Position numbers and translations under genes: made by a program. Shown piece by piece: positions 1 to 64,000 of a DNA stretch of 64,000 bases. How positions within the stretch are numbered: the first letter of the stretch is position 1; the number at the start of each line of letters is the position of its first letter. Source of the stretch: Nitrospira sp. CR1.3 (lineage in GTDB: Bacteria; Nitrospirota; Nitrospiria; Nitrospirales; Nitrospiraceae); contig WIAH01000014.1 of the NCBI GenBank assembly GCA_014055525.1, forward strand, positions 1-64,000, given 5' to 3'. Below the pieces are notes generated by a model that was not told where the DNA came from, did no database searches, and was given only the letters and a program-made list of their open reading frames with translations.

Positions 1-20
1 CTCTTACCCCGCTACCCCCA

Positions 21-596
21 CTATCCCGTTACCCCGAGTCCAAGCGCGGCGAATCGCTCTTCGATCGACGTCAGGATGGTGCCCTTCAGCTCCGATCGAT
101 AGGGCGCCAGTTGCGCTCCCTCCAGATAGCGGTCAACCGTCGGCGGCAAGCGACGCCACCAGGCGCGGGCCGATCGCCTCGCCCCTTCGGCCGCTGGTCC
201 GCCCTGAGTCAACAGGTTTCTAACCTCATGTTCGAAGAACCCGACATGCGCTTCTTCATCCTTCAGGATCGACCGTAAATCCGGCTGAACCTGAACGAGG
301 AGCCTCGCAAACTCCAATCCCAACGTTTCGTAACCGAAGAGGTGAATGACCAGGGCCCACCACTGACTCGGCACGCGGGGAAGCTTCTCCCGCCGATGAG
401 AGACGACTCCCAGCCTCGCCTCGAATTCCCGCAGATGACCCGCTTCTTCCTCCTCATGCCGTCGCAAAAATTCCAACACATTAGACGGCACATCCTTCGC
501 CTGCGCCGCCCGTACCGACCAGAGGGCCATCGCTTCGGCTTTCAAAAACCGCTCCAGGAGAGCCGGCTCGCAGGAAGAAGGAAGTAGTGCCGACAT
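21..596 (-). CDS. Ferritin-like domain protein
   Basis: A 191-residue, mostly helical soluble protein with the metal-ligand pattern of a ferritin-like four-helix bundle: Glu21 in helix 1, Glu48-51 with His54 (HEEEEAGH), Glu90 in helix 3 (YETLGLE), and Glu114 with His117 (DEEAH). This spacing is what the ferritin/rubrerythrin superfamily uses to hold a di-iron centre, so an oxidase, peroxidase or iron-handling role is likely; the substrate cannot be read. No signal peptide is seen. It is transcribed away from the TA pair that begins just upstream of its start. The ribosome site is weak. The family call rests on motifs only. Confidence 0.7.
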   Translation of the reverse strand: MSALLPSSCEPALLERFLKAEAMALWSVRAAQAKDVPSNVLEFLRRHEEEEAGHLREFEARLGVVSHRREKLPRVPSQWWALVIHLFGYETLGLEFARLLVQVQPDLRSILKDEEAHVGFFEHEVRNLLTQGGPAAEGARRSARAWWRRLPPTVDRYLEGAQLAPYRSELKGTILTSIEERFAALGLGVTG

Positions 597-601
597 GTCA
601 G

Positions 602-1036
602 TTATAACTGTCTGTCAGGAAGGATATGAAACCCCTCTCGTCGTGCTGCGTCCCGCAGGCGTTGGTCCAGACAGACAAAGGCCTGCTGGATCGGATCTCC
701 CTGGCACCACACCAACGCCGCTGCCAATTGCAGGGAATCGGCAGCTCGCAATGGATGAAGACGTAATACCCGAGCCGCATGTTCGCGAACCGCCTCGCTC
801 GGCTCGACTTCGGTCCAACCGACTGCCATGGCTCGCAAGATGGCTTGCGCCTCCCCTTCTTCGTCAGAATTCAGAGCGTCCTCTCTTCTCAGTCTGGCAA
901 GAGCGGACAAACATTCAATGGGCGAAGCCCACCACGCCACAATGCCTTCATCCGTCCGAACGAGTTTTGTGAGCGGTGCGGTTTCGCGCTCATGAAGACA
1001 CAACGGAATCAGAGCGGAGGCATCCCAAAACCTCAT
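602..1036 (-). CDS. PIN-domain ribonuclease toxin (VapC type)
   Basis: A 144-residue PIN-domain protein. The acidic residues expected for metal-dependent RNA cleavage are visible: Asp5 (MRFWDASAL), Glu41, Asp100 (RAADSLQLAAAL) and Asp124 near the end. Its start overlaps the stop of the upstream antitoxin by 4 bp (ATGA), the usual antitoxin-first coupling of type II TA operons. Known VapC toxins cut tRNA or rRNA; the target here is unknown. The stop lies 5 bp beyond the start codon of the ferritin-like gene, so spacing is very tight. Confidence 0.85.
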   Translation of the reverse strand: MRFWDASALIPLCLHERETAPLTKLVRTDEGIVAWWASPIECLSALARLRREDALNSDEEGEAQAILRAMAVGWTEVEPSEAVREHAARVLRLHPLRAADSLQLAAALVWCQGDPIQQAFVCLDQRLRDAARREGFHILPDRQL

Positions 1037-1326
1037 CGCCCCTCGGCTCGATCAGCCAAGAGCGCTTTGAGCCCGCGCCGCTTCGGGTCTTTAGGCCGTG
1101 GCAATTTCCAGAACCCGGACGGCAATTTGCCGGTTCCCAAGCGGACCAACCCGGCACGAGCAAGATCGCGCAAGTGACCGACGCTTTTCTGATCGTCTTT
1201 CGGTAAAGGTACGAGCTTAGCAATAGGTCTCCCTCTCTCCATGACAAGAACTTCGTCACCCGCTTTCACTTTAGCCAGACAGGCACTGAGAGTGGCCTTG
1301 AGTGTGGACACTGCGGCGCGCTTCAT
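1033..1326 (-). CDS. Phd/YefM-type antitoxin
   Basis: A short antitoxin whose N-terminal half (MKRAAVSTLKATLSACLAKV, then GDEVLVMERGRPIAKLVPL) matches the Phd/YefM DNA-binding fold. The basic, proline-rich C-terminus is the likely toxin-binding tail. I chose the ATG at 1326 over an in-frame ATG 33 bases further upstream because AGGAGG lies just before it at the right distance and the fold begins there. It is followed with a 4-bp overlap by the PIN toxin. Phd-family antitoxins neutralise the toxin and repress their own promoter. Confidence 0.8.
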   Translation of the reverse strand: MKRAAVSTLKATLSACLAKVKAGDEVLVMERGRPIAKLVPLPKDDQKSVGHLRDLARAGLVRLGTGKLPSGFWKLPRPKDPKRRGLKALLADRAEGR

Positions 1327-1591
1327 ACTTGACCTCCTAGTCCGGTCATACATGACCATTATAGTCCATTAGTACCTGACCGGCAAGACCTCAAATGGAA
1401 GTTTTAAACCTCTTTCGTGAATTGTGAGACTGTCGCCTTTACCGACCAGAGCGCCATCGATTAGGCTTTCAAAAAGCGATTCAGCAGAGCCAGTTGGCAG
1501 GAAGATGGAAGGATGAGGGTCATGCTTTGATCTGATAAACGAGAGTTCACTGGTTAATGCAACAGGGGATTCGTTGGAGCAAGTTGATTTA

Positions 1592-2728
1592 CTACTGATG
1601 TAGCCCACCTCCCCTGAGTTCTCTAACCTTTTCCAGATCGCGCTTCGCGCCATGGAGACTAGGAGCAATTTCCAGGGCCCTCCTTGAATAATTCTCGGCG
1701 CGACTCAGATCACCACGGAGGATCGCAACGCCACCTAGCCCACTCAATGCACTTGGGTCTTTCGGCTCAATCTTGAGTGCTGCCTCATACATTCGCTCGG
1801 AGCTGATCAGTTCGGCATTAACTTCGCTGGTTCTATTCGACATACCATAGACCTTTGCCCAGTTCTTGTGTAGATCGCCCTTGAAGTTCAGCAGCATCGA
1901 ATCGTCCGGAGACTTCTCCAACTCGCTCTTGAGCAGATCTTCTTGTCGGCGGAGCAACCCTTCTGCATGAGCGCGGTCGGGTCCTCGCATAGCATTTGAG
2001 ATATCGATGTCGAACTTGTTGAGTCTTCTGAGCACACGTTCCCTTCTTTCAACGTCTGCTTCCATCTGCTCTACCGTTGCATTCTTGTTTTTCTCGATCC
2101 ATTGTTTGGCTCCTATAAACCCGCGAGTCAGGTTTTCCTCGGACATTCCCTGGTTTTCTCTGTCGGGATCGTTCCATCGCGGCCCAGCCAATAAAATTCC
2201 CGCATACATGGTTTTTGCCAACACCTCGTTCGTACAGCCTGCGAGAATTCCTTCGTAGAACATTCTGTGAACCTCTTTCCAAGTTCTTTTTCGATACTGA
2301 TCGGGAGTCCGTGTCTTATTCTCCTCTTGGCAATAGGCGTCGTGTACGACCGCAGCTTTCAGGTACTCGCTGCTAAATCGGTCGCCTGTTATCGGCACCA
2401 GAAGTCCTGGGATGCTAGCCCCATCAGTCAATGTGCCCTTCGGAGCGACCCATTTTACTTGGCGAGAATCAAGAAACGTTAACTTCTGATCTTGCAATTC
2501 CATAAAGTCGCCGCTCCCATTCACCGTAATCTTGTCCTGATTGAATTTCCCATGGATCTTTGCCTGTCCATCACAACGTGGCCCACAACTCCAGGTCAAA
2601 GTTAGAAGACAGATCAGCGTAAAGCATTTGCGGACTCGTCCCTGAACTTTGGCGCCAGCATTGCGGACATCTTGCAACTTAAAATTCTTGCTTTCATCGA
2701 CCTCTGTTGCCGTGAGCATAGTCGGCAC
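1592..2728 (-). CDS. DUF1353 domain protein with C-terminal TPR
   Basis: A 378-residue protein. A hydrophobic stretch at about 35-47 ends in LTWSC, a plausible lipoprotein signal with Cys48. A DUF1353-like region follows, with TDGASIP at 101-107 and AAVVHDAYC around 125-133; this domain is known mainly from phage-related and hypothetical proteins. The C-terminal third holds tetratricopeptide-like helices (the DPSALSGLGGVAILRGDLSR stretch). The start is GTG, with GGAGG five bases before it. The DUF1353-TPR combination is uncommon; the TPR may bind a partner at the envelope. Function unknown. Confidence 0.7.
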   Translation of the reverse strand: MPTMLTATEVDESKNFKLQDVRNAGAKVQGRVRKCFTLICLLTLTWSCGPRCDGQAKIHGKFNQDKITVNGSGDFMELQDQKLTFLDSRQVKWVAPKGTLTDGASIPGLLVPITGDRFSSEYLKAAVVHDAYCQEENKTRTPDQYRKRTWKEVHRMFYEGILAGCTNEVLAKTMYAGILLAGPRWNDPDRENQGMSEENLTRGFIGAKQWIEKNKNATVEQMEADVERRERVLRRLNKFDIDISNAMRGPDRAHAEGLLRRQEDLLKSELEKSPDDSMLLNFKGDLHKNWAKVYGMSNRTSEVNAELISSERMYEAALKIEPKDPSALSGLGGVAILRGDLSRAENYSRRALEIAPSLHGAKRDLEKVRELRGGGLHQ

Positions 2729-2730
2729 AT

Positions 2731-3344
2731 CAACCTCCTTTTACGTCCAATGCAACAGCACAATACCATGAACCTGCTGTAGCGACTAACCACGATAAAT
2801 CATTTCACTCGGGATAGCGACCTTCACAATGAGACCAATCATTCCTAGTTTGAACGTCCGGTTTTTTTCACAAGAGATATAGCCGCCTTTCCGGACTCTC
2901 TTTGGTGAGCCAACTTCCATGTGCTGCACGGACCATGCTGACCCGGCGCAAAATGGATGGGCTGGTAGCATTTTCCTCCTCATCCTCCATAAGAACACAA
3001 CGTCAGTAAGAAAGGTTCGCAGGAAATTACACCGAAGAGAATGGAACCAAGGTGTACAACGAAATCGAAGGAAAGAGCCGATATTGAGAGAAGCTGGGAG
3101 ACTTGAAGATAAAATAGCATCTTTTTTGATTCTGACTGTACCCAAACAGATCCAGGCCCGGCAACTTGCTTAGTCACCTCACGCTTTCACCGCTCCCATA
3201 CAAACTCTGCAAATGAAAGTGTTTACGATGGCCGCAGGCTAGTTGGCGGACCTGGCCCATGGATTGCTCAGATCTACAGGCTCACGTGCGACTCCTGCAC
3301 TCCAGCATGGTTTCCACGCCCCACCGCGTGACGAGTAGGCATTC
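2731..3344. other. Intergenic stretch with no supported gene
   Basis: About 610 bases between two divergent genes. Short open frames exist on both strands, but none shows a recognisable domain together with a good ribosome site. The stretch probably carries promoters for both neighbours; I could not pick a convincing -35/-10 pair. Confidence 0.5.
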
Positions 3345-4343
3345 ATGATTCCTCACCAGGTCGTTTTCATCCATGGCATTGGGAATGATCCCGGCCGGTT
3401 CAGTCGATACCTTGAAATCAAGATACGGAGTGAATTTCACCAGACTGTGAAGCGTCTGGCACCTCAACAATCGCCCGAAAACGGGGTCCGATTCAGCAGC
3501 GCCGTCTGGTATGAGGTGACGCAATCAGATCAGGATACCCTGTGGAATCTAATATTCAACTGGATGAAGCCGAGAGGATCTTTTCTCGAATGGAACATGA
3601 TTAGGAAAGATCCGATGAACTTCATTTATCGCCTGATGTATTGGTCATGGTTGAGAAGATTGGTCGTAGATTACCAGGGAGACCTAATTGCCTACATCGA
3701 GTCTCCAGGTGCCAATAAGTACAGGCTGATTCACGACAAGGTCTATGGCGCCTTTGAGACCTGCACAAGAGTCGCCATGGATTCCGAAGCCACATGGCAG
3801 AACCCCAGTCTTGTAACCGTCATCGGGCATAGCCTGGGAGCCGTGATTGCTTCCGACCTCCTCTACGACACGTTGAAGAACAGGGGGCGATGGTGGCCAT
3901 CGCAAATTTGTCTCGCCAATTTTTTCACTTTGGGATCGCCGCAGGCTGTCTACGCCCTTAGATATGGCTTTGGACCAACGGCGTTTCGAGAAGCCCTGAG
4001 GATGCAGGATGAGAAGGGGGTTTGGATCAATATCTACGATCGGCAGGACGTGATCGCGTATCCACTCAAACGCCTTAACGAGGCTTACGAAGATGCCGTA
4101 TTCTTCGACAAGGAAATAAACGTGGGGCAGTGGTGGAATCTCTGGCACCTGATTAGACGATACACGCCACTCAATCATGACCTCTATTTAGAGGACAATT
4201 GCGTGGCAGCCATCGTCGGTAGGAAAGCCTCTCTGGATTGGCTGCGAAGCAATAGGATCGTTAGCGAGGTGACTCTCCGCGAGGAGTATCGGACCTACGC
4301 CGATTGGATTCAGCAAGAGAAGTGGTGGAAATTCTGGAAATGA
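3345..4343 (+). CDS. Alpha/beta hydrolase, lipase-like
   Basis: A 332-residue cytosolic alpha/beta hydrolase. VVFIHGIG near residues 6-13 is the oxyanion-hole HG motif, GHSLGAV (161-167) is the nucleophile elbow with Ser163, and Asp232 or Asp235 (YDRQDVIAYP) with His278 (LNHDL) fit the remaining catalytic triad. There is no signal peptide. It is the first of five same-strand genes with short gaps (53, 27, 9 and 23 bp), followed by an unknown protein, a peroxidase-P450 fusion, a FadL-type channel and a sensor kinase. In that setting a lipase or esterase releasing a fatty acyl substrate is attractive, but this is inference. Confidence 0.75.
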   Translation: MIPHQVVFIHGIGNDPGRFSRYLEIKIRSEFHQTVKRLAPQQSPENGVRFSSAVWYEVTQSDQDTLWNLIFNWMKPRGSFLEWNMIRKDPMNFIYRLMYWSWLRRLVVDYQGDLIAYIESPGANKYRLIHDKVYGAFETCTRVAMDSEATWQNPSLVTVIGHSLGAVIASDLLYDTLKNRGRWWPSQICLANFFTLGSPQAVYALRYGFGPTAFREALRMQDEKGVWINIYDRQDVIAYPLKRLNEAYEDAVFFDKEINVGQWWNLWHLIRRYTPLNHDLYLEDNCVAAIVGRKASLDWLRSNRIVSEVTLREEYRTYADWIQQEKWWKFWK

Positions 4344-4396
4344 GCGCAACGGACTTGCTACCAGACTGAGCCTACAACTACACCTGGAGGTGACTG

Positions 4397-4960
4397 ATGC
4401 CGGACCAGCCCAGGGGCCTTCAACTATGCAATAACGTCACGGAATTGACTGCCATCGCCCCCCTCGAACCAGGAGGGGCGGACGCACTGCGCGCCATTTT
4501 TCAAGATAGGAAGAACAAAGAATTGGGGGGCGAGCGAAGCCCTATCGAGCAGATCGAATCCATCCACTATGCCAGATGGGTGCTGATTGATGGAGGCACT
4601 CGCCTCTTGTTTACGAGTAATTTTGACGGCAATCTGGATGACTATCTCGCCGAGTTTGCCGAGCGCGACGAAGGCCCTCTTAACATGATTTTCAGATATT
4701 GCGTGGGGTGGCCTGGCGCAAGACCTGTTGGTCCGTTCATTCAATACGTCAGGGACCGTATGGTGCCTGCAGAGTATTACTACTCCGCCTATCCAAAGTA
4801 CACAGTCAACGAAGTCAAGCGGGCGATCTATTGGAAGAGGGAAACTGAGGAATTCATAAATGGCCTGGTGCCTCGATTTGGAGACGTCGGTCTCGATGAT
4901 GTCACCAATCAAATCCAAGCCTTCCTTCGGAGACTCGCCATGCCTACTCCAGACATTTAG
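4397..4960 (+). CDS. Unknown protein linked to Dyp-P450 fusion
   Basis: A 187-residue soluble protein with GGAGGTG ahead of its ATG. The central segment (HYARWVLIDGGTRLL, then FTSNFDGNLDDYLAEF) looks like an alpha-beta sandwich strand-helix unit, possibly a ferredoxin-like dimeric barrel of the kind from which Dyp peroxidases are also built. I do not recognise an enzyme motif. It ends 27 bp before the Dyp-P450 gene, so co-expression is very likely. It could be a binding or chaperone partner for the heme enzyme. Confidence 0.6.
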   Translation: MPDQPRGLQLCNNVTELTAIAPLEPGGADALRAIFQDRKNKELGGERSPIEQIESIHYARWVLIDGGTRLLFTSNFDGNLDDYLAEFAERDEGPLNMIFRYCVGWPGARPVGPFIQYVRDRMVPAEYYYSAYPKYTVNEVKRAIYWKRETEEFINGLVPRFGDVGLDDVTNQIQAFLRRLAMPTPDI

Positions 4961-4987
4961 ACATCACCTTCATATGGAGACAAGCCG

Positions 4988-7801
4988 ATGCCTCTTAACC
5001 TACAAGACATTCAGGGAAATATTCTTACCAGGTACAACGCAAGCTGCGCCACGTACCTCCTCTACCGGGTTGACCTGATCGAACCGGCCAGAGAATGGCT
5101 GCGCGCTCTGTGCGCACGCATAACAACAGAAGGGCAAGTTGCGAACGGGATGCCTCAATCAATGGTGAACGTGGCAGTCACCTATCAGGGACTCAAGGCG
5201 CTAGGCCTATCGCCGTCGTTTCTCAGCACCTTCCCGTCCGAATTCCAAAAGGGAATGAAGCAGCGAGCAACGACCCTCTGCGACTTCGGAGCCAGTGCCC
5301 CTCAAAACTGGACAGGCGTGCTTGGAACGCGGCAGGTGCATGTGCTGGTGGTCGTCCACGGCGCGAATCGAAACGACTGCAATCGCAAAGTCGCTGAAGT
5401 TAGGAGAGAGGAACCACAATCGAATGGGAGAACCTTTGGCATTTACCTGCTTGGCGAAGAGACGGCCGACGGCCTCCCAGGTGAGAGCGAGCACTTCGGA
5501 TTCAGAGACGGAATCAGCCAACCTTGGATCGAAGGGAGCAATCCTGGCCCTCCGACGGAACCTCATGGAGGAAAACGAACTGGGCGGGATACCTTCCGAC
5601 CACTCAAACTTGGTGAATTTTTGCTCGGCCACAAGGACGAAATCGATCGCCTGCCTCCTGCCCCCCAGCCAGAACCTCTGGGAAACAATGGAACGTACTT
5701 GGTCCTGCGCAAACTACAACAAGATGTTGCCAGATTCCGGAGAGAGATGGCAGCACAAGCTTCTCGCGTCTTCGGAGAGCCGGCACAAGCCAACCGCTTG
5801 GCGGCCATGATGATTGGACGTTGGCCAAGCGGTTGCCCCGTCCATCTCTCACCGGACAGAGATAATCCGGAGATCGCGAACGATAGTGGGCAAGTCAACG
5901 CGTTCACATATCTCGGAGACGATGTCGGCAATAGATGTCCTGTCGGAGCCCACATCCGTCGGACAAATCCACGTGATTGGCCCACCGACGGTCAGGGCAA
6001 TCTCGTCGTAGAACCGACGAGCACCAGACATCGGATGATCAGGCGTAGTCTACCTTATGGGACCGCTCTTGAAGGGAACAACGATGACGAGAGGGACCGC
6101 GGTCTCATGTTTGCCGCGTTCGTCGCAGACATTGGAAGGCAGTTTGAATTCGTTCAACTCAACTGGATCAATAGTGGAGATCCCTTTCGAATGGATCGGA
6201 CCGATCGTGACCCCCTCATTGGAAACAACCGAGACACAGGGGACCTTCCTGCAGAGGGACAACCACATCGGGAAACACCTCGTAAGTTTACTGCTCCATC
6301 GGCCACAAGACTCCCATGGGCCTTAAACTTGCCCGAATTCGTTACGACCAAAGGCGGCGAATACTTTTTTGTGCCGAGCTTGACCGCGCTGCTAGGAATC
6401 GCAACACAAGGATTCTCCTCCTTCTTACGAGAATTCTCCGAGTTAGGAATGAGAGTGCAAGATCCGGCCAAGCGGTCCATTGCACAGACAAAATTGATCA
6501 ACGACTGGCTGGTCAATCGCCCAAAAGAAATATTGGAAGAGCTCATGAAATTTGCTTCGGGACCTGAGGGAAGGATTTTTCAGATGCCTGGCTATTTGGT
6601 ATTTGGTGATCCGCGTTTCAGCATCCCTCCTATCGCCATCGTGACAAAATACGATGACGTGATCGAGATACTAGATCACGAGAGACATCCTGAAATGTCC
6701 GTCGCGCTGTACCGTGAAAGAATGGAGATCCCACCTCCACGTCCCCCGAGAGGACCGTTCATCCTTGGACGCGAGATCCACGAGCCATTCTACGGGCGGG
6801 AGATGCCTCTGCTAAGAGACGCCGTGCAAAATAGTCCTGTCTCCACTAGGGAGTTCATTCGCGAAACCCTCAATGACATTCTCGGGCCCATACTCAACCG
6901 GCTCCGGCCCACAGGAAGGCTGGATGTGATTCAGGATCTTGCATGGCCGGTGCCGCTCGAAATAAACACCAAGTATTTCGGAGTACCCGGGCCAGATAGA
7001 GAAACGTTCAAGCGCTGGTTGCGCGACATTTATCGGGATTTGTTCCTCAACTTGAGGAGAATTCCCGAATGGACTAGGGCAGCGGACCTTGCTGTGGCAG
7101 AAATGAATCCCTATCTCGACGGGCTCATTCAGCAGATATCGGAAAATTATGACGAGTTTCGCCCCTCCGTTCTCAAAGAACTGATCCGGATTAGCAGGAA
7201 TCTCCCTCAAGGAACTCCGCCCTACTTCGTCCGGAGGAACATCATGGGGCTTACGGTCGGAGTCGTGGAAACCATGCTGAAAGCCATTGCCAGAACGATC
7301 GATCAACTGATTCGACGCCCACAACAGCTGAGGGAAGCTCAAGAAGCGGCACGAGAGGCTCAGGAATCGGACCAAGACGAAGCTAGAGAAAGGGGCAGGA
7401 ATCGGGTACTGCAGTATGCCTTTGAGGCAATGCGATTCAATCCACAAAACCACGTGCTGTTTCGTGTCTGCGGAGCCGATACCACAATCGCGCGTGACAC
7501 ACCTCGACAAACAGACATCCGAAAGGGAACTCTTGTCTTTGCAGCCACTCTCCCAGCCATGTTCGATGGAGAGGGCCGATTCGCGCGGCCGACCGAGTTC
7601 AATCCCGATCGCAATCTCAATGACTATCTTTTCTTCGGGCACGACGGACACGAATGTATGGGACGTTTATTAGTGCCCGAGGTATTTAAAGAATTGTTTG
7701 TGCGTTTGCTGAGCCTCGATGGTCTCCGTAGAGCCAATGACGATCCATTCGATCCGATAGAACTCTTCCCCGAGCACTTTTTGCTGGAGTTCAACCCATG
7801 A
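4988..7801 (+). CDS. Dyp-type peroxidase fused to cytochrome P450
   Basis: A 937-residue two-heme protein. Residues 1-480 are a Dyp-type peroxidase: DIQGNIL at the N-terminus, the GXXDG motif as GFRDGISQP (171-179, catalytic Asp174), and proximal heme ligand His322 in CPVGAHIRRTNPR. Residues about 520-937 are a cytochrome P450: an I-helix-like GVVET (758-762), the K-helix ExxR as Glu813-Arg816, and the heme-thiolate loop FGHDGHECMG with Cys890, where the usual Gly four residues before Cys is Asp. An Ala/Glu/Arg-rich coiled linker (about 775-805) lies inside the P450 part. No signal peptide. Fungal psi-factor oxygenases also join a heme peroxidase to a P450, but with an unrelated peroxidase fold. 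Substrate unknown; the neighbours suggest a fatty acid or other hydrophobic molecule. Confidence 0.85.
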   Translation: MPLNLQDIQGNILTRYNASCATYLLYRVDLIEPAREWLRALCARITTEGQVANGMPQSMVNVAVTYQGLKALGLSPSFLSTFPSEFQKGMKQRATTLCDFGASAPQNWTGVLGTRQVHVLVVVHGANRNDCNRKVAEVRREEPQSNGRTFGIYLLGEETADGLPGESEHFGFRDGISQPWIEGSNPGPPTEPHGGKRTGRDTFRPLKLGEFLLGHKDEIDRLPPAPQPEPLGNNGTYLVLRKLQQDVARFRREMAAQASRVFGEPAQANRLAAMMIGRWPSGCPVHLSPDRDNPEIANDSGQVNAFTYLGDDVGNRCPVGAHIRRTNPRDWPTDGQGNLVVEPTSTRHRMIRRSLPYGTALEGNNDDERDRGLMFAAFVADIGRQFEFVQLNWINSGDPFRMDRTDRDPLIGNNRDTGDLPAEGQPHRETPRKFTAPSATRLPWALNLPEFVTTKGGEYFFVPSLTALLGIATQGFSSFLREFSELGMRVQDPAKRSIAQTKLINDWLVNRPKEILEELMKFASGPEGRIFQMPGYLVFGDPRFSIPPIAIVTKYDDVIEILDHERHPEMSVALYRERMEIPPPRPPRGPFILGREIHEPFYGREMPLLRDAVQNSPVSTREFIRETLNDILGPILNRLRPTGRLDVIQDLAWPVPLEINTKYFGVPGPDRETFKRWLRDIYRDLFLNLRRIPEWTRAADLAVAEMNPYLDGLIQQISENYDEFRPSVLKELIRISRNLPQGTPPYFVRRNIMGLTVGVVETMLKAIARTIDQLIRRPQQLREAQEAAREAQESDQDEARERGRNRVLQYAFEAMRFNPQNHVLFRVCGADTTIARDTPRQTDIRKGTLVFAATLPAMFDGEGRFARPTEFNPDRNLNDYLFFGHDGHECMGRLLVPEVFKELFVRLLSLDGLRRANDDPFDPIELFPEHFLLEFNP

Positions 7802-7810
7802 GGTGACAGC

Positions 7811-9175
7811 ATGCGAATAACGACGGCCTTGAGCGCGGCGACACGTTGGTCATCTTTCGCAGTTCTCCTTGTACTCGGTGTGCCAGCCGTGAGCCACGGG
7901 GAAGCTTTTCGAGTTCTGGATCAAGGAGCGGCGGCATCGGGGCAGGGAACCGCTTTTGCCGCTCAGGCCGATGACCCATCAGCCCTGCATTACAATCCAG
8001 CCGGAATGACGCAACTCCAAGGGGTACAGTTTTACGGTGGGCTCCTGTTGGTCGGAGGTTCCTATAATTACACCAGCCCAGCCGGAGCCAACTACAAAGG
8101 CGATCTAGACGGATCGATCGCCTGGCCTCCTCCGATCCATTTTTATCTTACGGCGAGTCTTGACAAATACGACATAGGATTTCTAAAGAATCTCACATTA
8201 GGAATCGGTGTGAACTCACCGTACGGTCTCATGATCAATTGGCCACAAAACGTACCGTTTTCTGCGTTGGATACCAGAGCGACTCTGCCAATGCTCGATA
8301 TCAAACCGACGATGGCCTACCGCTTCAACGACTACCTTTCAATCGGGGGAGGGCTCGACATCTACACATTTGCAAGTATTGCAGGAGAAGGGGCCGGACA
8401 GGTGAATTCATTTATTCCTCCAAGCACGAACGTCGAGCTACGGGTAAAGGATACCGCGGTCGGCTACAACGTTGGTGTTATGCTCACTCCGTGGCGGACC
8501 GATGGAAAACCTCGGCTGAATCTTGCCTTCGTCTATAGAAGCCAGACAACACTCAATCTTAATGGCAACTTCCTCGTGAACGGAGGATTGCTTGCGGATG
8601 CCAGAGTGGATTTCACGCTTCCGAATATATACACAGGCGCGGTGGCATACTGGCCCATTCGCGACGAAGAGCGGGAATGGAAACTGGAGGTCGATATCGA
8701 CTATGCCGACTGGCACAGCTTTAAGCAATTGAACATCCAGCTCAGCAACGGCGTCACGCTGCCGGAGCCCCGGAATTGGAATGGAGTATTCATCGCCCAC
8801 GTCGGTACGGAGTATAAGTGGCTTCGTCCGGCGGTGCTGCCTGACTGGGAAGTCGCGGCGCGCTTCGGCTACATCCGCTCACAGACCCCTGTCCCGGAAC
8901 AAACATTCGAACCGGCCGTCCCTGACGCCAACTATAATTCTTTCTCAGTGGGCCTGGGCTTCTTGTGCAAAGATCAGGGACGATTCCTCGGGTTTATCAA
9001 ATGCACCACCCCGATTATCGGGCCTGTCGGCATCAAGGGAATCGGATTCGATGTGGCTTACAAGAACCAGATTTATGAGTCGCGAACCATTACAAACAAT
9101 ATCCGGCCAATTGTTAATGGCACTTATGATACGATCCTTCACGCGGGAGTCATGAGCCTAAGGATCAATTTTTGA
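7811..9175 (+). CDS. FadL/OmpP1-type outer-membrane channel
   Basis: A 454-residue outer-membrane beta-barrel of the FadL/OmpP1/TodX family. A cleavable signal peptide (about residues 1-31) is followed by EAFRVLDQGAAASGQGTAFA and the family signature DDPSALHYNPAGMTQL, then alternating strands ending in the terminal aromatic residue (LRINF). FadL-type channels pass long-chain fatty acids or other hydrophobic compounds across the outer membrane. GAGGTGA precedes the ATG. It starts 9 bp after the Dyp-P450 gene, which points to transport of that enzyme's substrate or product. Confidence 0.88.
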   Translation: MRITTALSAATRWSSFAVLLVLGVPAVSHGEAFRVLDQGAAASGQGTAFAAQADDPSALHYNPAGMTQLQGVQFYGGLLLVGGSYNYTSPAGANYKGDLDGSIAWPPPIHFYLTASLDKYDIGFLKNLTLGIGVNSPYGLMINWPQNVPFSALDTRATLPMLDIKPTMAYRFNDYLSIGGGLDIYTFASIAGEGAGQVNSFIPPSTNVELRVKDTAVGYNVGVMLTPWRTDGKPRLNLAFVYRSQTTLNLNGNFLVNGGLLADARVDFTLPNIYTGAVAYWPIRDEEREWKLEVDIDYADWHSFKQLNIQLSNGVTLPEPRNWNGVFIAHVGTEYKWLRPAVLPDWEVAARFGYIRSQTPVPEQTFEPAVPDANYNSFSVGLGFLCKDQGRFLGFIKCTTPIIGPVGIKGIGFDVAYKNQIYESRTITNNIRPIVNGTYDTILHAGVMSLRINF

Positions 9176-9198
9176 TTGAGTCTCACCGGAGGACGCGA

Positions 9199-11511
9199 TT
9201 GGAATCCGAAGAGGATCTCCATTCAAGGCTGCAGAGCGGGACCCGAACGCAGCCGGAGCAGACCCTCCTCTCTCCTGAGCGGGAGAACTGGTCCGCCGCC
9301 ACCGGCCCTGAACTACTACCAAAGCACCATCGGATTCTTGAACAGCGATTCATGAAGTTCCGGCCGTTCGGGACCGATGTTGACGGAACGGCCATCCGCG
9401 ACATGACCGGCGTTTCGATCCGATCCAATGTCGAATTTTTAGAAGAATTTGTTTCGAAGCATTATGGCTCCGAAGCCGGTAAGCACGCCGTCGACGATCT
9501 GGTGAGCCGTTTGAATGAGCGCATCCAGGACCGGGCGTATCATGTCACGGCCAAATTCCTCAAGAATCCCTGGACCAGCTATTCAAACGAATTTACTGCC
9601 TACTTGGTGGAATTTTGCATCGACATTTCAGGAGACCAGGATTTTCAGTTCAAGATGGGACGAGAGAAACTTATTCCTCCGCTCATGCAAACGCTTATGC
9701 GTCCGTTTTCCGTCAAGAGCATTTACCGCGGCGCGACCAGGTGGATCCAGCACTACGCCAAGAATTCCTATGACCTTCAAGGGATGGAGGTCAATGAGGG
9801 TCGTGCGATTATGCGTATGACTCTGATGGGACGAGCCTTGGATCAGTTCGGCCCTTACCGGCGGTCGTGCGGCAGGATCTGGTGCAATGCCCTCAAAGTT
9901 GGTGTTTCCATCGTCCCTGAGAAGGTGCACCACTTGCGTCAGGCGACGATGATCGATCGGCGATGCATCGTTGATGGTGACGACTATTGTGAATGGGAGG
10001 TTCAGTGGAACGAACCGGCTCGCTGGTATCCCGGAAAGCGCTTTGTTACTGACGTGGCGCGTAAAATGCTGAAAGACGAAATTGGCGGACGAGACCGAGT
10101 CATCGAAGAACAGACCTATTCCCTAAAGACGCGGCATGAAGAACTGGAAAAGGCCTATGTTGAGCTCCAGCAGACGGCGGTCGAACTGCAGCGACGAGTC
10201 GACCACCTGACCACGCTCTATGATGCCGGTCTTGCTTTCACCTCAACTCGCGATCAGGAAGCTCTCCTTCGGCAGGCAATGGAGACATTGATTCATAAAC
10301 TGTCATTTGACCGAGTCATGATCGTTTCCTACGACCCCCTTCGGCAAATAGCTCACAGCGCCCGCCTGGTAGGCGTGTCATCTGAGATCGCTCATTTCGC
10401 CGCCAGTCTTGAGATCCCGGTAACGGATTCTTCTACCTTTGAAGGCATTGTCCTCCAGCAAGGGAAGCCTGTTTTGGTGCATGAAATTTCCCAGGTGCTC
10501 GATCAACTTCACCCAATGTACCGGGAGTTGGCTGCGAGAACAGGAACGAGGTCCTTTGTCACCGTTCCTCTCAAGGCAAAAGGTTTGATTCTCGGATCTC
10601 TCACTGTTGACCGGAGCCAGGCCCATAGCTTGACTCAGGATGATCTGGAGGTGATGGTCACATTTGCTAACCAGCTTGCCATCGCGCTGGATAACGTCGC
10701 TGCTTATCGGGAGATCGAAGAATTGAATACGGGCCTTGAGCAGAAAGTGCGCGAGCGAACAGTCCAGCTGGAAGCGGCGAACGAACAGCTCCAGGAACTG
10801 AATCAACTCAAGTCGTCGTTCGTCTCCATGGTGTCGCATGAACTGCGCACGCCAATGACGTCGATCCGGACCTATGTAGAAAACATGCTCGACGGCGTGA
10901 TCGGCGCCGTGAACGAAAAGCAATCGCAGTATCTCCGGCGCATCCAATTCAACATCGATCGGCTCACGCGGATGATCGTTGATCTGCTCGATCTTTCGCG
11001 CATCGAAGCAGGGCGGGTTGAACTCAGGTCAGAACCGATCGCCATCGCCGACTGGATGAACGAACTGGTCGAAGGCCTGCGGGGGTTGGCTGGCGGCAAA
11101 TCCGTGACGCTGGAGTCGCACTCCCTCCCCTCTCTTCCGACCATCCTGGCCGACCGGGACAAACTGACGCAAGTGTTGACCAACCTGATCGGTAACGCGA
11201 TCAAGTTCACGCCTGCTGGCGGACGAATCATGGTCGGAGCTGTGATCGAGGACAAAACCGGCATGGTGCAATTCTGCGTGTCAGACACGGGCTGCGGAAT
11301 CCCGCCGGACGAACTGCCGAAAGTGTTCGAGAAATTCTTCCGTGGCGTCACCACCGCCGCCGAGACGCGAGGCGCAGGGTTGGGCTTGGCGATCGTCAAG
11401 AGTCTGGTCGAACTGCACGGCGGGCGTATCTGGGTCGAAAGCGCCTCAGGCAAGGGCAGTTCCTTCTACTTCACACTCCCGCTCACCTCGACGCAGGAAA
11501 CGATACGATGA
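9199..11511 (+). CDS. Soluble sensor histidine kinase (V4R-like, GAF)
   Basis: A cytoplasmic sensor kinase of about 771 residues without membrane segments. The N-terminal 280 residues end in RRCIVDGDDYCEWEVQW, which resembles V4R-type small-molecule-binding domains. A coiled coil, a GAF domain (about 345-510), a second coiled coil, HisKA with His547 in SHELRTPMTS, and a HATPase domain with the N, G1 and G2 boxes follow. The frame is open from a TTG at 9172 that overlaps the previous stop, but the TTG at 9199 has GGAGG seven bases upstream, so I place the start there. As last gene of the hydrolase/Dyp-P450/FadL operon it may sense the operon's product. No response regulator is adjacent. Confidence 0.85.
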   Translation: MESEEDLHSRLQSGTRTQPEQTLLSPERENWSAATGPELLPKHHRILEQRFMKFRPFGTDVDGTAIRDMTGVSIRSNVEFLEEFVSKHYGSEAGKHAVDDLVSRLNERIQDRAYHVTAKFLKNPWTSYSNEFTAYLVEFCIDISGDQDFQFKMGREKLIPPLMQTLMRPFSVKSIYRGATRWIQHYAKNSYDLQGMEVNEGRAIMRMTLMGRALDQFGPYRRSCGRIWCNALKVGVSIVPEKVHHLRQATMIDRRCIVDGDDYCEWEVQWNEPARWYPGKRFVTDVARKMLKDEIGGRDRVIEEQTYSLKTRHEELEKAYVELQQTAVELQRRVDHLTTLYDAGLAFTSTRDQEALLRQAMETLIHKLSFDRVMIVSYDPLRQIAHSARLVGVSSEIAHFAASLEIPVTDSSTFEGIVLQQGKPVLVHEISQVLDQLHPMYRELAARTGTRSFVTVPLKAKGLILGSLTVDRSQAHSLTQDDLEVMVTFANQLAIALDNVAAYREIEELNTGLEQKVRERTVQLEAANEQLQELNQLKSSFVSMVSHELRTPMTSIRTYVENMLDGVIGAVNEKQSQYLRRIQFNIDRLTRMIVDLLDLSRIEAGRVELRSEPIAIADWMNELVEGLRGLAGGKSVTLESHSLPSLPTILADRDKLTQVLTNLIGNAIKFTPAGGRIMVGAVIEDKTGMVQFCVSDTGCGIPPDELPKVFEKFFRGVTTAAETRGAGLGLAIVKSLVELHGGRIWVESASGKGSSFYFTLPLTSTQETIR

Positions 11512-11517
11512 GTCGGC

Positions 11518-11640
11518 ACAAGACGGGCGGGACGAGCGAGAAAGGCGAGACTGGTCAGAACTTCTGCTTCGCGTGTCTGCCTTGTCTCGCTATTCTCGCT
11601 TCTCTCGCGCGTTTCACCTGTCTCGCCCAGATCCAATTCC
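11518..11640. repeat. TCTCGC/GCGAGA word array
   Basis: Low-complexity DNA just after the kinase stop. A block rich in GCGAGA-type words is followed by a block rich in their complement TCTCGC, so the whole can fold into a long imperfect hairpin. Similar arrays occur near 14.13-14.26, 37.64-37.69 and 45.82-45.88 kb. It may act as a terminator. Confidence 0.6.
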
Positions 11641-11660
11641 TCATTCAAGATTTTCTCAAG

Positions 11661-11678
11661 TGAATCCAATTCGATGCC
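11661..11678 (+). promoter_or_regulatory. Candidate activator dyad, one half conserved
   Basis: TGAATC-CAATTC-GATGCC: the left half matches the dyad TGAATC-N6-GATTCA found upstream of the sister microprotein genes and the right half is degenerate. An extra GATTCA half-site lies at 11695-11700. The centre is about 140 bp upstream of the sigma-54-type promoter at 11808. Confidence 0.35.
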
Positions 11679-11807
11679 GCGCTGACGGCAATCTGATTCA
11701 GTTCCGTCTCCGCCGGAACATTCGAATCGTGACGGACGCGCAGCAATCGGCACTGTTCTAGTGCCTTTTCATGTGATTGCTGTAGGAACGGTCGATCGAC
11801 GACGTCA

Positions 11808-11823
11808 TGGCATACGTATTGCT
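11808..11823 (+). promoter_or_regulatory. Sigma-54-type promoter, microprotein copy 1
   Basis: TGGCATACGTATTGCT has GG and GC separated by exactly 10 bases, the invariant spacing of -24/-12 promoters, and closely fits the consensus TGGCAC-N5-TTGCW. The start codon of the microprotein lies about 70 bases downstream. Confidence 0.6.
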
Positions 11824-11892
11824 TTGGATCACCAGCAAGGGTCACTCGAAACCATTCATCGTTCGGGGCATCGGACGAGAAGGAGAACCATC

Positions 11893-11979
11893 ATGGACTT
11901 CGCAGTGATCCTAGTCATCAGCAATACTCTCTTGGCGCTGTTCATCTACATCGTGGTGACAAAAATCTGGCAGGACTGA
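11893..11979 (+). CDS. Single-TM microprotein, copy 1
   Basis: A 28-residue protein, MD then an unbroken hydrophobic helix ending in TKIWQD. AAGGAGA precedes the ATG. Three other copies at 14.0, 20.5 and 21.8 kb share the length, the Met-Asp start, a central Asn (SNTLLALFIYIVV here, NSLMA-FIYVV elsewhere) and the IWQD/E end. This conservation between diverged copies supports a real gene. One transmembrane helix with a very short N-terminal end and an acidic C-terminus is predicted. It does not match small subunits I know, such as KdpF or CydX. Sigma-54-type control is suggested by the upstream site. Confidence 0.7.
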   Translation: MDFAVILVISNTLLALFIYIVVTKIWQD

Positions 11980-11984
11980 TTGAG

Positions 11985-12150
11985 GCAGTTCGGGGTTCGA
12001 TGTTCAAGGTTCGATGTTCTGAGCTCGATGTTCGAAGTTCGAGGTTCTGAGTTGTCGGAGGGAGTTGCCTCAAGTAGTCCATCAAGACGGTTCTTGCTGC
12101 TCGGGACCCTAACTCAGAACCTAGAACATTGAACTCAGAACATTAACAGA
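11985..12150. repeat. GTTCGATGTTC/CTCAGAAC word array
   Basis: Repeated words of the type GTTCGATGTTC and GTTCTGAG on the left and CTCAGAAC/CTAGAACATTGAAC on the right form a long imperfect inverted repeat. A related array lies at 32.22-32.33 kb. No gene is seen in it. Confidence 0.55.
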
Positions 12151-12157
12151 GATGGCG

Positions 12158-12294
12158 AGGAGCCGACCACCGGTCATCATCTGCCCCAGTGACAGCCGAT
12201 GGCCGAGCAGGTTCTGGTCCTGACCCTTCCAGAGCTCAGCCGGTTGCCTCCGCGCCAACCAGGCCGCGCTTCCATCATCACTGGCAGCGCGGCC
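12158..12294 (+). repeat. Two-stem palindromic element, copy 1 (partial)
   Basis: This holds the CCTGACCCTTCCAGAGCTCA block and a hairpin with arms GGCCGCGCT (12262-12270) and AGCGCGGCC (12286-12294) around TCCATCATCACTGGC. Related copies lie at about 14.3, 15.4, 16.1 and 17.0 kb, all between genes and all inside the TA island. The second stem seen in other copies is missing here. It resembles REP/MITE-like sequences; no mobility gene is nearby. Confidence 0.7.
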
Positions 12295-12370
12295 TTCCTT
12301 GTCCTCTCCTTCAGTTGCCCGCTGTGGTGTACTCGCCGCAGGGTAAATGCGGATGCGCCGAAGGCAGTTC

Positions 12371-12538
12371 TCAGCAGTAGACTTCCCGCCGGTGGCCAAC
12401 CTTCATGAGCGTATCAACGCGCGCGTCATCGGCAACGGCATAGACTATGCGATAATCTCTTTGGCGGATGCGATAGTGATCGTGCCCGGATAGCTTTTCG
12501 CAGCCCGGAGGTCGAGGATTACTCCTTAGACCACGCAT
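12371..12538 (-). pseudogene. RelE/ParE toxin, C-terminal remnant
   Basis: About 55 codons (RSNPRPPGCEKLSGHDHYRI, then RDYRIVYAV and GHRREVYC) match the C-terminal two-thirds of RelE-family toxins, close to the intact toxin at 16290-16550. The usual N-terminal 30 residues are missing: upstream the frame runs into DNA unrelated to RelE that lies antisense to the next gene. No antitoxin is seen. Probably a truncated, inactive copy. Confidence 0.65.
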
Positions 12539-12624
12539 ACGTTGAGATCCAAGCAGGATCCAGGCTCTGTGCCGTCGTTTCTTTTGCCGCTGAAACACGG
12601 TAAGATCCCAACCTGTCTGACCGT

Positions 12625-13122
12625 ATGGAGCGAACTCTCCAAATCCTGAACGAATTGGAGCGCGACGGCGTGCTAGGCCGTTACGCCATTGGCGGTGCGA
12701 TGGGAGCGACCTTTTACATCGAACCGCTGTTGACATTCGATCTCGACATCTTCGTCCTGCTACCGGAGTCGACAGGAACAGTATTGACCCTATCTCGGCT
12801 TTATGAGGCGCTGCGCGCAAGGGGTTATGCCGAAGAAGGCGAATGTGTGGTGATCGAGGGGGTACCCGTCCAATTCTTGCCGGCGTATAATTCGCTCTTA
12901 GAGGAGGCATTACGAGAGGCGGGCGAGATGTCGTATCAGACTACTTCCACACGGGTGCTCCGGGTCGAACACCTGCTGGCCATTTGTCTTCAAACGGGTC
13001 GGACAAAAGATCGAGAGCGGGTTCGAATTCTTCGAGAGCAAGCGACCCTGGATGATAAGTATCTCGCCTTGGTGCTCCGGCGGCATCAACTGGAGGAGAG
13101 ATGGAAGGAATGGACCGCTTGA
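12625..13122 (+). CDS. Nucleotidyltransferase-fold protein (AbiEii-like)
   Basis: A 165-residue protein with a minimal nucleotidyltransferase core: AIGGAMGATFY around residues 21-31 (Gly-Gly nucleotide loop) followed by LLTFDLDIFVLL with Asp39 and Asp41 as likely metal ligands. The fold is shared with AbiEii/MenT toxins and small antitoxin-type transferases. The next gene overlaps its end by 22 bp and should be its partner. A two-gene TA or abortive-infection module is likely from this layout; which partner is the toxin is not clear. Confidence 0.7.
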   Translation: MERTLQILNELERDGVLGRYAIGGAMGATFYIEPLLTFDLDIFVLLPESTGTVLTLSRLYEALRARGYAEEGECVVIEGVPVQFLPAYNSLLEEALREAGEMSYQTTSTRVLRVEHLLAICLQTGRTKDRERVRILREQATLDDKYLALVLRRHQLEERWKEWTA

Positions 13123-13325
13123 AACCCGAGATTGAAAAGCTCTTTCGCGCAAAGGAACAACGTCGAGTCCGGTTGGCGGCTCTGCCTTACCATGAAAAGG
13201 TGCGGGCGGTGATCCAAATGCAACGCATGGCGGCTCCATTGTTGCGAACGCGAGGTAGACGAGTGCGGATCTGGGACCTGGAGCCGATCGGAAACGGGCA
13301 TACATCAGAACGGTCTCATCGCTAA
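13101..13325 (+). CDS. Small partner of nucleotidyltransferase
   Basis: A 74-residue basic protein: an N-terminal charged helix (RLKPEIEKLFRAKEQRRVRL), then LPYHEKVRAVIQMQRMAAPL and a basic tail ending GRRVRIWDLEP before a variable end. No named domain recognised. It overlaps the upstream nucleotidyltransferase gene by 22 bp, so the two are translationally coupled. The last codons run into a fragment of another TA gene (13300-13357), so its natural C-terminus may have been replaced by a recombination junction. Confidence 0.6.
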   Translation: MEGMDRLKPEIEKLFRAKEQRRVRLAALPYHEKVRAVIQMQRMAAPLLRTRGRRVRIWDLEPIGNGHTSERSHR

Positions 13326-13357
13326 TTCCTGGTTCCATTTCGGCAACATACGAAACG
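13300..13357 (-). pseudogene. DUF5615 toxin fragment
   Basis: Read on the minus strand this 58-base piece encodes VSYVAEMEPGISDETVL-YA, nearly identical to the middle of the intact DUF5615 toxin at 19538-19894. Nothing on either side continues that gene. It is a short leftover of a second copy, now overlapping the end of the nucleotidyltransferase partner gene. Confidence 0.65.
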
Positions 13358-13594
13358 AGGCTGAAGTCTCATCGTGCGGGACGCCGTCAAGCTCAGTTCC
13401 CGGTTTCTCTCAATAATCAGAGGCATCAATAACCATTCCTGACGGAGTAGGCAGCCACTTCCTCGCCGGGTTCGACCGCTCACGACATATGTAGTGGCGG
13501 CCGAGAACGCGACAGATCAAGAAACCATCATCATTACCGTTTACCAGCCAGAATCAACCCAATGGGAACCTGGGTTTAAGAGGAGAAAACGGCG

Positions 13595-13693
13595 ATGACA
13601 TGTCTCATCTGCAAGAATGGAGAGACCCAACCAGGTACAGCCACGGTGACCCTGGAACGTGAAGTGGACGTGAGAACCTATGCGGCAGCCTAG
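13595..13693 (+). pseudogene. YgiT-type zinc-finger antitoxin, cut short
   Basis: Starts with AGGAG about nine bases before ATG, then MTCLICKNGETQPGTATVTL, the first Cys-x2-Cys half of a YgiT/MqsA-like zinc finger. It then jumps to EVDVRTYAAA and stops after 32 residues. The second Cys-x2-Cys and the helix-turn-helix are missing, consistent with an internal deletion joining start and end. No toxin gene is adjacent. Confidence 0.55.
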
Positions 13694-13823
13694 TGAAAAC
13701 TCTCAGGCCTCGTCCCTGTTGGGACTTGACTCTACCTTGTTTCCTCCTTGCTGCCTTGCCTCTGCACTCAGTATCAACGATTCCCGCTACCCCACTATCC
13801 CATTACCCCCGCTACCCATCTTC

Positions 13824-13841
13824 TGAATCGTTTCTGATTCA
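13824..13841 (+). promoter_or_regulatory. Activator dyad, microprotein copy 2
   Basis: TGAATC-GTTTCT-GATTCA, a perfect 6+6 inverted repeat with 6-base spacer (extended to 7 by flanking C/G). Its centre lies 150 bp upstream of the -24 GG of the sigma-54-type promoter, a typical enhancer distance for an NtrC-family activator. The same dyad and distance recur upstream of copies 3 and 4. Confidence 0.6.
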
Positions 13842-13981
13842 GCGAGAATGCTTTTGGCCTCTCGGCTCGTTAATTAGCTCACCGCCGATTATAGAATGCC
13901 AATCAATAGAAATGTGAGAAACCTGGCGCCAGCATTGCAAATGCGTGCGATCGAGGCAGTATTTCTTCGCGGCATCTCGCG

Positions 13982-13997
13982 TGGCCTGCTCGTTGCA
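13982..13997 (+). promoter_or_regulatory. Sigma-54-type promoter, microprotein copy 2
   Basis: TGGCCTGCTCGTTGCA: GG (13983-13984) and GC (13995-13996) are exactly 10 bases apart. The GC lies 41 bases before the microprotein start, as in copies 3 and 4. Confidence 0.6.
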
Positions 13998-14036
13998 AAT
14001 TGCTCAATACATCAAGCCGAACCGGAGGAGGACGCG

Positions 14037-14123
14037 ATGGACCTAGGATTGACGCTCTTCATGGCCAACTCGCTCATGGCCGGATTCATATATGTCGTCT
14101 TCGGAATGATCTGGCAGGACTAG
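14037..14123 (+). CDS. Single-TM microprotein, copy 2
   Basis: A 28-residue protein beginning MDLGLTLFMANSLM and ending GMIWQD, preceded by GGAGGAGG. One hydrophobic helix spans almost the whole chain, with Asn11-Ser12 near its middle. It differs from copy 1 at about half the positions yet keeps length, start, Asn and IWQD end, a pattern expected under selection. It sits alone between remnants and repeats, with its own dyad and sigma-54-type promoter. Function unknown; a membrane-protein modulator is the generic expectation for such peptides. Confidence 0.72.
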   Translation: MDLGLTLFMANSLMAGFIYVVFGMIWQD

Positions 14124-14265
14124 ATGAACGTCGTGCGAGACGCGCGAGACAAGCGAGAGAGGCGAGAAACGCGTGATCGTTAGGATTCAGCAATGAAGCG
14201 AAGACTTGAGTCTTGGCCCGTCTCGCCTTTCTCGCTCATCTCGCCCCTCTCGCGTTGGAACATCC
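14124..14265. repeat. GCGAGA/TCTCGC word array
   Basis: GCGAGA-rich words followed by TCTCGCC/TTCTCGCTC-rich words form a long imperfect hairpin directly after the microprotein stop. Same class as 11518-11640. Confidence 0.55.
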
Positions 14266-14277
14266 ACAAGATGGTGC

Positions 14278-14420
14278 GAAGCCGACCTCCGGTTCGGGTC
14301 CTGACCCTTCCAGAGCTCAGCCGGTCGCCTCCACGTCTACCAGGCCGCGCTTCCATCATCACCGGCAGCGCGGCCCACCTTTTCGGTGATTGCCACCCTT
14401 CCGGCCGGTGGCTGTCCCCG
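14278..14420 (+). repeat. Two-stem palindromic element, copy 2 (full)
   Basis: The most complete copy: a CCTGACCCTTCCAGAGCTCA block, stem 1 GGCCGCGCT...AGCGCGGCC (14343-14375), then stem 2 GCCACC (14392-14397)...GGTGGC (14407-14412) followed by TGTCCC. It lies directly upstream of a two-gene module starting at 14469. Confidence 0.72.
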
Positions 14421-14468
14421 CTCGAAACTCCATTTCTCGCTGCCCAGCCGCTATGATACACTCGCGCC

Positions 14469-14810
14469 ATGGGAAAGATGGCTCGATCAAGGCCGGCCGA
14501 ACAGCCTCTGCGGCTGCTACCAGCCTATCTGAACACCCATTCCATCGATGAGGCGGTGAAAACTGCGCGAGGCAGGAGGATCCTCTGGCTCGAGATTCTC
14601 GTCAACGACAAGTTTGATGTTTCACCCTGGAAATCAGACCCGGCCGTTGAAGCAGCCTATCAGAATGCCTGCCGTTGGTACACGCACTATAGACGACTTA
14701 TCACCTCACTACTCAACCGAACACCTCTTCCCGTTGATGTGGGTCCGATCGATTTCCGGGATTACCGAGCCTTTGCCGAGGCGCTCGCCTTTGTCTGCAC
14801 TCAACACTGA
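14469..14810 (+). CDS. Putative partner of DUF6036-like protein
   Basis: A 113-residue soluble protein. No named domain recognised; residues 20-110 hold several helices (LRLLPAYLNTHSIDEAV, AAYQNACRWYTHYRRLITSL). TATGAT ten bases before the start could serve as a -10 element. Its end overlaps the start of the next gene by about 20 bp, the arrangement of TA pairs in this island. It may be the antitoxin-like half of a nucleotidyltransferase module. Confidence 0.5.
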   Translation: MGKMARSRPAEQPLRLLPAYLNTHSIDEAVKTARGRRILWLEILVNDKFDVSPWKSDPAVEAAYQNACRWYTHYRRLITSLLNRTPLPVDVGPIDFRDYRAFAEALAFVCTQH

Positions 14811-15324
14811 AGAAATCATTGCTCTCCTACAGGACTACGCCAGGCAAACCGGCGCTTCTCTGGATGTCCTATTAGTAGGAGCACTGGCGCTCCAAGCCTA
14901 CGGCTTTCGAGACCGTTTGACACGAGATGTCGATGCGGAGGTTGCCGGTTCGGTCGAAGCGCTGTCGAAATTCCTGAGACAGCACCAGATTCCGGCAGAC
15001 CTCACCACGAACTTCTCCGGCTGGTCCATCGTGGCCATGCCCCCGGGGTATCGCGATCGAGCGACCGATCTGGTGAATCAATCGAACCTGCGTGTGCGAA
15101 TTCTGGCGCCCATCGACTTTGTCATTGCGAAATTGCGCCGCGGTACCGATCTGGATTGTGAGGATGCCGCCTTCGTGGTCAAGCGCTTTCGACTCACCGC
15201 CGAGCAGATTCGCGCGGCAGCGGCAGCAGCACTCTCCGCCTCCTCGCCTGATACGGCGCTGTTCCTCTTCCAGAAAACCATAGACCTATTTTGTCAGAGT
15301 TTTCCTTCCGAGCCGTCATCGTAA
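14791..15324 (+). CDS. DUF6036-like nucleotidyltransferase-fold protein
   Basis: From a TTG at 14791 the frame reads LSALNTEEIIALLQDYARQT, then LLVGALALQAYGFRDRLTRDVDAEV, the Gly/Ala nucleotide loop and D-x-D pattern of the small nucleotidyltransferase fold used by DUF6036/AbiEii-type proteins. The open frame extends further upstream, but that part is antisense-like filler overlapping the previous gene, so I place the start at the TTG with GAGG ahead of it. The C-terminal half is helical and ends in a Ser/Pro-rich tail. Likely a TA or defence module with the preceding gene. Confidence 0.6.
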   Translation: MSALNTEEIIALLQDYARQTGASLDVLLVGALALQAYGFRDRLTRDVDAEVAGSVEALSKFLRQHQIPADLTTNFSGWSIVAMPPGYRDRATDLVNQSNLRVRILAPIDFVIAKLRRGTDLDCEDAAFVVKRFRLTAEQIRAAAAAALSASSPDTALFLFQKTIDLFCQSFPSEPSS

Positions 15325-15349
15325 GGGTCCAGAATCCCCTCGGTCAGAC

Positions 15350-15396
15350 CTGCGTCCTTCAGGCCGCGCTTCCATCATCACTGGCAGCGCGGCCTT
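15350..15396 (+). repeat. Two-stem element, copy 3 (stem 1 only)
   Basis: AGGCCGCGCT and AGCGCGGCC arms at 15362-15394 with the same TCCATCATCACTGGC loop as copy 1. It sits between two converging TA modules. Confidence 0.68.
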
Positions 15397-15445
15397 GTAT
15401 CCAGATGACTTCGCGGTGCCAAAGAAGATCCCTGGAAAGGGTTTG

Positions 15446-15712
15446 TCAATAAGCTTTCTGGAAATCCGGCTTGCTAAGGATGCGCACGATATCAATCCGA
15501 GCCCCGGACCGTTTAAACACAATACGATAGTCGCCGGCTCGCAAACGATACAGCGGCTCCCGAAACCCCTGCAGCTTCTTGATTCGCTTTCCATCAGGGA
15601 TAGGATCTTCAGCCAGGCGGGCGCAATCGGCGAGAATCTGATTGGTTATTTTATCACTGAAGCCGTCGAGATCGCCCTGGGCCTTCGCCGACAGAAAGAC
15701 CTGGCAGGTCAT
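15446..15712 (-). CDS. RelE/ParE-family toxin
   Basis: An 88-residue RelE/ParE-fold protein: an N-terminal strand (CQVFLSAKAQGDLDGF), two helices, then KLQGFREPLYRLRAGDYRIV, the conserved RLRxGDYRIVF core strand, and a C-terminal strand DIVRILSKPDF. RelE relatives cut mRNA in the ribosome and ParE relatives poison gyrase; the residues visible do not decide between them. The start overlaps the antitoxin stop by 4 bp. Confidence 0.8.
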   Translation of the reverse strand: MTCQVFLSAKAQGDLDGFSDKITNQILADCARLAEDPIPDGKRIKKLQGFREPLYRLRAGDYRIVFKRSGARIDIVRILSKPDFQKAY

Positions 15713-15984
15713 GTCCGGCGGACATTCCCTCTGCTGCGCGTGACCTTGTACTCAAACAGCGCCCTTGTTCGACCTGCACGGATGTCTTTGAGTCCCTCTT
15801 CGATCTTCTTGCGCAGCTTCGGACTGTAGGCCAGCAAAGCATCCTCGATGTCGTCCTCGGTCACGGGAACTATCATCGCAGTCGGCCGTCCATGCGTGGT
15901 GACAAGCACGGTATTTCCACGTTCGACCGTCCGAAGCATCTCAGAGGTCTTGCTCTTGAGTTCTCGTACATTGGCAAATCTCAT
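15709..15984 (-). CDS. Phd/YefM-type antitoxin
   Basis: A 91-residue antitoxin: MRFANVRELKSKTSEMLRTV, then GNTVLVTTHGRPTAMIVPV, the classic Phd fold, and a charged C-terminal toxin-binding tail. The ATG at 15984 is chosen over one 33 bases upstream because the fold starts there and GGAG precedes it. Coupled to the RelE/ParE toxin by a 4-bp overlap. Confidence 0.8.
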   Translation of the reverse strand: MRFANVRELKSKTSEMLRTVERGNTVLVTTHGRPTAMIVPVTEDDIEDALLAYSPKLRKKIEEGLKDIRAGRTRALFEYKVTRSRGNVRRT

Positions 15985-16082
15985 GCGCTCTCCAGACGTG
16001 GTTGCAAGTGTGGCCACACAATATGATCTCTACCTGAGAAAGTCAAGAATCCATGAGGATATGCAGTGGATTTCTTCGCGCC

Positions 16083-16176
16083 TGGTTGCCTCCGCGCCCA
16101 TCAGGCCGCGTGGCCGCCATCACCGGCAGCGCGAACTTTTATTGGGGACTGCCACCCTTCCGATCGGTGACTATCC
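16083..16176 (+). repeat. Two-stem element, copy 4 (diverged)
   Basis: TTGCCTCCGCGCCCATCAGG leads into a decayed stem 1 (GGCCGCG...CGGCAGCGCG, 16104-16133) and a stem 2 GCCACC...GGTGAC. Base changes weaken both stems relative to copy 2. Confidence 0.6.
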
Positions 16177-16289
16177 CCTTTTTAACTCACCGTCACCTTG
16201 CAAAACCTGCTTCCAAATGACTTCCGATCTTCCGGACTATGGCGCAAATCCCGTGATGTTGTCCATCCAGTGGGAACGAAGACATGGCA

Positions 16290-16550
16290 TCAGGAGCGGT
16301 ACACTTCTTTACGATCTGCGATCTTGAGAACAAGAACAATCAACTCGCGGTCTCGGATTGTATAAATGATGCGGTAGTCTCCTTCCCGGAATCGATAAAG
16401 ATCATCTTCTCCGGTGAGCTTTTTCACACCGTGGGGGCGAGGATTGCCCTGTAACGTCTTCAGGCGTTTGACGATACGCTTCTGAGTCGCAGGGATGAAA
16501 GTTTTCAGCTGACGTTCTGCGGGCGGGGCGAGCAAGACCGTATAAGGCAT
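16290..16550 (-). CDS. relE: RelE-family mRNA interferase toxin
   Basis: An 86-residue RelE-family toxin: YTVLLAPPAERQLKTF, a basic helix (ATQKRIVKRLKTLQ), NPRPHGVKKLTGEDDLYRFR and EGDYRIIYTI, then a C-terminal IADRKEVYRS. The RxxDYRIxY core and the C-terminal Arg-x-x-x-Tyr-Arg match ribosome-dependent RelE toxins. It follows its antitoxin by 6 bp. The remnant at 12371-12538 is a cousin. Confidence 0.85.
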   Translation of the reverse strand: MPYTVLLAPPAERQLKTFIPATQKRIVKRLKTLQGNPRPHGVKKLTGEDDLYRFREGDYRIIYTIRDRELIVLVLKIADRKEVYRS

Positions 16551-16556
16551 CGCCGG

Positions 16557-16811
16557 CTAGAGGCCGATATCCTTCAGAATGGCGTCGAGGGGTTTTGCCC
16601 TCTTGGTCTTCAATTCAGCCAATGCAGTTCTGGCGTCCACAAGGTCAATGCGATCTTCCAGCTCTTCTAAGAGCCGCAAATCGTCGATAGGAACCACCGC
16701 GGCCACTTCCTTACCTCGACGGCGCAACACCACTCGTTCTTTTCCGTACGCCACTCGGTTGATCGTATCTGCAAATCCTTCCCTGGCTTTACTTGCAGGC
16801 AGATGAGCCAT
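16557..16811 (-). CDS. Phd/YefM-type antitoxin of RelE
   Basis: An 84-residue antitoxin starting MAHLPASKAREGFADTINRV, then RVVLRRRGKEVAAVVPIDDL, a clear Phd/YefM DNA-binding domain, with an acidic then basic C-terminal helix for toxin binding. GGAGGTG precedes the ATG. A 25-bp inverted repeat lies 37 bases upstream of its start and is the likely autoregulatory operator. Confidence 0.85.
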   Translation of the reverse strand: MAHLPASKAREGFADTINRVAYGKERVVLRRRGKEVAAVVPIDDLRLLEELEDRIDLVDARTALAELKTKRAKPLDAILKDIGL

Positions 16812-16847
16812 CCATCACCTCCAAATTCATGGCAATAACTCACTGTA

Positions 16848-16872
16848 CGAAATGTACCGATTGTACATTTCG
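16848..16872 (-). promoter_or_regulatory. Operator of the RelE-Phd operon
   Basis: CGAAATGTAC and GTACATTTCG form a perfect 10-bp inverted repeat with a 5-base spacer (CGATT) just upstream of the antitoxin gene. Phd/YefM antitoxins bind such palindromes to repress their own operon. Confidence 0.6.
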
Positions 16873-16987
16873 CATGCTCAAGCGTCAAGCATGGGGAGGA
16901 GTCGACTTCATTATTGTTGAGAGAACCTCGGCCTCCTCTGTCAAATCCCTCTAGGCATGCGAGTCCACATGAGTTCTAGAGTCCGTC

Positions 16988-17088
16988 GGTCGCCTCCGCG
17001 CCCATCAGGCCGCCTTGCCGCCATCACCGGCAGCGCGGCCTACCTTTTCGGTGATTGCCACCCTTCCGGTCGGTGGCTGTCCCTCTTC
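16988..17088 (+). repeat. Two-stem element, copy 5
   Basis: GGTCGCCTCCGCGCCCATCA leads into stem 1 (17008-17040, left arm diverged) and an intact stem 2 GCCACC...GGTGGC followed by TGTCCC. It lies upstream of the DUF433 gene. Confidence 0.65.
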
Positions 17089-17208
17089 CCGTCCGTGTGG
17101 GCACTAGGCTCTTCCTGCTCGATTGAACCTGCACTAGCCAGACCACAAGAACTTTGCACATCACTCCGAGTGGAGTATACTGTGGCAGTTGCAGTGTGAG
17201 GAATGGAG

Positions 17209-17430
17209 ATGCCGCTCGTCATTGATCAACAAGATCTAGATCGCCTACCTATCACGATTGACCCAGAGAGCGTCAGCGGAACTCCGGTCTTCATCGGAAC
17301 TCGAGCGCCCGTCGAGGCCCTAATCAGCAACCTTGAGGCCGACCTCACCCTTGATGAATTCCTAGGCAATTTTCCAACAGTGACGCGCGCGCAAGCGTTA
17401 GAAGTGCTCGTATATATCAAGACCGATTAG
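17209..17430 (+). CDS. DUF433 antitoxin-like protein
   Basis: A 73-residue DUF433 protein: VSGTPVFIGTRAPVEALISN, then LTLDEFLGNFPTVTRAQALE, the characteristic GTPVFxGTRxPV strand and a helix-turn-helix-like end. DUF433 proteins usually pair with DUF5615 PIN-like toxins, as at 19.5-20.1 kb. Here it is instead followed 11 bp later by a RelB-like antitoxin and a RelE/ParE toxin. The ATG at 17209 is preferred to one six bases upstream because of GAGG spacing. Confidence 0.7.
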   Translation: MPLVIDQQDLDRLPITIDPESVSGTPVFIGTRAPVEALISNLEADLTLDEFLGNFPTVTRAQALEVLVYIKTD

Positions 17431-17441
17431 GAGGAGTCCCT

Positions 17442-17639
17442 GTGGCAAAAGCCAAAGCCGAAGCCCTGGAATTGATTAAGAAACTGCCTGACGATGTCAC
17501 GACCTCAGCCATTATGGAAGAGTTGTTCTTCAAGCAGCAGGTGGAGAAGGGGCTACAGGACGTAACGGAAGGACGAGTCCTGACCCATGATGAGCTAAAG
17601 GAAAGAATCGCGCGATGGCGCAAGTCCGCTGGTCGGTGA
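17442..17639 (+). CDS. Small antitoxin of RelE/ParE toxin
   Basis: A 65-residue helical protein from a GTG start with GGAGG ahead of it: ALELIKKLPDDVTTSAIMEE, then a helix and LTHDELKERIARWRKSAGR. This matches small antitoxins found directly before ParE/RelE toxins. It overlaps the toxin gene by 25 bp. Confidence 0.7.
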   Translation: MAKAKAEALELIKKLPDDVTTSAIMEELFFKQQVEKGLQDVTEGRVLTHDELKERIARWRKSAGR

Positions 17640-17932
17640 CTTCCGAGACCGATCTTCAGGACATCGAAGACTTTATTGCGCGAGACTCCGTTCTCCATGC
17701 GGTTACCTTCGTCGGCCGTATCGTTGAACTCGCCGAACGCCTTCTCAAGTCACCTCAGATCGGGCGCATCGTTCCCGAATTCAACCGCCCTGATCTTAGA
17801 GAAGTCATCTTGAGAGGGTATCGAATCGTGTATCTTCTGCAAAACGGCGAGATCCTCATTCTTCGCGTCGTCCATGGCGCGCGAGACTTGAGCACACTCG
17901 TCCACCGTGAGCCCTGGGACCTCGGCAATTAG
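17615..17932 (+). CDS. RelE/ParE-family toxin
   Basis: A 105-residue ParE/RelE-fold toxin: QVRWSVTSETDLQDIEDFIA, a helical pair (TFVGRIVELAERLLKSPQIG), then REVILRGYRIVYLLQNGEIL and RVVHGARDL. The RGYRIVY core and VHGARD end are typical of the ParE branch, which poisons DNA gyrase in studied members. It forms the third gene of a DUF433-antitoxin-toxin row. Confidence 0.8.
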   Translation: MAQVRWSVTSETDLQDIEDFIARDSVLHAVTFVGRIVELAERLLKSPQIGRIVPEFNRPDLREVILRGYRIVYLLQNGEILILRVVHGARDLSTLVHREPWDLGN

Positions 17933-18052
17933 GGGTCATACGCCTGCAAGGCAGTATCAGAAACCATTCCCCGCGGTGAGAATTGGGGACATTCTGAATT
18001 TCCAATGGAATGTTTTCCAGCGTTTCGCGCCATCGACGCTGGCGCGTCTGAG

Positions 18053-18087
18053 GGGGACAGGCACCCCGGAGAACGGTGCCAGTCCCC
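18053..18087. terminator. GGGGAC-type hairpin
   Basis: GGGGAC-A-GGCACC pairs with GGTGCC-A-GTCCCC around a short loop, with a single A-A mismatch after the sixth pair. It lies between converging genes and probably stops transcription. The same architecture recurs at 18653, 19400 and 55928. Confidence 0.6.
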
Positions 18088-18141
18088 TCGACCGGCTGGT
18101 AGGCTGCGAGTCATATAATAATAGTGGAAGTACCGGGAGAG

Positions 18142-18513
18142 CTAACGGAGGTAGGACACCCCAGGAAGATCTTTGAGATCGGCGTCGCAGGTGATCACCT
18201 CGGCCTGCTGATCTCTGGCCGTGGCATAGACAATCGCATCAGCCATGGCCAAACCATGACGCAGGCTCAAGTCTGCGGCCAGAAAAGCAATGGAGTCGGT
18301 CAAGGGGATAACCTCAGTTGCATTGAGCCGCCCGGCCAGCAATAAGGCGGATTCCTCTCCCCGTTCTCTCTTGATCTTCTTGTACACTTCATGCAGAACG
18401 ACGGTCGGTGTGATGAGCTGATAGCGAGAGTTGAGATAGGCCGCGTATCGCTCGGCCAGCGGCCCTCCGGCAAAGAATTCGATCCACCCGCTGGAATCCA
18501 GCAGGACCTTCAC
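18142..18513 (-). CDS. PIN-domain ribonuclease toxin (VapC type)
   Basis: A 123-residue PIN-domain protein from a GTG start with AAGGAT upstream: VKVLLDSSGWIEFF with Asp6, LHEVYKK with Glu42, AMADAIVYATA with Asp92, and CDADLKDL with Asp110/112. The full acidic set for Mg-dependent RNA cleavage is present. The frame is open further upstream, but that part is repeat DNA. The expected antitoxin gene just upstream survives only as its last codons (see next entry), so this toxin may lack its own antidote. Confidence 0.8.
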   Translation of the reverse strand: MKVLLDSSGWIEFFAGGPLAERYAAYLNSRYQLITPTVVLHEVYKKIKRERGEESALLLAGRLNATEVIPLTDSIAFLAADLSLRHGLAMADAIVYATARDQQAEVITCDADLKDLPGVSYLR

Positions 18514-18600
18514 GGACGATCCTTCTTTTCCCGAATCTCTGTCTTGGTCATACCCTTGAGCACCACCTTTCTCCACGACCTGTAAGCGTTGAGTTGGACT
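18512..18600 (-). pseudogene. Antitoxin C-terminal remnant
   Basis: One frame over from the toxin, the DNA encodes RSWRKVVLKGMTKTEIREKK, then DRP and a TGA stop that overlaps the toxin's GTG start (GTGA), the hallmark position of a VapB-type antitoxin end. Upstream of it lie GGGGACAG repeat sequences rather than an antitoxin N-terminus. I read this as an antitoxin cut off by the repeat. Confidence 0.5.
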
Positions 18601-18652
18601 GGGTGACCGGCTGCGGGTCATTGGGGACAGGCTCGGCGAGAAGCTGGGGAAC

Positions 18653-18686
18653 GGGGACAGTCGCGACCGGAAAGGCGACAGTCCCC
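18653..18686. terminator. GGGGAC-type hairpin
   Basis: GGGGAC-A-GTCGC pairs with GCGAC-A-GTCCCC, again with one A-A mismatch. It is embedded in a stretch (about 18615-18700) of further GGGGAC words. Confidence 0.6.
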
Positions 18687-18780
18687 GCACAGGAGGGGTT
18701 GCAGACACTGTCGCCTGATCCAAGTGCCTTCTCTGTTGTGCGACTAGAATTCTTGAGATATAGTCGCGCCACCCAATTCG

Positions 18781-19089
18781 ATGAAAAGCCTGAATGAGAT
18801 CCGTCAACAACTATCCACCGGTGCGTTTGAGTTCAGCAGACATGCCTTCAAACGCGCCATCGAACGTGACATCAGCGATGCGGAAATCCGGCAAGCAGGG
18901 GCACAGGCGAGAATCATCGAGGATTATCCCGATGACAAGTACGCGGCCAGCAGTCTTTTGCTTGGTTTCACTGTAAGTGGACGTCCGATACACATTCAGG
19001 TCTCTCACCTTGATCCCGGCTTGGTGAAGATCATAACACTCTATGAGCCGGACCCTGCAGAGTGGTATGATTACGCCAGACGGAGGTAG
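18781..19089 (+). CDS. DUF4258 toxin-like protein
   Basis: A 102-residue DUF4258 protein: FEFSRHAFKRAIERDISDAE, then ARIIEDYPDDKYAASSLLLG, VSGRPIHIQVSH and VKIITLYEPDPAEW. DUF4258 belongs to the RelE/BrnT-like toxin fold and is usually paired with a YgiT-type zinc-finger antitoxin, exactly as here (2 bp gap). Toxin-first order is normal for this MqsRA-like pairing. Confidence 0.78.
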   Translation: MKSLNEIRQQLSTGAFEFSRHAFKRAIERDISDAEIRQAGAQARIIEDYPDDKYAASSLLLGFTVSGRPIHIQVSHLDPGLVKIITLYEPDPAEWYDYARRR

Positions 19090-19091
19090 TC

Positions 19092-19319
19092 ATGTTTCGC
19101 TGTCATGTGTGCGGGAAAACCGAAAGTCGTCAGGAACTCGTCAGCGAGGTTTTTGAAATCGATGGGAAACCTGTACGGGTCGAAGGAATTCCCGCGACAA
19201 TCTGTGTCAATTGCGGCGAACCAGTATTCAATCGGGAAACCACAGAACGGGTTCGGCGCCTGGTACATGGCGAAGCGAAGCCCATGAAATCAATTCAGAT
19301 GGACGTATTCGCCTACTGA
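19092..19319 (+). CDS. YgiT-type zinc-finger antitoxin
   Basis: A 75-residue protein with two Cys-x2-Cys pairs (FRCHVCGK at the start, ATICVNCGEPVF in the middle) forming a YgiT/MqsA-like zinc ribbon, followed by a short helix. The C-terminal helix-turn-helix of full-length MqsA is absent, as is common in this class. Partner of the DUF4258 protein. Confidence 0.8.
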   Translation: MFRCHVCGKTESRQELVSEVFEIDGKPVRVEGIPATICVNCGEPVFNRETTERVRRLVHGEAKPMKSIQMDVFAY

Positions 19320-19399
19320 TAATTGATACGGTCCCGTCACACCGCGAGACACCCCGTTCCCATTAATAGAGTGTCGGGAGACCTCCCCAACACCGCGAC

Positions 19400-19434
19400 G
19401 GGGACAGTCGCTGACCGGAAAGGCGACAGTCCCC
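19400..19434. terminator. GGGGAC-type hairpin
   Basis: GGGGAC-A-GTCGC...GCGAC-A-GTCCCC, almost the same sequence as the hairpin at 18653. It lies between converging TA modules. Confidence 0.6.
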
Positions 19435-19537
19435 GCACAGGATCTTTGGAGACTGGCTCCAGCACAGGCAGCGCCTCCTCCCATTCCGAGTGCAGGGCTT
19501 CAGGATCCTTGATTGGTTGCTGACAGCCTTGTTCGAT

Positions 19538-19894
19538 CTATTCCTTTGAACGCCGTATGCGAATGGCCTGTGGCGAGATTACCGTAAATGCGTGAGGAAG
19601 TTCTGCAGAGTGAGAATCGAAGCACGAGGAGACGATCTCGGCTTTGCTCTCGGATGAAAGCCCTGCCAGGCGGATCAGGACCACCCCAACGTTCGCACGC
19701 TGCTGTCGAAAGACAAGTTCGCCAAATCCCTTGTCCGCAGTGAGCAAGACAGCCTGTTCTCGGTTGGCATACTTCAGAACTGTCTCATCACTGATTCCAG
19801 GTTCCATTTCGGCAACGTACGAAACCTGATGGCCATCGGTTCGAAGACGGCGAACGATGGATTCGTCGACACTCTCATCGGCAAGTAGGTTCAC
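19538..19894 (-). CDS. DUF5615 PIN-like toxin
   Basis: A 118-residue DUF5615 protein: MNLLADESVDESIVRRLRTD with Asp6, EMEPGISDETVLKYANREQA, LLTADKGFGELVF with Asp54, and a final helix-strand unit. DUF5615 is a PIN-like nuclease fold normally paired with DUF433, as here: the antitoxin ends 8 bp upstream. A 19-residue piece of a second copy survives at 13300-13357. Confidence 0.82.
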   Translation of the reverse strand: MNLLADESVDESIVRRLRTDGHQVSYVAEMEPGISDETVLKYANREQAVLLTADKGFGELVFRQQRANVGVVLIRLAGLSSESKAEIVSSCFDSHSAELPHAFTVISPQAIRIRRSKE

Positions 19895-19902
19895 TCCGAG
19901 CT

Positions 19903-20127
19903 CTACGCCAAGGGATACACGACGTCAGCTCGCAGCACTTCGGCAGCGAATGCCAGGGCAGCTTGGATGGTTTGGCGGGTCAACCGAGGATGTGCCTCTA
20001 GGATCTGCTCCACCGTTTCGCCGGCCGCCAGTTTCTCGATGATGAGTTCCACTGTGATACGGGTCCCTGCAACCACTGGCTTCCCCATCATCACAGCCGG
20101 GTCCGACACAATTAGTTTTTCAGCCAT
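19903..20127 (-). CDS. DUF433 antitoxin
   Basis: A 74-residue DUF433 protein: KLIVSDPAVMMGKPVVAGTR, then ITVELIIEKLAAGETVEQIL and HPRLTRQTIQAALAF, a textbook example of the family with its helix-turn-helix. It is the upstream partner of the DUF5615 toxin. Confidence 0.82.
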   Translation of the reverse strand: MAEKLIVSDPAVMMGKPVVAGTRITVELIIEKLAAGETVEQILEAHPRLTRQTIQAALAFAAEVLRADVVYPLA

Positions 20128-20257
20128 TTTCGCCCCCTAAACAGCAAGCTAAGCCTATCAAAGGCGACACATCTCAGCAAGAGAAAGGAACTGGAGGAGG
20201 ATCTTGCCCTCAACCCTTTATTCCTCCCTTTACCCCGCTACCTCTTATCCCAACCGT

Positions 20258-20275
20258 TGAATCACTTTTGATTCA
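20258..20275 (+). promoter_or_regulatory. Activator dyad, microprotein copy 3
   Basis: TGAATC-ACTTTT-GATTCA, a perfect dyad. Its centre lies 152 bp upstream of the matching promoter position. Confidence 0.58.
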
Positions 20276-20417
20276 CCGAGAATTCTTTTCGGCTCCCGGC
20301 TCGTCAATTGCCCCCCCCACCGACTAGAGAAATCCAAACAATGAAGATGGGAGAAACGTATTGCCAGCATTGAGGATTCGCGCGATCAATGCGTGGTTTT
20401 CTCAGCGTCATTTCGCG

Positions 20418-20433
20418 TCGCCCGCTCGTTGCC
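20418..20433 (+). promoter_or_regulatory. Decayed sigma-54-type promoter, copy 3
   Basis: TCGCCCGCTCGTTGCC aligns with the promoters of copies 2 and 4, but the essential -24 GG is CG. The -12 GC is intact and lies 41 bases before the start codon. Activity is probably lost or low. Confidence 0.4.
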
Positions 20434-20471
20434 ATCTGCTCATGGCATCACGCTGAACGCAGGAGGACCCC

Positions 20472-20558
20472 ATGGATGTAGGATTCACGCTCTTCTTGGC
20501 CAACTCGCTGATGGCAGTCTTTATCTATGTGGTCATCGGAATGATCCGGCAGGAATGA
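20472..20558 (+). CDS. Single-TM microprotein, copy 3
   Basis: A 28-residue protein beginning MDVGFTLFLANSLM, ending GMIRQE, with AGGAGG before the ATG. It is identical to copy 4 except that the otherwise invariant Trp near the end is Arg. With its -24 promoter box also mutated, this copy may be decaying. Confidence 0.65.
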   Translation: MDVGFTLFLANSLMAVFIYVVIGMIRQE

Positions 20559-20764
20559 ACATGGTTCATCTGGTCTGTCTGGTTCATTTCGTTGCATGAA
20601 AGGAGAACCAAACTACCAGGCGAGCGTATTGAACGTCTGGCGGGCCAAAGGCGTAGGTCTAAGTGTGAGCCGCACACTGTCGGCAACTTAGCAGATGCGG
20701 AATGAGGAAAATAGAATCTCGACGAGGTGGCTAATGGAGAATCCATCCCCAAGTTGCAGATTGG

Positions 20765-21076
20765 CTAGGCTGCGCCTTTGCGTGGTACGCGATGCAGAGC
20801 CTCAGCCACCGCACGGGGATTGCGTGCCGCAACTCGTAACAGGGCCAAGGCCGGACCATCGGGGGTTCGCCGCCCTTGCTCCCAATTGCGAAGAGTCGCC
20901 ACACTGACACCGATCATCAGAGCAAACTCTGCTTGGGACGCTTTGAGCTTTTCGCGAACACTTTTCACATCAGCCGGCCGAAAGGACGTTACCCGACCAG
21001 GCTTCAGAATGCCACGTCGAATGCGTCCCGCTTGCCGAATGCTGGTCAATAACTCTTGGAACGCTGCGTCCTTCAT
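20765..21076 (-). CDS. Helix-turn-helix antitoxin (NadS/HigA type)
   Basis: A 103-residue protein whose C-terminal half is an XRE-type helix-turn-helix: SVREKLKASQAEFALMIGVS, then VATLRNWEQGRRTPDGPALA. Such proteins are antitoxins of RelE/HigB-like toxins in toxin-first operons. The start at 21076 overlaps the toxin stop by 4 bp; the frame runs further upstream only within the toxin gene. Confidence 0.82.
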   Translation of the reverse strand: MKDAAFQELLTSIRQAGRIRRGILKPGRVTSFRPADVKSVREKLKASQAEFALMIGVSVATLRNWEQGRRTPDGPALALLRVAARNPRAVAEALHRVPRKGAA

Positions 21077-21390
21077 TTGAATTCCTCCCGAACGAGCTTC
21101 CCCAGTACCTTGAGCTGTGCCGACGTCAAGTCGCCTTGCTCGTTCTTCGCATAGAGATATAGCATGTAAAACGTTTGAGTTTCCGGTTCCCAGTAGTAGA
21201 TCAGACGGACCCCGCCTCGTTTTCCTCGACCCGGGGCCGCCCAACGGAGTTTTCGCAACCCCCCGCCACCCTGGATGATAGGTCCTTGTGCAGGGCGGAG
21301 CAGAAGCGCTAACTGAAGTGCACGATACGTATCATCGTCCAGATGCCGCCGAAGTGCAGCGGTAAATACCGCTGTCTCGATAAACCGCAT
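21073..21390 (-). CDS. RelE/HigB-family toxin
   Basis: A 105-residue RelE-superfamily toxin of the class paired with XRE antitoxins: MRFIETAVFTAALRRHLDDD, LALLLRPAQGPIIQGGGGLR, KLRWAAPGRGKRGGVRLIYY, then a C-terminal LYLYAKNEQGDL. The GGVRLIYY strand and YxYAKNE motif are typical. Toxin precedes antitoxin with a 4-bp overlap. The whole pair lies between two 400-bp direct repeats. Confidence 0.83.
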   Translation of the reverse strand: MRFIETAVFTAALRRHLDDDTYRALQLALLLRPAQGPIIQGGGGLRKLRWAAPGRGKRGGVRLIYYWEPETQTFYMLYLYAKNEQGDLTSAQLKVLGKLVREEFK

Positions 21391-21623
21391 GAAGAATACT
21401 ACGCCATTGGCGTATGGCGCGCAATATCATCCTTTGAACCAGATTTTGGTATCAACACAAACTTTCTGGCCGTACGCTTGCGACCCCTGGCTGCCCAGGA
21501 ACCAAGTCTCTCATGTCCTCCGGCTGGTGCTGGTCGTTGCGACAAGGGTGAGGAAGATTCACCCCCCTCCCCCCTGCGCGCTGTCGCCCATGTGCCTTGT
21601 ACCTTGATGATCCAACATGACGC

Positions 21624-21641
21624 TGCATCATTTATGATTCA
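21624..21641 (+). promoter_or_regulatory. Activator dyad, microprotein copy 4
   Basis: TGCATC-ATTTAT-GATTCA, one change from the perfect dyad. Its centre is 150 bp from the -24 GG. Confidence 0.55.
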
Positions 21642-21781
21642 CTGAGAATTCTTTTCGGCTCCCGGCTCGTCAATTGACCCCCCACCGACTAGAGAAATCC
21701 AAACAATGAAGATGGGAGAAACGTATTGCCAGCATTGCAAATGCGTGCGATCGAGGCAGTATTTCTTCGCGGCATCTCGCG

Positions 21782-21797
21782 TGGCCCGTTCGTTGCC
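21782..21797 (+). promoter_or_regulatory. Sigma-54-type promoter, microprotein copy 4
   Basis: TGGCCCGTTCGTTGCC: GG (21783-21784) and GC (21795-21796) with a 10-base spacer; GC to ATG is 41 bases, exactly as in copy 2. Confidence 0.58.
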
Positions 21798-21835
21798 ATC
21801 TGTCCATAGCATCACGCTGAACGCAGGAGGACCCC

Positions 21836-21922
21836 ATGGATGTAGGATTCACGCTCTTCTTGGCCAACTCGCTGATGGCAGTCTTTATCTATGTGGTCAT
21901 CGGAATGATCTGGCAGGAATGA
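21836..21922 (+). CDS. Single-TM microprotein, copy 4
   Basis: A 28-residue protein beginning MDVGFTLFLANSLM and ending GMIWQE, with AGGAGG before the ATG. One membrane helix, Asn11-Ser12 near the centre, Trp near the end. Dyad, promoter and ribosome site are all intact, so with copy 2 it is one of the most likely active members of the family. Confidence 0.72.
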   Translation: MDVGFTLFLANSLMAVFIYVVIGMIWQE

Positions 21923-22223
21923 ACATGGTTCATCTGGTCTGTCTGGTTCATTTCGTTGCATGAATGGAAAGCCAAGCTACCCTGCGATCGGTTTGAACGT
22001 CTGGCGGGATTGACGAAGCGGGTCTGAGTTTTGAATTCTCAGTTGAGAGATCCCAGATCGGAATGTGGTATGTGAAATGAGGAATCTGCTCCACTAGGGA
22101 ACGCGAAACCGGAAAACACTGTAGGATCACCACCCATTCCCAGGCCGGAGAGGACGCCGGTTGCGCCGCGCACTCGACCCTTCCTTCCTGATAATGTTTT
22201 CCACTCCGGAACTGTGAGTCTGT

Positions 22224-22436
22224 TTAGGCAGGGACGTCAACGTAGTCGACTTGGCTGCTCGGAGGAGGAATGGGAAGGCCGTCTGCCCTGAGCCCTTGGA
22301 GATGAAATTCAATGACTTCGCGGATAAGGGATTCGGTTTCCATCACGGTGGAATCCGTGGCGACACAGCCAGGTAAGTCCGGCACATATGCCGCATAGTT
22401 CGCAGGAGCCTTCTCGATGACGATGGCATAGCGCAT
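22224..22436 (-). CDS. hicB: HicB-type antitoxin
   Basis: A 70-residue HicB-family antitoxin: MRYAIVIEKAPANYAAYVPD, LPGCVATDSTVMETESLIRE and EFHLQGLRADGLPIPPP, the partial RNase H-like fold that masks HicA. It lacks the extra C-terminal DNA-binding domain found in longer HicB proteins. It starts 1 bp after the HicA stop. Confidence 0.88.
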   Translation of the reverse strand: MRYAIVIEKAPANYAAYVPDLPGCVATDSTVMETESLIREVIEFHLQGLRADGLPIPPPSSQVDYVDVPA

Positions 22437-22437
22437 G

Positions 22438-22635
22438 TCAGTTCGCTCCCTTTTTCCAACCGGCTTGCTTAAAGATACTATTCACGGTCCCAGGAGGCAA
22501 GTCATCGCTGGGTTTGCCTGCTAGGGTCACTCGCCCTGGTTTGGTGGCATGTTTGAACTGGCGGTGACTGCCCTTCGTCGCCACAAGAAACCAGCCGTCC
22601 TCTCGGAGCCTCTCCAGCACATCGCCAACTTTCAC
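22438..22635 (-). CDS. hicA: HicA-type mRNA interferase toxin
   Basis: A 65-residue HicA toxin: MKVGDVLERLREDGWFLVAT, KGSHRQFKHATKPGRVTLAG with the catalytic His24, and LPPGTVNSIFKQAGW. This is the small double-stranded-RNA-binding fold that cuts mRNA. It is followed at once by its HicB antitoxin. Confidence 0.9.
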   Translation of the reverse strand: MKVGDVLERLREDGWFLVATKGSHRQFKHATKPGRVTLAGKPSDDLPPGTVNSIFKQAGWKKGAN

Positions 22636-22751
22636 GACGCAAGCATAACCAACTCAACCGGAGATTCCAAATGCTCCTGCCTGTAGGAAATCACCATTGT
22701 CCCCCATCCCTATCTCTCGCCTCAACCCCCTGCCCCATAGGCCCATTCCGT

Positions 22752-22769
22752 TGAATCACTTTTGATTCA
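22752..22769 (+). promoter_or_regulatory. Orphan activator dyad
   Basis: TGAATC-ACTTTT-GATTCA, identical to the dyad of microprotein copy 3. No GG-N10-GC promoter is found at the expected distance and no microprotein follows. It is either a leftover of a lost copy or a distant site for the TonB receptor/RiPP locus. Confidence 0.4.
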
Positions 22770-23141
22770 CCCGAGACCATTTATGATTCACCATTCGTCC
22801 TAGCCTCCGACTCCCCTGCTCCATTTTCCTGCCAAGCTCATGGCTCCAAATTGATGAAACCTGCCTGACTTGCTTTTAAGCAATCCATCAAATTGCAGCA
22901 TATTTCGGATTCTACAAGATGCATCGACGCTTGATTCACAAGCGGTCTGCTTCACGAGCACAGCTCTTGCTCTGCTGCACCATGTCGTGAGGGCTGAAGA
23001 GAGACAATCGAAGCGAGAAATATGAGAGGGAAACTGAAGCGGAATTTTGGAATGGTGCCACATTCGAATCAACAATGCAATGTTGAAGTAACCCATTCGA
23101 CTAGGGCCGTTCAGACGTGTTGCAAAAAGTAAGAAATACCC

Positions 23142-23169
23142 TTAACTAGGTCCCCCTTGACCTAATTGA
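23142..23169 (+). promoter_or_regulatory. Inverted repeat, candidate operator
   Basis: TAGGTC (23147-23152) and GACCTA (23159-23164) form an inverted repeat with a 6-base spacer, weakly extended outward. It lies about 60 bases before the receptor start and could be the binding site of a metal- or ligand-responsive repressor. It is not a clear Fur box. Confidence 0.35.
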
Positions 23170-23227
23170 CTATCCGTCCTCTTGTTGCTGACATCGCGCA
23201 GAGAGGAGCCAGTAGGAGTCGCTGCGA

Positions 23228-25504
23228 ATGAGCACTCAGGCTCCGAGAACAACAGAACCTCCCCCGAGACAAATTAGGACAGGTTCCGTCGCCTCAGCCG
23301 TGAGGAGCTTGTTGTTTTCGGTGCTCAGCAGTTTCTTGACCATCCATGCGTTCCATTCAAGCATCTTGGCACAGCCGCTCTCGCCTGAATCATCTGAGAA
23401 GACTTCAAAGGAACCACCTGAATCGGCGCCCCTAGACCTTCCTCCCACAGATGCAAAGGCCCAGGATGGCAAGATCGAAGAAATGGAGCTTGCCAAAGAA
23501 GAAGAAAGCGTGGCGCGCGAGAAAACAAGTCACGCGTCTATCGGTCGCGGCATGTTTCCGTCAGAAGAGACACCGATCTCTGAATCCCCTTCCAACGTGT
23601 ACATCATCACGGATGATGATATCAGGCAGTCCGGGGCCATTGATATCCCAACGATTCTTCGCAGCGTACCCGGCATTGAGGTGATGCAGGTCACTGGGGC
23701 AGATTTCAACGTCAGCGCCCGTGGCAACAACCAACTCCGTGCCAACAAGATGTTGGTCCTCGTTGACGGCCGCTCGATCTATTTAGACGTCCAAGGCGAA
23801 GTGCTCTGGAAAAATATTCCGGTTACCTTGCCCGAGATCAAACGAATTGAGGTCCTAAAGGGCCCGGCTGGAGCGATCTACGGCTTCAACGCCTTCGATG
23901 GGGTGATCAATATCATCACGAAATCTGCGAAAGAGATCAAGGGATCGTCCCCTGCGGGTGGCATACTACAATTCGGTGGCGGGGAATTCGGCACGATATC
24001 GAGCGCAGCTATTGTCGGAGTGACAGACAAAGCGGAAAAGTGGGGGCTGCGTCTCTCTGCCGGTCACAATCAGACGAATCAGTGGAACAATCGCGACTCA
24101 CTGGCCTTTCGCAATAACCTCTTCAACGGCCAAGTAGAACACCATTTTTCCGATGACTCCAAAGTTACGCTACAAGGTGGAATTGTGGATTCCAACCGCT
24201 ACATGGGACCATGGGTAGATGCTTTGCAGACCAATCAACAACCGATGCAGCGCTATACGAACGTCGTCTACGAACGGCCCGACTTCTTCATTCGAGCCTT
24301 TTGGACCGGGAATCAACAGCCAGGAACGTTGACGGCCAATCCTCTCGTTGCCCAGTTTTTTAGGGTCACGGACAATAACGGAAACACAAATTTGTTTATT
24401 AATTCGAATAGCTACAACGTCGAAGTGCAGAAGGTGTTGAGTTTATGGGCGAACAACCGTCTGACTGTAGGCGCCAACTATCGCTACAACACAGCGAGCA
24501 GTAACTTCATAGGGGGAGACGGAAATGCGTATGAACATCGTGTAGGGCTGTACCTGCAGGATGAGTGGCGTCTGACATCCAATCTGACCGCCGTCGCGGG
24601 GCTTCGCTATGACATTGATTCCTTCATCAATCCGACGATTAGTCCCCGAGCAGCAATCATCTATTCTCCATGGACTGATCACACGTTTCGTGCCGAGATA
24701 TCGGTCGGTTATCGGCCTCCGACGATCTTCGAGACAAGAACTTCGAACAGGGGATTCGTCAGCTTTACCTTGCCTGTCCCACCGATAACGATAACTACGC
24801 CGACACAGTTGAATGGAAACCCAAACCTCGCGCCCGAGCAAATTATTTCATACAACCTAGGATACCAAGGGTGGTATTGGAAGCATCGGGTGAGGGCCAG
24901 AGTAGACGGGTTTTACAATCATATCTCGGACTTGATCAGCATTGCGTCATTTTCCCAAACGAATATTTCATTTGCAAACGGCGGCAACCAGGGTCAAGGA
25001 GCACTCGCCGGTACTGCCGGTGGAGGTTCGGCCGACATCTACGGCGGTGAGGCGGGATTCGAGGTCTGGCCGAGACCATGGCTTTCGGCTTTTGCGAATA
25101 CGTCACTCGTCAAAATTCACCAGACCTACTCGTTGAATAACCGTGTCGCTCGTGGCGCTCCGGAGTGGAAAGCCAACGCCGGCATTCGGGCAGAGCATGA
25201 GAGTGGACTCAACGGACAGTTGCTCCTTCATTATGTCGCAGCAGCAACATACCCAGTTGATCCATTTTTCCAGACTGCGGCCGCTCCTCCATTCAACGGG
25301 TCTCCAGCTCCACTCAACACAGTTGGCAGCTACATCCTGTTTAACCCTCGTGTGGCATGGAAGTTCTGGCGGGAAAAAGGCAAAGGACGAGAGGCTGAAA
25401 TCGCAGTGGCCGGATTCAACGCGATCAATGACAAGCACAAGGAATCTCCCATAGGTGAAACCATCGGCAGCCGTTGGATGGGATGGCTGACAGTACGGTA
25501 CTAA
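23228..25504 (+). CDS. TonB-dependent outer-membrane receptor
   Basis: A 758-residue TonB-dependent receptor. After an N-terminal hydrophobic export signal (about 26-49) and a charged linker comes the plug domain: NVYIITDDDIRQSGAIDIPT, VPGIEVMQVTGADFNVSARG, MLVLVDGRSIY and IEVLKGPAGAIYGFNAFDGV, followed by a barrel (YLQDEWRLTSNLTAVAGLRY, NLAPEQIISYNLGY) ending in WLTVRY. These receptors import scarce ligands such as metal chelates, cobalamin or sugars using TonB energy. It lies 76 bp upstream of a RiPP precursor on the same strand, so the peptide or its metal complex is a candidate ligand. AGGAG precedes the start at slightly long spacing. Confidence 0.88.
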   Translation: MSTQAPRTTEPPPRQIRTGSVASAVRSLLFSVLSSFLTIHAFHSSILAQPLSPESSEKTSKEPPESAPLDLPPTDAKAQDGKIEEMELAKEEESVAREKTSHASIGRGMFPSEETPISESPSNVYIITDDDIRQSGAIDIPTILRSVPGIEVMQVTGADFNVSARGNNQLRANKMLVLVDGRSIYLDVQGEVLWKNIPVTLPEIKRIEVLKGPAGAIYGFNAFDGVINIITKSAKEIKGSSPAGGILQFGGGEFGTISSAAIVGVTDKAEKWGLRLSAGHNQTNQWNNRDSLAFRNNLFNGQVEHHFSDDSKVTLQGGIVDSNRYMGPWVDALQTNQQPMQRYTNVVYERPDFFIRAFWTGNQQPGTLTANPLVAQFFRVTDNNGNTNLFINSNSYNVEVQKVLSLWANNRLTVGANYRYNTASSNFIGGDGNAYEHRVGLYLQDEWRLTSNLTAVAGLRYDIDSFINPTISPRAAIIYSPWTDHTFRAEISVGYRPPTIFETRTSNRGFVSFTLPVPPITITTPTQLNGNPNLAPEQIISYNLGYQGWYWKHRVRARVDGFYNHISDLISIASFSQTNISFANGGNQGQGALAGTAGGGSADIYGGEAGFEVWPRPWLSAFANTSLVKIHQTYSLNNRVARGAPEWKANAGIRAEHESGLNGQLLLHYVAAATYPVDPFFQTAAAPPFNGSPAPLNTVGSYILFNPRVAWKFWREKGKGREAEIAVAGFNAINDKHKESPIGETIGSRWMGWLTVRY

Positions 25505-25580
25505 TTACGATGCCGGACGTTTACTCAGTGCGCTACCTGTCAACTGCATGTATCACAAAACATAACAGAGGAGGTGTGCG

Positions 25581-25883
25581 ATGGGAGTAGGTATTCCGCC
25601 GCCCGTTATATCCGATACGTTGAAGGATATTCTTCCTGATAATCTCAGGAATGCGGCTCATCATTGGGATCCCAAGTTCGATAGTATCACACGCGGCGAT
25701 CTTATGCGATTGGGCGGGTGGATGCCTCCAAAACCTGGTGCCAATCCACCGTACGAGGTGCCACCGAGTCCAGTTTTCCAAAGCCTAAGTCTGGTAGAAA
25801 TGAGAAATCTCGCCAAAATCTTGGAAGAATACAACCAGCTGACTTATGGACATTCCGTATATTTCTGCTGCTCTTGCGCTTAG
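25581..25883 (+). CDS. RiPP precursor peptide 1 (YFCCSCA core)
   Basis: A 100-residue peptide with GAGGAGGTG before its ATG. A leader (TLKDILPDNLRNAAHHWDPK, then ITRGDLMRLGGW) is followed by a Pro-rich spacer, a second helix (LAKILEEYNQLTYG) and the end HSVYFCCSCA. Precursor 2 keeps the leader motif ITRGDLMRL, the ILEEYN/ILEKYN helix, YG and the YFCCSC end, while the spacer differs. All Cys lie in the last five residues, the expected site of thiazole formation by the adjacent YcaO and SagB-type enzymes. No Gly-Gly cleavage site is seen; the leader may be cut near the YG. Product chemistry is inferred from gene context. Confidence 0.85.
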   Translation: MGVGIPPPVISDTLKDILPDNLRNAAHHWDPKFDSITRGDLMRLGGWMPPKPGANPPYEVPPSPVFQSLSLVEMRNLAKILEEYNQLTYGHSVYFCCSCA

Positions 25884-25973
25884 CAGGTCAAAGGGCTTGA
25901 GGGCAAGGAAAACAAAGGAGATGCCAACACGCGAGTCATACTTAGAGTAAGAAATCACACTAGGAGGAACAAG

Positions 25974-26330
25974 ATGGCTGCGCCAGACCAAGCACAAACC
26001 CTTGATCAGATTTTACCAGACACTTTAAAGACAAACGTTCATGGCTGGAAGACAAAATATGCAGGCATCACACGGGGCGATTTGATGAGATTGGCCGGGT
26101 TTTCTCCAGTAAGAGACATCCGTGAGAGACAAGAGGACTGGAAACCTGTTCCGAACCTAGGGCCCTATAATGGCCCTGGAGGCCCATACCCTAATGGTGG
26201 TCCTGGCAATTTGAGTGGAGTACTACTTCAGTTGAACGCCCAAGATATGATCACTCTATCTCGGATTTTGGAAAAGTACAATGGGATGTCCTACGGGACA
26301 TCCCTCTATTTCTGCTGTTCATGCGTGTAA
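25974..26330 (+). CDS. RiPP precursor peptide 2 (YFCCSCV core)
   Basis: A 118-residue paralogue with AGGAGG before the ATG. Shared parts: QTLDQILPDTLKTNVHGW, ITRGDLMRLAGFSP, an ILEKYNGMSYG helix and the end TSLYFCCSCV. The middle is longer and different, rich in Gly, Pro and Asn (GPYNGPGGPYPNGGPGN). Three Cys and one Ser in the last five residues, plus Ser/Thr just before, are the likely heterocyclised residues. The final residue changes from Ala to Val between the precursors, so two related products are expected. Confidence 0.85.
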   Translation: MAAPDQAQTLDQILPDTLKTNVHGWKTKYAGITRGDLMRLAGFSPVRDIRERQEDWKPVPNLGPYNGPGGPYPNGGPGNLSGVLLQLNAQDMITLSRILEKYNGMSYGTSLYFCCSCV

Positions 26331-26411
26331 CGTTCTAAAGTCGAAACACCTAGATATTGGCTGGCAGAACACTTGTCAGCCAATATCTGCACACATTCTA
26401 AGAGGGAATTG

Positions 26412-27506
26412 ATGCATCCTCTCGCCAACGGGACACGATTGAAGGCCCTCCCAATCCAATTGTTACACGTTAAGAATGGTATTGTGCTGAAACGGGGTTG
26501 CTGTGAGTTCATGGTCAGTGGAAACGGGTCTGCAGAAGCGGTTCACCGCATCCTTCTCGCGACTTCAAACGATAATCTAAACTCAACTGAAATCTGTGCC
26601 ATTTTTGCTGCTCCAGACCGGCCCGCCATCGAACGCCTGATTGGTCAATTAGCAGATCGGCGGTTTCTCGTACCGAGTGACTTACAAGACCCGCTTATGG
26701 ATGACGGAATTGAAAGAAGTCTTGAGGTTTTTTACTGGCACTTTGGCGCGCAAGAGATAGTAGCCGAGGAACGATTGAACAAGTCCTCACTGGCGATACT
26801 TGGCGTCAACACAATTTCACGTCAACTGGCCATGACTCTTGCATCGTCCAATGTGGTCAATTTTGACGTCATCGACTATCCGTTGCTCCGAAATCTACGC
26901 CTGTTTGACAGCAATACCGACTCACAGCTACGTGATTGGCCTACCCATCTTAAGGCACCTATGGGTTTCGCAAGATGGCTAGAGGAGACACGAGTGAGAC
27001 AGTTGGGATGTCTTATCGTCACATCTGATTTTGGATGGTCCCCGTCCGTGCGCGAATGGAATAAATTTTGCGTCGACCAAAAAATTGTGTTCTTTTCAGC
27101 TATCCTTCAGAATTTCATCGGTCAAGTCGGTCCAATAGTCATTCCGGGAGAGTCCGCATGCCTCGAATGCGTTAGAGCCCGACAAAATTCGAACATGGAT
27201 GATGTCGAGATCATGTGTACTCCAGAAGATGCAGCGTTTGAAGGACAGCGTGTGACCGGCTTTCACCCTTCTATGTCATCTATTGTCGGCGATATTGCAG
27301 CTTTTGAACTGACACGATTTTTCAGCGGCGTCATTCCCATGAGGAAGATTGGGACGTTGATCGAAGTAAATCTATTGACGATGAAGATGATACCGAGGAA
27401 AATTCTCAAAGTTCCTCGGTGTCCTGTTTGCAGTCCTTTGAACACACGCTCCTCAACTACGCACAAGAAGACACAATTTGCCGGGGCAACTCGAGTAGAC
27501 CCATGA
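26412..27506 (+). CDS. RRE/ThiF-like cyclodehydratase partner (ocin-ThiF)
   Basis: A 364-residue protein of the TOMM leader-binding, E1-like class. The N-terminal 85 residues look like a winged-helix RiPP recognition element (ILLATSNDNLNSTEICAIFA, IERLIGQLADRRFLV). An E1/ThiF-like fold follows, with two Cys-x2-Cys pairs (250/253 in ACLECVRA; 337/340 in CPVCSP) expected to bind zinc. Such proteins bind the precursor leader and present it to the YcaO enzyme. The ATG at 26412 is chosen over one 39 bases upstream because AGAGGG precedes it and the fold starts there. It overlaps the YcaO start by 4 bp. Confidence 0.85.
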   Translation: MHPLANGTRLKALPIQLLHVKNGIVLKRGCCEFMVSGNGSAEAVHRILLATSNDNLNSTEICAIFAAPDRPAIERLIGQLADRRFLVPSDLQDPLMDDGIERSLEVFYWHFGAQEIVAEERLNKSSLAILGVNTISRQLAMTLASSNVVNFDVIDYPLLRNLRLFDSNTDSQLRDWPTHLKAPMGFARWLEETRVRQLGCLIVTSDFGWSPSVREWNKFCVDQKIVFFSAILQNFIGQVGPIVIPGESACLECVRARQNSNMDDVEIMCTPEDAAFEGQRVTGFHPSMSSIVGDIAAFELTRFFSGVIPMRKIGTLIEVNLLTMKMIPRKILKVPRCPVCSPLNTRSSTTHKKTQFAGATRVDP

Positions 27507-28834
27507 TTACGTGTGCGCCAGCTTTGCAACGTCTCTTTGGTGTGCTGGATTACTTGGTTGATGAACGGGTTGGAGTCGTTCGTCATTTGACCGAGCTTGA
27601 GCGCGAACCTGGCGCACCTGAGTTTTTTCATTTCTTTGCCAAGACATGCGATACGCGCGCATTTAACCAGCAGCGGAATCACGGGAATGCCGGCGGAGCT
27701 TCAACGGAACGTGGCTTGGCTATGGCGAAGGCGATTGGGGAAGCAGTTGAACGGTATTGTTCGGCATTTTACGAGCGTGATGATTTAACTTTTACTTCCT
27801 TCGCGGAAGCCTCAGTTCCGTGCACGGATCCCTCTAGATTCGCTCTCTATCTAGACAGGCAATACAGGCAACCCTATTTTCCTTATGTTCCCTTTGGAAG
27901 AAATACACCAGTGTATTGGACGCACGCATGCGACGCGGTTACCGGAGATAAAGTGTATGTGCCTGCTGCGATGGTCTTTATGCCATATTATTTTCATGAT
28001 CAACGAGGAGAACAGCCCATTACGCAACGAATCTCGACGGGTCTGGCTTGTCACTGCAGTTGGCCCGAGGCTGCGATATCAGCTATTTGCGAAGTCATTG
28101 AGCGGGACGCATTTACGATTACTTGGCAAAGCATGCTTGGTCCTCCCCATATCCTGAACGACACCTTGAGTGACGAAAACACCGATCTGATCAAAAGAAT
28201 TGAGCACACAGGTGCGCGTGTCACCCTATTAAATATCACGCTAGAGCATGGTGTCCCGACGGTTCTAGCGGTTGCCCACCAACGAGGCCTTTCCGCGCCA
28301 GCATTGATCTTTGCCGCTTCCGCAAGCCTTGACCCTGAAATGGCTGCCCGTAAGAGCCTTGAAGAGCTTGCCCACACCTGGAGGCTAGCGCACCAGCTCA
28401 AGACAAGATTTCCTCCTCTTGTCCCAGGGCCATATTTCGAAAAGGTAAAAAACCAAGATGATCATGTTCACCTTTATTGTGACCATGCCAACACTTCACT
28501 GGCGGAATTCCTGTTTAATTCCTCTCGTCGGATCAATTTCCAGCAAATCGCCAAAATTTCAACAGGGGATGCTGAACAGGATTTGCAAAACATTGTTGAA
28601 AGACTTTTTCTTACGGGACACAAGGTACTGCTGGCAGACCTCACTACCACCGACATACGAGATCTTGGTCTTTGGGTTGTCCGAGCCATTATTCCTGGGT
28701 TCCATCCACTCTTTATCGGACACCATCTTCGAGCCCAAGGAGGTAGTCGACTCTGGGAGGTGCCACAACGACTCGGCTATAGAGGTATATTCAGGGAAAC
28801 CGGAGACAATCCTGCTCCTCACCCCTATCCTTAA
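27503..28834 (+). CDS. YcaO-domain azoline-forming cyclodehydratase
   Basis: A 443-residue YcaO protein. The ATP/Mg-binding signatures are clear: NAGGASTERGLAMAKAIGEA, VERYCSAFYE and the second acidic motif AAISAICEVIERDAF. The chain ends PAPHPYP, matching the C-terminal Pro-x-Pro-x-Pro motif of azoline-forming YcaO enzymes. Known members use ATP to convert Cys, Ser or Thr side chains into thiazolines or oxazolines. The ATG at 27503 overlaps the upstream stop (ATGA); the frame is open further up but only inside the neighbour. The YFCCSC precursor ends are the obvious substrates. Confidence 0.92.
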   Translation: MITCAPALQRLFGVLDYLVDERVGVVRHLTELEREPGAPEFFHFFAKTCDTRAFNQQRNHGNAGGASTERGLAMAKAIGEAVERYCSAFYERDDLTFTSFAEASVPCTDPSRFALYLDRQYRQPYFPYVPFGRNTPVYWTHACDAVTGDKVYVPAAMVFMPYYFHDQRGEQPITQRISTGLACHCSWPEAAISAICEVIERDAFTITWQSMLGPPHILNDTLSDENTDLIKRIEHTGARVTLLNITLEHGVPTVLAVAHQRGLSAPALIFAASASLDPEMAARKSLEELAHTWRLAHQLKTRFPPLVPGPYFEKVKNQDDHVHLYCDHANTSLAEFLFNSSRRINFQQIAKISTGDAEQDLQNIVERLFLTGHKVLLADLTTTDIRDLGLWVVRAIIPGFHPLFIGHHLRAQGGSRLWEVPQRLGYRGIFRETGDNPAPHPYP

Positions 28835-28851
28835 AGTTAAGCGGTAGTTCG

Positions 28852-29685
28852 ATGACCGATGAGCTGTGGCAAAGGATCTTGCTTCCGCCTGGTAACGACG
28901 ACGAGGTTTGGGAACTCTTCCACGAGAATTCGAAAATTGGCAGGCACAGTTACGCTTTTCCCATTGAAGAAGTGCGCGAAAAGGCACGCGAGTTTCATGA
29001 ATCTCTTCCCTACGAAACATATCCGTCGATCTCTCTTCCTTCACCACTGAGTGCCTTCCAGATGCCTCTTGAAAAAGCTATTCTCGGACGAGTATCCGTG
29101 CGTCATTTTGAACCACATACGCTCAACCTAGAAAGTCTCGCCACGCTTCTCCATTACGCCTATGGCGTGAACCGAGTAAGCGAGGATTCGACTCTTGCTC
29201 GTCCCTGTCGCGTAGTTCCATCAGGCGGAGCCCTTTATCCACTGGAGATCTATTTACACAGCACTCGAATCGAAGGACAGGCAGAGGGCCTGTATCACTA
29301 CAACCCGTCGACGAATAGTCTTCAACTGCTACATCAGGAAGACGGGACAGATCTTATCGCACAGACCGTTGTGCAGCCCCAGATTGTGTTAGGTGCGACG
29401 ATTGTGCTGTTTATTACTGGTGTCTTTAATCGGGCCATTTTCAAATACGGCGATCGAGGCTACCGATTTACCCTATTGGAAGCTGGGCACGTGGCGCAAA
29501 ATCTGAACCTGGTTTCTCAGTGCCTTGACCTTGGGTGTTTAAACATCGGAGGGTTTTTTGATCGTGAAGTTGACGATTACTTAGGCATCGATGGACTAAC
29601 ACATTCCACTATATACATGATGGCGATTGGAAAAGTACGGGAATTCAAGGGCCCAGAGGAAGGCAATCCACGATTTTTACCTTGA
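28852..29685 (+). CDS. SagB-type FMN-dependent dehydrogenase
   Basis: A 277-residue nitroreductase-fold protein of the SagB class: GRVSVRHFEPHTLNLESLAT, RVVPSGGALYPLEIYLHSTR and EGLYHYNPSTNSLQLL in the first half, then LLEAGHVAQNLNLVSQCLDL in the second. These are the characteristic SagB-type motifs. Known members oxidise azolines to aromatic azoles using FMN, so mature thiazoles rather than thiazolines are predicted. It starts 17 bp after the YcaO gene. Confidence 0.92.
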   Translation: MTDELWQRILLPPGNDDEVWELFHENSKIGRHSYAFPIEEVREKAREFHESLPYETYPSISLPSPLSAFQMPLEKAILGRVSVRHFEPHTLNLESLATLLHYAYGVNRVSEDSTLARPCRVVPSGGALYPLEIYLHSTRIEGQAEGLYHYNPSTNSLQLLHQEDGTDLIAQTVVQPQIVLGATIVLFITGVFNRAIFKYGDRGYRFTLLEAGHVAQNLNLVSQCLDLGCLNIGGFFDREVDDYLGIDGLTHSTIYMMAIGKVREFKGPEEGNPRFLP

Positions 29686-29697
29686 AGGAGCACAGAC

Positions 29698-31158
29698 ATG
29701 CCAATTAGCCTTGATGATTCTAAAATTAATTACGATTCCCCTGAATACGAGGAAATGCTCAACGATTTACAGGGAAACATCTTAAAGGGGCATGGTCGAG
29801 ACTACAATGTCTCGATTGTGCTCCGATTCAAGACAAATCAAAAGACAAAGGCTGCTGAATTCATTCGCACTCTTGCTGAGAACACCATTACCTCCACAAA
29901 GCGACAACTCCAACAGATAGCGGATTATCGTTCTCGGCGAATTCGAGGCCAATTATTTGCTAACTTGTGTCTTTCATATAAAGGTTATCAGTTTTTTGGG
30001 TATTCCCAGGACCAAATACCTGCTGATCCTCGCTTCCGCGCTGGCATGAAGCAAGTGGGGCAGATTCTAAATGATCCAGATCCCAGCCAGTGGGAAGCGC
30101 CCTATCAAAATGACAGTCATGCCATTGTCTTACTCGCGAATGACAGTGAGCTAACTCTTCAAGGTCAGGCTCGACAAATTCTTCAAAGGGTAAAGGAAAA
30201 CGACATCGCCGATATTTTGACTGTTGAGTACGGTGTCGCACTAAAGAATGAGGCAGACGAGCCTATCGAACATTTTGGATATGTTGACGGAATCAGCCAG
30301 CCACTCTTCTTTAAACAGGATATAGATAGAACCAAGAGAGATAGCGGACTAAATGAATACGATGACTTTAGCCGGTTCGATTCCACCGCCTCGCTAGGGC
30401 TCGTTTTAGTGCGAGATCCTAACGGAAGATCTGCGGATAGCTTCGGAAGTTATATGGTATTCCGAAAGCTCGAGCAAAATGTCAGAGGATTTAAGGAAGA
30501 ATTGGAGCGACTAGCAGACGCACTGGGATTGAAGGGAGAGACAGCGCGCGATAGAGCAGGTGCAATGGTCATAGGTAGATTTGAGGATGGGACCCCCCTT
30601 ATCACACAAGAATTGGATGGAGGGACCTATTCGAACGATTTCAACTACGCCGGAGAAAATGGAGCCAAGTGCCCATTCCATGCCCATATCCGAAAAACAA
30701 ATCCGCGCGGGGAAACGGTCGTACAGGATTTTAGGTATGACGAAGCGGCCTTATACCAAGAGGAACGGGCTCATCGCATAGTTAGAAGAGGTATCACCTA
30801 CGGCAAGAGAAATGTAGAGCCCTATGAGAATCCGCTTCCTGAAGAATGCCCCACAGCCGGGGTAGGGGTATTATTCATGTGTTTTCAAAGTGACATCGCC
30901 AAGCAGTTTGAATTTATCCAGATTCAGATGTCGAACAACTCCGAATTTCCGCGCCCAAGCACTGGCATTGACCCGCTTATTGGCCAAGGACAGGCTTCAT
31001 CGTCGCAATCGTGGCCGCAGGAGTGGGGAAAACCGGAGAGTATTCAGTTCGATTTTACTAGATGCGTGACCCTGAAGGGGGGCGAGTATTTCTTCATGCC
31101 CAGTATAAGCTTTCTGAAAACCATCTCCACTGCGACTCCCCAGGAGCCAGTGTATTGA
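29698..31158 (+). CDS. Dyp-type peroxidase in RiPP operon
   Basis: A 486-residue Dyp-type heme peroxidase: LNDLQGNILKGHGRDY at the N-terminus, GXXDG as FGYVDGISQP (Asp197), proximal ligand His330 in CPFHAHIRKTNPRGE, and GGEYFFMPS near the end. No signal peptide or encapsulin tag is seen. It begins 12 bp after the SagB-type gene with AAGGAG, so it appears to be part of the operon. Dyp enzymes oxidise dyes, porphyrins and phenols with peroxide; here Tyr residues near the core, the azoles or a metal complex could be targets. It is a distant relative of the Dyp half of the fusion at 4988-7801. Confidence 0.9.
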   Translation: MPISLDDSKINYDSPEYEEMLNDLQGNILKGHGRDYNVSIVLRFKTNQKTKAAEFIRTLAENTITSTKRQLQQIADYRSRRIRGQLFANLCLSYKGYQFFGYSQDQIPADPRFRAGMKQVGQILNDPDPSQWEAPYQNDSHAIVLLANDSELTLQGQARQILQRVKENDIADILTVEYGVALKNEADEPIEHFGYVDGISQPLFFKQDIDRTKRDSGLNEYDDFSRFDSTASLGLVLVRDPNGRSADSFGSYMVFRKLEQNVRGFKEELERLADALGLKGETARDRAGAMVIGRFEDGTPLITQELDGGTYSNDFNYAGENGAKCPFHAHIRKTNPRGETVVQDFRYDEAALYQEERAHRIVRRGITYGKRNVEPYENPLPEECPTAGVGVLFMCFQSDIAKQFEFIQIQMSNNSEFPRPSTGIDPLIGQGQASSSQSWPQEWGKPESIQFDFTRCVTLKGGEYFFMPSISFLKTISTATPQEPVY

Positions 31159-31365
31159 CCCTTGTAAGGACTGGTATCGTGTCGGGGGTCGTAATTACCT
31201 CGACAGTTTGGCCGCCGCCACAACTCAGAGCGGGACCAACGTCATGTGCCAAGAAGTTCTCCGCTTGACTATCTCAATTTACGGGGAGCTTACAGGGTAA
31301 ATTATTTTGGCCTGCAAAGCAGATTGGAAACCCAGGGTTCAACATTATCAAATCCGATCCACCCT

Positions 31366-31383
31366 AGAATCTAATCCGATTCA
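31366..31383 (+). promoter_or_regulatory. Activator dyad, fifth microprotein
   Basis: AGAATC-TAATCC-GATTCA, one base from the TGAATC-N6-GATTCA dyad. Its centre lies about 95 bp upstream of the -24 GG. Confidence 0.5.
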
Positions 31384-31467
31384 GACCAATCTCAACTGAT
31401 CTCCCCCTGCTCGTCGAATTCCAGGCAATCCGGCGTGGATTCCATGCCAACAGCGCACAGGAGCCAA

Positions 31468-31483
31468 TGGCACAAGGCTTGCT
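31468..31483 (+). promoter_or_regulatory. Sigma-54-type promoter, fifth microprotein
   Basis: TGGCACAAGGCTTGCT fits the consensus TGGCAC-N5-TTGCW at every fixed position, with GG and GC 10 bases apart. It is the best sigma-54-type match I noticed in the window. The start codon at 31551 is about 70 bases downstream. An in-frame ATG at 31467 overlaps this promoter and is therefore unlikely to be the start. Confidence 0.7.
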
Positions 31484-31550
31484 GACTTCATGGGTGGGAT
31501 CCTCACTAGAGCACAAGTTCACTGATGGCCAAAAGGGAAAGGATCTTCTC

Positions 31551-31727
31551 ATGCCACAGGACCTGGTGATTGGAGTCCTCCTCGCAGGATTGGTCGGGCT
31601 TATTTGGGCCATGACGATCTCGCTGCTCTGGACTGATCCATCGGGGCCTGGTGCGCCGGATGCACAGGCTTCCACTGACCAGCCGGAGCAGGGAGAGGCC
31701 GGACACAAGCACACCGTTGCCGCATGA
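31551..31727 (+). CDS. Single-TM small protein, sigma-54-type controlled
   Basis: A 58-residue protein: MPQDLVIGVLLAGLVGLIWA starts a single membrane helix ending LLWTD, then a hydrophilic tail rich in Pro, Gln, Glu and His (DQPEQGEAGHKHTVAA). AAAGGA precedes the ATG at 31551. Its start-helix-Trp-Asp layout recalls the 28-residue microproteins but the sequence is different and a soluble tail is added. Its stop overlaps the next start by 4 bp. The dyad and promoter upstream place it in the same probable regulon. Function unknown. Confidence 0.62.
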   Translation: MPQDLVIGVLLAGLVGLIWAMTISLLWTDPSGPGAPDAQASTDQPEQGEAGHKHTVAA

Positions 31728-32071
31728 TTCACAACGGCCATGCCCGCACTCGGATTCGGTCTGGTCCTCCACCGACGGAGACTCTTTCTCCCGTTGTCCA
31801 CAATGAAGCGGCATGTGCGAAGCCGAATTTCTTAGGCCGGAAGCAGCGCGTCACGATTACCTTACCGGTTGCGCTGCTTGAGCGACTGCGTAATGCGGTC
31901 TATTGGACTGGCCACAGCACCCTAGCCCACCTCATTGCCGGTTCATTAGACGAGGCCGTGACTCAGATGGAGCATGTGAACGGCGGGCCGTTCCCTGCTC
32001 GGCTCGCCCCTCTCAAACGTGGACGCCCCAGACTACTCACACCCCGCATGCTTCCTCCATCTTCAGAGTAA
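31724..32071 (+). CDS. Possible ribbon-helix-helix DNA-binding protein
   Basis: A 115-residue protein coupled to the membrane microprotein by an ATGA overlap. The first 40 residues are basic and disordered-looking; then RKQRVTITLPVALLERLRNA, VYWTGHSTLAHLIAGSLDEA resembles the strand-helix-helix of ribbon-helix-helix proteins (VTITLP strand). A basic Pro/Arg tail (LKRGRPRLL) follows. It may regulate transcription or be the soluble partner of the membrane peptide. The call is moderate because the fold is short. Confidence 0.55.
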   Translation: MIHNGHARTRIRSGPPPTETLSPVVHNEAACAKPNFLGRKQRVTITLPVALLERLRNAVYWTGHSTLAHLIAGSLDEAVTQMEHVNGGPFPARLAPLKRGRPRLLTPRMLPPSSE

Positions 32072-32224
32072 GCCCGCTCATCAATCTCCCGCGGCATAAT
32101 CGGCACAGTTCCAGTCTCACTGTGATCGCTGCTCACGGTTCAACCACCCTGCCATCCCCCTTTTTTCCCTAAGCATAGGACTTGCTTTTCCATCATCTTA
32201 AGGACTGTTGCGCCCGAAGGCGAA

Positions 32225-32325
32225 AAGAGTTCTGAGTGAAGAAACTCAGAGCTCATAACTCAAAATTCACAACTTGTAGATAGCGGTAACATAGAACGCA
32301 GAACTCACAACTCAGAACCTCGTGA
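32225..32325. repeat. GTTCTGAG/CTCAGAAC word array
   Basis: GAGTTCTGAG words on the left and AACTCAGAACCTC on the right with CTCATAACTCAAAATTCACA between; an imperfect inverted repeat of the same class as 11985-12150. It directly precedes the signalling operon. Confidence 0.5.
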
Positions 32326-32337
32326 GTGAGGTGATAC

Positions 32338-34317
32338 ATGGTCGCTGCGGGCGGGCCCTATTCGATTCTCATCGTAGAAGACAATCCGGATATCGTCATC
32401 GGGTTGCAAGACCTGCTGCAGCATGACGGCTATCTGGTGAGCGTCGCCGGAACCTGCGCCGCTGCCATCGCGCAAATTCATGACCGTCGCTTCAGCGTCA
32501 TCATTCTTGATTTGGCGCTGCCTGACGGCGACGGCCTGGATGTCCTGAAGGAGATGCAGCGGCTGGACCCCTCCGTCCCGGTGGTGATTCTGACCGCCCA
32601 CATTGCACCGGAAAAAACGGTGGGGTCGCTGGTCAAGGGAGCCTTTTCTTACCTGACGAAACCGTACAACCGCGAGGAACTCAGGCAGACGCTGCAACGC
32701 GCGGTCGGCGTCAAGGAATTGGCCGTTAAGGCGGAACGAGCAGAGCATTTGCTCACCGAGAGCGAAGACCGGTTCCGCTCGTTGGTCGAGTCCGCGACCG
32801 ACGCCATCATCCTGGCCGACGGACGGGGTATGGTCGTGTCCTGGAACAAGACCGCCTCTCGATTGTTCGGCTATGACGCCGACGAAATCCTGGGAAGCCC
32901 GCTCACCAAACTGATGCCGGTTCGATACCGTCATGCCCATGAACAGGGAATCGCCAGGATCGAAGCCACGGGCAAGAGCCGCGTCATCGGCACCGTCATC
33001 GAGCTGCATGGCCTGAAAAAAGATGGCTCCGAATTTCCGATCGAGCTGTCCCTGGGAACCTGGAAAACGGCGACGGGAAATTTCTACAGCGGCATCATTC
33101 GAGACATCTCCTGGCGAAAAGCCGCCGAACACACGTTGCGGGCCAGCGAGGAACGTCTCGAACTGGTGATTCAGGGATCGAGCGACGGGTTCTGGGACGG
33201 CCACGTGCTTCCGGGAGAGCATTGGAGTTCTCCCCGCACGCCCATTTGGTGGTCCTCCCGTGTCAGAGAGATGCTCGGCTATAGCGACGCGGAATTTCCA
33301 GACGTGCTCGAAAGCTGGATCTCGCGCCTGCACCCCGACGATCGTGACCGTGTCTTTGCCGCGCTCACAGCGCATATCGAACGGCGGGTGCCCTACGATG
33401 AGGAATACCGGCTGTTGACGAAGCTGGGCGAGTACCACTGGTTTCGAGCGCGAGGCCAGGCCATCTGGGACGCGGAGGGTCGGGTCACCCGCATGGCCGG
33501 ATCGCTGCAATCGGTCATGGATCGCCGGCGGGCGGATGAAGCTGTCCGCCGAAGCGAACAATTGCTGCGAAGCGTGGCCGACCATACGACCGCCGTGATT
33601 TATGTCAAGGACGCCGGCGGGCGGTATCTCCTGATCAATCGGCGGTTCGAGCAGATTTTCAGCCTCACCGCGGAGCGCATCATCGGTCGCACCGATCATG
33701 AGATCTTTCCCCGCGACATCGCCGATGCGTTCCGAGCCAACGACGTCGAAGTCCTCAGCCGCAACACGACCATCGAATACGAGGAAACCGCCCCTCATAC
33801 CGACGGGCTCCATACCTATATTTCCATCAAACTGCCGCTCCACGACCAGGCTGGGGTTCCCTACGCCATGTGCGGGGTCTCCACCGACATTACCGAGCGG
33901 AAACGCATGGAGCAGGTTTTGAAACACCACGACTCGCAGCTGGAACTGGCGCTCAAAGCCGTCGACGTCGGAACCTGGAACTGGGACTTCGTGACCGGCC
34001 GCATGTGCTGGTCATCGCGCGTGGAGCGCTTCTTTGGCGGCGCGGACGAAGCGCGCGCGCTCACGGTGAACGACTGGCTCTCTCGGGTGCATCCGGATGA
34101 TCGAGATCGCTTCGCCGACAGTCTTCGTCGCGTCAGCGAGCAGCAGGGCGACGATCTGTTGCTCCAACACCGCGTTCTGAAACGCGGGGGCGGATCGCAG
34201 AGGGCCGTCTGGACCGGCCAACTGATTCGAGATCGAGAGGGGCGGTTGATACAGGCGCTCGGAACCCTTGGAGCGATCGAAGATGAGAGTGATCCTCACT
34301 CACGCGACATCGCGTAG
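32338..34317 (+). CDS. Response-regulator receiver with four PAS domains
   Basis: A 659-residue soluble protein. Residues 5-125 are a receiver domain (LIVEDNPDI; phospho-acceptor Asp58 in IILDLALPDGDG; Lys in FSYLTKPY). Four PAS/PAC modules follow at about 145-270, 275-400, 405-530 and 535-650 (SATDAIILADGRGMVVSWNK; HPDDRDRVFAAL; VKDAGGRYLLINRRFEQIFS; HPDDRDRFADSL). The chain ends after the last PAS with no kinase, cyclase, GGDEF or DNA-binding domain. It may signal by protein contact with the kinase encoded two genes on. GAGGTG precedes the ATG. Confidence 0.85.
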   Translation: MVAAGGPYSILIVEDNPDIVIGLQDLLQHDGYLVSVAGTCAAAIAQIHDRRFSVIILDLALPDGDGLDVLKEMQRLDPSVPVVILTAHIAPEKTVGSLVKGAFSYLTKPYNREELRQTLQRAVGVKELAVKAERAEHLLTESEDRFRSLVESATDAIILADGRGMVVSWNKTASRLFGYDADEILGSPLTKLMPVRYRHAHEQGIARIEATGKSRVIGTVIELHGLKKDGSEFPIELSLGTWKTATGNFYSGIIRDISWRKAAEHTLRASEERLELVIQGSSDGFWDGHVLPGEHWSSPRTPIWWSSRVREMLGYSDAEFPDVLESWISRLHPDDRDRVFAALTAHIERRVPYDEEYRLLTKLGEYHWFRARGQAIWDAEGRVTRMAGSLQSVMDRRRADEAVRRSEQLLRSVADHTTAVIYVKDAGGRYLLINRRFEQIFSLTAERIIGRTDHEIFPRDIADAFRANDVEVLSRNTTIEYEETAPHTDGLHTYISIKLPLHDQAGVPYAMCGVSTDITERKRMEQVLKHHDSQLELALKAVDVGTWNWDFVTGRMCWSSRVERFFGGADEARALTVNDWLSRVHPDDRDRFADSLRRVSEQQGDDLLLQHRVLKRGGGSQRAVWTGQLIRDREGRLIQALGTLGAIEDESDPHSRDIA

Positions 34318-34359
34318 AGGCCGGACGATCCGAGAAGTTCAATCGGATCGGCAATCATA

Positions 34360-35328
34360 ATGCGACACAGGACACATTGCTCCACGCGAACCAGTCCTCG
34401 ACTGCGAGCCATGTTGTGGCTGGCCCTCACCCTGTTCGGCTTGCCGGCTCTTCAGATCACGTGGGCAACCGACGCCGTGGCCGTCGAGATTGCCATCCTC
34501 AAATCCTCAAGTCTTGCCGCCTACGATCAAGCGATCGAAGGATTCAAGATGGGAGCCCCCCGCGGCGCCGTCTATGCGGAATACGATCTGCAGGGAGATC
34601 TGGAGCAGGGCAAGAAACTCGCGAGGAAAGTGCGCGCCTCGGACGCCTCCCTCGTCGTCGCGGTCGGTCTGAAAGCGGCTCTGGCAGCCAGGCTGGAGAT
34701 CATCGATGTCCCGATCCTGTACATGATGGTGTTGGACCCGTCCAGGCATAACCTTGCCGGACCGAACATGACTGGCACGCTGCTGGAAATCCCCGTCGAG
34801 CGCCAATTGAAACTCATCCGATCGTTCTTGCCGAACGCGAAACACCTCGGAACACTCTACGATCCAAAGAAGAACGCCGCCAGGGTGAAGGAGGGAGAGC
34901 AGCAGGGAGGCCTACAGTCGTTCAACACAAGGGGGTTCCCGGTCGAGAGTGAGAAGGACGTTCCGCAGCAATTGCGCAATCTTTTGGCTTCCAACGACGC
35001 CTTGTGGCTGATGCCGGATTCCACTGTGCTCACGAACGAATCGATCGGCTTCATTTTGGAAGAGGCGTTAGCCCGGAGAATCCCCGTCATCGGTTTCTCT
35101 CCAGAACTCACCAGGCTCGGCGCTCTTCTGAGCTTTTCTGTGACGTACGGTGAAGTGGGGGTTGAGACAGGCAGGTTCGCGAAGCGCCTCCTGGACGGAG
35201 AACGCCAGCTTCCCCTAAAACCGATCCCCATCGAACGAGTCAAGATTACCGTCAACATGAAAACGGCCCGTTTCCTCGGGATTGAATTTCCGAACGATGT
35301 CAGTCACCTTATTGACGAGCTGTACTGA
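34360..35328 (+). CDS. ABC transporter substrate-binding-like protein
   Basis: A 322-residue exported protein: a signal peptide in the first 40 residues (MLWLALTLFGLPALQITW), then two Rossmann-like lobes typical of the ABC_sub_bind family (VVAVGLKAALAARLEIIDVP, LYMMVLDPSRHNL, LGTLYDPKKNAA, IPVIGFSPELTRLGALLSFS). No permease or ATPase gene is nearby. Next to a membrane histidine kinase it is more likely a periplasmic ligand sensor than a transporter part. It ends 6 bp before the kinase start. Confidence 0.82.
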   Translation: MRHRTHCSTRTSPRLRAMLWLALTLFGLPALQITWATDAVAVEIAILKSSSLAAYDQAIEGFKMGAPRGAVYAEYDLQGDLEQGKKLARKVRASDASLVVAVGLKAALAARLEIIDVPILYMMVLDPSRHNLAGPNMTGTLLEIPVERQLKLIRSFLPNAKHLGTLYDPKKNAARVKEGEQQGGLQSFNTRGFPVESEKDVPQQLRNLLASNDALWLMPDSTVLTNESIGFILEEALARRIPVIGFSPELTRLGALLSFSVTYGEVGVETGRFAKRLLDGERQLPLKPIPIERVKITVNMKTARFLGIEFPNDVSHLIDELY

Positions 35329-35334
35329 GGAATC

Positions 35335-37698
35335 ATGACACAGGCTCAATTGCCGCAACGTATCGCCGGCTCGGGCTCAGCCGCCACGGACAGGTTCGTC
35401 AGCCTGCGCACCAAGTTCGTGGTATTTTTCAGCCTCATCCTGACCCTGACCTGCTCCACCCTGACCTGGTATTTCATCGAGGCCAGGCGGACTGCGGTGA
35501 TGTCGGACATCAAGCAGCTCGGCGCCATCCTCTTGACCAGTATCGTGAACAACGGGCAGTTCCGATATGGAGGGCTGATCGCGGAAGATCGCGCCACGCT
35601 CGAACAATTTACCAAAAGTCTCATGGCGGTCGAGGACGTGGTCTACGTGGTGATCCGAGGCGCGGACCGCATGATTCTCGCCCAGCAGAACAAACTCGTG
35701 AAGGAGTCCCTCGGCAGCGTGACGTTTTTACAGGAACGCCGATTCTATCCCGACGAGCGGATTGCCCTCGACATATCCAGTCGACCGATCTCAACTCTTC
35801 AGATGACCCGCGTGGTGCTGTCGGACGAGAAGGTTCTCACTCCAGCAGCCGCTGCGCCGGATTGGTTTAGGATTGAATCGCCTCTCACAGAGAACCTCTA
35901 TGACTTCGCGCTACCGGTTCTTGGAAAGTCGGCGACTGATCCGGCCCAGTCCACCTTGCCGCACCAGCTCGATGAGATACCTCAAGCCGGCCAACCACCT
36001 CAACCTCCCGCCTATCTTGGAACTGTCCAGATCGGAATCACCGATGCGCGAGTCAGACGCACCTTGATCGGCCTGATTCAGAATGCATCGATCCTGACCC
36101 TGCTGTTGATCGGCGCCGGCATCCTGGGGGCTCACTTTCTCGCATTGCGCATCACCACCCCTCTGCGCAGTCTTGCCGGCGTGGCGCGCAAATTGGCCGA
36201 AGGTGGATCACCCGCCCCATTGACGCCGTCGACTCTAGACGAAGTCGGGCAACTCACGCAAACGTTCAATCTCATGACCCACGCGCTCTATGAACGGAAT
36301 CTCGCCATTACCGCAAATATGGATACGATCAGGCGGCAGATCAGTCAATTGACGACCGTCCATCAAACCAGCTCGGCGATCTCCAGCACCTTGAATCTGC
36401 ACGAGCTGCTCGACACCGTGCTGCAGCTTCTCATGACCAACCTCAAGTTCTCCCGCATGCTGCTGATGCTACGCCATGAGGGCCGTGACACGGCCTATGT
36501 CGCCCAGGTCGCCGGGGTCTCGGACGAGATCCGTGATGCCTCGCGCTACATCACCGTGCCTATTCAGGACGACGGGACGCTGATGGCCGAGTTGATGCTT
36601 CATGCGAAACCGATATTGGTCTACGACATCGCCGCTGTGGGAGCACGCATGCACCCGGCTATCCTGGAGCTGGCTCGTCGCGTGGGAGTGACATCCTTCG
36701 TCTGCGTGCCGCTCCAGAGCCACAATCAGACACTCGGCTTCCTCGGAGGGGACCGCGGCCTGCAGCCATGCTCCGAGGAGGATCTTGAGATCCTCTCGAC
36801 CATCGCGGGCCACGTCGCCTCCGCCATCGACAACGCGAGGACCTATGCCAACCTGTCGCAGCTGACGCAACATCTGGAGCAACGGATCGAAGCGCGCACG
36901 CATGAGCTGTCGACCGCGAATGAGCTTTTGCAGGAGCATGATCATCGCCGTTCTGTGTTTTTCTCGGTGGCCTCACATGAATTGCGGACTCCCATGACGG
37001 CGATCCGCAGCTTTGCCGACAATATGCTGGACGGAATCGCCGGTCCGCTGACGGAGCGGCAAAAGACCTACCTGACCCGCATCGAACACAATCTCAACCG
37101 GCTGACCAGGATCATCAATCAATTACTGGATTGGTCGCGCCTGGATCTGAAGAAGGAAACGCTGAACCTCGAACCGCTCTGTGTTCGGCAGATCGCGGAA
37201 CTCGTGGTCGACAGTCTCAGAACTGTGGCCGCAGAAAAACAGATCGCGCTGGATATCACGTTTCCGGGGCAGCTCCCCCAGATCCAAGCCGACCGAGACA
37301 AGGTGGAACAGATTTTCTGGAACCTCGTCGGCAACGCCATCAAGTTCACGCCCTTCCAAGGACGTGTAAGCGTGGAGATTACGGAAACCGCTACGGGAGA
37401 TGTGCAGGCCTGCGTGGCCGACACCGGGTGCGGGATCGCCCCCGAGTATCTCGACAAGGTGTTCAACGAATTTTCCAAGATCCCGTCATCTTTCCCGGCC
37501 TCACAAGGGGCGCAACTCGGCCTGTTCATCACGAAAAGCCTCATGCGCATGCACGGCGGGACCATACGGGTCGACAGCAGGCTTCAGGCCGGCACGCGCT
37601 TCTATATTGTATTTCCGTCGATGTCGCCATCCGCCGAAAGCGGGGAACAGTGCGAGAAACGCGAGAGAGGCGGGACTGGCGAAGAGCGGACCACGTGA
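35335..37698 (+). CDS. Membrane sensor histidine kinase (HAMP, GAF)
   Basis: A 787-residue kinase. One membrane helix at about 27-46 (FFSLILTLTCSTLTWYFIEA), a periplasmic sensor of roughly 200 residues, a second helix (ILTLLLIGAGILGAHFLAL), HAMP, a coiled coil, a GAF domain (LLMTNLKFSRMLLML onward), HisKA with His548 in SHELRTPMTA, and a HATPase with its N, G1 and G2 boxes. The last 15-20 residues (EKRERGGTGEERTT) are encoded by a GCGAGA-type repeat, so the C-terminus seems to have grown into repeat DNA. It likely pairs with the NtrC-type regulator downstream and takes input from the binding protein upstream. Confidence 0.88.
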   Translation: MTQAQLPQRIAGSGSAATDRFVSLRTKFVVFFSLILTLTCSTLTWYFIEARRTAVMSDIKQLGAILLTSIVNNGQFRYGGLIAEDRATLEQFTKSLMAVEDVVYVVIRGADRMILAQQNKLVKESLGSVTFLQERRFYPDERIALDISSRPISTLQMTRVVLSDEKVLTPAAAAPDWFRIESPLTENLYDFALPVLGKSATDPAQSTLPHQLDEIPQAGQPPQPPAYLGTVQIGITDARVRRTLIGLIQNASILTLLLIGAGILGAHFLALRITTPLRSLAGVARKLAEGGSPAPLTPSTLDEVGQLTQTFNLMTHALYERNLAITANMDTIRRQISQLTTVHQTSSAISSTLNLHELLDTVLQLLMTNLKFSRMLLMLRHEGRDTAYVAQVAGVSDEIRDASRYITVPIQDDGTLMAELMLHAKPILVYDIAAVGARMHPAILELARRVGVTSFVCVPLQSHNQTLGFLGGDRGLQPCSEEDLEILSTIAGHVASAIDNARTYANLSQLTQHLEQRIEARTHELSTANELLQEHDHRRSVFFSVASHELRTPMTAIRSFADNMLDGIAGPLTERQKTYLTRIEHNLNRLTRIINQLLDWSRLDLKKETLNLEPLCVRQIAELVVDSLRTVAAEKQIALDITFPGQLPQIQADRDKVEQIFWNLVGNAIKFTPFQGRVSVEITETATGDVQACVADTGCGIAPEYLDKVFNEFSKIPSSFPASQGAQLGLFITKSLMRMHGGTIRVDSRLQAGTRFYIVFPSMSPSAESGEQCEKRERGGTGEERTT

Positions 37699-37853
37699 TT
37701 CGTCTGTTTGGTTTATTTGGTTTGTTTTGTTCATTTGGTTATGTGGGACTCGGATCGGTTTGCTTCGTTGAACAAACCAAAACAATAAGATAGACCAACT
37801 CAACAAGAGCAACCAAACAAACCAAATAAACCAAACAAACGAAGAGGCTGAGC
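37697..37853. repeat. TTTGGTT/AACCAAA word array
   Basis: TTTGGTTTATTTGGTTTG-type words on the left and AACCAAACAAACC-type words on the right can fold into a long hairpin. It lies between the kinase stop and the regulator start. Two more arrays of the same class follow the regulator gene. Confidence 0.6.
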
Positions 37854-37854
37854 A

Positions 37855-39297
37855 ATGCGCGCAAGAATTCTCGTTGTTGATGACGATCAGGACATTCTCC
37901 TCGGACTGGAAAACCGCATCTCCTGGATGGGGCACGAACCCCTGACCGCCGACAATGGCAAAGACGGATTGCGCCTGATTCAACAGGAGGATCCGGACCT
38001 GGTGCTGTTGGACATCCAGCTGCCCGGCCTGTCGGGGTTCGACGTGCTCCAGCAGATACGGGAGAAAACAGACAAGGAGCGGGCGGGAAGCGACCCCTCC
38101 ACCGTGGGAATGGGACCGACGAGTCCTCCCATCATCATGCTGACTGCGTTCGGCACCATCGAGCGGGCCGTGCAAGCCATGCAGCTCGGCGCGCTCGATT
38201 TCCTGACGAAGCCCTTCGCCGGCGATCACCTCACCGTCGTCATTAATAAGGCCCTGTCGGCCATTTCGCTACGGCAACAGCTTCGCCTGCTCAAACAGGA
38301 GGTGGACGATCGGTACGGCGCGATCGTCGGAGAGAATGCCAAACTGACGGCGCAATTGAAAGTCGCAAAGCAGGCGGCAGCCTCCAACGTCACCGTACTC
38401 ATCTTGGGCGAGACCGGAACAGGCAAGGAAGTCGTCGCCAGAGCGATTCATGGGTGGAGCCCCCGCAAGGATAAGCCGTTCGTTGCCGTCAATTGCGCCG
38501 CCATTCCCAAAGATCTGCTGGAGAACGAGTTGTTCGGGCACGAAAAGGGGGCGTTCACCGGAGCGGTTAAACGGGAAGCCGGCAAGATCGAAATCGCGGA
38601 AGGAGGCACCGTGTTTCTCGACGAGATCGGCGATATGTCGATGTCGATGCAGAGCCACTTGTTGAGGGTGCTTCAAGATCAGACGTTCTACCGGGTCGGC
38701 GGGACCCAGTCGGTGCGGACCGACGTGCGCTTTCTGGCGGCGACGAACAAGGATCTGAAGCAGGCCATTCGCCAGGGTACGTTCCGGGAAGATCTCTTTT
38801 ACCGACTGGAGGTCATCAGCGTCACCCTGCCTCCGCTCCGCGAGCGGATGGACGATGTGCCGGCGCTGGCCAAGTATTTTCTCGGTCGAGCGGCGGGCAA
38901 ACTCGGCATCCAGAAGCGCGCGGCGCTCAGCGATGCAGCCCTCCGCCTGCTCACCGGATATGTCTGGCCGGGAAATATTCGCGAGCTCGAGAATGTGCTG
39001 ATGCGCGCCTATATTCTGTCGCCGGACGAATTGATCGGGCCGGAACATCTGCACCTGTCGGTTTCAGCCTCCACTGCTGCGCCGGACGGCGCTCCCCTTC
39101 CCACGTCGCGCCATTACCACGAAATGATGGAAGCCTACAGCCGATGGGTGATCGAGGAAGCCTTGAAGCGAAACGATTGGAATCAGACGAGAGCGTCGGA
39201 AGAACTCGGGTTGCAACGAACCTACTTCACGAAGCTGTTGCGGCAAAAACAGATTCACGGCCGGCCTCCGAAGAACCAGCCGGCGGACGGGGGATGA
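37855..39297 (+). CDS. NtrC-family sigma-54 activator response regulator
   Basis: A 480-residue regulator: receiver domain with Asp53 (LLDIQLPGLSG), a sigma-54 AAA+ domain with Walker A GETGTGKE (about 184-191), the sigma-54 contact motif GAFTGA (about 232-237), Walker B TVFLDEIGDMS and an R-finger region, then a Fis-type helix-turn-helix (NQTRASEELGLQRTYFTKLL). It activates -24/-12 promoters from distant dyad sites after phosphorylation. It is encoded after a matching histidine kinase. The TGAATC-N6-GATTCA dyads and sigma-54-type promoters of the microproteins in this window make it a candidate for their activator, though this is untested. Confidence 0.9.
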   Translation: MRARILVVDDDQDILLGLENRISWMGHEPLTADNGKDGLRLIQQEDPDLVLLDIQLPGLSGFDVLQQIREKTDKERAGSDPSTVGMGPTSPPIIMLTAFGTIERAVQAMQLGALDFLTKPFAGDHLTVVINKALSAISLRQQLRLLKQEVDDRYGAIVGENAKLTAQLKVAKQAAASNVTVLILGETGTGKEVVARAIHGWSPRKDKPFVAVNCAAIPKDLLENELFGHEKGAFTGAVKREAGKIEIAEGGTVFLDEIGDMSMSMQSHLLRVLQDQTFYRVGGTQSVRTDVRFLAATNKDLKQAIRQGTFREDLFYRLEVISVTLPPLRERMDDVPALAKYFLGRAAGKLGIQKRAALSDAALRLLTGYVWPGNIRELENVLMRAYILSPDELIGPEHLHLSVSASTAAPDGAPLPTSRHYHEMMEAYSRWVIEEALKRNDWNQTRASEELGLQRTYFTKLLRQKQIHGRPPKNQPADGG

Positions 39298-39424
39298 ATT
39301 GGTTCATTTGGTTTGTTTGGTTTATTTAGTTCAACGAAGCGGACCACTCCGAAGCACCAAATAATCCAAACAAACCAAATAAACCAAACAAACCAAATAA
39401 ACCAAACAAACCAAACAAACCAAA
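39298..39424. repeat. TTTGGTT/AACCAAA word array
   Basis: Left half TTGGTTTGTTTGGTTTATTT, centre AGCGGACCACTCCGAAGCAC, right half of repeated AAACAAACCAAATAAACC words. Probably a bidirectional terminator between converging genes. The centre is identical in the array at 39868. Confidence 0.65.
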
Positions 39425-39430
39425 TGAACC

Positions 39431-39856
39431 TCACTTCACCTGCGTCATTTCGGCGTTGTACTCCATCCCGTCGGATGCCTTCCCCTCCGCCTTGAGCATG
39501 CGCTGTCCCTCCGCTTCGAACAGGGTCGCTTCAATCGTTCCTCGTTCCGAGCTCGCCGTGAGCTTGCCGTTCGTCAAGGCGAAGCTGCCTTCTCCACTCA
39601 TGACGCCGATCGTCCTGACGCTGACAAAGCGGAATTTGCCGTCGGGCGAGATGATCATCGAGACCATATCGTGCCGCTTGGCAGGCGGCACGCGCCGCAT
39701 GATGCCCTCCCACTTTCCAGCCACATTGGACAGATCCATAATCTGTACCGGCACCCATGGAATCTGCCTGGGGGGAGCGGGGGATTCACAGCCGAGGCTC
39801 ACCGAGAGCCCTGCGAAAGCGAGGAACGTAAGCGATCTTCGGAGAGATGTCTGCAT
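39431..39856 (-). CDS. Small lipoprotein, unknown
   Basis: A 141-residue lipoprotein: MQTSLRRSLTFLAFAGLSVS then LGC with Cys23. The mature part (VPVQIMDLSNVAGKWEGIMR, FVSVRTIGVMSGEGSFALTN, GKLTASSERGTIEATLFEAE) is a small beta-rich domain related to the lipoprotein at 60630-61067 (shared W-x-PVQI, V-G-W-G and G-G layout). AAGGAG precedes the ATG at 39856; the frame stays open upstream only through repeat DNA. Function unknown. Confidence 0.75.
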   Translation of the reverse strand: MQTSLRRSLTFLAFAGLSVSLGCESPAPPRQIPWVPVQIMDLSNVAGKWEGIMRRVPPAKRHDMVSMIISPDGKFRFVSVRTIGVMSGEGSFALTNGKLTASSERGTIEATLFEAEGQRMLKAEGKASDGMEYNAEMTQVK

Positions 39857-39867
39857 GAAGAACTCCT

Positions 39868-39990
39868 TGATTGGTTTATTTGGTTTGTTTGGTTTGTTTA
39901 GTTTGTTTGGTTTGTTTAGTTCAACGAAGCGGACCACTCCGAAGCACCAAATAACCAAACAAACAAAACAAACTAAATGAACCAAACAAA
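39868..39990. repeat. TTTGGTT/AACCAAA word array
   Basis: Same class and same AGCGGACCACTCCGAAGCAC centre as the array at 39298, placed on the other side of the 39431-39856 gene, so that gene is bracketed by two copies. Confidence 0.62.
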
Positions 39991-40001
39991 CTTGGTTCTT
40001 C

Positions 40002-40751
40002 CTACTCCGGCACCGGTTGCTCGACCAGGCTGTTCAGCAATCCATTGACCGGCGTGTACATCGAACCAGTGTTTCCTGTGACAAAATCCTGCACCATGCC
40101 TCCGAGGGTGACCCGGACGACATCCTGAAAATACACGGGATCCTGCGTCATGGCTTCGCTTTGCATGGTGCCTTCCGCCACGGAAAACCACAGCAGGGCG
40201 CCGGTCTCCGCATCCCACAGTTGCAGCGCCAGTCGCAAGATCGTGGCGCGAGTCTGTGAGACCCTGACCCCGAAGACCGGAAAGACCCAGCGATCGGTCA
40301 AAAACTGCCTGAACAGCATCAGTCGAGGTTGGAAGATATAGCGCGCGCCCACGGCGGTCCCCAGTTCCCGCAACGGTTCCCGCGCCAGAATATTACTGGA
40401 AAGCGCGGCATCGTGCATCTTCGCATAGGCATCCGCGAACCCGCTCCTATTGATGCGGGTGACCGATTGCACCGGGTCGATGACTTGAATGCGCGGAGCG
40501 ACCTTCGTCAGGATTTCAGCGAGAAAGTTCTCCACTCCGACTTCGTTTCCTTCGATCGGGATCATCCCCAGCGCGCCGAATATTGCGACCGGCTCCTGTT
40601 CGAGCACCCGATAAGTAAATGAGGACGGAGGCCGGGTGGAATCTGTCCGCACATGCCAGCCCAACACCGAACTCGAGCAACCGGCCGCGCTCATGAGCAG
40701 CAAGACCATTCCTGAAGACAGCAGGGCTCTTGACGGCGAGAACCGGGTCAT
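40002..40751 (-). CDS. Lipoprotein, unknown
   Basis: A 249-residue lipoprotein: MVLLLMSAAGCSSSVLGW gives Cys25 as the lipidation site. The mature part has a mixed alpha-beta pattern (FLAEILTKVAPRIQVIDPVQ, LGTAVGARYIFQPRLMLFRQ, ATILRLALQLWDAETGALLW), reminiscent of outer-membrane lipoproteins of the CsgG/LpoB-like fold, but I cannot confirm this. It starts 14 bp after the upstream periplasmic gene and probably shares its transcript with the FGE-like gene. Confidence 0.7.
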   Translation of the reverse strand: MTRFSPSRALLSSGMVLLLMSAAGCSSSVLGWHVRTDSTRPPSSFTYRVLEQEPVAIFGALGMIPIEGNEVGVENFLAEILTKVAPRIQVIDPVQSVTRINRSGFADAYAKMHDAALSSNILAREPLRELGTAVGARYIFQPRLMLFRQFLTDRWVFPVFGVRVSQTRATILRLALQLWDAETGALLWFSVAEGTMQSEAMTQDPVYFQDVVRVTLGGMVQDFVTGNTGSMYTPVNGLLNSLVEQPVPE

Positions 40752-40765
40752 CAGGATGCCGCAGC

Positions 40766-41269
40766 CTACTTCTTGATCGTGGGAAGCTCTTTGGCAAGTT
40801 GCGCATCGATATAGAGCTGAAGCCGGCGCTCAAGTTGCAGCCAACGCACCACCGTTTTGGCCGGCAACTTCTTTTCAAGGGCGCCAAAACACTTCGCGCG
40901 CAGATCGAGTGTCCGCTGATCCACATGGAACACGTCCTCGGCCAATTGTTTGGCCTGCTGATCCGTCATCGTCTCATGCTGGCTCACATAGTTCTTCAAC
41001 AACGCGATTTTCTTGTCGGCGATCTCTGCCAGCTCGACCTCATACTGACGATACACCGGCCAGAAGACCTCGGCTTCCTTATCGGTGAAGTGCATGCGAT
41101 CCGCGATCAGCGCGGCTTTCTTGGTTCGCAGGTCCGATCTGAGGAGCTCGGCATCGGACGGTGAGAGCGCCTGTTCTTCACTGCGCCCTGCTGTCGGAAC
41201 GACCAGCGGCGCAAGCGCCGCCATCCACATGATGACCGAGGCACCGGCAACGTAACTCCTTAATCTCAT
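40766..41269 (-). CDS. Helical periplasmic protein, Spy/CpxP-like
   Basis: A 167-residue exported protein with a signal peptide (to about residue 30) and a long helical mature part: FTDKEAEVFWPVYRQYEVEL, AEIADKKIALLKNYVSQHET and VVRWLQLERRLQLYIDAQLA. The DKEAEVFWPVYxxY motif is shared with the protein at 55285-55773, so the two are paralogues. The fold resembles Spy/CpxP-type periplasmic chaperones. Its start overlaps the FGE-like stop by 4 bp, so they are co-translated. Confidence 0.75.
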   Translation of the reverse strand: MRLRSYVAGASVIMWMAALAPLVVPTAGRSEEQALSPSDAELLRSDLRTKKAALIADRMHFTDKEAEVFWPVYRQYEVELAEIADKKIALLKNYVSQHETMTDQQAKQLAEDVFHVDQRTLDLRAKCFGALEKKLPAKTVVRWLQLERRLQLYIDAQLAKELPTIKK

Positions 41270-42324
41270 GTGTTCCTCCGTGATGGGTTTGTCGACGGAT
41301 CCTTCACCAGGCGGAATCCCAGGTGCGAGGTTCCCGTATCCGGAGCGCCCTTGCCTCGCCCGCCCGGTCGATAGCGCGCACAGTACTGATCGGTGCAGAG
41401 GTACGAGCCGCCCTTATGCACTTTCTTCTGCACGCCCGGTTCGCTGGGATCGAAGCTGTCGCGAGGTCCCTGCGGATTGCGCGGAACGCCCCCTGCCGCT
41501 GTGAGAGTCTGGAAATAATCGTGCCGATACCAGTCGGCCGTCCACTCCCAAACGTTGCCGGCCATGTCGTAGAGGCCGTAGCCGTTCGGTGGAAATGACC
41601 CGACCGGCGCCGTTGTGGTGAAACCGTCATGCGCCGTATTGTGGTCCGGGAAATGTCCCTGAAAGGAATTGGCCATCGCCCGCCCGTTCGGCTCGAAGTC
41701 GTCTCCCCACGTGTAGGCTTTCTTGATCAGGCCGCCTCGCGCCGCAAGCTCCCATTCGGCTTCCGTCGGCAGACGCTTCCCCGCCCAGGCGGCGTACGCG
41801 ATCACGTCTTCGTAGGCGACGTGCACGACCGGGTGGTTGAGCTTGTCGGCAATGGTACTGGACGCCCCTTGCGGATGCCGCCAGCTCGCCCCGGTCACAT
41901 AACCCCACCATTGAAAATGATTATCCAACGGAACGGGCCCGGCCGGCGCGGTAAAGACGACGGAGCCGGCCACGAGATTTTCCGGCGGCGCGCCGGGATA
42001 ATCCTCAGCTCGGGGAACCCGCTCGGCCACCGTTACATAGCCGGTTGCCTTGACGAACTGCTCGAACATCTCATTGGTGACTTCAGTCCGATCCATGAAG
42101 AATCCATCGACTTCCACTTGATGCACGGGCTGGGCATCTCGAAACATGGGCTCGTCGCTCCCCATCCAGAAGACGCCTCCGGGAATCCACACCATGCCGT
42201 CGGGAACGGGTCCGGTCGGGCTGGCTTCCTGCCTGACGTACCAGGCCGCGGTGCCGATAGTGGCCAGCACGACAACGACCGCCCATGCAATCGAAAGCCG
42301 GCTTTGCCCCGTACTCATGAACAT
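41266..42324 (-). CDS. Formylglycine-generating enzyme-like (SUMF1 family)
   Basis: A 352-residue protein with an N-terminal membrane anchor or signal (about 11-28) and an FGE-sulfatase domain: MVWIPGGVFWMGSDEPMFRD, DRTEVTNEMFEQFVKATGYV, KRLPTEAEWELAARGG, DMAGNVWEWTADWY and the active-site loop GGSYLCTDQYCARYR with Cys310 and Cys315. True FGEs convert the sulfatase active-site Cys to formylglycine, and the two sulfatases in this region carry such a Cys (C-T-A-G-R and C-S-P-T-R). Both key Cys are present, which supports real FGE activity. The signal/anchor suggests it works outside the cytoplasm. Confidence 0.85.
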   Translation of the reverse strand: MFMSTGQSRLSIAWAVVVVLATIGTAAWYVRQEASPTGPVPDGMVWIPGGVFWMGSDEPMFRDAQPVHQVEVDGFFMDRTEVTNEMFEQFVKATGYVTVAERVPRAEDYPGAPPENLVAGSVVFTAPAGPVPLDNHFQWWGYVTGASWRHPQGASSTIADKLNHPVVHVAYEDVIAYAAWAGKRLPTEAEWELAARGGLIKKAYTWGDDFEPNGRAMANSFQGHFPDHNTAHDGFTTTAPVGSFPPNGYGLYDMAGNVWEWTADWYRHDYFQTLTAAGGVPRNPQGPRDSFDPSEPGVQKKVHKGGSYLCTDQYCARYRPGGRGKGAPDTGTSHLGFRLVKDPSTNPSRRNT

Positions 42325-42424
42325 GTTCCCACCTGCCCCATGATCCAGGCTCTTGAATTGCGAAGCCTATCATGTCGCCCGGTCGAAGAGCTATCGCTGT
42401 TCTGGAGAATGGCATCCGCTCTGA

Positions 42425-42572
42425 CGTATTCGTGTTTGGGGACAGGCTCCCGCCGTAGCGTGGCGAAGGCGGGTGCCTTGTCCCGGTTCGGTATCGAGAG
42501 GGGGACAGGCCCCGCGCGAAGACGCGCTGGAAGGGGGCCAGTCCCCAGCGCGGGGAAGGGTGTCAGTCCCCG
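42425..42572. repeat. GGGGAC-type hairpin cluster
   Basis: A hairpin at about 42438-42484 (GGGGACAGGCTCCCGCC against GGCGGGTGCCTTGTCCC) followed by more GGGGACAG and CAGTCCCC words. It separates the FGE operon from the outer-membrane barrel gene. Confidence 0.55.
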
Positions 42573-43574
42573 CTAGAAGACCGCGGCGATACCGACCGCC
42601 ACATTGGTGTTCTTGATCGACTCCGGTTCGAAACTCTGTTGACGGCTCGACCGCTGGAAGCCGATGAGGCCACGCAGGGAATCGGTGAACTGATGAATCA
42701 GCAGAATCTCCCCTTGAACAATATCCTCATGGGCGCCGTTACGCTCATCCCCCACAATCCCGCTGGTCCAATTATTCCGCTCATAGTGGACCGCCGCGGA
42801 CAGGGTTAGCCGCTTCATCAGCTCGAAATCGATGTCGGCGCTGACGTAGTGGTTCACATAGGACACATCATCCTGCAATTGCGGCTGACTTCTGCCCTCG
42901 GCCAGACCTCGTTCATAGTGATAACTGAGCCCGAGCTTGACCCGTTCGGAAATTCGCCATTCGAGGTGCGGCCCGATCGTCCAGAAGTTCGTGTCACGCT
43001 GCGCGAACGCGTCGTTGTAGCGGCGAGTCCCGAATCTCGTCAGTACGCGCACCTCGACCTTTTCCGTGAGGCGCTGTTCCACCCGTACGCTCCAGATATT
43101 GCTCGTGACCGTTTCCTCCACCAGTCCCTCTGAGCCAGGCCGGCGATCCTCGTTCTCGCCGAGAAACAGATTCGGCGCATAGTAGTAGCGCAATAACACG
43201 CGAGTGTCCGGCGTGAACGCCTGGACGGCGTCAATCTTCAGAGTGCCGTGATTGAAGCGCGGGTTGTCCGCGTAAATGAACCCTTGGCCTCGGATGCTCA
43301 GCGACGTGGTTCCAAATCGATTGTCAAAGGAGGTCCTGGCGATCGCGTCCGGCTCGAAGACGACATCGGACCCCTTGTTGGTCAGACTGGAATCAAGCGC
43401 AGGCTGTGTCGGATCTTCATCTCTGGTCAGTCGTCGTGTGGCGGAGAAAATACCGATGTCATCGGTATAAAACAGCAATGCCCGTCCCTCGAAGGTGGTC
43501 TCGGCAAACGCCGGAGATGTCGTTATTCCGATCAATACCACGGCGATGAGCCTGGAATGCATCAGGTGTCTCAT
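42573..43574 (-). CDS. Outer-membrane beta-barrel protein
   Basis: A 333-residue exported barrel: signal peptide ending near SPAFAE (residue 25), then alternating strands throughout (TRVLLRYYYAPNLFLGENED, IWSVRVEQRLTEKVEVRVLT, RVKLGLSYHYERGLAEGRSQ) and a terminal Phe (VGIAAVF), the barrel-assembly signal. No specific porin family recognised; substrate unknown. It stands alone between a hairpin cluster and a divergent VapBC pair. Confidence 0.75.
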   Translation of the reverse strand: MRHLMHSRLIAVVLIGITTSPAFAETTFEGRALLFYTDDIGIFSATRRLTRDEDPTQPALDSSLTNKGSDVVFEPDAIARTSFDNRFGTTSLSIRGQGFIYADNPRFNHGTLKIDAVQAFTPDTRVLLRYYYAPNLFLGENEDRRPGSEGLVEETVTSNIWSVRVEQRLTEKVEVRVLTRFGTRRYNDAFAQRDTNFWTIGPHLEWRISERVKLGLSYHYERGLAEGRSQPQLQDDVSYVNHYVSADIDFELMKRLTLSAAVHYERNNWTSGIVGDERNGAHEDIVQGEILLIHQFTDSLRGLIGFQRSSRQQSFEPESIKNTNVAVGIAAVF

Positions 43575-43584
43575 TGACGGCTAG

Positions 43585-43602
43585 CCATATCACATGGTAT
43601 GG
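43585..43602 (+). promoter_or_regulatory. Imperfect palindrome before vapBC
   Basis: CCATATCACATGGTATGG is an imperfect dyad (CCATA...TATGG) just upstream of the antitoxin start. It is placed where VapBC complexes bind to repress their operon. Confidence 0.4.
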
Positions 43603-43610
43603 TCAGCCAT

Positions 43611-43856
43611 ATGAAGACAACCATACAAATAGCCGATAGCCTGTTTGAAGAGGCCCGCAAGTTGGCCCATCGAGAGCGGACGACATTGAAAGCTCTTGTG
43701 GAACAAGGACTTCGATTGATTGTGTCAGAACGCAAGCGGCGTAATGGATTCCGCCTCCGCAAGGCCACGTTCAAAGGTCAGGGATTGCAACCGCGTCTTT
43801 CCGGGGCCTCCTGGGAGCAGATTCGCGAACTGAGCTATGAAGGTCGCGGCGGATGA
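43611..43856 (+). CDS. vapB: VapB-type antitoxin
   Basis: An 81-residue antitoxin: MKTTIQIADSLFEEARKLAH, RERTTLKALVEQGLRLIVSE, a ribbon-helix-helix DNA-binding domain, then a basic tail with SGASWEQIRELSYEGRGG that binds the toxin. No strong ribosome site is visible, so leaderless or weak initiation is possible. The next start overlaps by 4 bp. Confidence 0.82.
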   Translation: MKTTIQIADSLFEEARKLAHRERTTLKALVEQGLRLIVSERKRRNGFRLRKATFKGQGLQPRLSGASWEQIRELSYEGRGG

Positions 43857-44287
43857 TCGCCATCGACAGCAACCTCTTGGTCTACGCTCATCGCGAAGAC
43901 TCCCCCTGGCATGAACCTGCATACGATCACCTTCTTCGATTGGCTGAGGGACGAGCGCCATGGGCCATACCCTGGCCCTGCATTCACGAATTTCTCGCGA
44001 TCGTGACCCATTCGCGCATCTATGCTCCCCCAACGCCATTGGAGACGGCGATCAATCAGGTGGAGGCGTGGATGGAATCGCCGAGTCTCGTCCTCCTGTC
44101 GGAGTCTGAAAATTACTGGACACAACTCGGAACCGTCCTCCGGGCCGCCAGGGCATCCGGTCCACAAGTTCATGACGCGCGAGTCGCCGCCCTCTGCCTG
44201 CAACATGGGGTCATGGAGTTATGGACAGCGGATCGGGATTTTAGCCGTTTCGCCGGGCTCACGGTTCGGAATCCCTTGGTCGGCTAG
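43853..44287 (+). CDS. vapC: VapC-type PIN-domain toxin
   Basis: A 144-residue PIN-domain toxin: MIAIDSNLLVYAHREDSPWH with Asp5, PWPCIHEFLAIVTH with Glu46, VHDARVAALCLQHGV with Asp near 107, and LWTADRDFSRF with the fourth acid. All catalytic acids are present. The gene is coupled to VapB by an ATGA overlap. Confidence 0.88.
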   Translation: MIAIDSNLLVYAHREDSPWHEPAYDHLLRLAEGRAPWAIPWPCIHEFLAIVTHSRIYAPPTPLETAINQVEAWMESPSLVLLSESENYWTQLGTVLRAARASGPQVHDARVAALCLQHGVMELWTADRDFSRFAGLTVRNPLVG

Positions 44288-44331
44288 CAGTCTACGCAAG
44301 CAGTCGGCCTTCCTGCCCAACCATCTTCAGC

Positions 44332-45342
44332 TCATTTGTCGAACGGAAACAGCCGCTTCCAGTTGCGCTTCATGTCCACGACCGACCAGCCATTGGCGGC
44401 AGCTTCGTCGAGCGCCTTGTCCAATTTCCCGACGGGCGACGCGCGGTCATAAGCCCATTCGCGTTCGGCGTCCGTATGGTGGACGAGGCCCATGAATCGC
44501 GCGCCGGAACCGGCGGCCGTCCACTGCAGCATCTGGAGGTCGCCGTCGGAATTGCCGAATGCGAGTATGGGATGACGGCCGATGAATTTCTGAATGCCGA
44601 CCGGTTTGCCTTCCTTGTCATCGATGAAGTCCACAGCCGGCAACTTGACCAGCGCCGGCTTCCCGTTGCGTAGCTCGAACTTCTGTTTGCCGACGCTGCC
44701 GACCACCTGTTCAGGCGGAATGCCATAAATCGGTTCGACCCAGGCACGCATGAATTCCACCCCACCGCCTGACACGATGAAGGTCTTGAACCCGTTTGCG
44801 CGTAAATAGGCCAGCAGCTCGAGCATCGGCTGGTACACGACCTCGTTGTAGCGTTTCTTGAAGCGCGGATGTGTTGCCGTCGCGATCCAATCTTTGACCG
44901 TCTCGTTGAACTCCTCGGTCGTCATCCCGGCATGCGACACAGCGATCACTTCCAGCAGCGCCTTGTCGCCGCCCGCTGCAAAGGCCTTTTTGTCCCCTTC
45001 GAGCAAGGCCTTGAAAGGCTGCTGCTGCTTCCATTCCGGATGCTTCGGCGCCTGCGCTTTGACACGGTCCAGGGCAAATTGAACCTGAAAGTAGATCGGC
45101 TGCTCGGCCCAGAGCGTGCCGTCGTTGTCGAATACGGCAATGCGCTCGGCAGTCGGCACGAAGTCAGGACTTCCTTCCATTGTCACGCGGGAGACGAAGT
45201 CGACCAGCGAATTCTTGACCGGACCGTCGTTCCATGACTCGAGCTGATCCGGTTGGCCCGCCGCAGGCGCCGCGATCGTAATGAAAGCGAGCCCCGCGAT
45301 CAGCGTCACGGAGGCCATGAGAATTTTTCCGCATACGTTCAT
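44332..45342 (-). CDS. Exported HAD-superfamily phosphatase
   Basis: A 336-residue protein with a signal peptide (about 1-29) and a HAD phosphatase fold: motif I as AVFDNDGTLWAEQP (nucleophile Asp then Asp+2), motif II TFIVSGGGVEFMRAW, and the motif IV area LAFGNSDGDLQML with acidic residues. It resembles the phosphoserine-phosphatase branch. A periplasmic location suggests hydrolysis of small phosphomonoesters. It is a single gene. Confidence 0.85.
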   Translation of the reverse strand: MNVCGKILMASVTLIAGLAFITIAAPAAGQPDQLESWNDGPVKNSLVDFVSRVTMEGSPDFVPTAERIAVFDNDGTLWAEQPIYFQVQFALDRVKAQAPKHPEWKQQQPFKALLEGDKKAFAAGGDKALLEVIAVSHAGMTTEEFNETVKDWIATATHPRFKKRYNEVVYQPMLELLAYLRANGFKTFIVSGGGVEFMRAWVEPIYGIPPEQVVGSVGKQKFELRNGKPALVKLPAVDFIDDKEGKPVGIQKFIGRHPILAFGNSDGDLQMLQWTAAGSGARFMGLVHHTDAEREWAYDRASPVGKLDKALDEAAANGWSVVDMKRNWKRLFPFDK

Positions 45343-45498
45343 CTTGATTGTCTCCCTTGGGTGAGTCGGCTTCTCTCGTCTGCTTAACTGCTCAATGTTC
45401 AGCAGCTTCCAAATCTTGTTGCATCAGGTTTCGACCACATCGGATCATTGAATATGCCGGGAAAGCCCTTGCCCGGTGGTTTTCAACAAGTTACAATA

Positions 45499-45723
45499 AT
45501 GCCAATGTTGGACTGGACTCAGTGCAGGGCTGTCGAACGCGTTCCCGGAAAAGTCAGTGGAGCATGGCTGTTCAAGGGAACCCGCGTGCCGGTACGTGCG
45601 TTGTTCGAGACTCTCGAGGACGGTGCCAGCGTGAATGAATTCCTGAAATGGTTTCCTGGTGTCACGCGCGAACAGGTCGCCGCCGTTTTGGAGCACGCTG
45701 AGCACAGTCTGGTCGAGACATGA
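45499..45723 (+). CDS. DUF433 antitoxin-like protein
   Basis: A DUF433 protein of about 74 residues: VPGKVSGAWLFKGTRVPVRA, LFETLEDGASVNEFLKWFPG and VTREQVAAVLEHAEHSL. The ATG at 45499 (or 45505) fits the family start; the frame is open further upstream. A DUF5615-like start follows but is broken after about 15 codons, so this antitoxin appears to have lost its toxin. Confidence 0.7.
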   Translation: MPMLDWTQCRAVERVPGKVSGAWLFKGTRVPVRALFETLEDGASVNEFLKWFPGVTREQVAAVLEHAEHSLVET

Positions 45724-45750
45724 GCACAACCTGATAGAAAACCGGACGCG

Positions 45751-45796
45751 TTGCGAATCCTTTTCGATCAAGGTACCCCGGTCCCTTTACGGCTAA
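45751..45796 (+). pseudogene. DUF5615 toxin, N-terminal stub
   Basis: From a TTG the DNA reads LRILFDQGTPVPLRLT, the usual start of DUF5615 toxins of the FDQGTP type. It then leaves the family and enters TCTCG-word repeat DNA (45816-45880). The gene seems to have been cut by that repeat. Only the DUF433 partner upstream is intact. Confidence 0.55.
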
Positions 45797-45815
45797 CTAG
45801 ACCCCGCTTGGCCCT

Positions 45816-45880
45816 CTCGCAAGTTCTTCTCAACTCGCTACTCTCGCCCGTCTCGCTCTTCCCGCGAACCTTGCTCAGCC
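45816..45880. repeat. TCTCGC word array
   Basis: Repeated ACTCGCTACTCTCGCCCGTC-type words between a toxin stub and the end of the BON-domain gene. Same class as 11518-11640. Confidence 0.5.
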
Positions 45881-46582
45881 CTATCTGGTTTTCGCTCTGA
45901 TCGACATGTATCCGGCCTCCGGCAAGACGAGCCAATTCATTACGTTTTTCACACCCTCCACACCAGCGGCGGCACTTTCCGCGTTGCGCCGTTCTTCGTC
46001 CCCCGACACTACTCCGAGCAGGACCACATGACCCTCCAACACTTCCACATGAACCCGACTCTTCACCACTCCCGGCGCAAGCGCGAGGGCTGCCTGAATT
46101 TGGGCCTTGAGGGAGACATCTGCGGCCTTGTTCGACACCGCGTTATCGTCAGGCGAAGCCTCCTTCACGGGGAGATACCCCTCCACCGATCGGAGACCGG
46201 ATACATGCCTGGCCGTGTTCAGCACCGCCTCACCCTGTTCCTTGCTGTCGACATGCCCGACGACATAGCCTCGCTCCATAAAGACATAGGGTGAAAGCGT
46301 CAGCCCTGAGAATCCCTGCTCCGCCACCAACGCCTCGTGCATATGGAGTTTGTGCACATCATCATGCGCGATCGCCCTGGGACTCAGCTCGCTCTGCGCC
46401 GCTTCCACCATCGCCTTGTATTTGGCGCCGCCGCAGCCGGTAGATGCCAGGAGAATCAGTGCCGCACTGGCAATCACAGGGCCCTGAGCCCGTAGAACGG
46501 CAGACCACGAACGTACCCCCGCACCACAGGTACCCCAAGTTCCCCGACAGTCCTGCATCCCGGTGTGGAAATCTGATTTCAT
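45881..46582 (-). CDS. BON-domain lipoprotein
   Basis: A lipoprotein of about 233 residues: after a short N-terminal part comes a hydrophobic segment ending LILLASTGCGG, giving a lipidated Cys near 50. Two BON-like modules follow (SGLTLSPYVFMERGYVVGHV ... RHVSGLRSVEGYLPV; IQAALALAPGVVKSRVHVEV, LLGVVSGDEERRNAESAAAG). BON domains bind phospholipid and stabilise the envelope, as in OsmY/DolP. The start at 46582 is likely; it nearly overlaps the upstream ATPase stop. Confidence 0.75.
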   Translation of the reverse strand: MKSDFHTGMQDCRGTWGTCGAGVRSWSAVLRAQGPVIASAALILLASTGCGGAKYKAMVEAAQSELSPRAIAHDDVHKLHMHEALVAEQGFSGLTLSPYVFMERGYVVGHVDSKEQGEAVLNTARHVSGLRSVEGYLPVKEASPDDNAVSNKAADVSLKAQIQAALALAPGVVKSRVHVEVLEGHVVLLGVVSGDEERRNAESAAAGVEGVKNVMNWLVLPEAGYMSIRAKTR

Positions 46583-47823
46583 AGGCAAGACCATGGCAGC
46601 GCGGTCACGTTCTCACTCAACTCCAGAGGCGCGGAGCACCGGCAGATCAGATAGCCGTGGCGGGCCTGTTTCGGATGTTCACGCATGAATGTCATCACGT
46701 GCTTCGCATCTCCGAGGGTCGGGCGTTCCGTCCATTTGACTTCGATCGGAGTGAACCGACCGTCCCGAGCGATGATGAAATCCACTTCCGCACCGGCCTT
46801 GGTACGTAGATAGTGGAGCTTGCCGTCGCCTAGGTATTGCAGGCGCTTCCACAACTCAATCCCCACCCATTGCTCGAACAGTGGACCGGGATTGGCGCGC
46901 ACCGCAGCGGTCTCTATGGGCATTTCCGCAGCGGCATTGCGCACTCCGAGGTCAAAGAAAAAGAATCGCTCCGTGGACAACAGACTCTTGCGCGGGCTGC
47001 CGGAAAACGCCGTGACCCGAAAGCCAAGAAACATGTCTTCCAACAATTGATAGTAGGTCTTGACGGTGGGCAGGCTGATGCCTGCCTCACGAGAGATTCC
47101 GGCATAATTGATCATCATGCCGGCCTCCGCTGCGCTCAGTTGAAGGAACCGCGCGAACGCGGGCCAGTTTTTCACCAGCGCTTCGCGCCGCAACTCCTCT
47201 TCCAGATACACGATCGTGTAGGTCCGCAAGAGATCGGCACGATGTGAGGGCTGAGCCGTCGCGACTACCGGCAGTTCGCCGAAGAGCAGTCGTTCCATGA
47301 TATCCACCTTGGGAAACCCCGGTTCGTTGCCGACGCGGCGAACCGGCAAGGGCAACACTGAGACCGCCCCTTCTGACCGCTCCGCTCGGGCCGGCGGCCG
47401 TTCCGCCAGAACCAGCGGGTACAAATGGTAGAGGATACCGCGTCCCGGCAGCAGGTTCGCCCCTGTCATGCGCAGTTTCCTGGCGGAACTGCCGCACAGT
47501 ACAAACCGCCAGCGCTTCTTGTCTGAATCGTAGAGATGTTGAACGCCGTTGAAGAGATCCGGAACATTCTGTGCCTCGTCGACGACGACGATGGCCGGCG
47601 ATTTCGATTTCGGCAAGGCCCGGCACTGTTGGACGAGCAGATCGGGGTTGCGCAAATACTCCGCGCGCTCTCCCGGTCTTGACAAATCGACCCACAAGGC
47701 CGTTTGTGGCAGCAGCTTGCGCAGCAGCGTAGATTTTCCCGTTTGGCGCGCACCGAACACGATGTGCACGTACGGGGCGCGGAACTTCTGCTTCCAGAAG
47801 GGCTCGATCCATCGACGAAACAT
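46579..47823 (-). CDS. AAA+ ATPase with DUF4143 domain
   Basis: A 414-residue ATPase: Walker A GARQTGKST (about 23-31), Walker B AIVVVDEAQNVPDLF, sensor region RFVLCGSSARKLRM, a helix-turn-helix-like middle (EAGISLPTVKTYYQLLEDMF), and the C-terminal DUF4143 nuclease-like domain (KAGAEVDFIIARDGRFTPIE, VKWTERPT) with the D...E-x-K pattern. The family is widespread, has no settled function and often lies near TA genes. A second, distinct member is at 49213-50388. Confidence 0.85.
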   Translation of the reverse strand: MFRRWIEPFWKQKFRAPYVHIVFGARQTGKSTLLRKLLPQTALWVDLSRPGERAEYLRNPDLLVQQCRALPKSKSPAIVVVDEAQNVPDLFNGVQHLYDSDKKRWRFVLCGSSARKLRMTGANLLPGRGILYHLYPLVLAERPPARAERSEGAVSVLPLPVRRVGNEPGFPKVDIMERLLFGELPVVATAQPSHRADLLRTYTIVYLEEELRREALVKNWPAFARFLQLSAAEAGMMINYAGISREAGISLPTVKTYYQLLEDMFLGFRVTAFSGSPRKSLLSTERFFFFDLGVRNAAAEMPIETAAVRANPGPLFEQWVGIELWKRLQYLGDGKLHYLRTKAGAEVDFIIARDGRFTPIEVKWTERPTLGDAKHVMTFMREHPKQARHGYLICRCSAPLELSENVTALPWSCL

Positions 47824-47963
47824 GTCGTGATATTTATAAACGTCAGACTTTTATAAAGTCAAGTTATCGATAAGTCTCCTAACCGCTCTTGGCCTCTACC
47901 CCGAGCAAGGCCGTCTGTCATGGGGTCGCCGGCCGTTCGATGACCGCTCACCTTGTCTTGTCA

Positions 47964-48233
47964 TCAGCTCTGGCAATTCGACCGCATGGCCATCCCCAGC
48001 ACAGCGGCGAACGGCGCGACACACAATGCGATGCCGCCGACCAGCACGGCAAGCCGCCTGACCAGATGGTCGATCAATTCCTTCCCGACCGACAGCGCCG
48101 AGTCCGTGCTTTCGTGAGCAATCGCCCTGACTTCCTGCATGGTGGCCTTCCATTCGTCCTTGACCTGTTCGATCGTGGCGAGTCGCTGCCGGACGCGGCG
48201 ACGTAGCGGCTGACTGTGACGAGATTTCCCCAT
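47964..48233 (-). CDS. Small membrane protein, hypothetical
   Basis: An 89-residue frame with a basic N-terminus (SRHSQPLRRRVRQRLATIEQ), an amphipathic helix, and one convincing membrane helix (RLAVLVGGIALCVAPFAAVL). No domain recognised. The ribosome site is poor, so the call is tentative. Confidence 0.4.
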   Translation of the reverse strand: MGKSRHSQPLRRRVRQRLATIEQVKDEWKATMQEVRAIAHESTDSALSVGKELIDHLVRRLAVLVGGIALCVAPFAAVLGMAMRSNCQS

Positions 48234-48491
48234 ATCGGCATGATCTGTCCCGCTCGCCTATCTGATTGCCGATCTTTCGTCGCCGAGCTTGAAACCGACT
48301 TTGGTCTTGTCCCCCACCAAGTGCTCCGTGCGGTAGCCCTGCAGGGCAACGGGAGCGGCGGCAGGAAAAGTCACGAGGGGCTGCCCGGTCAATATGGAAG
48401 CATCAAGAGATGAGGGAGAAGCATCATCCCAATTCCGAGACCCGTACCCCACAACCTGAAGGAGTGAGTGCAATGACTCGTCCGTTTGTGA

Positions 48492-49115
48492 CTAGTTGAG
48501 GTCGCTGTCTTTCCAGTACTTCGTCCCGTACAACATCGCCTGAGCCATCACGCCGTTCTTGGTGAGTTGATAAACTTCCACTCCCTGAAAGAGTTGCACA
48601 TCCTCCTGACCGGCCGCCGCAATCTTGGCCTCTTGGCGGGCCGCCATCCCTTGGTCACCAACCTGTCCCTCCGCGCTGGCCTTTCCCGAAAACTCGAGCC
48701 CTGTATCAATAAACTTCTTGAATGCTTCCTTGTCATGGAAAATCATCACGGCTCGCAGGTCCGACACACCCAGGCCGACTCCCCCGCCGAGCTCCACCAT
48801 CTTCATGAAGGTCTCTTTCTTGGTGGTATTGTCCACCGCCACTCCGTAGCCGTTGCCGCTCCCGAGCATCAGGATCTTGACGTTCATGTTGCTGAAGACC
48901 GCGTAGCCGGCAGCCTTCTCCAGTCTGTCTCGGACCCCAGGCTTCTCTTTGTACAGGTCCGCGAGCGTCTGCTTTTGCATGTCGCGGATATTCGCCCGTT
49001 TTTCTTCCGCGCTATCTCCTTTCGCGCCAAAGAAGCCCATGAGTCCTGCCAAGCTGATGACGGCGCAGGCCGATAGGATCACAGCCCTGGTCCATTGCGG
49101 CATCGTCATATTCAT
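48492..49115 (-). CDS. YSC84-related exported protein
   Basis: A 207-residue exported protein with an N-terminal hydrophobic signal (AVILSACAVISLAGLMGFF) and a YSC84/DUF500-type domain: KAAGYAVFSNMNVKILMLGS, GNGYGVAVDNTTKKETFMKM, VELGGGVGLGVSDLRAVMIF, and a C-terminal strand MAQAMLYGTKYW. The domain binds phosphoinositides in eukaryotes; bacterial roles are unclear. The ATG at 49115 has GGGGG-ACGAT ahead of it and is preferred to one 60 bases upstream. Confidence 0.85.
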   Translation of the reverse strand: MNMTMPQWTRAVILSACAVISLAGLMGFFGAKGDSAEEKRANIRDMQKQTLADLYKEKPGVRDRLEKAAGYAVFSNMNVKILMLGSGNGYGVAVDNTTKKETFMKMVELGGGVGLGVSDLRAVMIFHDKEAFKKFIDTGLEFSGKASAEGQVGDQGMAARQEAKIAAAGQEDVQLFQGVEVYQLTKNGVMAQAMLYGTKYWKDSDLN

Positions 49116-49212
49116 ATCGTCCCCCTTTCGATCGACCGTCCGCAACGCTGGTCGGACGGAAAGACTTGGTTCCAATCACGTCGCATGTCCACTCCGGTCC
49201 AATGCTTCCCCA

Positions 49213-50388
49213 TCACAGCTCCTTGAGAAATTCCTGCCACGGAAGCGCCCGCACGCCGGAAGCGACGGCTTGTGTCGGTGTTCCCGCAAGCGGGGATTGA
49301 TGGACGAGGAACATCCTCGTGTCTCCGGCCTTTGCACGTCTTCGTTTCATCGCCTCGGCCAACCGTTGCATCGGCACAGCCATGGCCGGCGTCACCGTGC
49401 GCCCAGCCTTGCATTCCAAGAGCGACACCGCACCGGCGCGTCCCGGTACGAGAAAGTCCACCTCCAGACCCTGCTCGTCGCGAAAATAGAACAGCTCGCG
49501 CCGGCCACCCGCGTTCACCTGGGCCTTGGCTATCTCAGCAGCAATGAAGCCTTCAAACAACGCCCCTCGAAACGGCGACCGGGCGAGTTCCCCCGCTGTA
49601 TCAATGCCCAGCAAATGACATGCGAGGCCGGCATCGGCGAGATAAATCTTGGGCGACTTGATCAAGCGTTTGCCGAGGTTCTCATAAAACGGCGGCACGA
49701 TCAGAATTTGGGCCGTCGTCTCCAGCACACTGAGCCACTGGGCGATTGTCGGCACACTCACACCCAGGGGCGCGGCCAGATCGGTTTTGTTCAACACCTG
49801 TCCATGTCGGCTGGCCAGCAGGGAGAGGAACCGCCGGAACAACGCAAGATCCTTCACCGACGTTACGGCCCTGACATCCCGTTCCAGATACGTCTGCAAA
49901 TACGAACTGAACCACAGCCGCGCGTTGGCCGGACGCGCCACCACCTCGGGATACCCCCCACGCCACAGGCTCACCTTGGGCGTCTCACGCCACGACAGCG
50001 GGAGCAGTTGCAGCACTGCCGCACGGCCCGCCATGGATTCCGTCACACCCCTCATCAGCGGCGCCTCTTGCGAACCGGTCAGCATCCACCGGCCCGTGCG
50101 ACGCGGCCGGCGATCAATTCGGGCGCGAACGAATGCAAATACCTCCGGCACATTCTGCACCTCGTCGAGAATCGCGGGTGTCGGTACGGCATCGAGAAAG
50201 CCCTGCGGATCGGACCGGAACCGCGCCACCACATCGGGGTCTTCGAGCAGAAAATAACTCGCCGTGGGAAACAGCCGGCGCAGAAGCAGCGTCTTGCCGG
50301 CGCGGCGAGGTCCGGTCAGCACCACGGCCGGAAAGCCCTTCACCGCCCGCAACACCTGCTCCTCCAGTCGGCGTCGAATGTAGCGCAT
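49213..50388 (-). CDS. AAA+ ATPase with DUF4143 domain
   Basis: A 391-residue ATPase: Walker A TGPRRAGKTLLLR (about 25-37), Walker B PAILDEVQNVPEVF, sensor RWMLTGSQEAPLM, a helix-turn-helix (LAAPLGVSVPTIAQWLSVLE) and a C-terminal DUF4143 domain (YFRDEQGLEVDFLVPGRAGA, VSLLECKAG) with the D...E-x-K nuclease-like acids. Same family as 46579-47823 but clearly diverged. An imperfect dyad of TTGAGAAT and ATTTCTCAA lies just upstream of its start. Confidence 0.87.
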   Translation of the reverse strand: MRYIRRRLEEQVLRAVKGFPAVVLTGPRRAGKTLLLRRLFPTASYFLLEDPDVVARFRSDPQGFLDAVPTPAILDEVQNVPEVFAFVRARIDRRPRRTGRWMLTGSQEAPLMRGVTESMAGRAAVLQLLPLSWRETPKVSLWRGGYPEVVARPANARLWFSSYLQTYLERDVRAVTSVKDLALFRRFLSLLASRHGQVLNKTDLAAPLGVSVPTIAQWLSVLETTAQILIVPPFYENLGKRLIKSPKIYLADAGLACHLLGIDTAGELARSPFRGALFEGFIAAEIAKAQVNAGGRRELFYFRDEQGLEVDFLVPGRAGAVSLLECKAGRTVTPAMAVPMQRLAEAMKRRRAKAGDTRMFLVHQSPLAGTPTQAVASGVRALPWQEFLKEL

Positions 50389-50585
50389 GATTGAGAATTG
50401 TAAACTTCTGTTTTAGATTTCTCAATCCTGACCAGAGACGGGAGGGACAGCGATCGCGTGCTTCGGCTCTAAATTATTCCACGATGGGAGGGAATCGCAG
50501 TCATAGGCCGACGAGGCGATAGCCCATGAAGCGAGACGATCATGAGCGACCGGATAAACCTCAAATTCGCGAAACTTCCCCTCAT

Positions 50586-51042
50586 CTAAAACTTAAACCC
50601 AATGTCGAGCTTAAAGGTGGTAAATCCTGGGATTCCAGTATGAGATATGTCGATCCACTGCTGTCTCACTCCGCCACGAATGAGCACATATTGATTGATA
50701 TCCCATCGCAGCCCTCCTCCGATGCCGTAGGTCATGAACGTGTCGGATTTCGTCGGCTGCGCCGAGCCGCAAATATAACCCCACCAGGGGTCCCAGTAAC
50801 AACCCACAACCGGTGGACCATCGGCAATATCCGTGTTGATGTAGGTGCCAGCAAGGCTCCCTTCGACGTAGGGGGTCAGGGGAGTTGAGAGAATATTATA
50901 GGTGGCCACGAGACCGAAGGTGTTCATTTGAAGACTGCCGCTGATGTTCCGGGCAGGCCCCGTATTCCCCGGAGCCGGTTGCACGACCGCCTGATAATCA
51001 GGCTGACTCCAGGAAAACAATCCGGCAAGATTGAAGTGTTCG
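50586..51042 (-). pseudogene. Outer-membrane barrel, C-terminal fragment
   Basis: About 150 codons of barrel-type sequence (FNLAGLFSWSQPDYQAVVQP, LTPYVEGSLAGTYINTDIAD, DTFMTYGIGGGLRWDINQYV) end in KLDIGFKF, a proper terminal Phe. The N-terminus and signal peptide are missing: directly upstream is a 16-bp perfect hairpin and then sequence of a different gene. It is a broken gene, though a frame stays open across the junction. Confidence 0.65.
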
Positions 51043-51078
51043 GTGGAGCCCCACGGCTTGACAGCCGTGGGGCTCCAC
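51043..51078. repeat. Perfect 16-bp inverted repeat at fusion point
   Basis: GTGGAGCCCCACGGCT pairs perfectly with AGCCGTGGGGCTCCAC around a TGAC loop. It lies exactly between a barrel fragment and a sulfatase fragment. Its position suggests a recombination scar or a small inserted hairpin element. Confidence 0.75.
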
Positions 51079-51240
51079 TCTTGCCCTTGGGGAGAAGATC
51101 CTTCCCTGTGAACGTAGGATGCTCGAGATCGAGAGAGTGGCATACGAATGTCAGCTTGCCCTCGTGGACATACAGACCATAGCCGCCGACCAACCCGCCG
51201 TCTTGTATCAATGATCCGGCGACTGTATCCAAGCCTCAAA
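51079..51240 (-). pseudogene. Arylsulfatase C-terminal domain fragment
   Basis: The minus strand reads GSLIQDGGLVGGYGLYVHEG then KLTFVCHSLDLEHPTFTGKD. This resembles the C-terminal sandwich domain of the large sulfatase at 61093-63528 (GRFGGWSLYLKDGKPTYTYN). The catalytic part is absent and the piece ends at the hairpin at 51078. It is a remnant of a lost sulfatase. Confidence 0.6.
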
Positions 51241-51274
51241 CTGGCCATGATGTTGTTCCTCCCGATTCGGACGT

Positions 51275-52327
51275 CTACTTGACGGACTGCGCCTCCGGAA
51301 AGACCCAGGCGCCGCTCAGAATCTCCGGGTGCGGACGATAGAGGCGGACGATGTAGTTCCACCCCCGCATGATCGGCAGGCAATTGGCGATCTTCCCGTT
51401 ACACCCGCCGAACTGCACGGTCACGGAGCCGTCGATCCGCTTCTTTGCCGTGATGCTGTTCAGCGAGTAGGCGTCATACTTGTTTTGCTCGAAGTATCCC
51501 CTGGCGTTGTACACCGTGATGGACCAGAAGCCGTCGACCGGCACCTCGCGAACGGTCAATTTGTGAACCGTATCGCCGTCATTGCGAGTCGGCGTCACGT
51601 TGAGATACGTGGCTTCCGTCTCAGGATTTCCACCCCACGCGATCGCCGAGCCGATCAGATGCCGGAGCGGAGTCACCTGCTCCTTGGTGCCGAACATGTG
51701 TTTCGAATCCGGTATGGTGCTTCCCAGCACGATCAAGGCGTCGCGAATCCTCTTCTGGCCGCCCACATCCCAATGAGGAACCTCGAACTTCCCGGGGCTG
51801 GCTTGCTCGACCTTGATCGCATCTTGAAGGGCATGGACCTCCTCCAGATCTTTCGGATCGGACGGATCCACCAGCGTGCGAACGGCCATGGCGATATAGC
51901 GAGTGCCCATCTCGTCCCGCGCGAAGGTATAGCTTCCAGGCTTGTAGACGACGGCGGGGGTGAAATGATCCTCCGTGATGACCTGCATCGACATGAATCG
52001 CGCGCCTGCATCTGGGAGAGTAACAGTCGCCGGTCCTGCGTCGAGGTCGAGCACGGCGGCCGAATAGAGCGTATCCCGGTTCATGCGAACCACGCTCTGC
52101 TTGTCGATCGGAGTAAGCTGACGATAGTGCATGAACCGGCCGAATCCTTTGTCTCTGACGATATTGCTGAAATAGAGATCGGATTCGGCGCGGATAAAGT
52201 TGTCGGTGGTGACCGATACGGACTTCGCCGGCGGCGGATGAGTAGGCTTCGCGTGCACTCCGGCTGCGGACGGTATCAAGAGCGCCGGTGCTAGGCCGAG
52301 CGACATCAGCAGGATTGGCGTCTTCAT
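51275..52327 (-). CDS. DUF1254/DUF1214 exported protein
   Basis: A protein of about 350 residues with a signal peptide (MKTPILLMSLGLAPALLIPS, cleavage near AGVHA). The N-terminal half is DUF1254 (TPIDKQSVVRMNRDTLYSAA, VLDLDAGPATVTLPDAGARF, MSMQVITEDHFTP), the C-terminal half DUF1214 (VDGFWSITVYNARGYFEQNK, YIVRLYRPHPEILSGAWVFP). The pair occurs in many exported proteins without settled function. The ATG at 52327 is preferred to one 12 bases upstream. Confidence 0.85.
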   Translation of the reverse strand: MKTPILLMSLGLAPALLIPSAAGVHAKPTHPPPAKSVSVTTDNFIRAESDLYFSNIVRDKGFGRFMHYRQLTPIDKQSVVRMNRDTLYSAAVLDLDAGPATVTLPDAGARFMSMQVITEDHFTPAVVYKPGSYTFARDEMGTRYIAMAVRTLVDPSDPKDLEEVHALQDAIKVEQASPGKFEVPHWDVGGQKRIRDALIVLGSTIPDSKHMFGTKEQVTPLRHLIGSAIAWGGNPETEATYLNVTPTRNDGDTVHKLTVREVPVDGFWSITVYNARGYFEQNKYDAYSLNSITAKKRIDGSVTVQFGGCNGKIANCLPIMRGWNYIVRLYRPHPEILSGAWVFPEAQSVK

Positions 52328-52397
52328 GTTGGCTCCCACGTTTCAGAGTTCGGTGATCTCGCCCCCCTATTACCTATTTGTGCGTCTGTCTAGCCCG

Positions 52398-52595
52398 CTA
52401 TTGTTCATCCCTGATGTCGTCGAGCACATTCTCCATGATCGTCGCCGGATGGAAGCTCGGCGGAATCGAACGCGGTGGGAACTCCTTGAATGTCGCCGCG
52501 AACTTGAAGACCTCCTCCATCATCCCGCCGGAGATCCCCAATCCGGCTCCTACTTCAATCAAAGCGGTCGCGATGAACGGGGCTTGCGTCATCAT
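52398..52595 (-). CDS. Short protein with sulfatase-tail motif
   Basis: A 65-residue frame: ALIEVGAGLGISGGMMEEVF, KFAATFKEFPPRSIPPSFHP, ATIMENVLDDIRDEQ. The TFKEFPPR segment matches the C-terminus of the sulfatase just upstream (TTFKEFPPSQKVGSF), so this may be a sulfatase-tail remnant or a small helper protein. It lies 20 bp after that gene's stop. Confidence 0.45.
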   Translation of the reverse strand: MMTQAPFIATALIEVGAGLGISGGMMEEVFKFAATFKEFPPRSIPPSFHPATIMENVLDDIRDEQ

Positions 52596-52614
52596 GTTTC
52601 TTCAGTAGCAGACG

Positions 52615-54195
52615 TTAGTTGTTGCCGCCTCTCCGAAGCATTTCCATGACCTGGTCGAGACTGAAGCTGCCGACTTTCTGGCTGGGCGGGAATTCCTTGA
52701 ACGTGGTGAGAAAGTTCCCGATGTATTGCTGAGCCGGCACGAGAAGGAAGACGCGCTCTACCCGCCAGCGCTCGTAATCCATGCCGATATGGTCGGCCTG
52801 TTCGAACGGATCAGAGCGGAGGTTGAAAAGCTTCGGTAGCCGCAGAGTGACAAACGGTTCCTGCCAGACATCGAGGCCATGAGCCCGTTGCTCGGCAAAC
52901 ACGAGCTTCCATTGGTTGTAGCGCAGCCCCACCAACGAGCCGTCGTCGTTGAAATAGAAGAATTCATGACGGGGGTTCGGCGCTTTGCCGGCGAGTGCCT
53001 CGGTGATGTTGTACCCGTCCAGGTGGACCTTGAAGGTCTTGTCGCTGATCTTCATACCTTTCAAGAGCTGCTCCTTCACGTCCGGCACGCCAGCGGCGGC
53101 CAACAACGTGGGCAGCATGTCTTCGTGGGCAAAAAGATCGTTGTTGACGGTGCCGGGCTTGATGACGCCGGGCCAGCGGATGGCAGTCGGCACGCGATAG
53201 GCACCCTCCCAATTTGTGGCCTTTTCGCCACGGAACGGCGTCGTGCCGCCATCAGGCCAACTAAACGACTCGGCGCCGTTGTCGGTGGAGTACATGACGA
53301 TGGTGTTCTCTTCAAGGCCCAGTTCCTTGAGCTTGTCGAGGAGCTGGCCGACCATCGCATCGTGTTCGACCATGCCGTCTGGATAAATGCCGAGGCCGGT
53401 CTTGCCTGCGCTCTCCTTCTTCAGGTGGGTAAAGATATGCATCCGGGTCGAGTTCCACCAGAGGAAGAACGGCTTGTTCGCCTTCTTCGCACGTTCGAGA
53501 TATTCGAGCGAGGCCTTGGTGGTTTCTTCATCAATCGTCTCCATGCGCTTCTTGGTCAAAGGCCCGGTGCTCTCGATCTTCTGCGTGCCGTCCGGATTGG
53601 CCCAGGTATGAATCACGCCGCGCGTGTTGTACTTCTTGATCAATTCCGGATCTTTGAAGTAGTCCACATTCTCCGGTTCCTCCTCGGCATTGAGGTGGTA
53701 GAGCGAGCCCATGAACTCGTCGAAGCCGTGTGCTGTGGGCAGGTGCTCATCCCGGTCGCCCAGATGGTTCTTGCCGAACTGAGCCGTCATATAGCCCTGC
53801 CCTTTCAGCAGCTGGGCGATGGTGACGTCCCGCTCTTGAAGCCCTTCCTTGGCGCCAGGCAGACCGACTTTGAGCAGCCCGGTGCGGAAACCCACCTGGC
53901 CGGTGATAAAGGCGGCGCGGCCGGCGGTGCAGCTCTGCTGGCCATACCAGTCGGTAAACAGCGCGCCTTCCTTTGCGATGCGGTCAATGTTCGGCGTCTT
54001 GTAGCCCATCATGCCGTGGTTGTAGGCGCTGACGTTCCAGTAGCCGATGTCGTCGCCCCAAAGGATGACGATGTTGGGCTTGCCTCCCGTAGACGCGTCG
54101 GAGGCGGGCTTCTTCTGTTGGGCCTGCGCCTGAGCGCAAACCAACATCACGAGCGCGACCGCGAGCGCGAACGCTTTGCCCACTTGATTCTTCAT
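52615..54195 (-). CDS. Arylsulfatase (type I, Cys-type)
   Basis: A 526-residue exported sulfatase: signal peptide to about residue 25, metal-binding NIVILWGDDIGYWN with Asp48-Asp49, the formylglycine motif QQSCTAGRAAFITGQ (Cys89, C-T-A-G-R), PTAHGFDEFMGSLYHLNAEE, and the second metal site VMYSTDNGAESFSWPDG. Cys89 must be converted to formylglycine, plausibly by the FGE-like protein at 41266-42324. C-T-A-G-R in place of the more common C-x-P-x-R is allowed in the family. Substrate unknown. The downstream 65-residue frame shares its tail motif. Confidence 0.9.
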   Translation of the reverse strand: MKNQVGKAFALAVALVMLVCAQAQAQQKKPASDASTGGKPNIVILWGDDIGYWNVSAYNHGMMGYKTPNIDRIAKEGALFTDWYGQQSCTAGRAAFITGQVGFRTGLLKVGLPGAKEGLQERDVTIAQLLKGQGYMTAQFGKNHLGDRDEHLPTAHGFDEFMGSLYHLNAEEEPENVDYFKDPELIKKYNTRGVIHTWANPDGTQKIESTGPLTKKRMETIDEETTKASLEYLERAKKANKPFFLWWNSTRMHIFTHLKKESAGKTGLGIYPDGMVEHDAMVGQLLDKLKELGLEENTIVMYSTDNGAESFSWPDGGTTPFRGEKATNWEGAYRVPTAIRWPGVIKPGTVNNDLFAHEDMLPTLLAAAGVPDVKEQLLKGMKISDKTFKVHLDGYNITEALAGKAPNPRHEFFYFNDDGSLVGLRYNQWKLVFAEQRAHGLDVWQEPFVTLRLPKLFNLRSDPFEQADHIGMDYERWRVERVFLLVPAQQYIGNFLTTFKEFPPSQKVGSFSLDQVMEMLRRGGNN

Positions 54196-54260
54196 GATGG
54201 GTCTCCTTGTCAGAACAACAGCGTGGGGTGATTACTTTGGCACAACCACATTCTCATGAT

Positions 54261-55133
54261 TCAAATCACGGACGCCATGAAGCTGCCAGCCGGAATTGCC
54301 AGGAGCGGACAAGGCGTTCGACGCAGGATTCGCTCACTGTGGCTCCCTCGCAAGGCATCCAGAAAGCCATTTCGCCCATCAGTCGTCATGACGATCAGGC
54401 CGGCCTTGACCTCGCGCGCCGTTTCAATGATGACATCGATGACCTCACCCTGCTTGGCGACGACATTCGACTTCCAGCCCGGAAGCTCCGGAAGTTGTAC
54501 GGTCGGCATGCTCTCCTTTTCTCCGACATGGAGAAGGGTGAAGACGCCGCTGGGAATATTCAGACGGCGCGCCATGCGCGCGGCCCCCTGAATCGCCGGT
54601 TGTGCCGGCGGAACGGACGCAACGGGGATGAGGATATGGTTCAACGAAATGGAGCCGTCATCGAGAGAGACGAATCCATCCAGGCCTTTCGGGATGAACA
54701 AGGTCATCAGCCGCGACTTGCGCGCGATCGGAGCGGCGAGCGACTTGCTCAGCCACTGAGAGCTCTCTTTGCTTTGATCGGTGGCCAGAACAATCAGATC
54801 CGTATTGTGATTGTTCAGATAAGCCGTCACCGATTCCACGGGATCGTCATGCCGGGCTTGAATTTTCTTGACGCCGACTCCGAGCTTCGACACGTCGGCT
54901 TGCGAGCTGTTCTTCGGCAGTAACCCCCACCGCTCCAGCGTCGCCCGCACGCCGGGGAACTCCGTCCAATCGGAGGTCTCCTTCGTCGACACGTGAAGAA
55001 TGGTCAGATCGGCCTTGGCAACCAGCGCGGCCTTCAGCGCATGGGCAAAAGCCGTTTCGCTGGCCGGAGTAAAATCGGATGGATGAAAGACCTGTTGCAG
55101 GACCGGAACGTCCTTGGAATCCGCTGCAGGCAT
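54261..55133 (-). CDS. Tandem universal stress protein (UspA family)
   Basis: A 290-residue protein with two Usp folds. Repeat 1 runs from VFHPSDFTPASETAFAHALK to NHNTDLIVLATDQSKESSQW; repeat 2 from LNHILIPVASVPPAQPAIQG to KAGLIVMTTDGRNGFLDALR, then GSHSERILRRTPCPLLAIPA. Repeat 2 keeps a GxxG(x9)GS/T-like nucleotide-binding stretch; repeat 1 is degenerate. Usp proteins support survival under stress. It stands as a single gene. Confidence 0.88.
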   Translation of the reverse strand: MPAADSKDVPVLQQVFHPSDFTPASETAFAHALKAALVAKADLTILHVSTKETSDWTEFPGVRATLERWGLLPKNSSQADVSKLGVGVKKIQARHDDPVESVTAYLNNHNTDLIVLATDQSKESSQWLSKSLAAPIARKSRLMTLFIPKGLDGFVSLDDGSISLNHILIPVASVPPAQPAIQGAARMARRLNIPSGVFTLLHVGEKESMPTVQLPELPGWKSNVVAKQGEVIDVIIETAREVKAGLIVMTTDGRNGFLDALRGSHSERILRRTPCPLLAIPAGSFMASVI

Positions 55134-55223
55134 GCTTGCCTCCTTGTTTCAGGACCACCGCCGGGCCGGTCGCCGATCCGCTTCAGTCCTGCCGGCAGTG
55201 CGCCCATGATCTCCCAGGGACAA

Positions 55224-55261
55224 CAGTGCCCCCTTCCCTGCTTCGAGAGAAGGGGGCACTG
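55224..55261 (-). terminator. Strong hairpin after Spy-like gene
   Basis: AGTGCCCCCTTC (55225-55236) pairs perfectly with GAAGGGGGCACT (55249-55260), one more C-G pair outside. It lies 24 bases after the stop of the minus-strand gene 55285-55773. No T-run follows, so it may slow or protect transcripts rather than terminate by itself. Confidence 0.55.
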
Positions 55262-55284
55262 ACGCTCCCATCGTCGGGTCTGGT

Positions 55285-55773
55285 CTAGTACACCAGCGGA
55301 ATCTGTTGAGCCATCTCAAACTTGATCAGCGAACGGATCTTGGTCTCCATTTGAATGTAGCGCGCGACCTTCGTGGCCGGAATCACCTTTTCGAGCTTTT
55401 CCGCATAGGAGCGCTTCAGCTTCGTCTCCTGCTCCTCCACCGACAGAGCCTCGCCGAGCAGCTTCTTAGCGGTATCATTCGAGATCGATCCCTTATTGAA
55501 GGCGTCGGCGTATTCCATAATCGTCTTGCCGAGCTGCTTGTTCACGCCCTCCAGGTCCTTTTGATAGGACTCGTAGACCGGCCAGAAATTCTTGGCTTCC
55601 GCGTCCGTCAGTTCCATGTTGCTGGCGATCAGGAGTTTCTTGTCCGCCTTCAGCTTCTGCTTCAAGATCTCCATGTTGGTATCCGACTGCTTGGTGCCCA
55701 TCGCGTCTTCCGCGAAGGCTGGAACGGTCATCAACAGGGCCCCGGTGAGAAAGAGCGAAATCAGCTTGTACAT
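55285..55773 (-). CDS. Helical periplasmic protein, Spy/CpxP-like
   Basis: A 162-residue exported protein: signal peptide MYKLISLFLTGALLMTVPAF, then a long helical part: LKADKKLLIASNMELTDAEA, KNFWPVYESYQKDLEGVNKQ and VARYIQMETKIRSLIKFEMA. The TDAEAKNFWPVYxxY motif matches the protein at 40766-41269. The ATG at 55773 with GGATCGCTG upstream is preferred to one 87 bases earlier, since the signal peptide begins there. Confidence 0.78.
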   Translation of the reverse strand: MYKLISLFLTGALLMTVPAFAEDAMGTKQSDTNMEILKQKLKADKKLLIASNMELTDAEAKNFWPVYESYQKDLEGVNKQLGKTIMEYADAFNKGSISNDTAKKLLGEALSVEEQETKLKRSYAEKLEKVIPATKVARYIQMETKIRSLIKFEMAQQIPLVY

Positions 55774-55904
55774 GGTCAGCGATCCTTTCTGGTTTGGGTT
55801 GTGTAGAGATGTCAGAACGAGACAGCACGTGGAATTCCGCACACGACCGTTCTGCGTCATGTCAATCGATTCATATGCTTACCATCATTGACCGGCCACT
55901 GTAA

Positions 55905-55920
55905 CTGTCAAAATTGACAG
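55905..55920 (-). promoter_or_regulatory. Palindrome with -35-like TTGACA
   Basis: CTGTCAA-AA-TTGACAG is a perfect 7-bp dyad. Read on the minus strand it contains TTGACA, with AATGAT 16 bases further on as a possible -10, placing a promoter about 130 bases before the Spy-like gene. The dyad could bind a repressor over the -35 box. Confidence 0.35.
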
Positions 55921-55927
55921 GGGGCTC

Positions 55928-56002
55928 GGGGACGGACACCCTTCCCCGCGTCTGCCTGCCCACCGCATTGCTTCGGCAGACGGGCGTGTGGTGTCTGTCC
56001 CC
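55928..56002. terminator. GGGGAC-type hairpin, long version
   Basis: GGGGAC-G-GACACC pairs with GGTGTC-T-GTCCCC, one mismatch after the sixth pair as in the hairpins at 18053, 18653 and 19400, but with a longer, internally paired loop (GCCTGCC against CAGACGGGC). It lies just beyond the end of the AsmA-like gene and may terminate that operon. Confidence 0.6.
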
Positions 56003-56017
56003 AACCTCAAAGTTTCG

Positions 56018-59000
56018 CTACAGAACCTCCCGGCAGCCACTGACCAGGTTCTTCATTTTCCCTGCGAAGGAGCTGATGGTTCCTTTCGCTTGGTCCCAGG
56101 GCGATGGATCGACGCGATAGGTCAGGTTTTCCCCCGAACCTTTCACTCGCACGGCGAATGGCAGGGCCACGAAGCCGTCCGGCAGTACGAGGAGAGCGGA
56201 CATACAGGGGATTTTGACATTCTTGGCCAAGGACGGTCCGACCTTGACAAAGACCAGTCCATCGACCGCGCCGTCCTCTGCCATGGTGCCGCTGCCCTCC
56301 AATGACGAGACCGTGGCGGTCGTGGACATGCGATCGAGGCTCAGCACGCCTGAGTCCAGAGTCAGATCGCCACGGAAATCCGTGAATCCCATCTGACTGA
56401 ATTCCTGAACACGGGTGTACTTCGCAAGAAAATCAAACAATGGGATTCGCACGAATGTTCCGCCTGTGATGTCGAATACACCGGTCCCCTTGAGATGTCT
56501 TCTCGTGAGTCCTTCCTTCGCATCCACGTCTCCCCCGCCTGATGTCTGAAACGATCCGATTCCCGTCAAGCGGGCCGGCTCACCCGGTTCTACCGCCTGC
56601 AGAATGGATTCCAGGTTCAAACCCTGGCCCTTGCCGGACCATTCCATGCGAGACTGAGCGCCCTCATGTTTGAGCGCGACCGTCCCTTCAACCTGACCCT
56701 CTGCGAAGCCGGTTGGCTCCAGCATCACCTCCAGGATCTCCTCGGTTCCCTTGGCCGTCAGCCGCCCCGGCCCAATCGCCAGGCTGCGGTAGGAGACAGT
56801 CCCGATCGAGAAGTCCGCATCGAAGTTCGCGAGAAAGGCCTGCGCATCGGATTGCTTCCCTATATTTCGCGGGCTCTGTTTGCTTCCCTGTTGCGTTGTG
56901 GAGTCCGGCTTGGAATCTTGTGCCGAGAACAACGCCGCGTACCAGCCTGCGTCTAGAGAGGCCACCCTTCCCTTCAATGCCGCGCGCCGTTTTCTCCCGA
57001 AGTTTATAGATCCGCTCGCCGTCGCTTGATCGGCCAGACCATCGGGTCGATCTGCGGAAAGGGTGAATTTGGCGACAGTCAGCTCATCATCATGCCGGTT
57101 CAGGTCCTGCTCGATTCGCACCGTCGCCTCTGTGGGGCCTCCGTCTTTTCGTAACACCTGCACCGGTCCGATCATCTCCTGCCCGCTCAAGGTGAATTTC
57201 CCGTTCCTGCTGGTGTCCATACTCATGGTCAAGTCGGCGTTCACCGGCAACGGGCCAGGGATCCGCCCAGGCAAAGCTTTATAGAGATCGCTGACCGCCC
57301 CGCAGTCCAGCTGTCTGGCGACGATCCTGGCTGTTGCTTCAGCTCCGGATGAGACAAGCGGCCAGCGGCTCCAGAGCATGACCGTGCCGGCTTCTTTCGC
57401 TGCATGCTTCAGCGTCAACGTCATCGGATTCAGTTCTACGACCGTCCTGGGCGCGTTGACCTCCGCCTTGCCCTGTAAATCAATGTCATAGGCCAAAGAA
57501 TGTCCCGGCAGCGGCTTGAGGCGAAGATTGCGGGATCGAATTGTGGCCTGTAGCGAGATGGGGGAACGGCTTCCCTGGCTCAACAGGCGCCCTTCAGCCG
57601 TGACGGCGGCTCCCGCAACATATTTGAGTTGCGGCCCGCCGAGCATTCCCATCCTCGCCAGAAACGCCGTCATATTGTCCGTATTAAACTTCAGCGCCAG
57701 GTCCGCGCTCCCATCCGTCACATCGGTTGAGCCGCTGACTCGCGCCTCAGCCATGGTAGCCGAGCCCGCAAGCACGCGAATGTTCCAGGCTGTCACGTCG
57801 ATCAGGGAGGAATCTTTCACTGTGGCATCAATCCGGTTGCGAAACGTGACCGGATTGGTCACATGCACAACGCCTGAGTCGAGCGTCAAATTTCCGACGT
57901 CAAGATCTCCTGAGACAGATAACGGCTCCGCCTCCCCCCACCAGCGGATCGTCAGCTGCGAATTGACGAGGCCGGTCTTGATGTGATCCAACGCGGCAAT
58001 GTTCAGGAATTCGAGACGCGCCTTGAGTTGCTCAATGTCCAATCGATGCACGGCTATCCCGAGCGTGGCGATGGGGGTCTCTTGTCGCACCGTCGCGTGA
58101 CCCGCCCCTTTTACATTCAACGCCATATGAATCGGACGATCCAGGATGGCCGTGAGTACCGGTCGAGACTGCTGAAACGCTTGAAGGACCGCCTTGTCGA
58201 TCTGGAGCACCCGGCCCCTTCTGTTCAGATGCCCGGCCTGCCTCAGCGCCAGATTGAGGGGGATCGTCGGGTGAGCCTTCCCGGGAAGGCGGAGACTGAC
58301 CTGGCGGCCTCGAAGATCGATCTCCCACTTGAGCAGTTCTCCAGTCACCGTCGCCTGCGCAGTCCCGTTGAAACGACCATGGTCGAAGCCGGTCTTCCTC
58401 CAAGATGCCAGCAAAGGGTTGAGCGTGGTTGCCTGCAGATCGTTGAGGGTGAGCGATCCCTCGATATTCAGATCCATCGCAGGCGCCTTGAGATTGATCG
58501 TTCCCGAAAGGCGTAACGTGCCCCTGGATTGTTCGTTCATCGCGGCCGTGACGACATATGAAGAAATCCGCAGCCTGGTGAAATCAGTCAACGTTCCCTG
58601 AGCCACATGGTCGAATGTCACCGGTTGAGGAAGTGAACCCCCTCCGGCGCTTTCCATGAGGAGGTCTGAAAACTTCAGTCGTAGCGACAGGTCCACCACT
58701 CTTCCGCTGCTTCGACCGGATGCCGTGATCGCCCCTCCGACCCGTCCTGCCTGTAGACCTTCCAACCCCTTCCACCGGAGAACATCGAACCAAGGATGAA
58801 GATCGGCCACGTCGATATCATTGACTGCGAGCGCCCAATCCGCCTGAGAGGGGTTCGACGGTTCGAGATTTTCTCGTTCGGTGTCCCGGTCGCCCAGCTT
58901 GAAGAGCAACGTGCGTTTCAGTTCTCCCGCCAACCAGAGCTTATGGCGGTCCGCCACGTGGACATCAAAAATCTCCACCGCCAGGTCGCGAGAGCCGCTG

Positions 59001-60094
59001 TCGAAAGTTCCCGTCTGCGCGACATCGATGTCCAGCGGAGGAGTCGCAGCCCGTCCGAACAGGCCCTGCAGGCGCTGTCCGGTGAATGCCGAGCGAATGG
59101 CATACCGTTCTCCCAAGGCATGGATGTCCACATACCCGCTTACGTGCGCAGAACGAAGCCGAACCTCCTGCTCTTCATCGAGTAGGAGGTTGAGCGCCTG
59201 CTCGGTCACCTCATGAACTTTCATCCCGAGATCCATCTCCATCCCGTCCGGCGAGCCGGTCCGCCTCAGTCTGAACGACGCATCGATAAGCCGACTCTCG
59301 CCCAGCCGGACATGTAACGTCGACTCGGCCTGAACAGTCTCGCCAACAACGTCATAGTCTCCTGCAATGCTCTGATTGAGCATGATGGCCTGCAAGCCGG
59401 CTTCGACCTTTCTCAGAGGCGACTCTCGAACGATCAGCTCATTGACCACATTCCACTCGAACCGTCTTCCGTTCACGTCCTGCTGAATTGAGCCGGTCCC
59501 CACAAGCCTGCCTGCCCAACGGCTCATGCTCCGGCGGCGATCGACCGAGACCTCCCCTTGAAGATCGATTGTCCCGGTCCGTCCGGGACCGACGTCATTC
59601 ACGACCATCTGCAAATCGGTAACTCCCACTTCATCGTCTTCTGTTCGGATGGAAACCGTCATACGGTCGATCTGTCCGCGTCGAACGGCCCAGCGTAGAC
59701 CAGGAAGGGTCGGGCCAGACAAGCCCACGGCGGTTTTGTCCTTCTCCGAACGCGCTGTTTCTCCCTTCGTATATCGTATTGCTCCGTGCCCGACCATGAG
59801 TTCGTCGAAGAGCAGCAGGCGCTCGCGCAGGAAAGGGATTGCGGCGAGCCGGAGTCGAAGCAGATCGATCTGCACTGACAGACCCGCCTCCGGGTGCCGA
59901 TACGAAAGGCCCGTCAGTTTCAGCGTGGCAGGGAAGCTCAGCGACCCGCTCTCCACCCGCAGCTCACCCGGGATAAAGGAGCCGACCAGCGGGACGATCA
60001 CATGTTTGAACGAGTGTTGCGACTGCACATACAGCGCGAGGACGACCAGCAGCAGAGCAGAAGCGGTCAGATAGAGCCAGTTGCGAGTCTTCAA
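56018..60094 (-). CDS. AsmA-like giant envelope protein
   Basis: A 1358-residue protein with an N-terminal membrane anchor (LYLTASALLLVVLALYVQSQ) and a very long beta-rich periplasmic part: repeats of short strands with GxL/GxG turns, ending in an AsmA-type C-terminal domain (GTGVFDITGGTFVRIPLFDF, LDSGVLSLDRMSTTATVSSL, VLPDGFVALPFAVRVKGSGE). Relatives (AsmA, TamB, YhdP) bridge inner and outer membrane and move phospholipid. It is the last gene of an operon with a sulfatase and two lipoproteins, overlapping the preceding gene by 4 bp. A lipid-transport or outer-membrane homeostasis role is the best inference. Confidence 0.8.
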   Translation of the reverse strand: MKTRNWLYLTASALLLVVLALYVQSQHSFKHVIVPLVGSFIPGELRVESGSLSFPATLKLTGLSYRHPEAGLSVQIDLLRLRLAAIPFLRERLLLFDELMVGHGAIRYTKGETARSEKDKTAVGLSGPTLPGLRWAVRRGQIDRMTVSIRTEDDEVGVTDLQMVVNDVGPGRTGTIDLQGEVSVDRRRSMSRWAGRLVGTGSIQQDVNGRRFEWNVVNELIVRESPLRKVEAGLQAIMLNQSIAGDYDVVGETVQAESTLHVRLGESRLIDASFRLRRTGSPDGMEMDLGMKVHEVTEQALNLLLDEEQEVRLRSAHVSGYVDIHALGERYAIRSAFTGQRLQGLFGRAATPPLDIDVAQTGTFDSGSRDLAVEIFDVHVADRHKLWLAGELKRTLLFKLGDRDTERENLEPSNPSQADWALAVNDIDVADLHPWFDVLRWKGLEGLQAGRVGGAITASGRSSGRVVDLSLRLKFSDLLMESAGGGSLPQPVTFDHVAQGTLTDFTRLRISSYVVTAAMNEQSRGTLRLSGTINLKAPAMDLNIEGSLTLNDLQATTLNPLLASWRKTGFDHGRFNGTAQATVTGELLKWEIDLRGRQVSLRLPGKAHPTIPLNLALRQAGHLNRRGRVLQIDKAVLQAFQQSRPVLTAILDRPIHMALNVKGAGHATVRQETPIATLGIAVHRLDIEQLKARLEFLNIAALDHIKTGLVNSQLTIRWWGEAEPLSVSGDLDVGNLTLDSGVVHVTNPVTFRNRIDATVKDSSLIDVTAWNIRVLAGSATMAEARVSGSTDVTDGSADLALKFNTDNMTAFLARMGMLGGPQLKYVAGAAVTAEGRLLSQGSRSPISLQATIRSRNLRLKPLPGHSLAYDIDLQGKAEVNAPRTVVELNPMTLTLKHAAKEAGTVMLWSRWPLVSSGAEATARIVARQLDCGAVSDLYKALPGRIPGPLPVNADLTMSMDTSRNGKFTLSGQEMIGPVQVLRKDGGPTEATVRIEQDLNRHDDELTVAKFTLSADRPDGLADQATASGSINFGRKRRAALKGRVASLDAGWYAALFSAQDSKPDSTTQQGSKQSPRNIGKQSDAQAFLANFDADFSIGTVSYRSLAIGPGRLTAKGTEEILEVMLEPTGFAEGQVEGTVALKHEGAQSRMEWSGKGQGLNLESILQAVEPGEPARLTGIGSFQTSGGGDVDAKEGLTRRHLKGTGVFDITGGTFVRIPLFDFLAKYTRVQEFSQMGFTDFRGDLTLDSGVLSLDRMSTTATVSSLEGSGTMAEDGAVDGLVFVKVGPSLAKNVKIPCMSALLVLPDGFVALPFAVRVKGSGENLTYRVDPSPWDQAKGTISSFAGKMKNLVSGCREVL

Positions 60095-60633
60095 GGTGTG
60101 CGATTTTTCGGAGGATAGCTCTCAAAGGCCTTGGCGATCCCGCGACTCGCAAGATCAAGATTCTCGTCGGTCGTATTCTCCAGATGGGCGGCAATCGTCG
60201 CGCGCCATGCGAGTTCACCCTTGGCCGGCTCGACGAGATCCACGATGAGGCTGCCTTCCTCATACGGATAGGTCGTGCCGCCGCCGCCGTATCTGGCCCC
60301 CCATCCATAGCCCGCGCGCCAGGCCTTCCGCTGTTTATCTTGTACGCTGACCCAGTAATACACCATCAGATCCGGCTGACGACCGGATCCGGCAGGTCGA
60401 AGTCCCTTTGCCGTGAGCTCTCGCGAAACGGCGCCTTCGATCCGCTCGCGCACGACCGAATTATTCTGGACTCCGCTTTCCTCGACATCCTCCCTCTTGG
60501 GAAAAGCGAACGTCTTGAGCCCGGCAAAGTCCGCTGTGGGATCATGCTCCGTCTTGACATCGAACGTGGCGCAGGCGGCCGGGCCCAACAGCAAGAAGAA
60601 CAGCAGAGCGAGATGGAGGTTCTTGACGATCAT
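60091..60633 (-). CDS. DUF4136 lipoprotein
   Basis: A 180-residue lipoprotein: LHLALLFFLLLGPAACATFD gives Cys22, and the mature part has the DUF4136 signature: DVKTEHDPTADFAGLKTFAF, IEGAVSRELTAKGLRPAGSG and QPDLMVYYWVSVQDKQR, then YGGGGTTYPYEEGSLIVDLV. The family is found at Gram-negative outer membranes with unknown role. It overlaps both neighbours by 4 bp, so it is tightly co-translated. Confidence 0.87.
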   Translation of the reverse strand: MIVKNLHLALLFFLLLGPAACATFDVKTEHDPTADFAGLKTFAFPKREDVEESGVQNNSVVRERIEGAVSRELTAKGLRPAGSGRQPDLMVYYWVSVQDKQRKAWRAGYGWGARYGGGGTTYPYEEGSLIVDLVEPAKGELAWRATIAAHLENTTDENLDLASRGIAKAFESYPPKNRTP

Positions 60634-61067
60634 TCGACCCTCGAAAATTCACCGTGATACCGGTCTCCGGTCTGGCGGTTCGCCGCTTCGACGAACAAGA
60701 GCGCCTTCCCTTTCTTGTCGTGGAGCGTACCGGCAATGGTCCGGAGGTCGGAACCTCCGACCAACCGGCCCTCCCGCACTTCAATGGTACCGGTTCCAAG
60801 AACCGTATCGGAAGCGGTCTGACCGACGAACAGATAGGTGCCGTTGTCACGGATCATTAGGGTCACCTCTCCCGCAGGCAGGACTCGGCGTTCCTTCATG
60901 ACGACGCCTCGCCACTCGCCGACGACCGTGTTGAGATTCTGTATCGGCACCAACGGCCAGCTCGATTCGTAATGAGCCGGTTTGCTGGAGCATGCGGCCA
61001 CTGCGGCCAGCAGGACGAATCCCGCCAGGATCCGGTACGAACCTGCCGCTCTATCCTGCTGATTCAT
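60630..61067 (-). CDS. Small lipoprotein, unknown
   Basis: A 145-residue lipoprotein: LAGFVLLAAVAACSSKPAHY gives Cys26, then a beta-rich domain: WPLVPIQNLNTVVGEWRGVV, GEVTLMIRDNGTYLFVGQTA, GTIEVREGRLVGGSDLRTIA. The layout matches the lipoprotein at 39431-39856 (W-x-PVQI, VxGxWxG, GxL). It lies between the sulfatase and DUF4136 genes. Function unknown. Confidence 0.75.
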   Translation of the reverse strand: MNQQDRAAGSYRILAGFVLLAAVAACSSKPAHYESSWPLVPIQNLNTVVGEWRGVVMKERRVLPAGEVTLMIRDNGTYLFVGQTASDTVLGTGTIEVREGRLVGGSDLRTIAGTLHDKKGKALLFVEAANRQTGDRYHGEFSRVE

Positions 61068-61092
61068 GCGAATTCTCCTTCACAGGCTCCAC

Positions 61093-63528
61093 TCAGTCCG
61101 CAAGCGCCTTACGGTGGGATGCCTCGCGCAGGGCCTGCGGCTCTTCGTGCGCCGCCGCGGTCTTCGTCTCTTTCAGGTCCACGGTCACACGGTGGATTTT
61201 TCCCGTGAACTTGTTGTCTCGCTCGTTGTAGTCTTCCGTCACCGGCGTCCCTTCGTCTACTCCCACGTCGGTTCCCTCATCGGCCGAGAACACACAACAT
61301 TGCGTGTGCTCGATCCGGCCATCTCCTGCCTGTTGGCCGTTCACAAACATCCTGCCACTGCCGCCTTTTCCCGGTCCGCCGCCGTCATACTCAAATTCAT
61401 ACCGTATCGTCGCCTTGCCTGCTGCAAGCGCCTGCGGGGACGAGATCGTAAATCGCTGGAGACCGACGAAGTTGTACGTGTATGTCGGCTTGCCGTCTTT
61501 CAGGTACAGGCTCCATCCGCCGAATCGCCCGGCCTGGGCGAGAATGACGCCGTTGGCGCCGCCTTCGGGAATGTCGACTTCGGCCGTGATGTGGTGCGAC
61601 CGGTTCTTCGTATTGATGAAGACGTTCTCCGACATCCCGGTCATGCCTTCATAGACGGTCAGCGTCGTGCGTCCTCCCATCAGATCAGGTCGCCCGGCTG
61701 TCGCGGCGTTCATGCGTTCAAGAACTCGATCGTCGATCGGTAGGACACGATACTTGACCGCCTCCTTCATGAACAGGTCTTTGAGTTCCTTCAGCTTCGC
61801 CTGGTTCTTCGCGGCCAGATCATTCACCAGGCTGAAATCGTTGCCCGTGTCGTAGAGCTCCCACTTGTCGCTGAGAAGAGTTTGGCGCGGCTCATACTCC
61901 CAAGGAGCCCGGTGGATGGTTCCGGCAAACCACCCATCTGCGTAAATGCCCCGGTTGCCCATGATCTCAAAGTACTGCACCCTATGCCTGCTGTTCGCCT
62001 TGGGACTGCCGAAGGTATAGACCATGCTGACTCCTTCGATCGGGGATTGTTTCGTCCCATTGACTATTTTCGGCTCCGGCAGTCCCGCCGCTTCCAGAAC
62101 CGTCGGCGCGATATCAATCACATGATGGAACTGGCTCCGCACCTCGCCTTTCGCCTTGATTCTTTTAGGCCAGTGAATCACCATCCCATTGCGAGTCCCG
62201 CCGAAATTTGACGGAACTTGCTTGGTCCAGGTGAAGGGCGTATCGCCCGCGACCGCCCAGCCGGCAGCCATGTGGTTGTAGGACATCGGACCGCCGAGCT
62301 CATCATAATGTTGCAGGATGCTCTCGACGGTTTCCGGCACATGGTTGAAGTAGGTGTACTCGTTGAATAGGCCGCTCATCCCTCCTTCAGCGCTTGTGCC
62401 GTTGTCCCCCACGATATAGAAGATCAACGTATTGTCCATCTGACCGGTTTGTTCGAGTGCCTGGATCAGACGGCCGATTTCGCTGTCCGTATACTCGCCG
62501 AAGGCCGCGAAAATTTCCATCTGACGCGTGAACAGTTTCTTCTCGTCTGCCGAAAGTGTATCCCAATCCTTGATCGCTTCCGGTTTGGGGGCAAGCTTGG
62601 TTCCTTCCGGCACCACTCCCAACTTGATTTGTCGAGCCAACGTCTCTTCGCGGAACCGGTCCCAGCCACCCTCGAACTTCCCTTTATATTTTGCAATCCA
62701 TTCCTTCGGGACATGGTGCGGTGCGTGCGTGGCGCCAGGGGCGAAATACATGAAGAACGGCTTGTCCGGCGTCAGGGATTTCTGATAACGCATCCAATGG
62801 ATCGCCTGATTCGTCATGTCGCGCATAAAGTGGTAGTTCGGATCACGCGGCAATTCGACCTGAGTCAGCCCGTCGTAGAGCATCGGCGCCCATTGGTTGG
62901 TTTCGCCGCCGATGAAGCCGTAGAACTTATCGAAGCCCGATCGCGTCGGCCAGCGGTCCGTCGGACCGGATGGACTGACTTCCCACACGGCCGTCTCGTG
63001 GTTCTTCCCGAAGAATCCCGTGCTGTAGCCGTTCAACCGCAACATTTCTGCGAGGGGCGCCACGTTGTTCGGACGCTGGCCGGTGTTGCCGGGAAATGCC
63101 GTGGCAATTTCAGTAATCCCGCCCATGTTGTTCATGTGATGGTTCCGACCGCTCAGCAGGGCCGTCCTGGTCGGCGAACAGAGCGCGGTCGTATGGAAAC
63201 GGTTATAGCGAAGGCCGTTATTCCCCAATCGTTCCACCGTCGGCATGTGGATCGGTCCGCCGAACGCACTGGACATTCCGAATCCCATGTCGTCGATCAG
63301 TAGAATCAGAACGTTCGGGGCTCCGGTAGGCGCCTTGATCTCAAAACGCGGTGGCGCCTTGACGTTTCGCGCATCGAATGCGGTGATCGCCGGCCGTTTC
63401 GGTTCCTGGATCGGCAAGACGGTGCGATCGAGCGATTCACTCTGAGCGATCGATGGAACCGCCACTCCCATCAAAAAGAGGGTAGGGACTATCAGACTCA
63501 AGGCGATTGATCGTCTGTCTCTCATCAT
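61093..63528 (-). CDS. Large arylsulfatase (type I, Cys-type)
   Basis: A sulfatase of about 811 residues with a signal peptide (LIVPTLFLMGVAVPSIAQSE). Metal site NVLILLIDDMGFGMSSAFGG, formylglycine motif TTALCSPTRTALLSGRNHHM (Cys117, C-S-P-T-R), FFGKNHETAVWEVSPSGPTD, and IFYIVGDNGTSAEGG as the second metal site. The last 200 residues form a beta-sandwich (GRFGGWSLYLKDGKPTYTYN) typical of long bacterial arylsulfatases. The ATG at 63528 follows GGAACGAG and fits the signal peptide. It lies 35 bp after the FadL-like gene and leads an operon with two lipoproteins and the AsmA-like protein. Confidence 0.9.
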   Translation of the reverse strand: MMRDRRSIALSLIVPTLFLMGVAVPSIAQSESLDRTVLPIQEPKRPAITAFDARNVKAPPRFEIKAPTGAPNVLILLIDDMGFGMSSAFGGPIHMPTVERLGNNGLRYNRFHTTALCSPTRTALLSGRNHHMNNMGGITEIATAFPGNTGQRPNNVAPLAEMLRLNGYSTGFFGKNHETAVWEVSPSGPTDRWPTRSGFDKFYGFIGGETNQWAPMLYDGLTQVELPRDPNYHFMRDMTNQAIHWMRYQKSLTPDKPFFMYFAPGATHAPHHVPKEWIAKYKGKFEGGWDRFREETLARQIKLGVVPEGTKLAPKPEAIKDWDTLSADEKKLFTRQMEIFAAFGEYTDSEIGRLIQALEQTGQMDNTLIFYIVGDNGTSAEGGMSGLFNEYTYFNHVPETVESILQHYDELGGPMSYNHMAAGWAVAGDTPFTWTKQVPSNFGGTRNGMVIHWPKRIKAKGEVRSQFHHVIDIAPTVLEAAGLPEPKIVNGTKQSPIEGVSMVYTFGSPKANSRHRVQYFEIMGNRGIYADGWFAGTIHRAPWEYEPRQTLLSDKWELYDTGNDFSLVNDLAAKNQAKLKELKDLFMKEAVKYRVLPIDDRVLERMNAATAGRPDLMGGRTTLTVYEGMTGMSENVFINTKNRSHHITAEVDIPEGGANGVILAQAGRFGGWSLYLKDGKPTYTYNFVGLQRFTISSPQALAAGKATIRYEFEYDGGGPGKGGSGRMFVNGQQAGDGRIEHTQCCVFSADEGTDVGVDEGTPVTEDYNERDNKFTGKIHRVTVDLKETKTAAAHEEPQALREASHRKALAD

Positions 63529-63563
63529 TGGCTCGTTCCTTTCATGTGCGCGCAAGTGACCGT

Positions 63564-64000
63564 TCAAGTCGCCCCATTCGCAGATCCGGTTCCGCCCGCC
63601 CCCTTGCCCCAGATGAAACTCACCTGGAAGAAATTGACGTAGGTGCTGGGGAACTGTCCGACGAGACTGCCGGCCAGGGGACCTCGGTTCTGATTGACCG
63701 GAAGATTGCCGCCGTAGGCCAGTTCATAGCTGAAGGCCACATTCAGCTTGGGACTCGCCTGCCATTCAGCGCCGAGGCCGAACCGGAACTGTTCCCCGAC
63801 CGGCAGGGACACCGAATAGTTCTTATTTGGAATCATCGAACTGTCCCAAGCGAATCCGGAGTTGAGGAGCCAGTCCTGATTCAACCGGTACCGGTTTCCC
63901 AATGCCACGTGATAGGTATCCTGGTAGTCGAGGGTGGTGGTCGTGCTCGGCGCCAGCGGGGGACCGGTCAGCCCGATTTCGACCTTGCCGAATTGGCTCC
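63564..64000 (-). CDS. FadL/OmpP1-type channel, partial
   Basis: The C-terminal 145 or so codons of a barrel that runs off the window: the frame is open to base 64000 (GKVEIGLTGPPLAPSTTTTL, DYQDTYHVALGNRYRLNQDW). LGAEWQASPKLNVAFSYELA and VNFFQVSFIWGKG follow. The pattern fits FadL/OmpP1 channels for hydrophobic compounds. A non-aromatic tail (GTGSANGAT) follows the last strand. It is directly upstream of the large sulfatase, suggesting import or export of a sulfated hydrophobic substrate. Confidence 0.72.
   Translation of the reverse strand, partial: SQFGKVEIGLTGPPLAPSTTTTLDYQDTYHVALGNRYRLNQDWLLNSGFAWDSSMIPNKNYSVSLPVGEQFRFGLGAEWQASPKLNVAFSYELAYGGNLPVNQNRGPLAGSLVGQFPSTYVNFFQVSFIWGKGAGGTGSANGAT

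What the first reader, a model, noticed from the sequence alone, without database searches (positions are those of the whole stretch)
25581..31158. Azole RiPP operon with YFCCSC precursors
Two precursor genes, an RRE/ThiF-like protein, a YcaO with C-terminal PAPHPYP, a SagB-type dehydrogenase and a Dyp peroxidase lie on one strand with small gaps or overlaps. YcaO plus SagB is the established route to thiazoles and oxazoles (TOMM/LAP family). The YFCCSC-plus-one-residue core at the extreme C-terminus does not match a core I know (microcin B17, plantazolicin, streptolysin S, heterocycloanthracin). No dedicated exporter or protease gene is seen.
Basis: partly seen in the sequence, partly recalled or inferred. 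Interest (0 to 1): 0.93.

Follow-up and report, generated by a model that had tools for sequence, protein, structure and literature searches.

The report
Azole peptide operon with uptake receptor
A bacterium of the nitrite-oxidiser order carries genes predicted to turn two small peptides into ring-bearing (azole) products, with an outer-membrane uptake receptor gene beside them in every relative where it could be seen, which suggests that the peptide is released and taken back up, perhaps to fetch a metal, rather than simply used as a toxin.

Summary
The operon is real: two paralogous precursors (50% identical, both ending YFCCSC+1), an RRE/E1-like C protein, an azoline-type YcaO, a SagB dehydrogenase and a DyP peroxidase on one strand at 25581-31158. 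Of 17 genomes carrying this YcaO among 235 of the order, 16 have that receptor upstream on the same strand: 14 with nothing between, 2 with one gene between. The 17th is a 4-kb contig where it cannot be seen. Five of the 16 were examined only after the pattern was noticed. None of 73 other YcaO loci from many phyla has a TonB receptor in the DNA held; those sister clusters mostly have longer polyCys cores. DyP loci (9 of 16) all end in a compact run of at least four Cys/Ser/Thr with a Tyr within 12 residues before it. The locus adjoins a binding-protein/histidine-kinase/sigma-54-regulator cassette that also occurs without the RiPP. Best reading: a linear azole peptide that is released and re-imported (metallophore-like), made by YcaO chemistry but laid out like a methanobactin operon. 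Azole formation is well supported by sequence; re-import is inferred; cargo, exporter and leader protease are unknown.

The parts
23228..25504 (+). TonB-dependent outer-membrane receptor (plug + beta-barrel), 758 aa
   Evidence: PF00593 112 bits, PF07715 67.7 bits; upstream on the same strand in 16 of 17 genomes with this YcaO, the 17th untestable
25581..25883 (+). Precursor A, 100 aa, ends YFCCSCA
   Evidence: the profile of the DyP-type precursors matches in 5 of 99 genomes, only beside YcaO loci, four of them loci it was built from besides the window; it does not reach the looser precursors of G026, G050, G090
25974..26330 (+). Precursor B, 118 aa, ends YFCCSCV
26351..26389 (+). Hairpin of 17 pairs (3 G-U) between precursors and enzymes, no T run; role (processing, stability or attenuation) inferred
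26412..27506 (+). C protein: leader-binding, E1-like cyclodehydratase partner; invariant CxxC...CxxC
   Evidence: TIGR03882 above cut-off; C250, C253, C337, C340 invariant in 8; nearest solved: MccB, MusD, TruD, LynD
27503..28834 (+). D protein: YcaO cyclodehydratase, C-terminus PAPHPYP (start corrected from 27419)
   Evidence: TIGR03604 311 bits; E108/E111/R112, E225/E228/R229, E315/E316 invariant in 8 (residue numbers of the long ORF); nearest solved MusD, TruD, LynD
28852..29685 (+). SagB-type FMN azoline dehydrogenase (KYGDRGYR motif)
   Evidence: TIGR03605 152 bits; solved relatives include McbC (E 6e-12)
29698..31158 (+). Dye-decolorising peroxidase (class C by its nearest relatives, class name recalled); GYVDG and HIRK motifs present
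   Evidence: Alr1585 5c2i E 3e-125, DyP2 4g2c E 3e-93
31724..32071 (+). Small RHH-like protein shared with the RiPP-less cassette of a same-genus genome (associated, not core)
   Evidence: PF07878 17.7 bits, below the family cut-off of 26; 78% over 54 aa to G002
32338..34317 (+). Response regulator with PAS domains (associated cassette)
34360..35328 (+). Periplasmic binding protein, ABC_sub_bind (associated cassette)
   Evidence: PF04392 102 bits; 73% identical to G002
35335..37698 (+). Histidine kinase (HAMP, GAF, HisKA, HATPase; associated cassette)
37855..39297 (+). Sigma-54 response regulator (associated cassette)
   Evidence: PF00158 240 bits

Best explanation
The locus makes a short linear azole peptide that is released and re-imported through its own TonB receptor. 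Inferred steps: the C protein binds the leader (TRGDLMRL region); YcaO (D) uses ATP to cyclise the Cys-Cys-Ser-Cys run to azolines; SagB (B) oxidises them to thiazoles/oxazole; DyP, seen only where the run is compact and a Tyr lies close before it, oxidises a further group (candidate: the Tyr/Phe beside the run). A protease encoded elsewhere frees a C-terminal fragment carrying up to four contiguous azoles. Contiguous 2,4-linked azoles offer N-C-C-N chelation like oligopyridines, so the product could hold a metal; the product or its metal complex is then brought back by the TonB receptor and reported to the cell by the adjacent binding protein/kinase/sigma-54 regulator. Shown: gene content, conservation and co-occurrence. 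Inferred: azoles, export, cargo, import and sensing.
For: Enzymes pass curated cut-offs. The TonB receptor lies upstream on the same strand in 16 of 17 genomes that have this YcaO among 235 of the order: directly in 14, with one gene between in 2 (methyltransferase in L028, FAD oxidoreductase in L188); in L033 only its last 279 bases are on the contig; the 17th (G220, 3,968-bp contig, 324 bits) is untestable. Five of five loci with enough flank, fetched after the pattern was seen, have it. By contrast 0 of the other 73 loci of the 80-locus scan have a TonB receptor in the DNA held. The receptor-bearing YcaOs are one side of a branch: 100/97 with 10 rows, 98/90 with 15 rows. The window's genome has only 7 plug domains in 3.46 Mb and no close paralog of this receptor. 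In G002, same genus, the cassette has no RiPP: its binding protein is 73%, kinase 68% and regulator 76% identical to the window's, but the receptor only 52%, as if receptor and RiPP came together. Eight of 9 RiPP-linked receptors fall in one 10-row branch (84/94). [quoted passage not shown]
Against: No exporter or metal regulator was recognised near the operon; no Fur-like box (13 of 14 upstream regions no better than shuffles; L031 9 of 200, inside the coding start). The receptor family also occurs without the RiPP in at least 12 genomes. The L028 receptor falls outside the main group, that group holds two RiPP-unlinked copies and its support is moderate; one clade is neither found nor rejected (p-AU 0.385). 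Seven of the 16 loci show no kinase or binding-protein gene of the cassette type in the DNA held. Sister clusters have streptolysin-S-like cores. Low GC is shared by a RiPP-free TonB gene (0.53 in G002), so it does not show joint transfer.
Confidence: 0.5

Rival explanations
1. A secreted antibacterial or membrane-active azole peptide, a shortened cousin of the streptolysin-S-like polyCys class; the receptor is for self-uptake, immunity or an unrelated nutrient.
For: Sister C-D-B clusters in many phyla have polyCys cores, often ending like CCCxCTPxCCC; three of six such precursors tested touch the streptolysin S model below its cut-off (E 0.0097, 0.011, 0.4).
Against: Window precursors match no streptolysin model; four contiguous heterocyclisable residues against 10 or more in the cytolysin family (PMC4603692, passages); no ABC exporter or CaaX protease recognised nearby; the receptor is seen only in this subclade.
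Confidence: 0.22
2. A signalling peptide: the azole product is drawn into the periplasm by the TonB receptor and read by the binding protein and histidine kinase, giving self-induction.
For: Binding protein and kinase adjoin each other with no permease gene between or beside them in the window; a kinase or binding-protein gene related to the window's lies in the DNA held for 9 of 16 loci (window, L025, L027, L028, L184-L188).
Against: The binding protein is 73% identical to that of a RiPP-less cassette in the same genus, so its ligand is probably not specific to this peptide; 7 of 16 loci show no such gene in the DNA held.
Confidence: 0.13
3. The receptor is only an inherited neighbour: RiPP genes once landed beside a TonB cassette and the pair has been passed on without functional link.
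For: All these loci are in one order; the receptor family is common there and often tandem.
Against: YcaO identity to the window's falls to 45% and flanking genes differ, yet the receptor keeps its place and strand in 16 of 16 loci where it can be seen; receptor and YcaO trees both give the WIN+L023 and L022/L024 or L032/L031 groups, other branches being poorly resolved.
Confidence: 0.1
4. The enzymes make something other than azoles (azolines left unoxidised, or thioamides).
For: YcaO proteins also make thioamides and amidines (recalled).
Against: C-D-B trio, TIGR03604 well above cut-off, proline-rich C-terminus, no TfuA among the operon proteins.
Confidence: 0.05

Closest known systems
Linear azol(in)e-containing peptides / TOMMs (discrete C, D, B)
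   Same: YcaO + E1-like C + SagB dehydrogenase and a Cys-rich C-terminal core on a long leader
   Different: Core only four heterocyclisable residues at the extreme C-terminus; DyP; TonB receptor in every locus where it can be seen; no exporter or protease recognised; no class in the parts of Cox 2015 that I read matches
Streptolysin-S-like cytolysin family (TIGR03602)
   Same: Sister clusters of the same YcaO family have polyCys cores that resemble it weakly
   Different: Window precursors do not match; run is 4, not 10 or more; no ABC transporter or CaaX protease recognised
Methanobactin (MbnABC, MbnT)
   Same: Works-like comparison: heterocycle-bearing RiPP with a TonB receptor gene upstream on the same strand; FAD oxidoreductases in some loci (L026, L027, L186, L188 here)
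   Different: YcaO/SagB chemistry instead of MbnB/MbnC; no MATE exporter recognised; metal binding unproven
Alr1585 (AnaPX) and DyP2, DyP peroxidases
   Same: Closest solved sequences to the operon's DyP, heme-site motifs kept
   Different: Encoded in a RiPP operon; no RiPP role known to me (recalled; one search found no paper holding YcaO, SagB and DyP-type peroxidase together)

Membership tests
TOMM / LAP | YcaO D protein of the azoline-forming (SagD) type | tested here: met
   TIGR03604 311.1 bits against cut-off 219.25; motifs invariant in 8 orthologs
TOMM / LAP | C protein with leader-binding domain | tested here: met
   TIGR03882 42.5 against 36.9; TIGR03603 79.5, below its cut-off of 187.65; profile hits MccB, MusD, TruD, LynD
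TOMM / LAP | SagB-type dehydrogenase | tested here: met
   TIGR03605 152 against 78.4
TOMM / LAP | Adjacent precursor with heterocyclisable C-terminal core | tested here: met
   Two paralogs, YFCCSC+1; homologous precursors in relatives
TOMM / LAP | Azoles in the product | not testable with these tools
   needs mass spectrometry
Cytolysin (streptolysin S) family | Gly followed by 10 or more contiguous heterocyclisable residues | tested here: not met
   four (CCSC) in both precursors; definition from PMC4603692 (passages)
Cytolysin (streptolysin S) family | ABC transporters and CaaX-like protease in the cluster | tested here: not met
   none among the 34 window proteins scanned
RiPP metallophore (methanobactin type) | TonB-dependent receptor in the operon | tested here: met
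RiPP metallophore (methanobactin type) | MbnB/MbnC enzymes | tested here: not met
   no such family among the operon proteins; YcaO takes their place
RiPP metallophore (methanobactin type) | Metal binding and receptor-mediated re-import | not testable with these tools
   needs experiment; no Fur-like box found

The most novel reading that the evidence does not exclude
A new kind of ribosomal metallophore: a C-terminal quater-azole peptide made by YcaO/SagB (and finished by a DyP peroxidase), released, loaded with a metal and brought back by a dedicated TonB receptor that reports to a binding-protein/kinase/sigma-54 cassette, in Nitrospirales. This would put an azole peptide in nutrient capture instead of warfare.
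Probability: 0.38. Interest if true: 0.88.

Novelty: new variant of a known kind. Interest (0 to 1): 0.72.

Why it matters
Characterised linear azole peptides are known to me mainly as antibiotics and toxins (recalled; PMC4603692 gives such examples). A lineage of them tied to an outer-membrane importer points to a second role, capture of a nutrient or a signal, in bacteria of the order Nitrospirales. It gives a concrete, testable receptor-ligand pair, a compact four-residue core suited to synthesis, and a natural comparison (same genus and cassette, with and without the RiPP). It also offers a candidate substrate for a DyP peroxidase inside a RiPP operon.

Tried and rejected
Sigma-54 promoter ahead of the TonB genes: no consistent site. 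Fur-like box: 13 of 14 upstream regions no better than shuffles. Riboswitch: no Rfam match in window 20-40 kb. Sigma-70 promoter and terminator scan 22600-31600: numbers within those of shuffles. Joint low GC of receptor and RiPP as proof of joint transfer: weakened because a RiPP-free TonB gene is low-GC too. All RiPP receptors as one clade: not found in the best tree, not rejected either. Tyr before the core goes with DyP: in all 9 DyP loci (11 precursors) a Tyr lies within 12 residues before the first Cys of the last 26; of the 6 DyP-less loci with a known precursor, L028 has one at 5, L033 one at 16, four have none. The tree gives only 1 supported independent pair, so no statistical claim; L033's contig ends 1.3 kb after B, so its lack of DyP is uncertain. 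In one search, with the long-branch row L183 left in, holding the 15 receptor loci together gave p-AU 0.0398 (log-likelihood loss 0.79); without L183, and with three more outgroup rows, they are one side of a branch, 98/90. Precursor-like Cys-tailed ORFs near RiPP-free TonB genes: none convincing in the 17 loci scanned. Selenocysteine reading (some TonB models are named for motifs with U): both precursors end in TAG/TAA, dropped. Literature, ten searches: 14, 21, 61 and 66 gave no paper; others gave four different papers (PMC8939145, PMC7298704, PMC13188914, PMC7680869), of which I read passages and found no azole peptide cluster tied to a TonB receptor; one found 73 papers with two of three terms, 10 listed, the eight of these not among those four seen by listing and abstract start only; 79 was for methanobactin. 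Most subscription papers are not in that library.
Full report
WHAT IS THERE. The six genes reported are present, on one strand, with small gaps (TonB-preA 76, preA-preB 90, preB-C 81, C-D -4, D-B 17, B-DyP 12 bp). The precursors are 100 and 118 aa, share 50% identity, and end YFCCSCA and YFCCSCV. C, D, B and DyP each pass a curated NCBIfam cut-off, DyP narrowly. The D start is better placed at ATG 27503. A hairpin of 17 pairs (3 G-U) lies between the second precursor and the C gene, as would suit higher precursor expression; its function is inferred.

THE MISSED GENE. Upstream on the same strand is a TonB-dependent receptor, nearest in solved structures to the colicin I receptor, then a siderophore receptor and BtuB, with no close paralog in its own 93%-complete genome (next match 33% over 146 aa), where 7 plug domains occur.

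RELATIVES. A YcaO search of 99 related genomes gave 17 with a match, 8 of them (the window's own included) at E below 1e-117. Larger stretches of the 7 others all read TonB - [methyltransferase in L028] - precursor(s) - C - D - B, then DyP (L022-L025) or an HExxH-type protein of no known Pfam family (L026, L027, L028). A scan of genome contigs with the YcaO profile gave 476 relatives, the best 80 kept. Seven of the 80 have the receptor (L030, L031, L032, L033, L036, L038, L062; in L033 only its last 279 bases are on the contig). All are labelled Nitrospirota or below except L033, labelled Nitrospinota; by matching coordinates it is G217, which the genome tool puts in the window's order. The other 73 have no TonB receptor in the DNA held; some flanks are short and some hosts have no outer membrane.

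OUT-OF-SAMPLE TEST. A profile search of 235 genomes of the order gave 17 with this YcaO at E <= 1e-60. Eleven were loci already seen (G217, G221 and G230 equated with L033, L032 and L031 by coordinates; L024 and L032 are near-copies whose precursors differ by one residue). Of six new ones, five had enough flank and all five have the receptor upstream on the same strand (L184-L188), in L188 with an FAD-oxidoreductase-like gene between it and the precursor; the sixth (G220, L183) is a 3,968-bp contig with a weak YcaO match and cannot be judged. Total: 16 of 17, the other untestable; in 14 of the 16 nothing I could recognise lies between the receptor and the precursor (or C, in L186, where no precursor was found). 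Receptor-bearing YcaOs are one side of a branch (10 rows, 100/97; 15 rows, 98/90; see Tried and rejected).

CORES. DyP occurs in 9 of the 16 loci (window, L022, L023, L024, L025, L031, L032, L184, L185). Their 11 precursors all end in at least four contiguous Cys/Ser/Thr beginning CC, with at most two further residues (CCSC-A, CCSC-V, CCTC-V, CCTCT, CCTC-W twice, CCSC-LG twice, CCCCT, CCTCC, CCST-W), and all have a Tyr within 12 residues before. The six DyP-less loci with a known precursor have looser cores: five have a run of three or more Cys/Ser/Thr, and in four of these it ends well short of the C-terminus or is longer than five (L026, L027, L033, L187), L188 has CCTCS far from the end, L028 has no such run. 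No precursor was found in L186. The wider family in other phyla has a leader motif like LTKGDLxAL and polyCys cores, often like CCCxCTPxCCC. None of six such precursors tested reaches an NCBIfam cut-off; three touch the streptolysin S model (E 0.0097, 0.011, 0.4).

CASSETTE. The window operon lies 1.2 kb from a PAS response regulator, followed by an ABC_sub_bind periplasmic protein, a histidine kinase and a sigma-54 regulator. A TonB receptor of this family with binding-protein and kinase genes but no RiPP occurs in other genomes (e.g. L146, L148, L152). Against G002 of the same genus the binding protein is 73%, the kinase 68%, the sigma-54 regulator (199 aa compared) 76% and the PAS regulator 54-68% identical in pieces, the receptor 52%. 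I read this as a shared sensing cassette whose receptor was exchanged together with the RiPP. The ligand of the binding protein is therefore probably common to both, such as a metal or its complex; this is inference. In L184 and L185 the upstream neighbours are instead a kinase and a FadL-type porin, homologues of a pair at 7811-11511 in the window.

MECHANISM AND CONFIDENCE. Azole formation: about 0.9 from enzyme families. Functional link of receptor and product: about 0.65. Metallophore-like role: about 0.4. Signal and antibacterial readings remain open. Closest layout known: methanobactin operons (PMC3621798, passages; abstract start of PMC9601215). Closest chemistry: TOMM/LAP; in Cox et al. 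2015 (PMC4603692; passages, section 3 parts 4 and 5 of 8) the words TonB, peroxidase and Nitrospira have no occurrence in the main text, and no class in the parts read matches. In the microcin review PMC7680869 (passages) TonB receptors are named for siderophore microcins, not for the azole peptide microcin B17.

RECALLED, NOT TESTED. The role of the proline-rich YcaO tail, the KY motif of SagB, the DyP class letter, the DyP and P450 heme motifs, and azole-metal chemistry rest on my own knowledge.

Noticed in passing
window 4988-7801 (+): 937-aa fusion of a DyP peroxidase (PF21105, PF20628) and a cytochrome P450 (C-terminal half matches solved P450s, best E 3e-14), followed by a FadL/TodX porin and a histidine kinase: looks like a bacterial peroxidase-P450 fusion, reminiscent (recalled) of fungal oxylipin synthases.
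   Followed up: partly
L184:152-4310, L185:14587-18706, L150:11825-15952, window 7811-11511: FadL porin + histidine kinase pair, beside TonB receptors in the three relatives, with the RiPP (L184, L185) and without it (L150); hints at uptake of something hydrophobic.
   Followed up: partly
L026, L027/L038, L028/L062, L186: HExxH-type protein (AHEVGGH or AHEIGGH, then EAAxDxCG in L038/L062) after B, where other loci have DyP; no Pfam family in the two copies tested; possible leader peptidase.
   Followed up: partly
L145-L148, L150-L153, L157, L159: TonB receptor(s) followed by ABC_sub_bind, kinase and often PAS or sigma-54 regulator genes are frequent in this order, some with tandem receptors, without the RiPP.
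   Followed up: partly
L030-L072, L104, L108: Wide C-D-B RiPP family with a leader motif like LTKGDLxAL and polyCys cores across Pseudomonadota, Bacteroidota, Chloroflexota, Acidobacteriota and Prochloron. In six sister loci an ORF of 706-814 aa follows B; of five scanned, three have weak TPR hits, one is AsmA-like, one has none.
   Followed up: partly
window 18142-22635: PIN-domain protein (18142-18810) and a HicAB toxin-antitoxin pair (22224-22635), both on the - strand upstream of the receptor.
   Followed up: no
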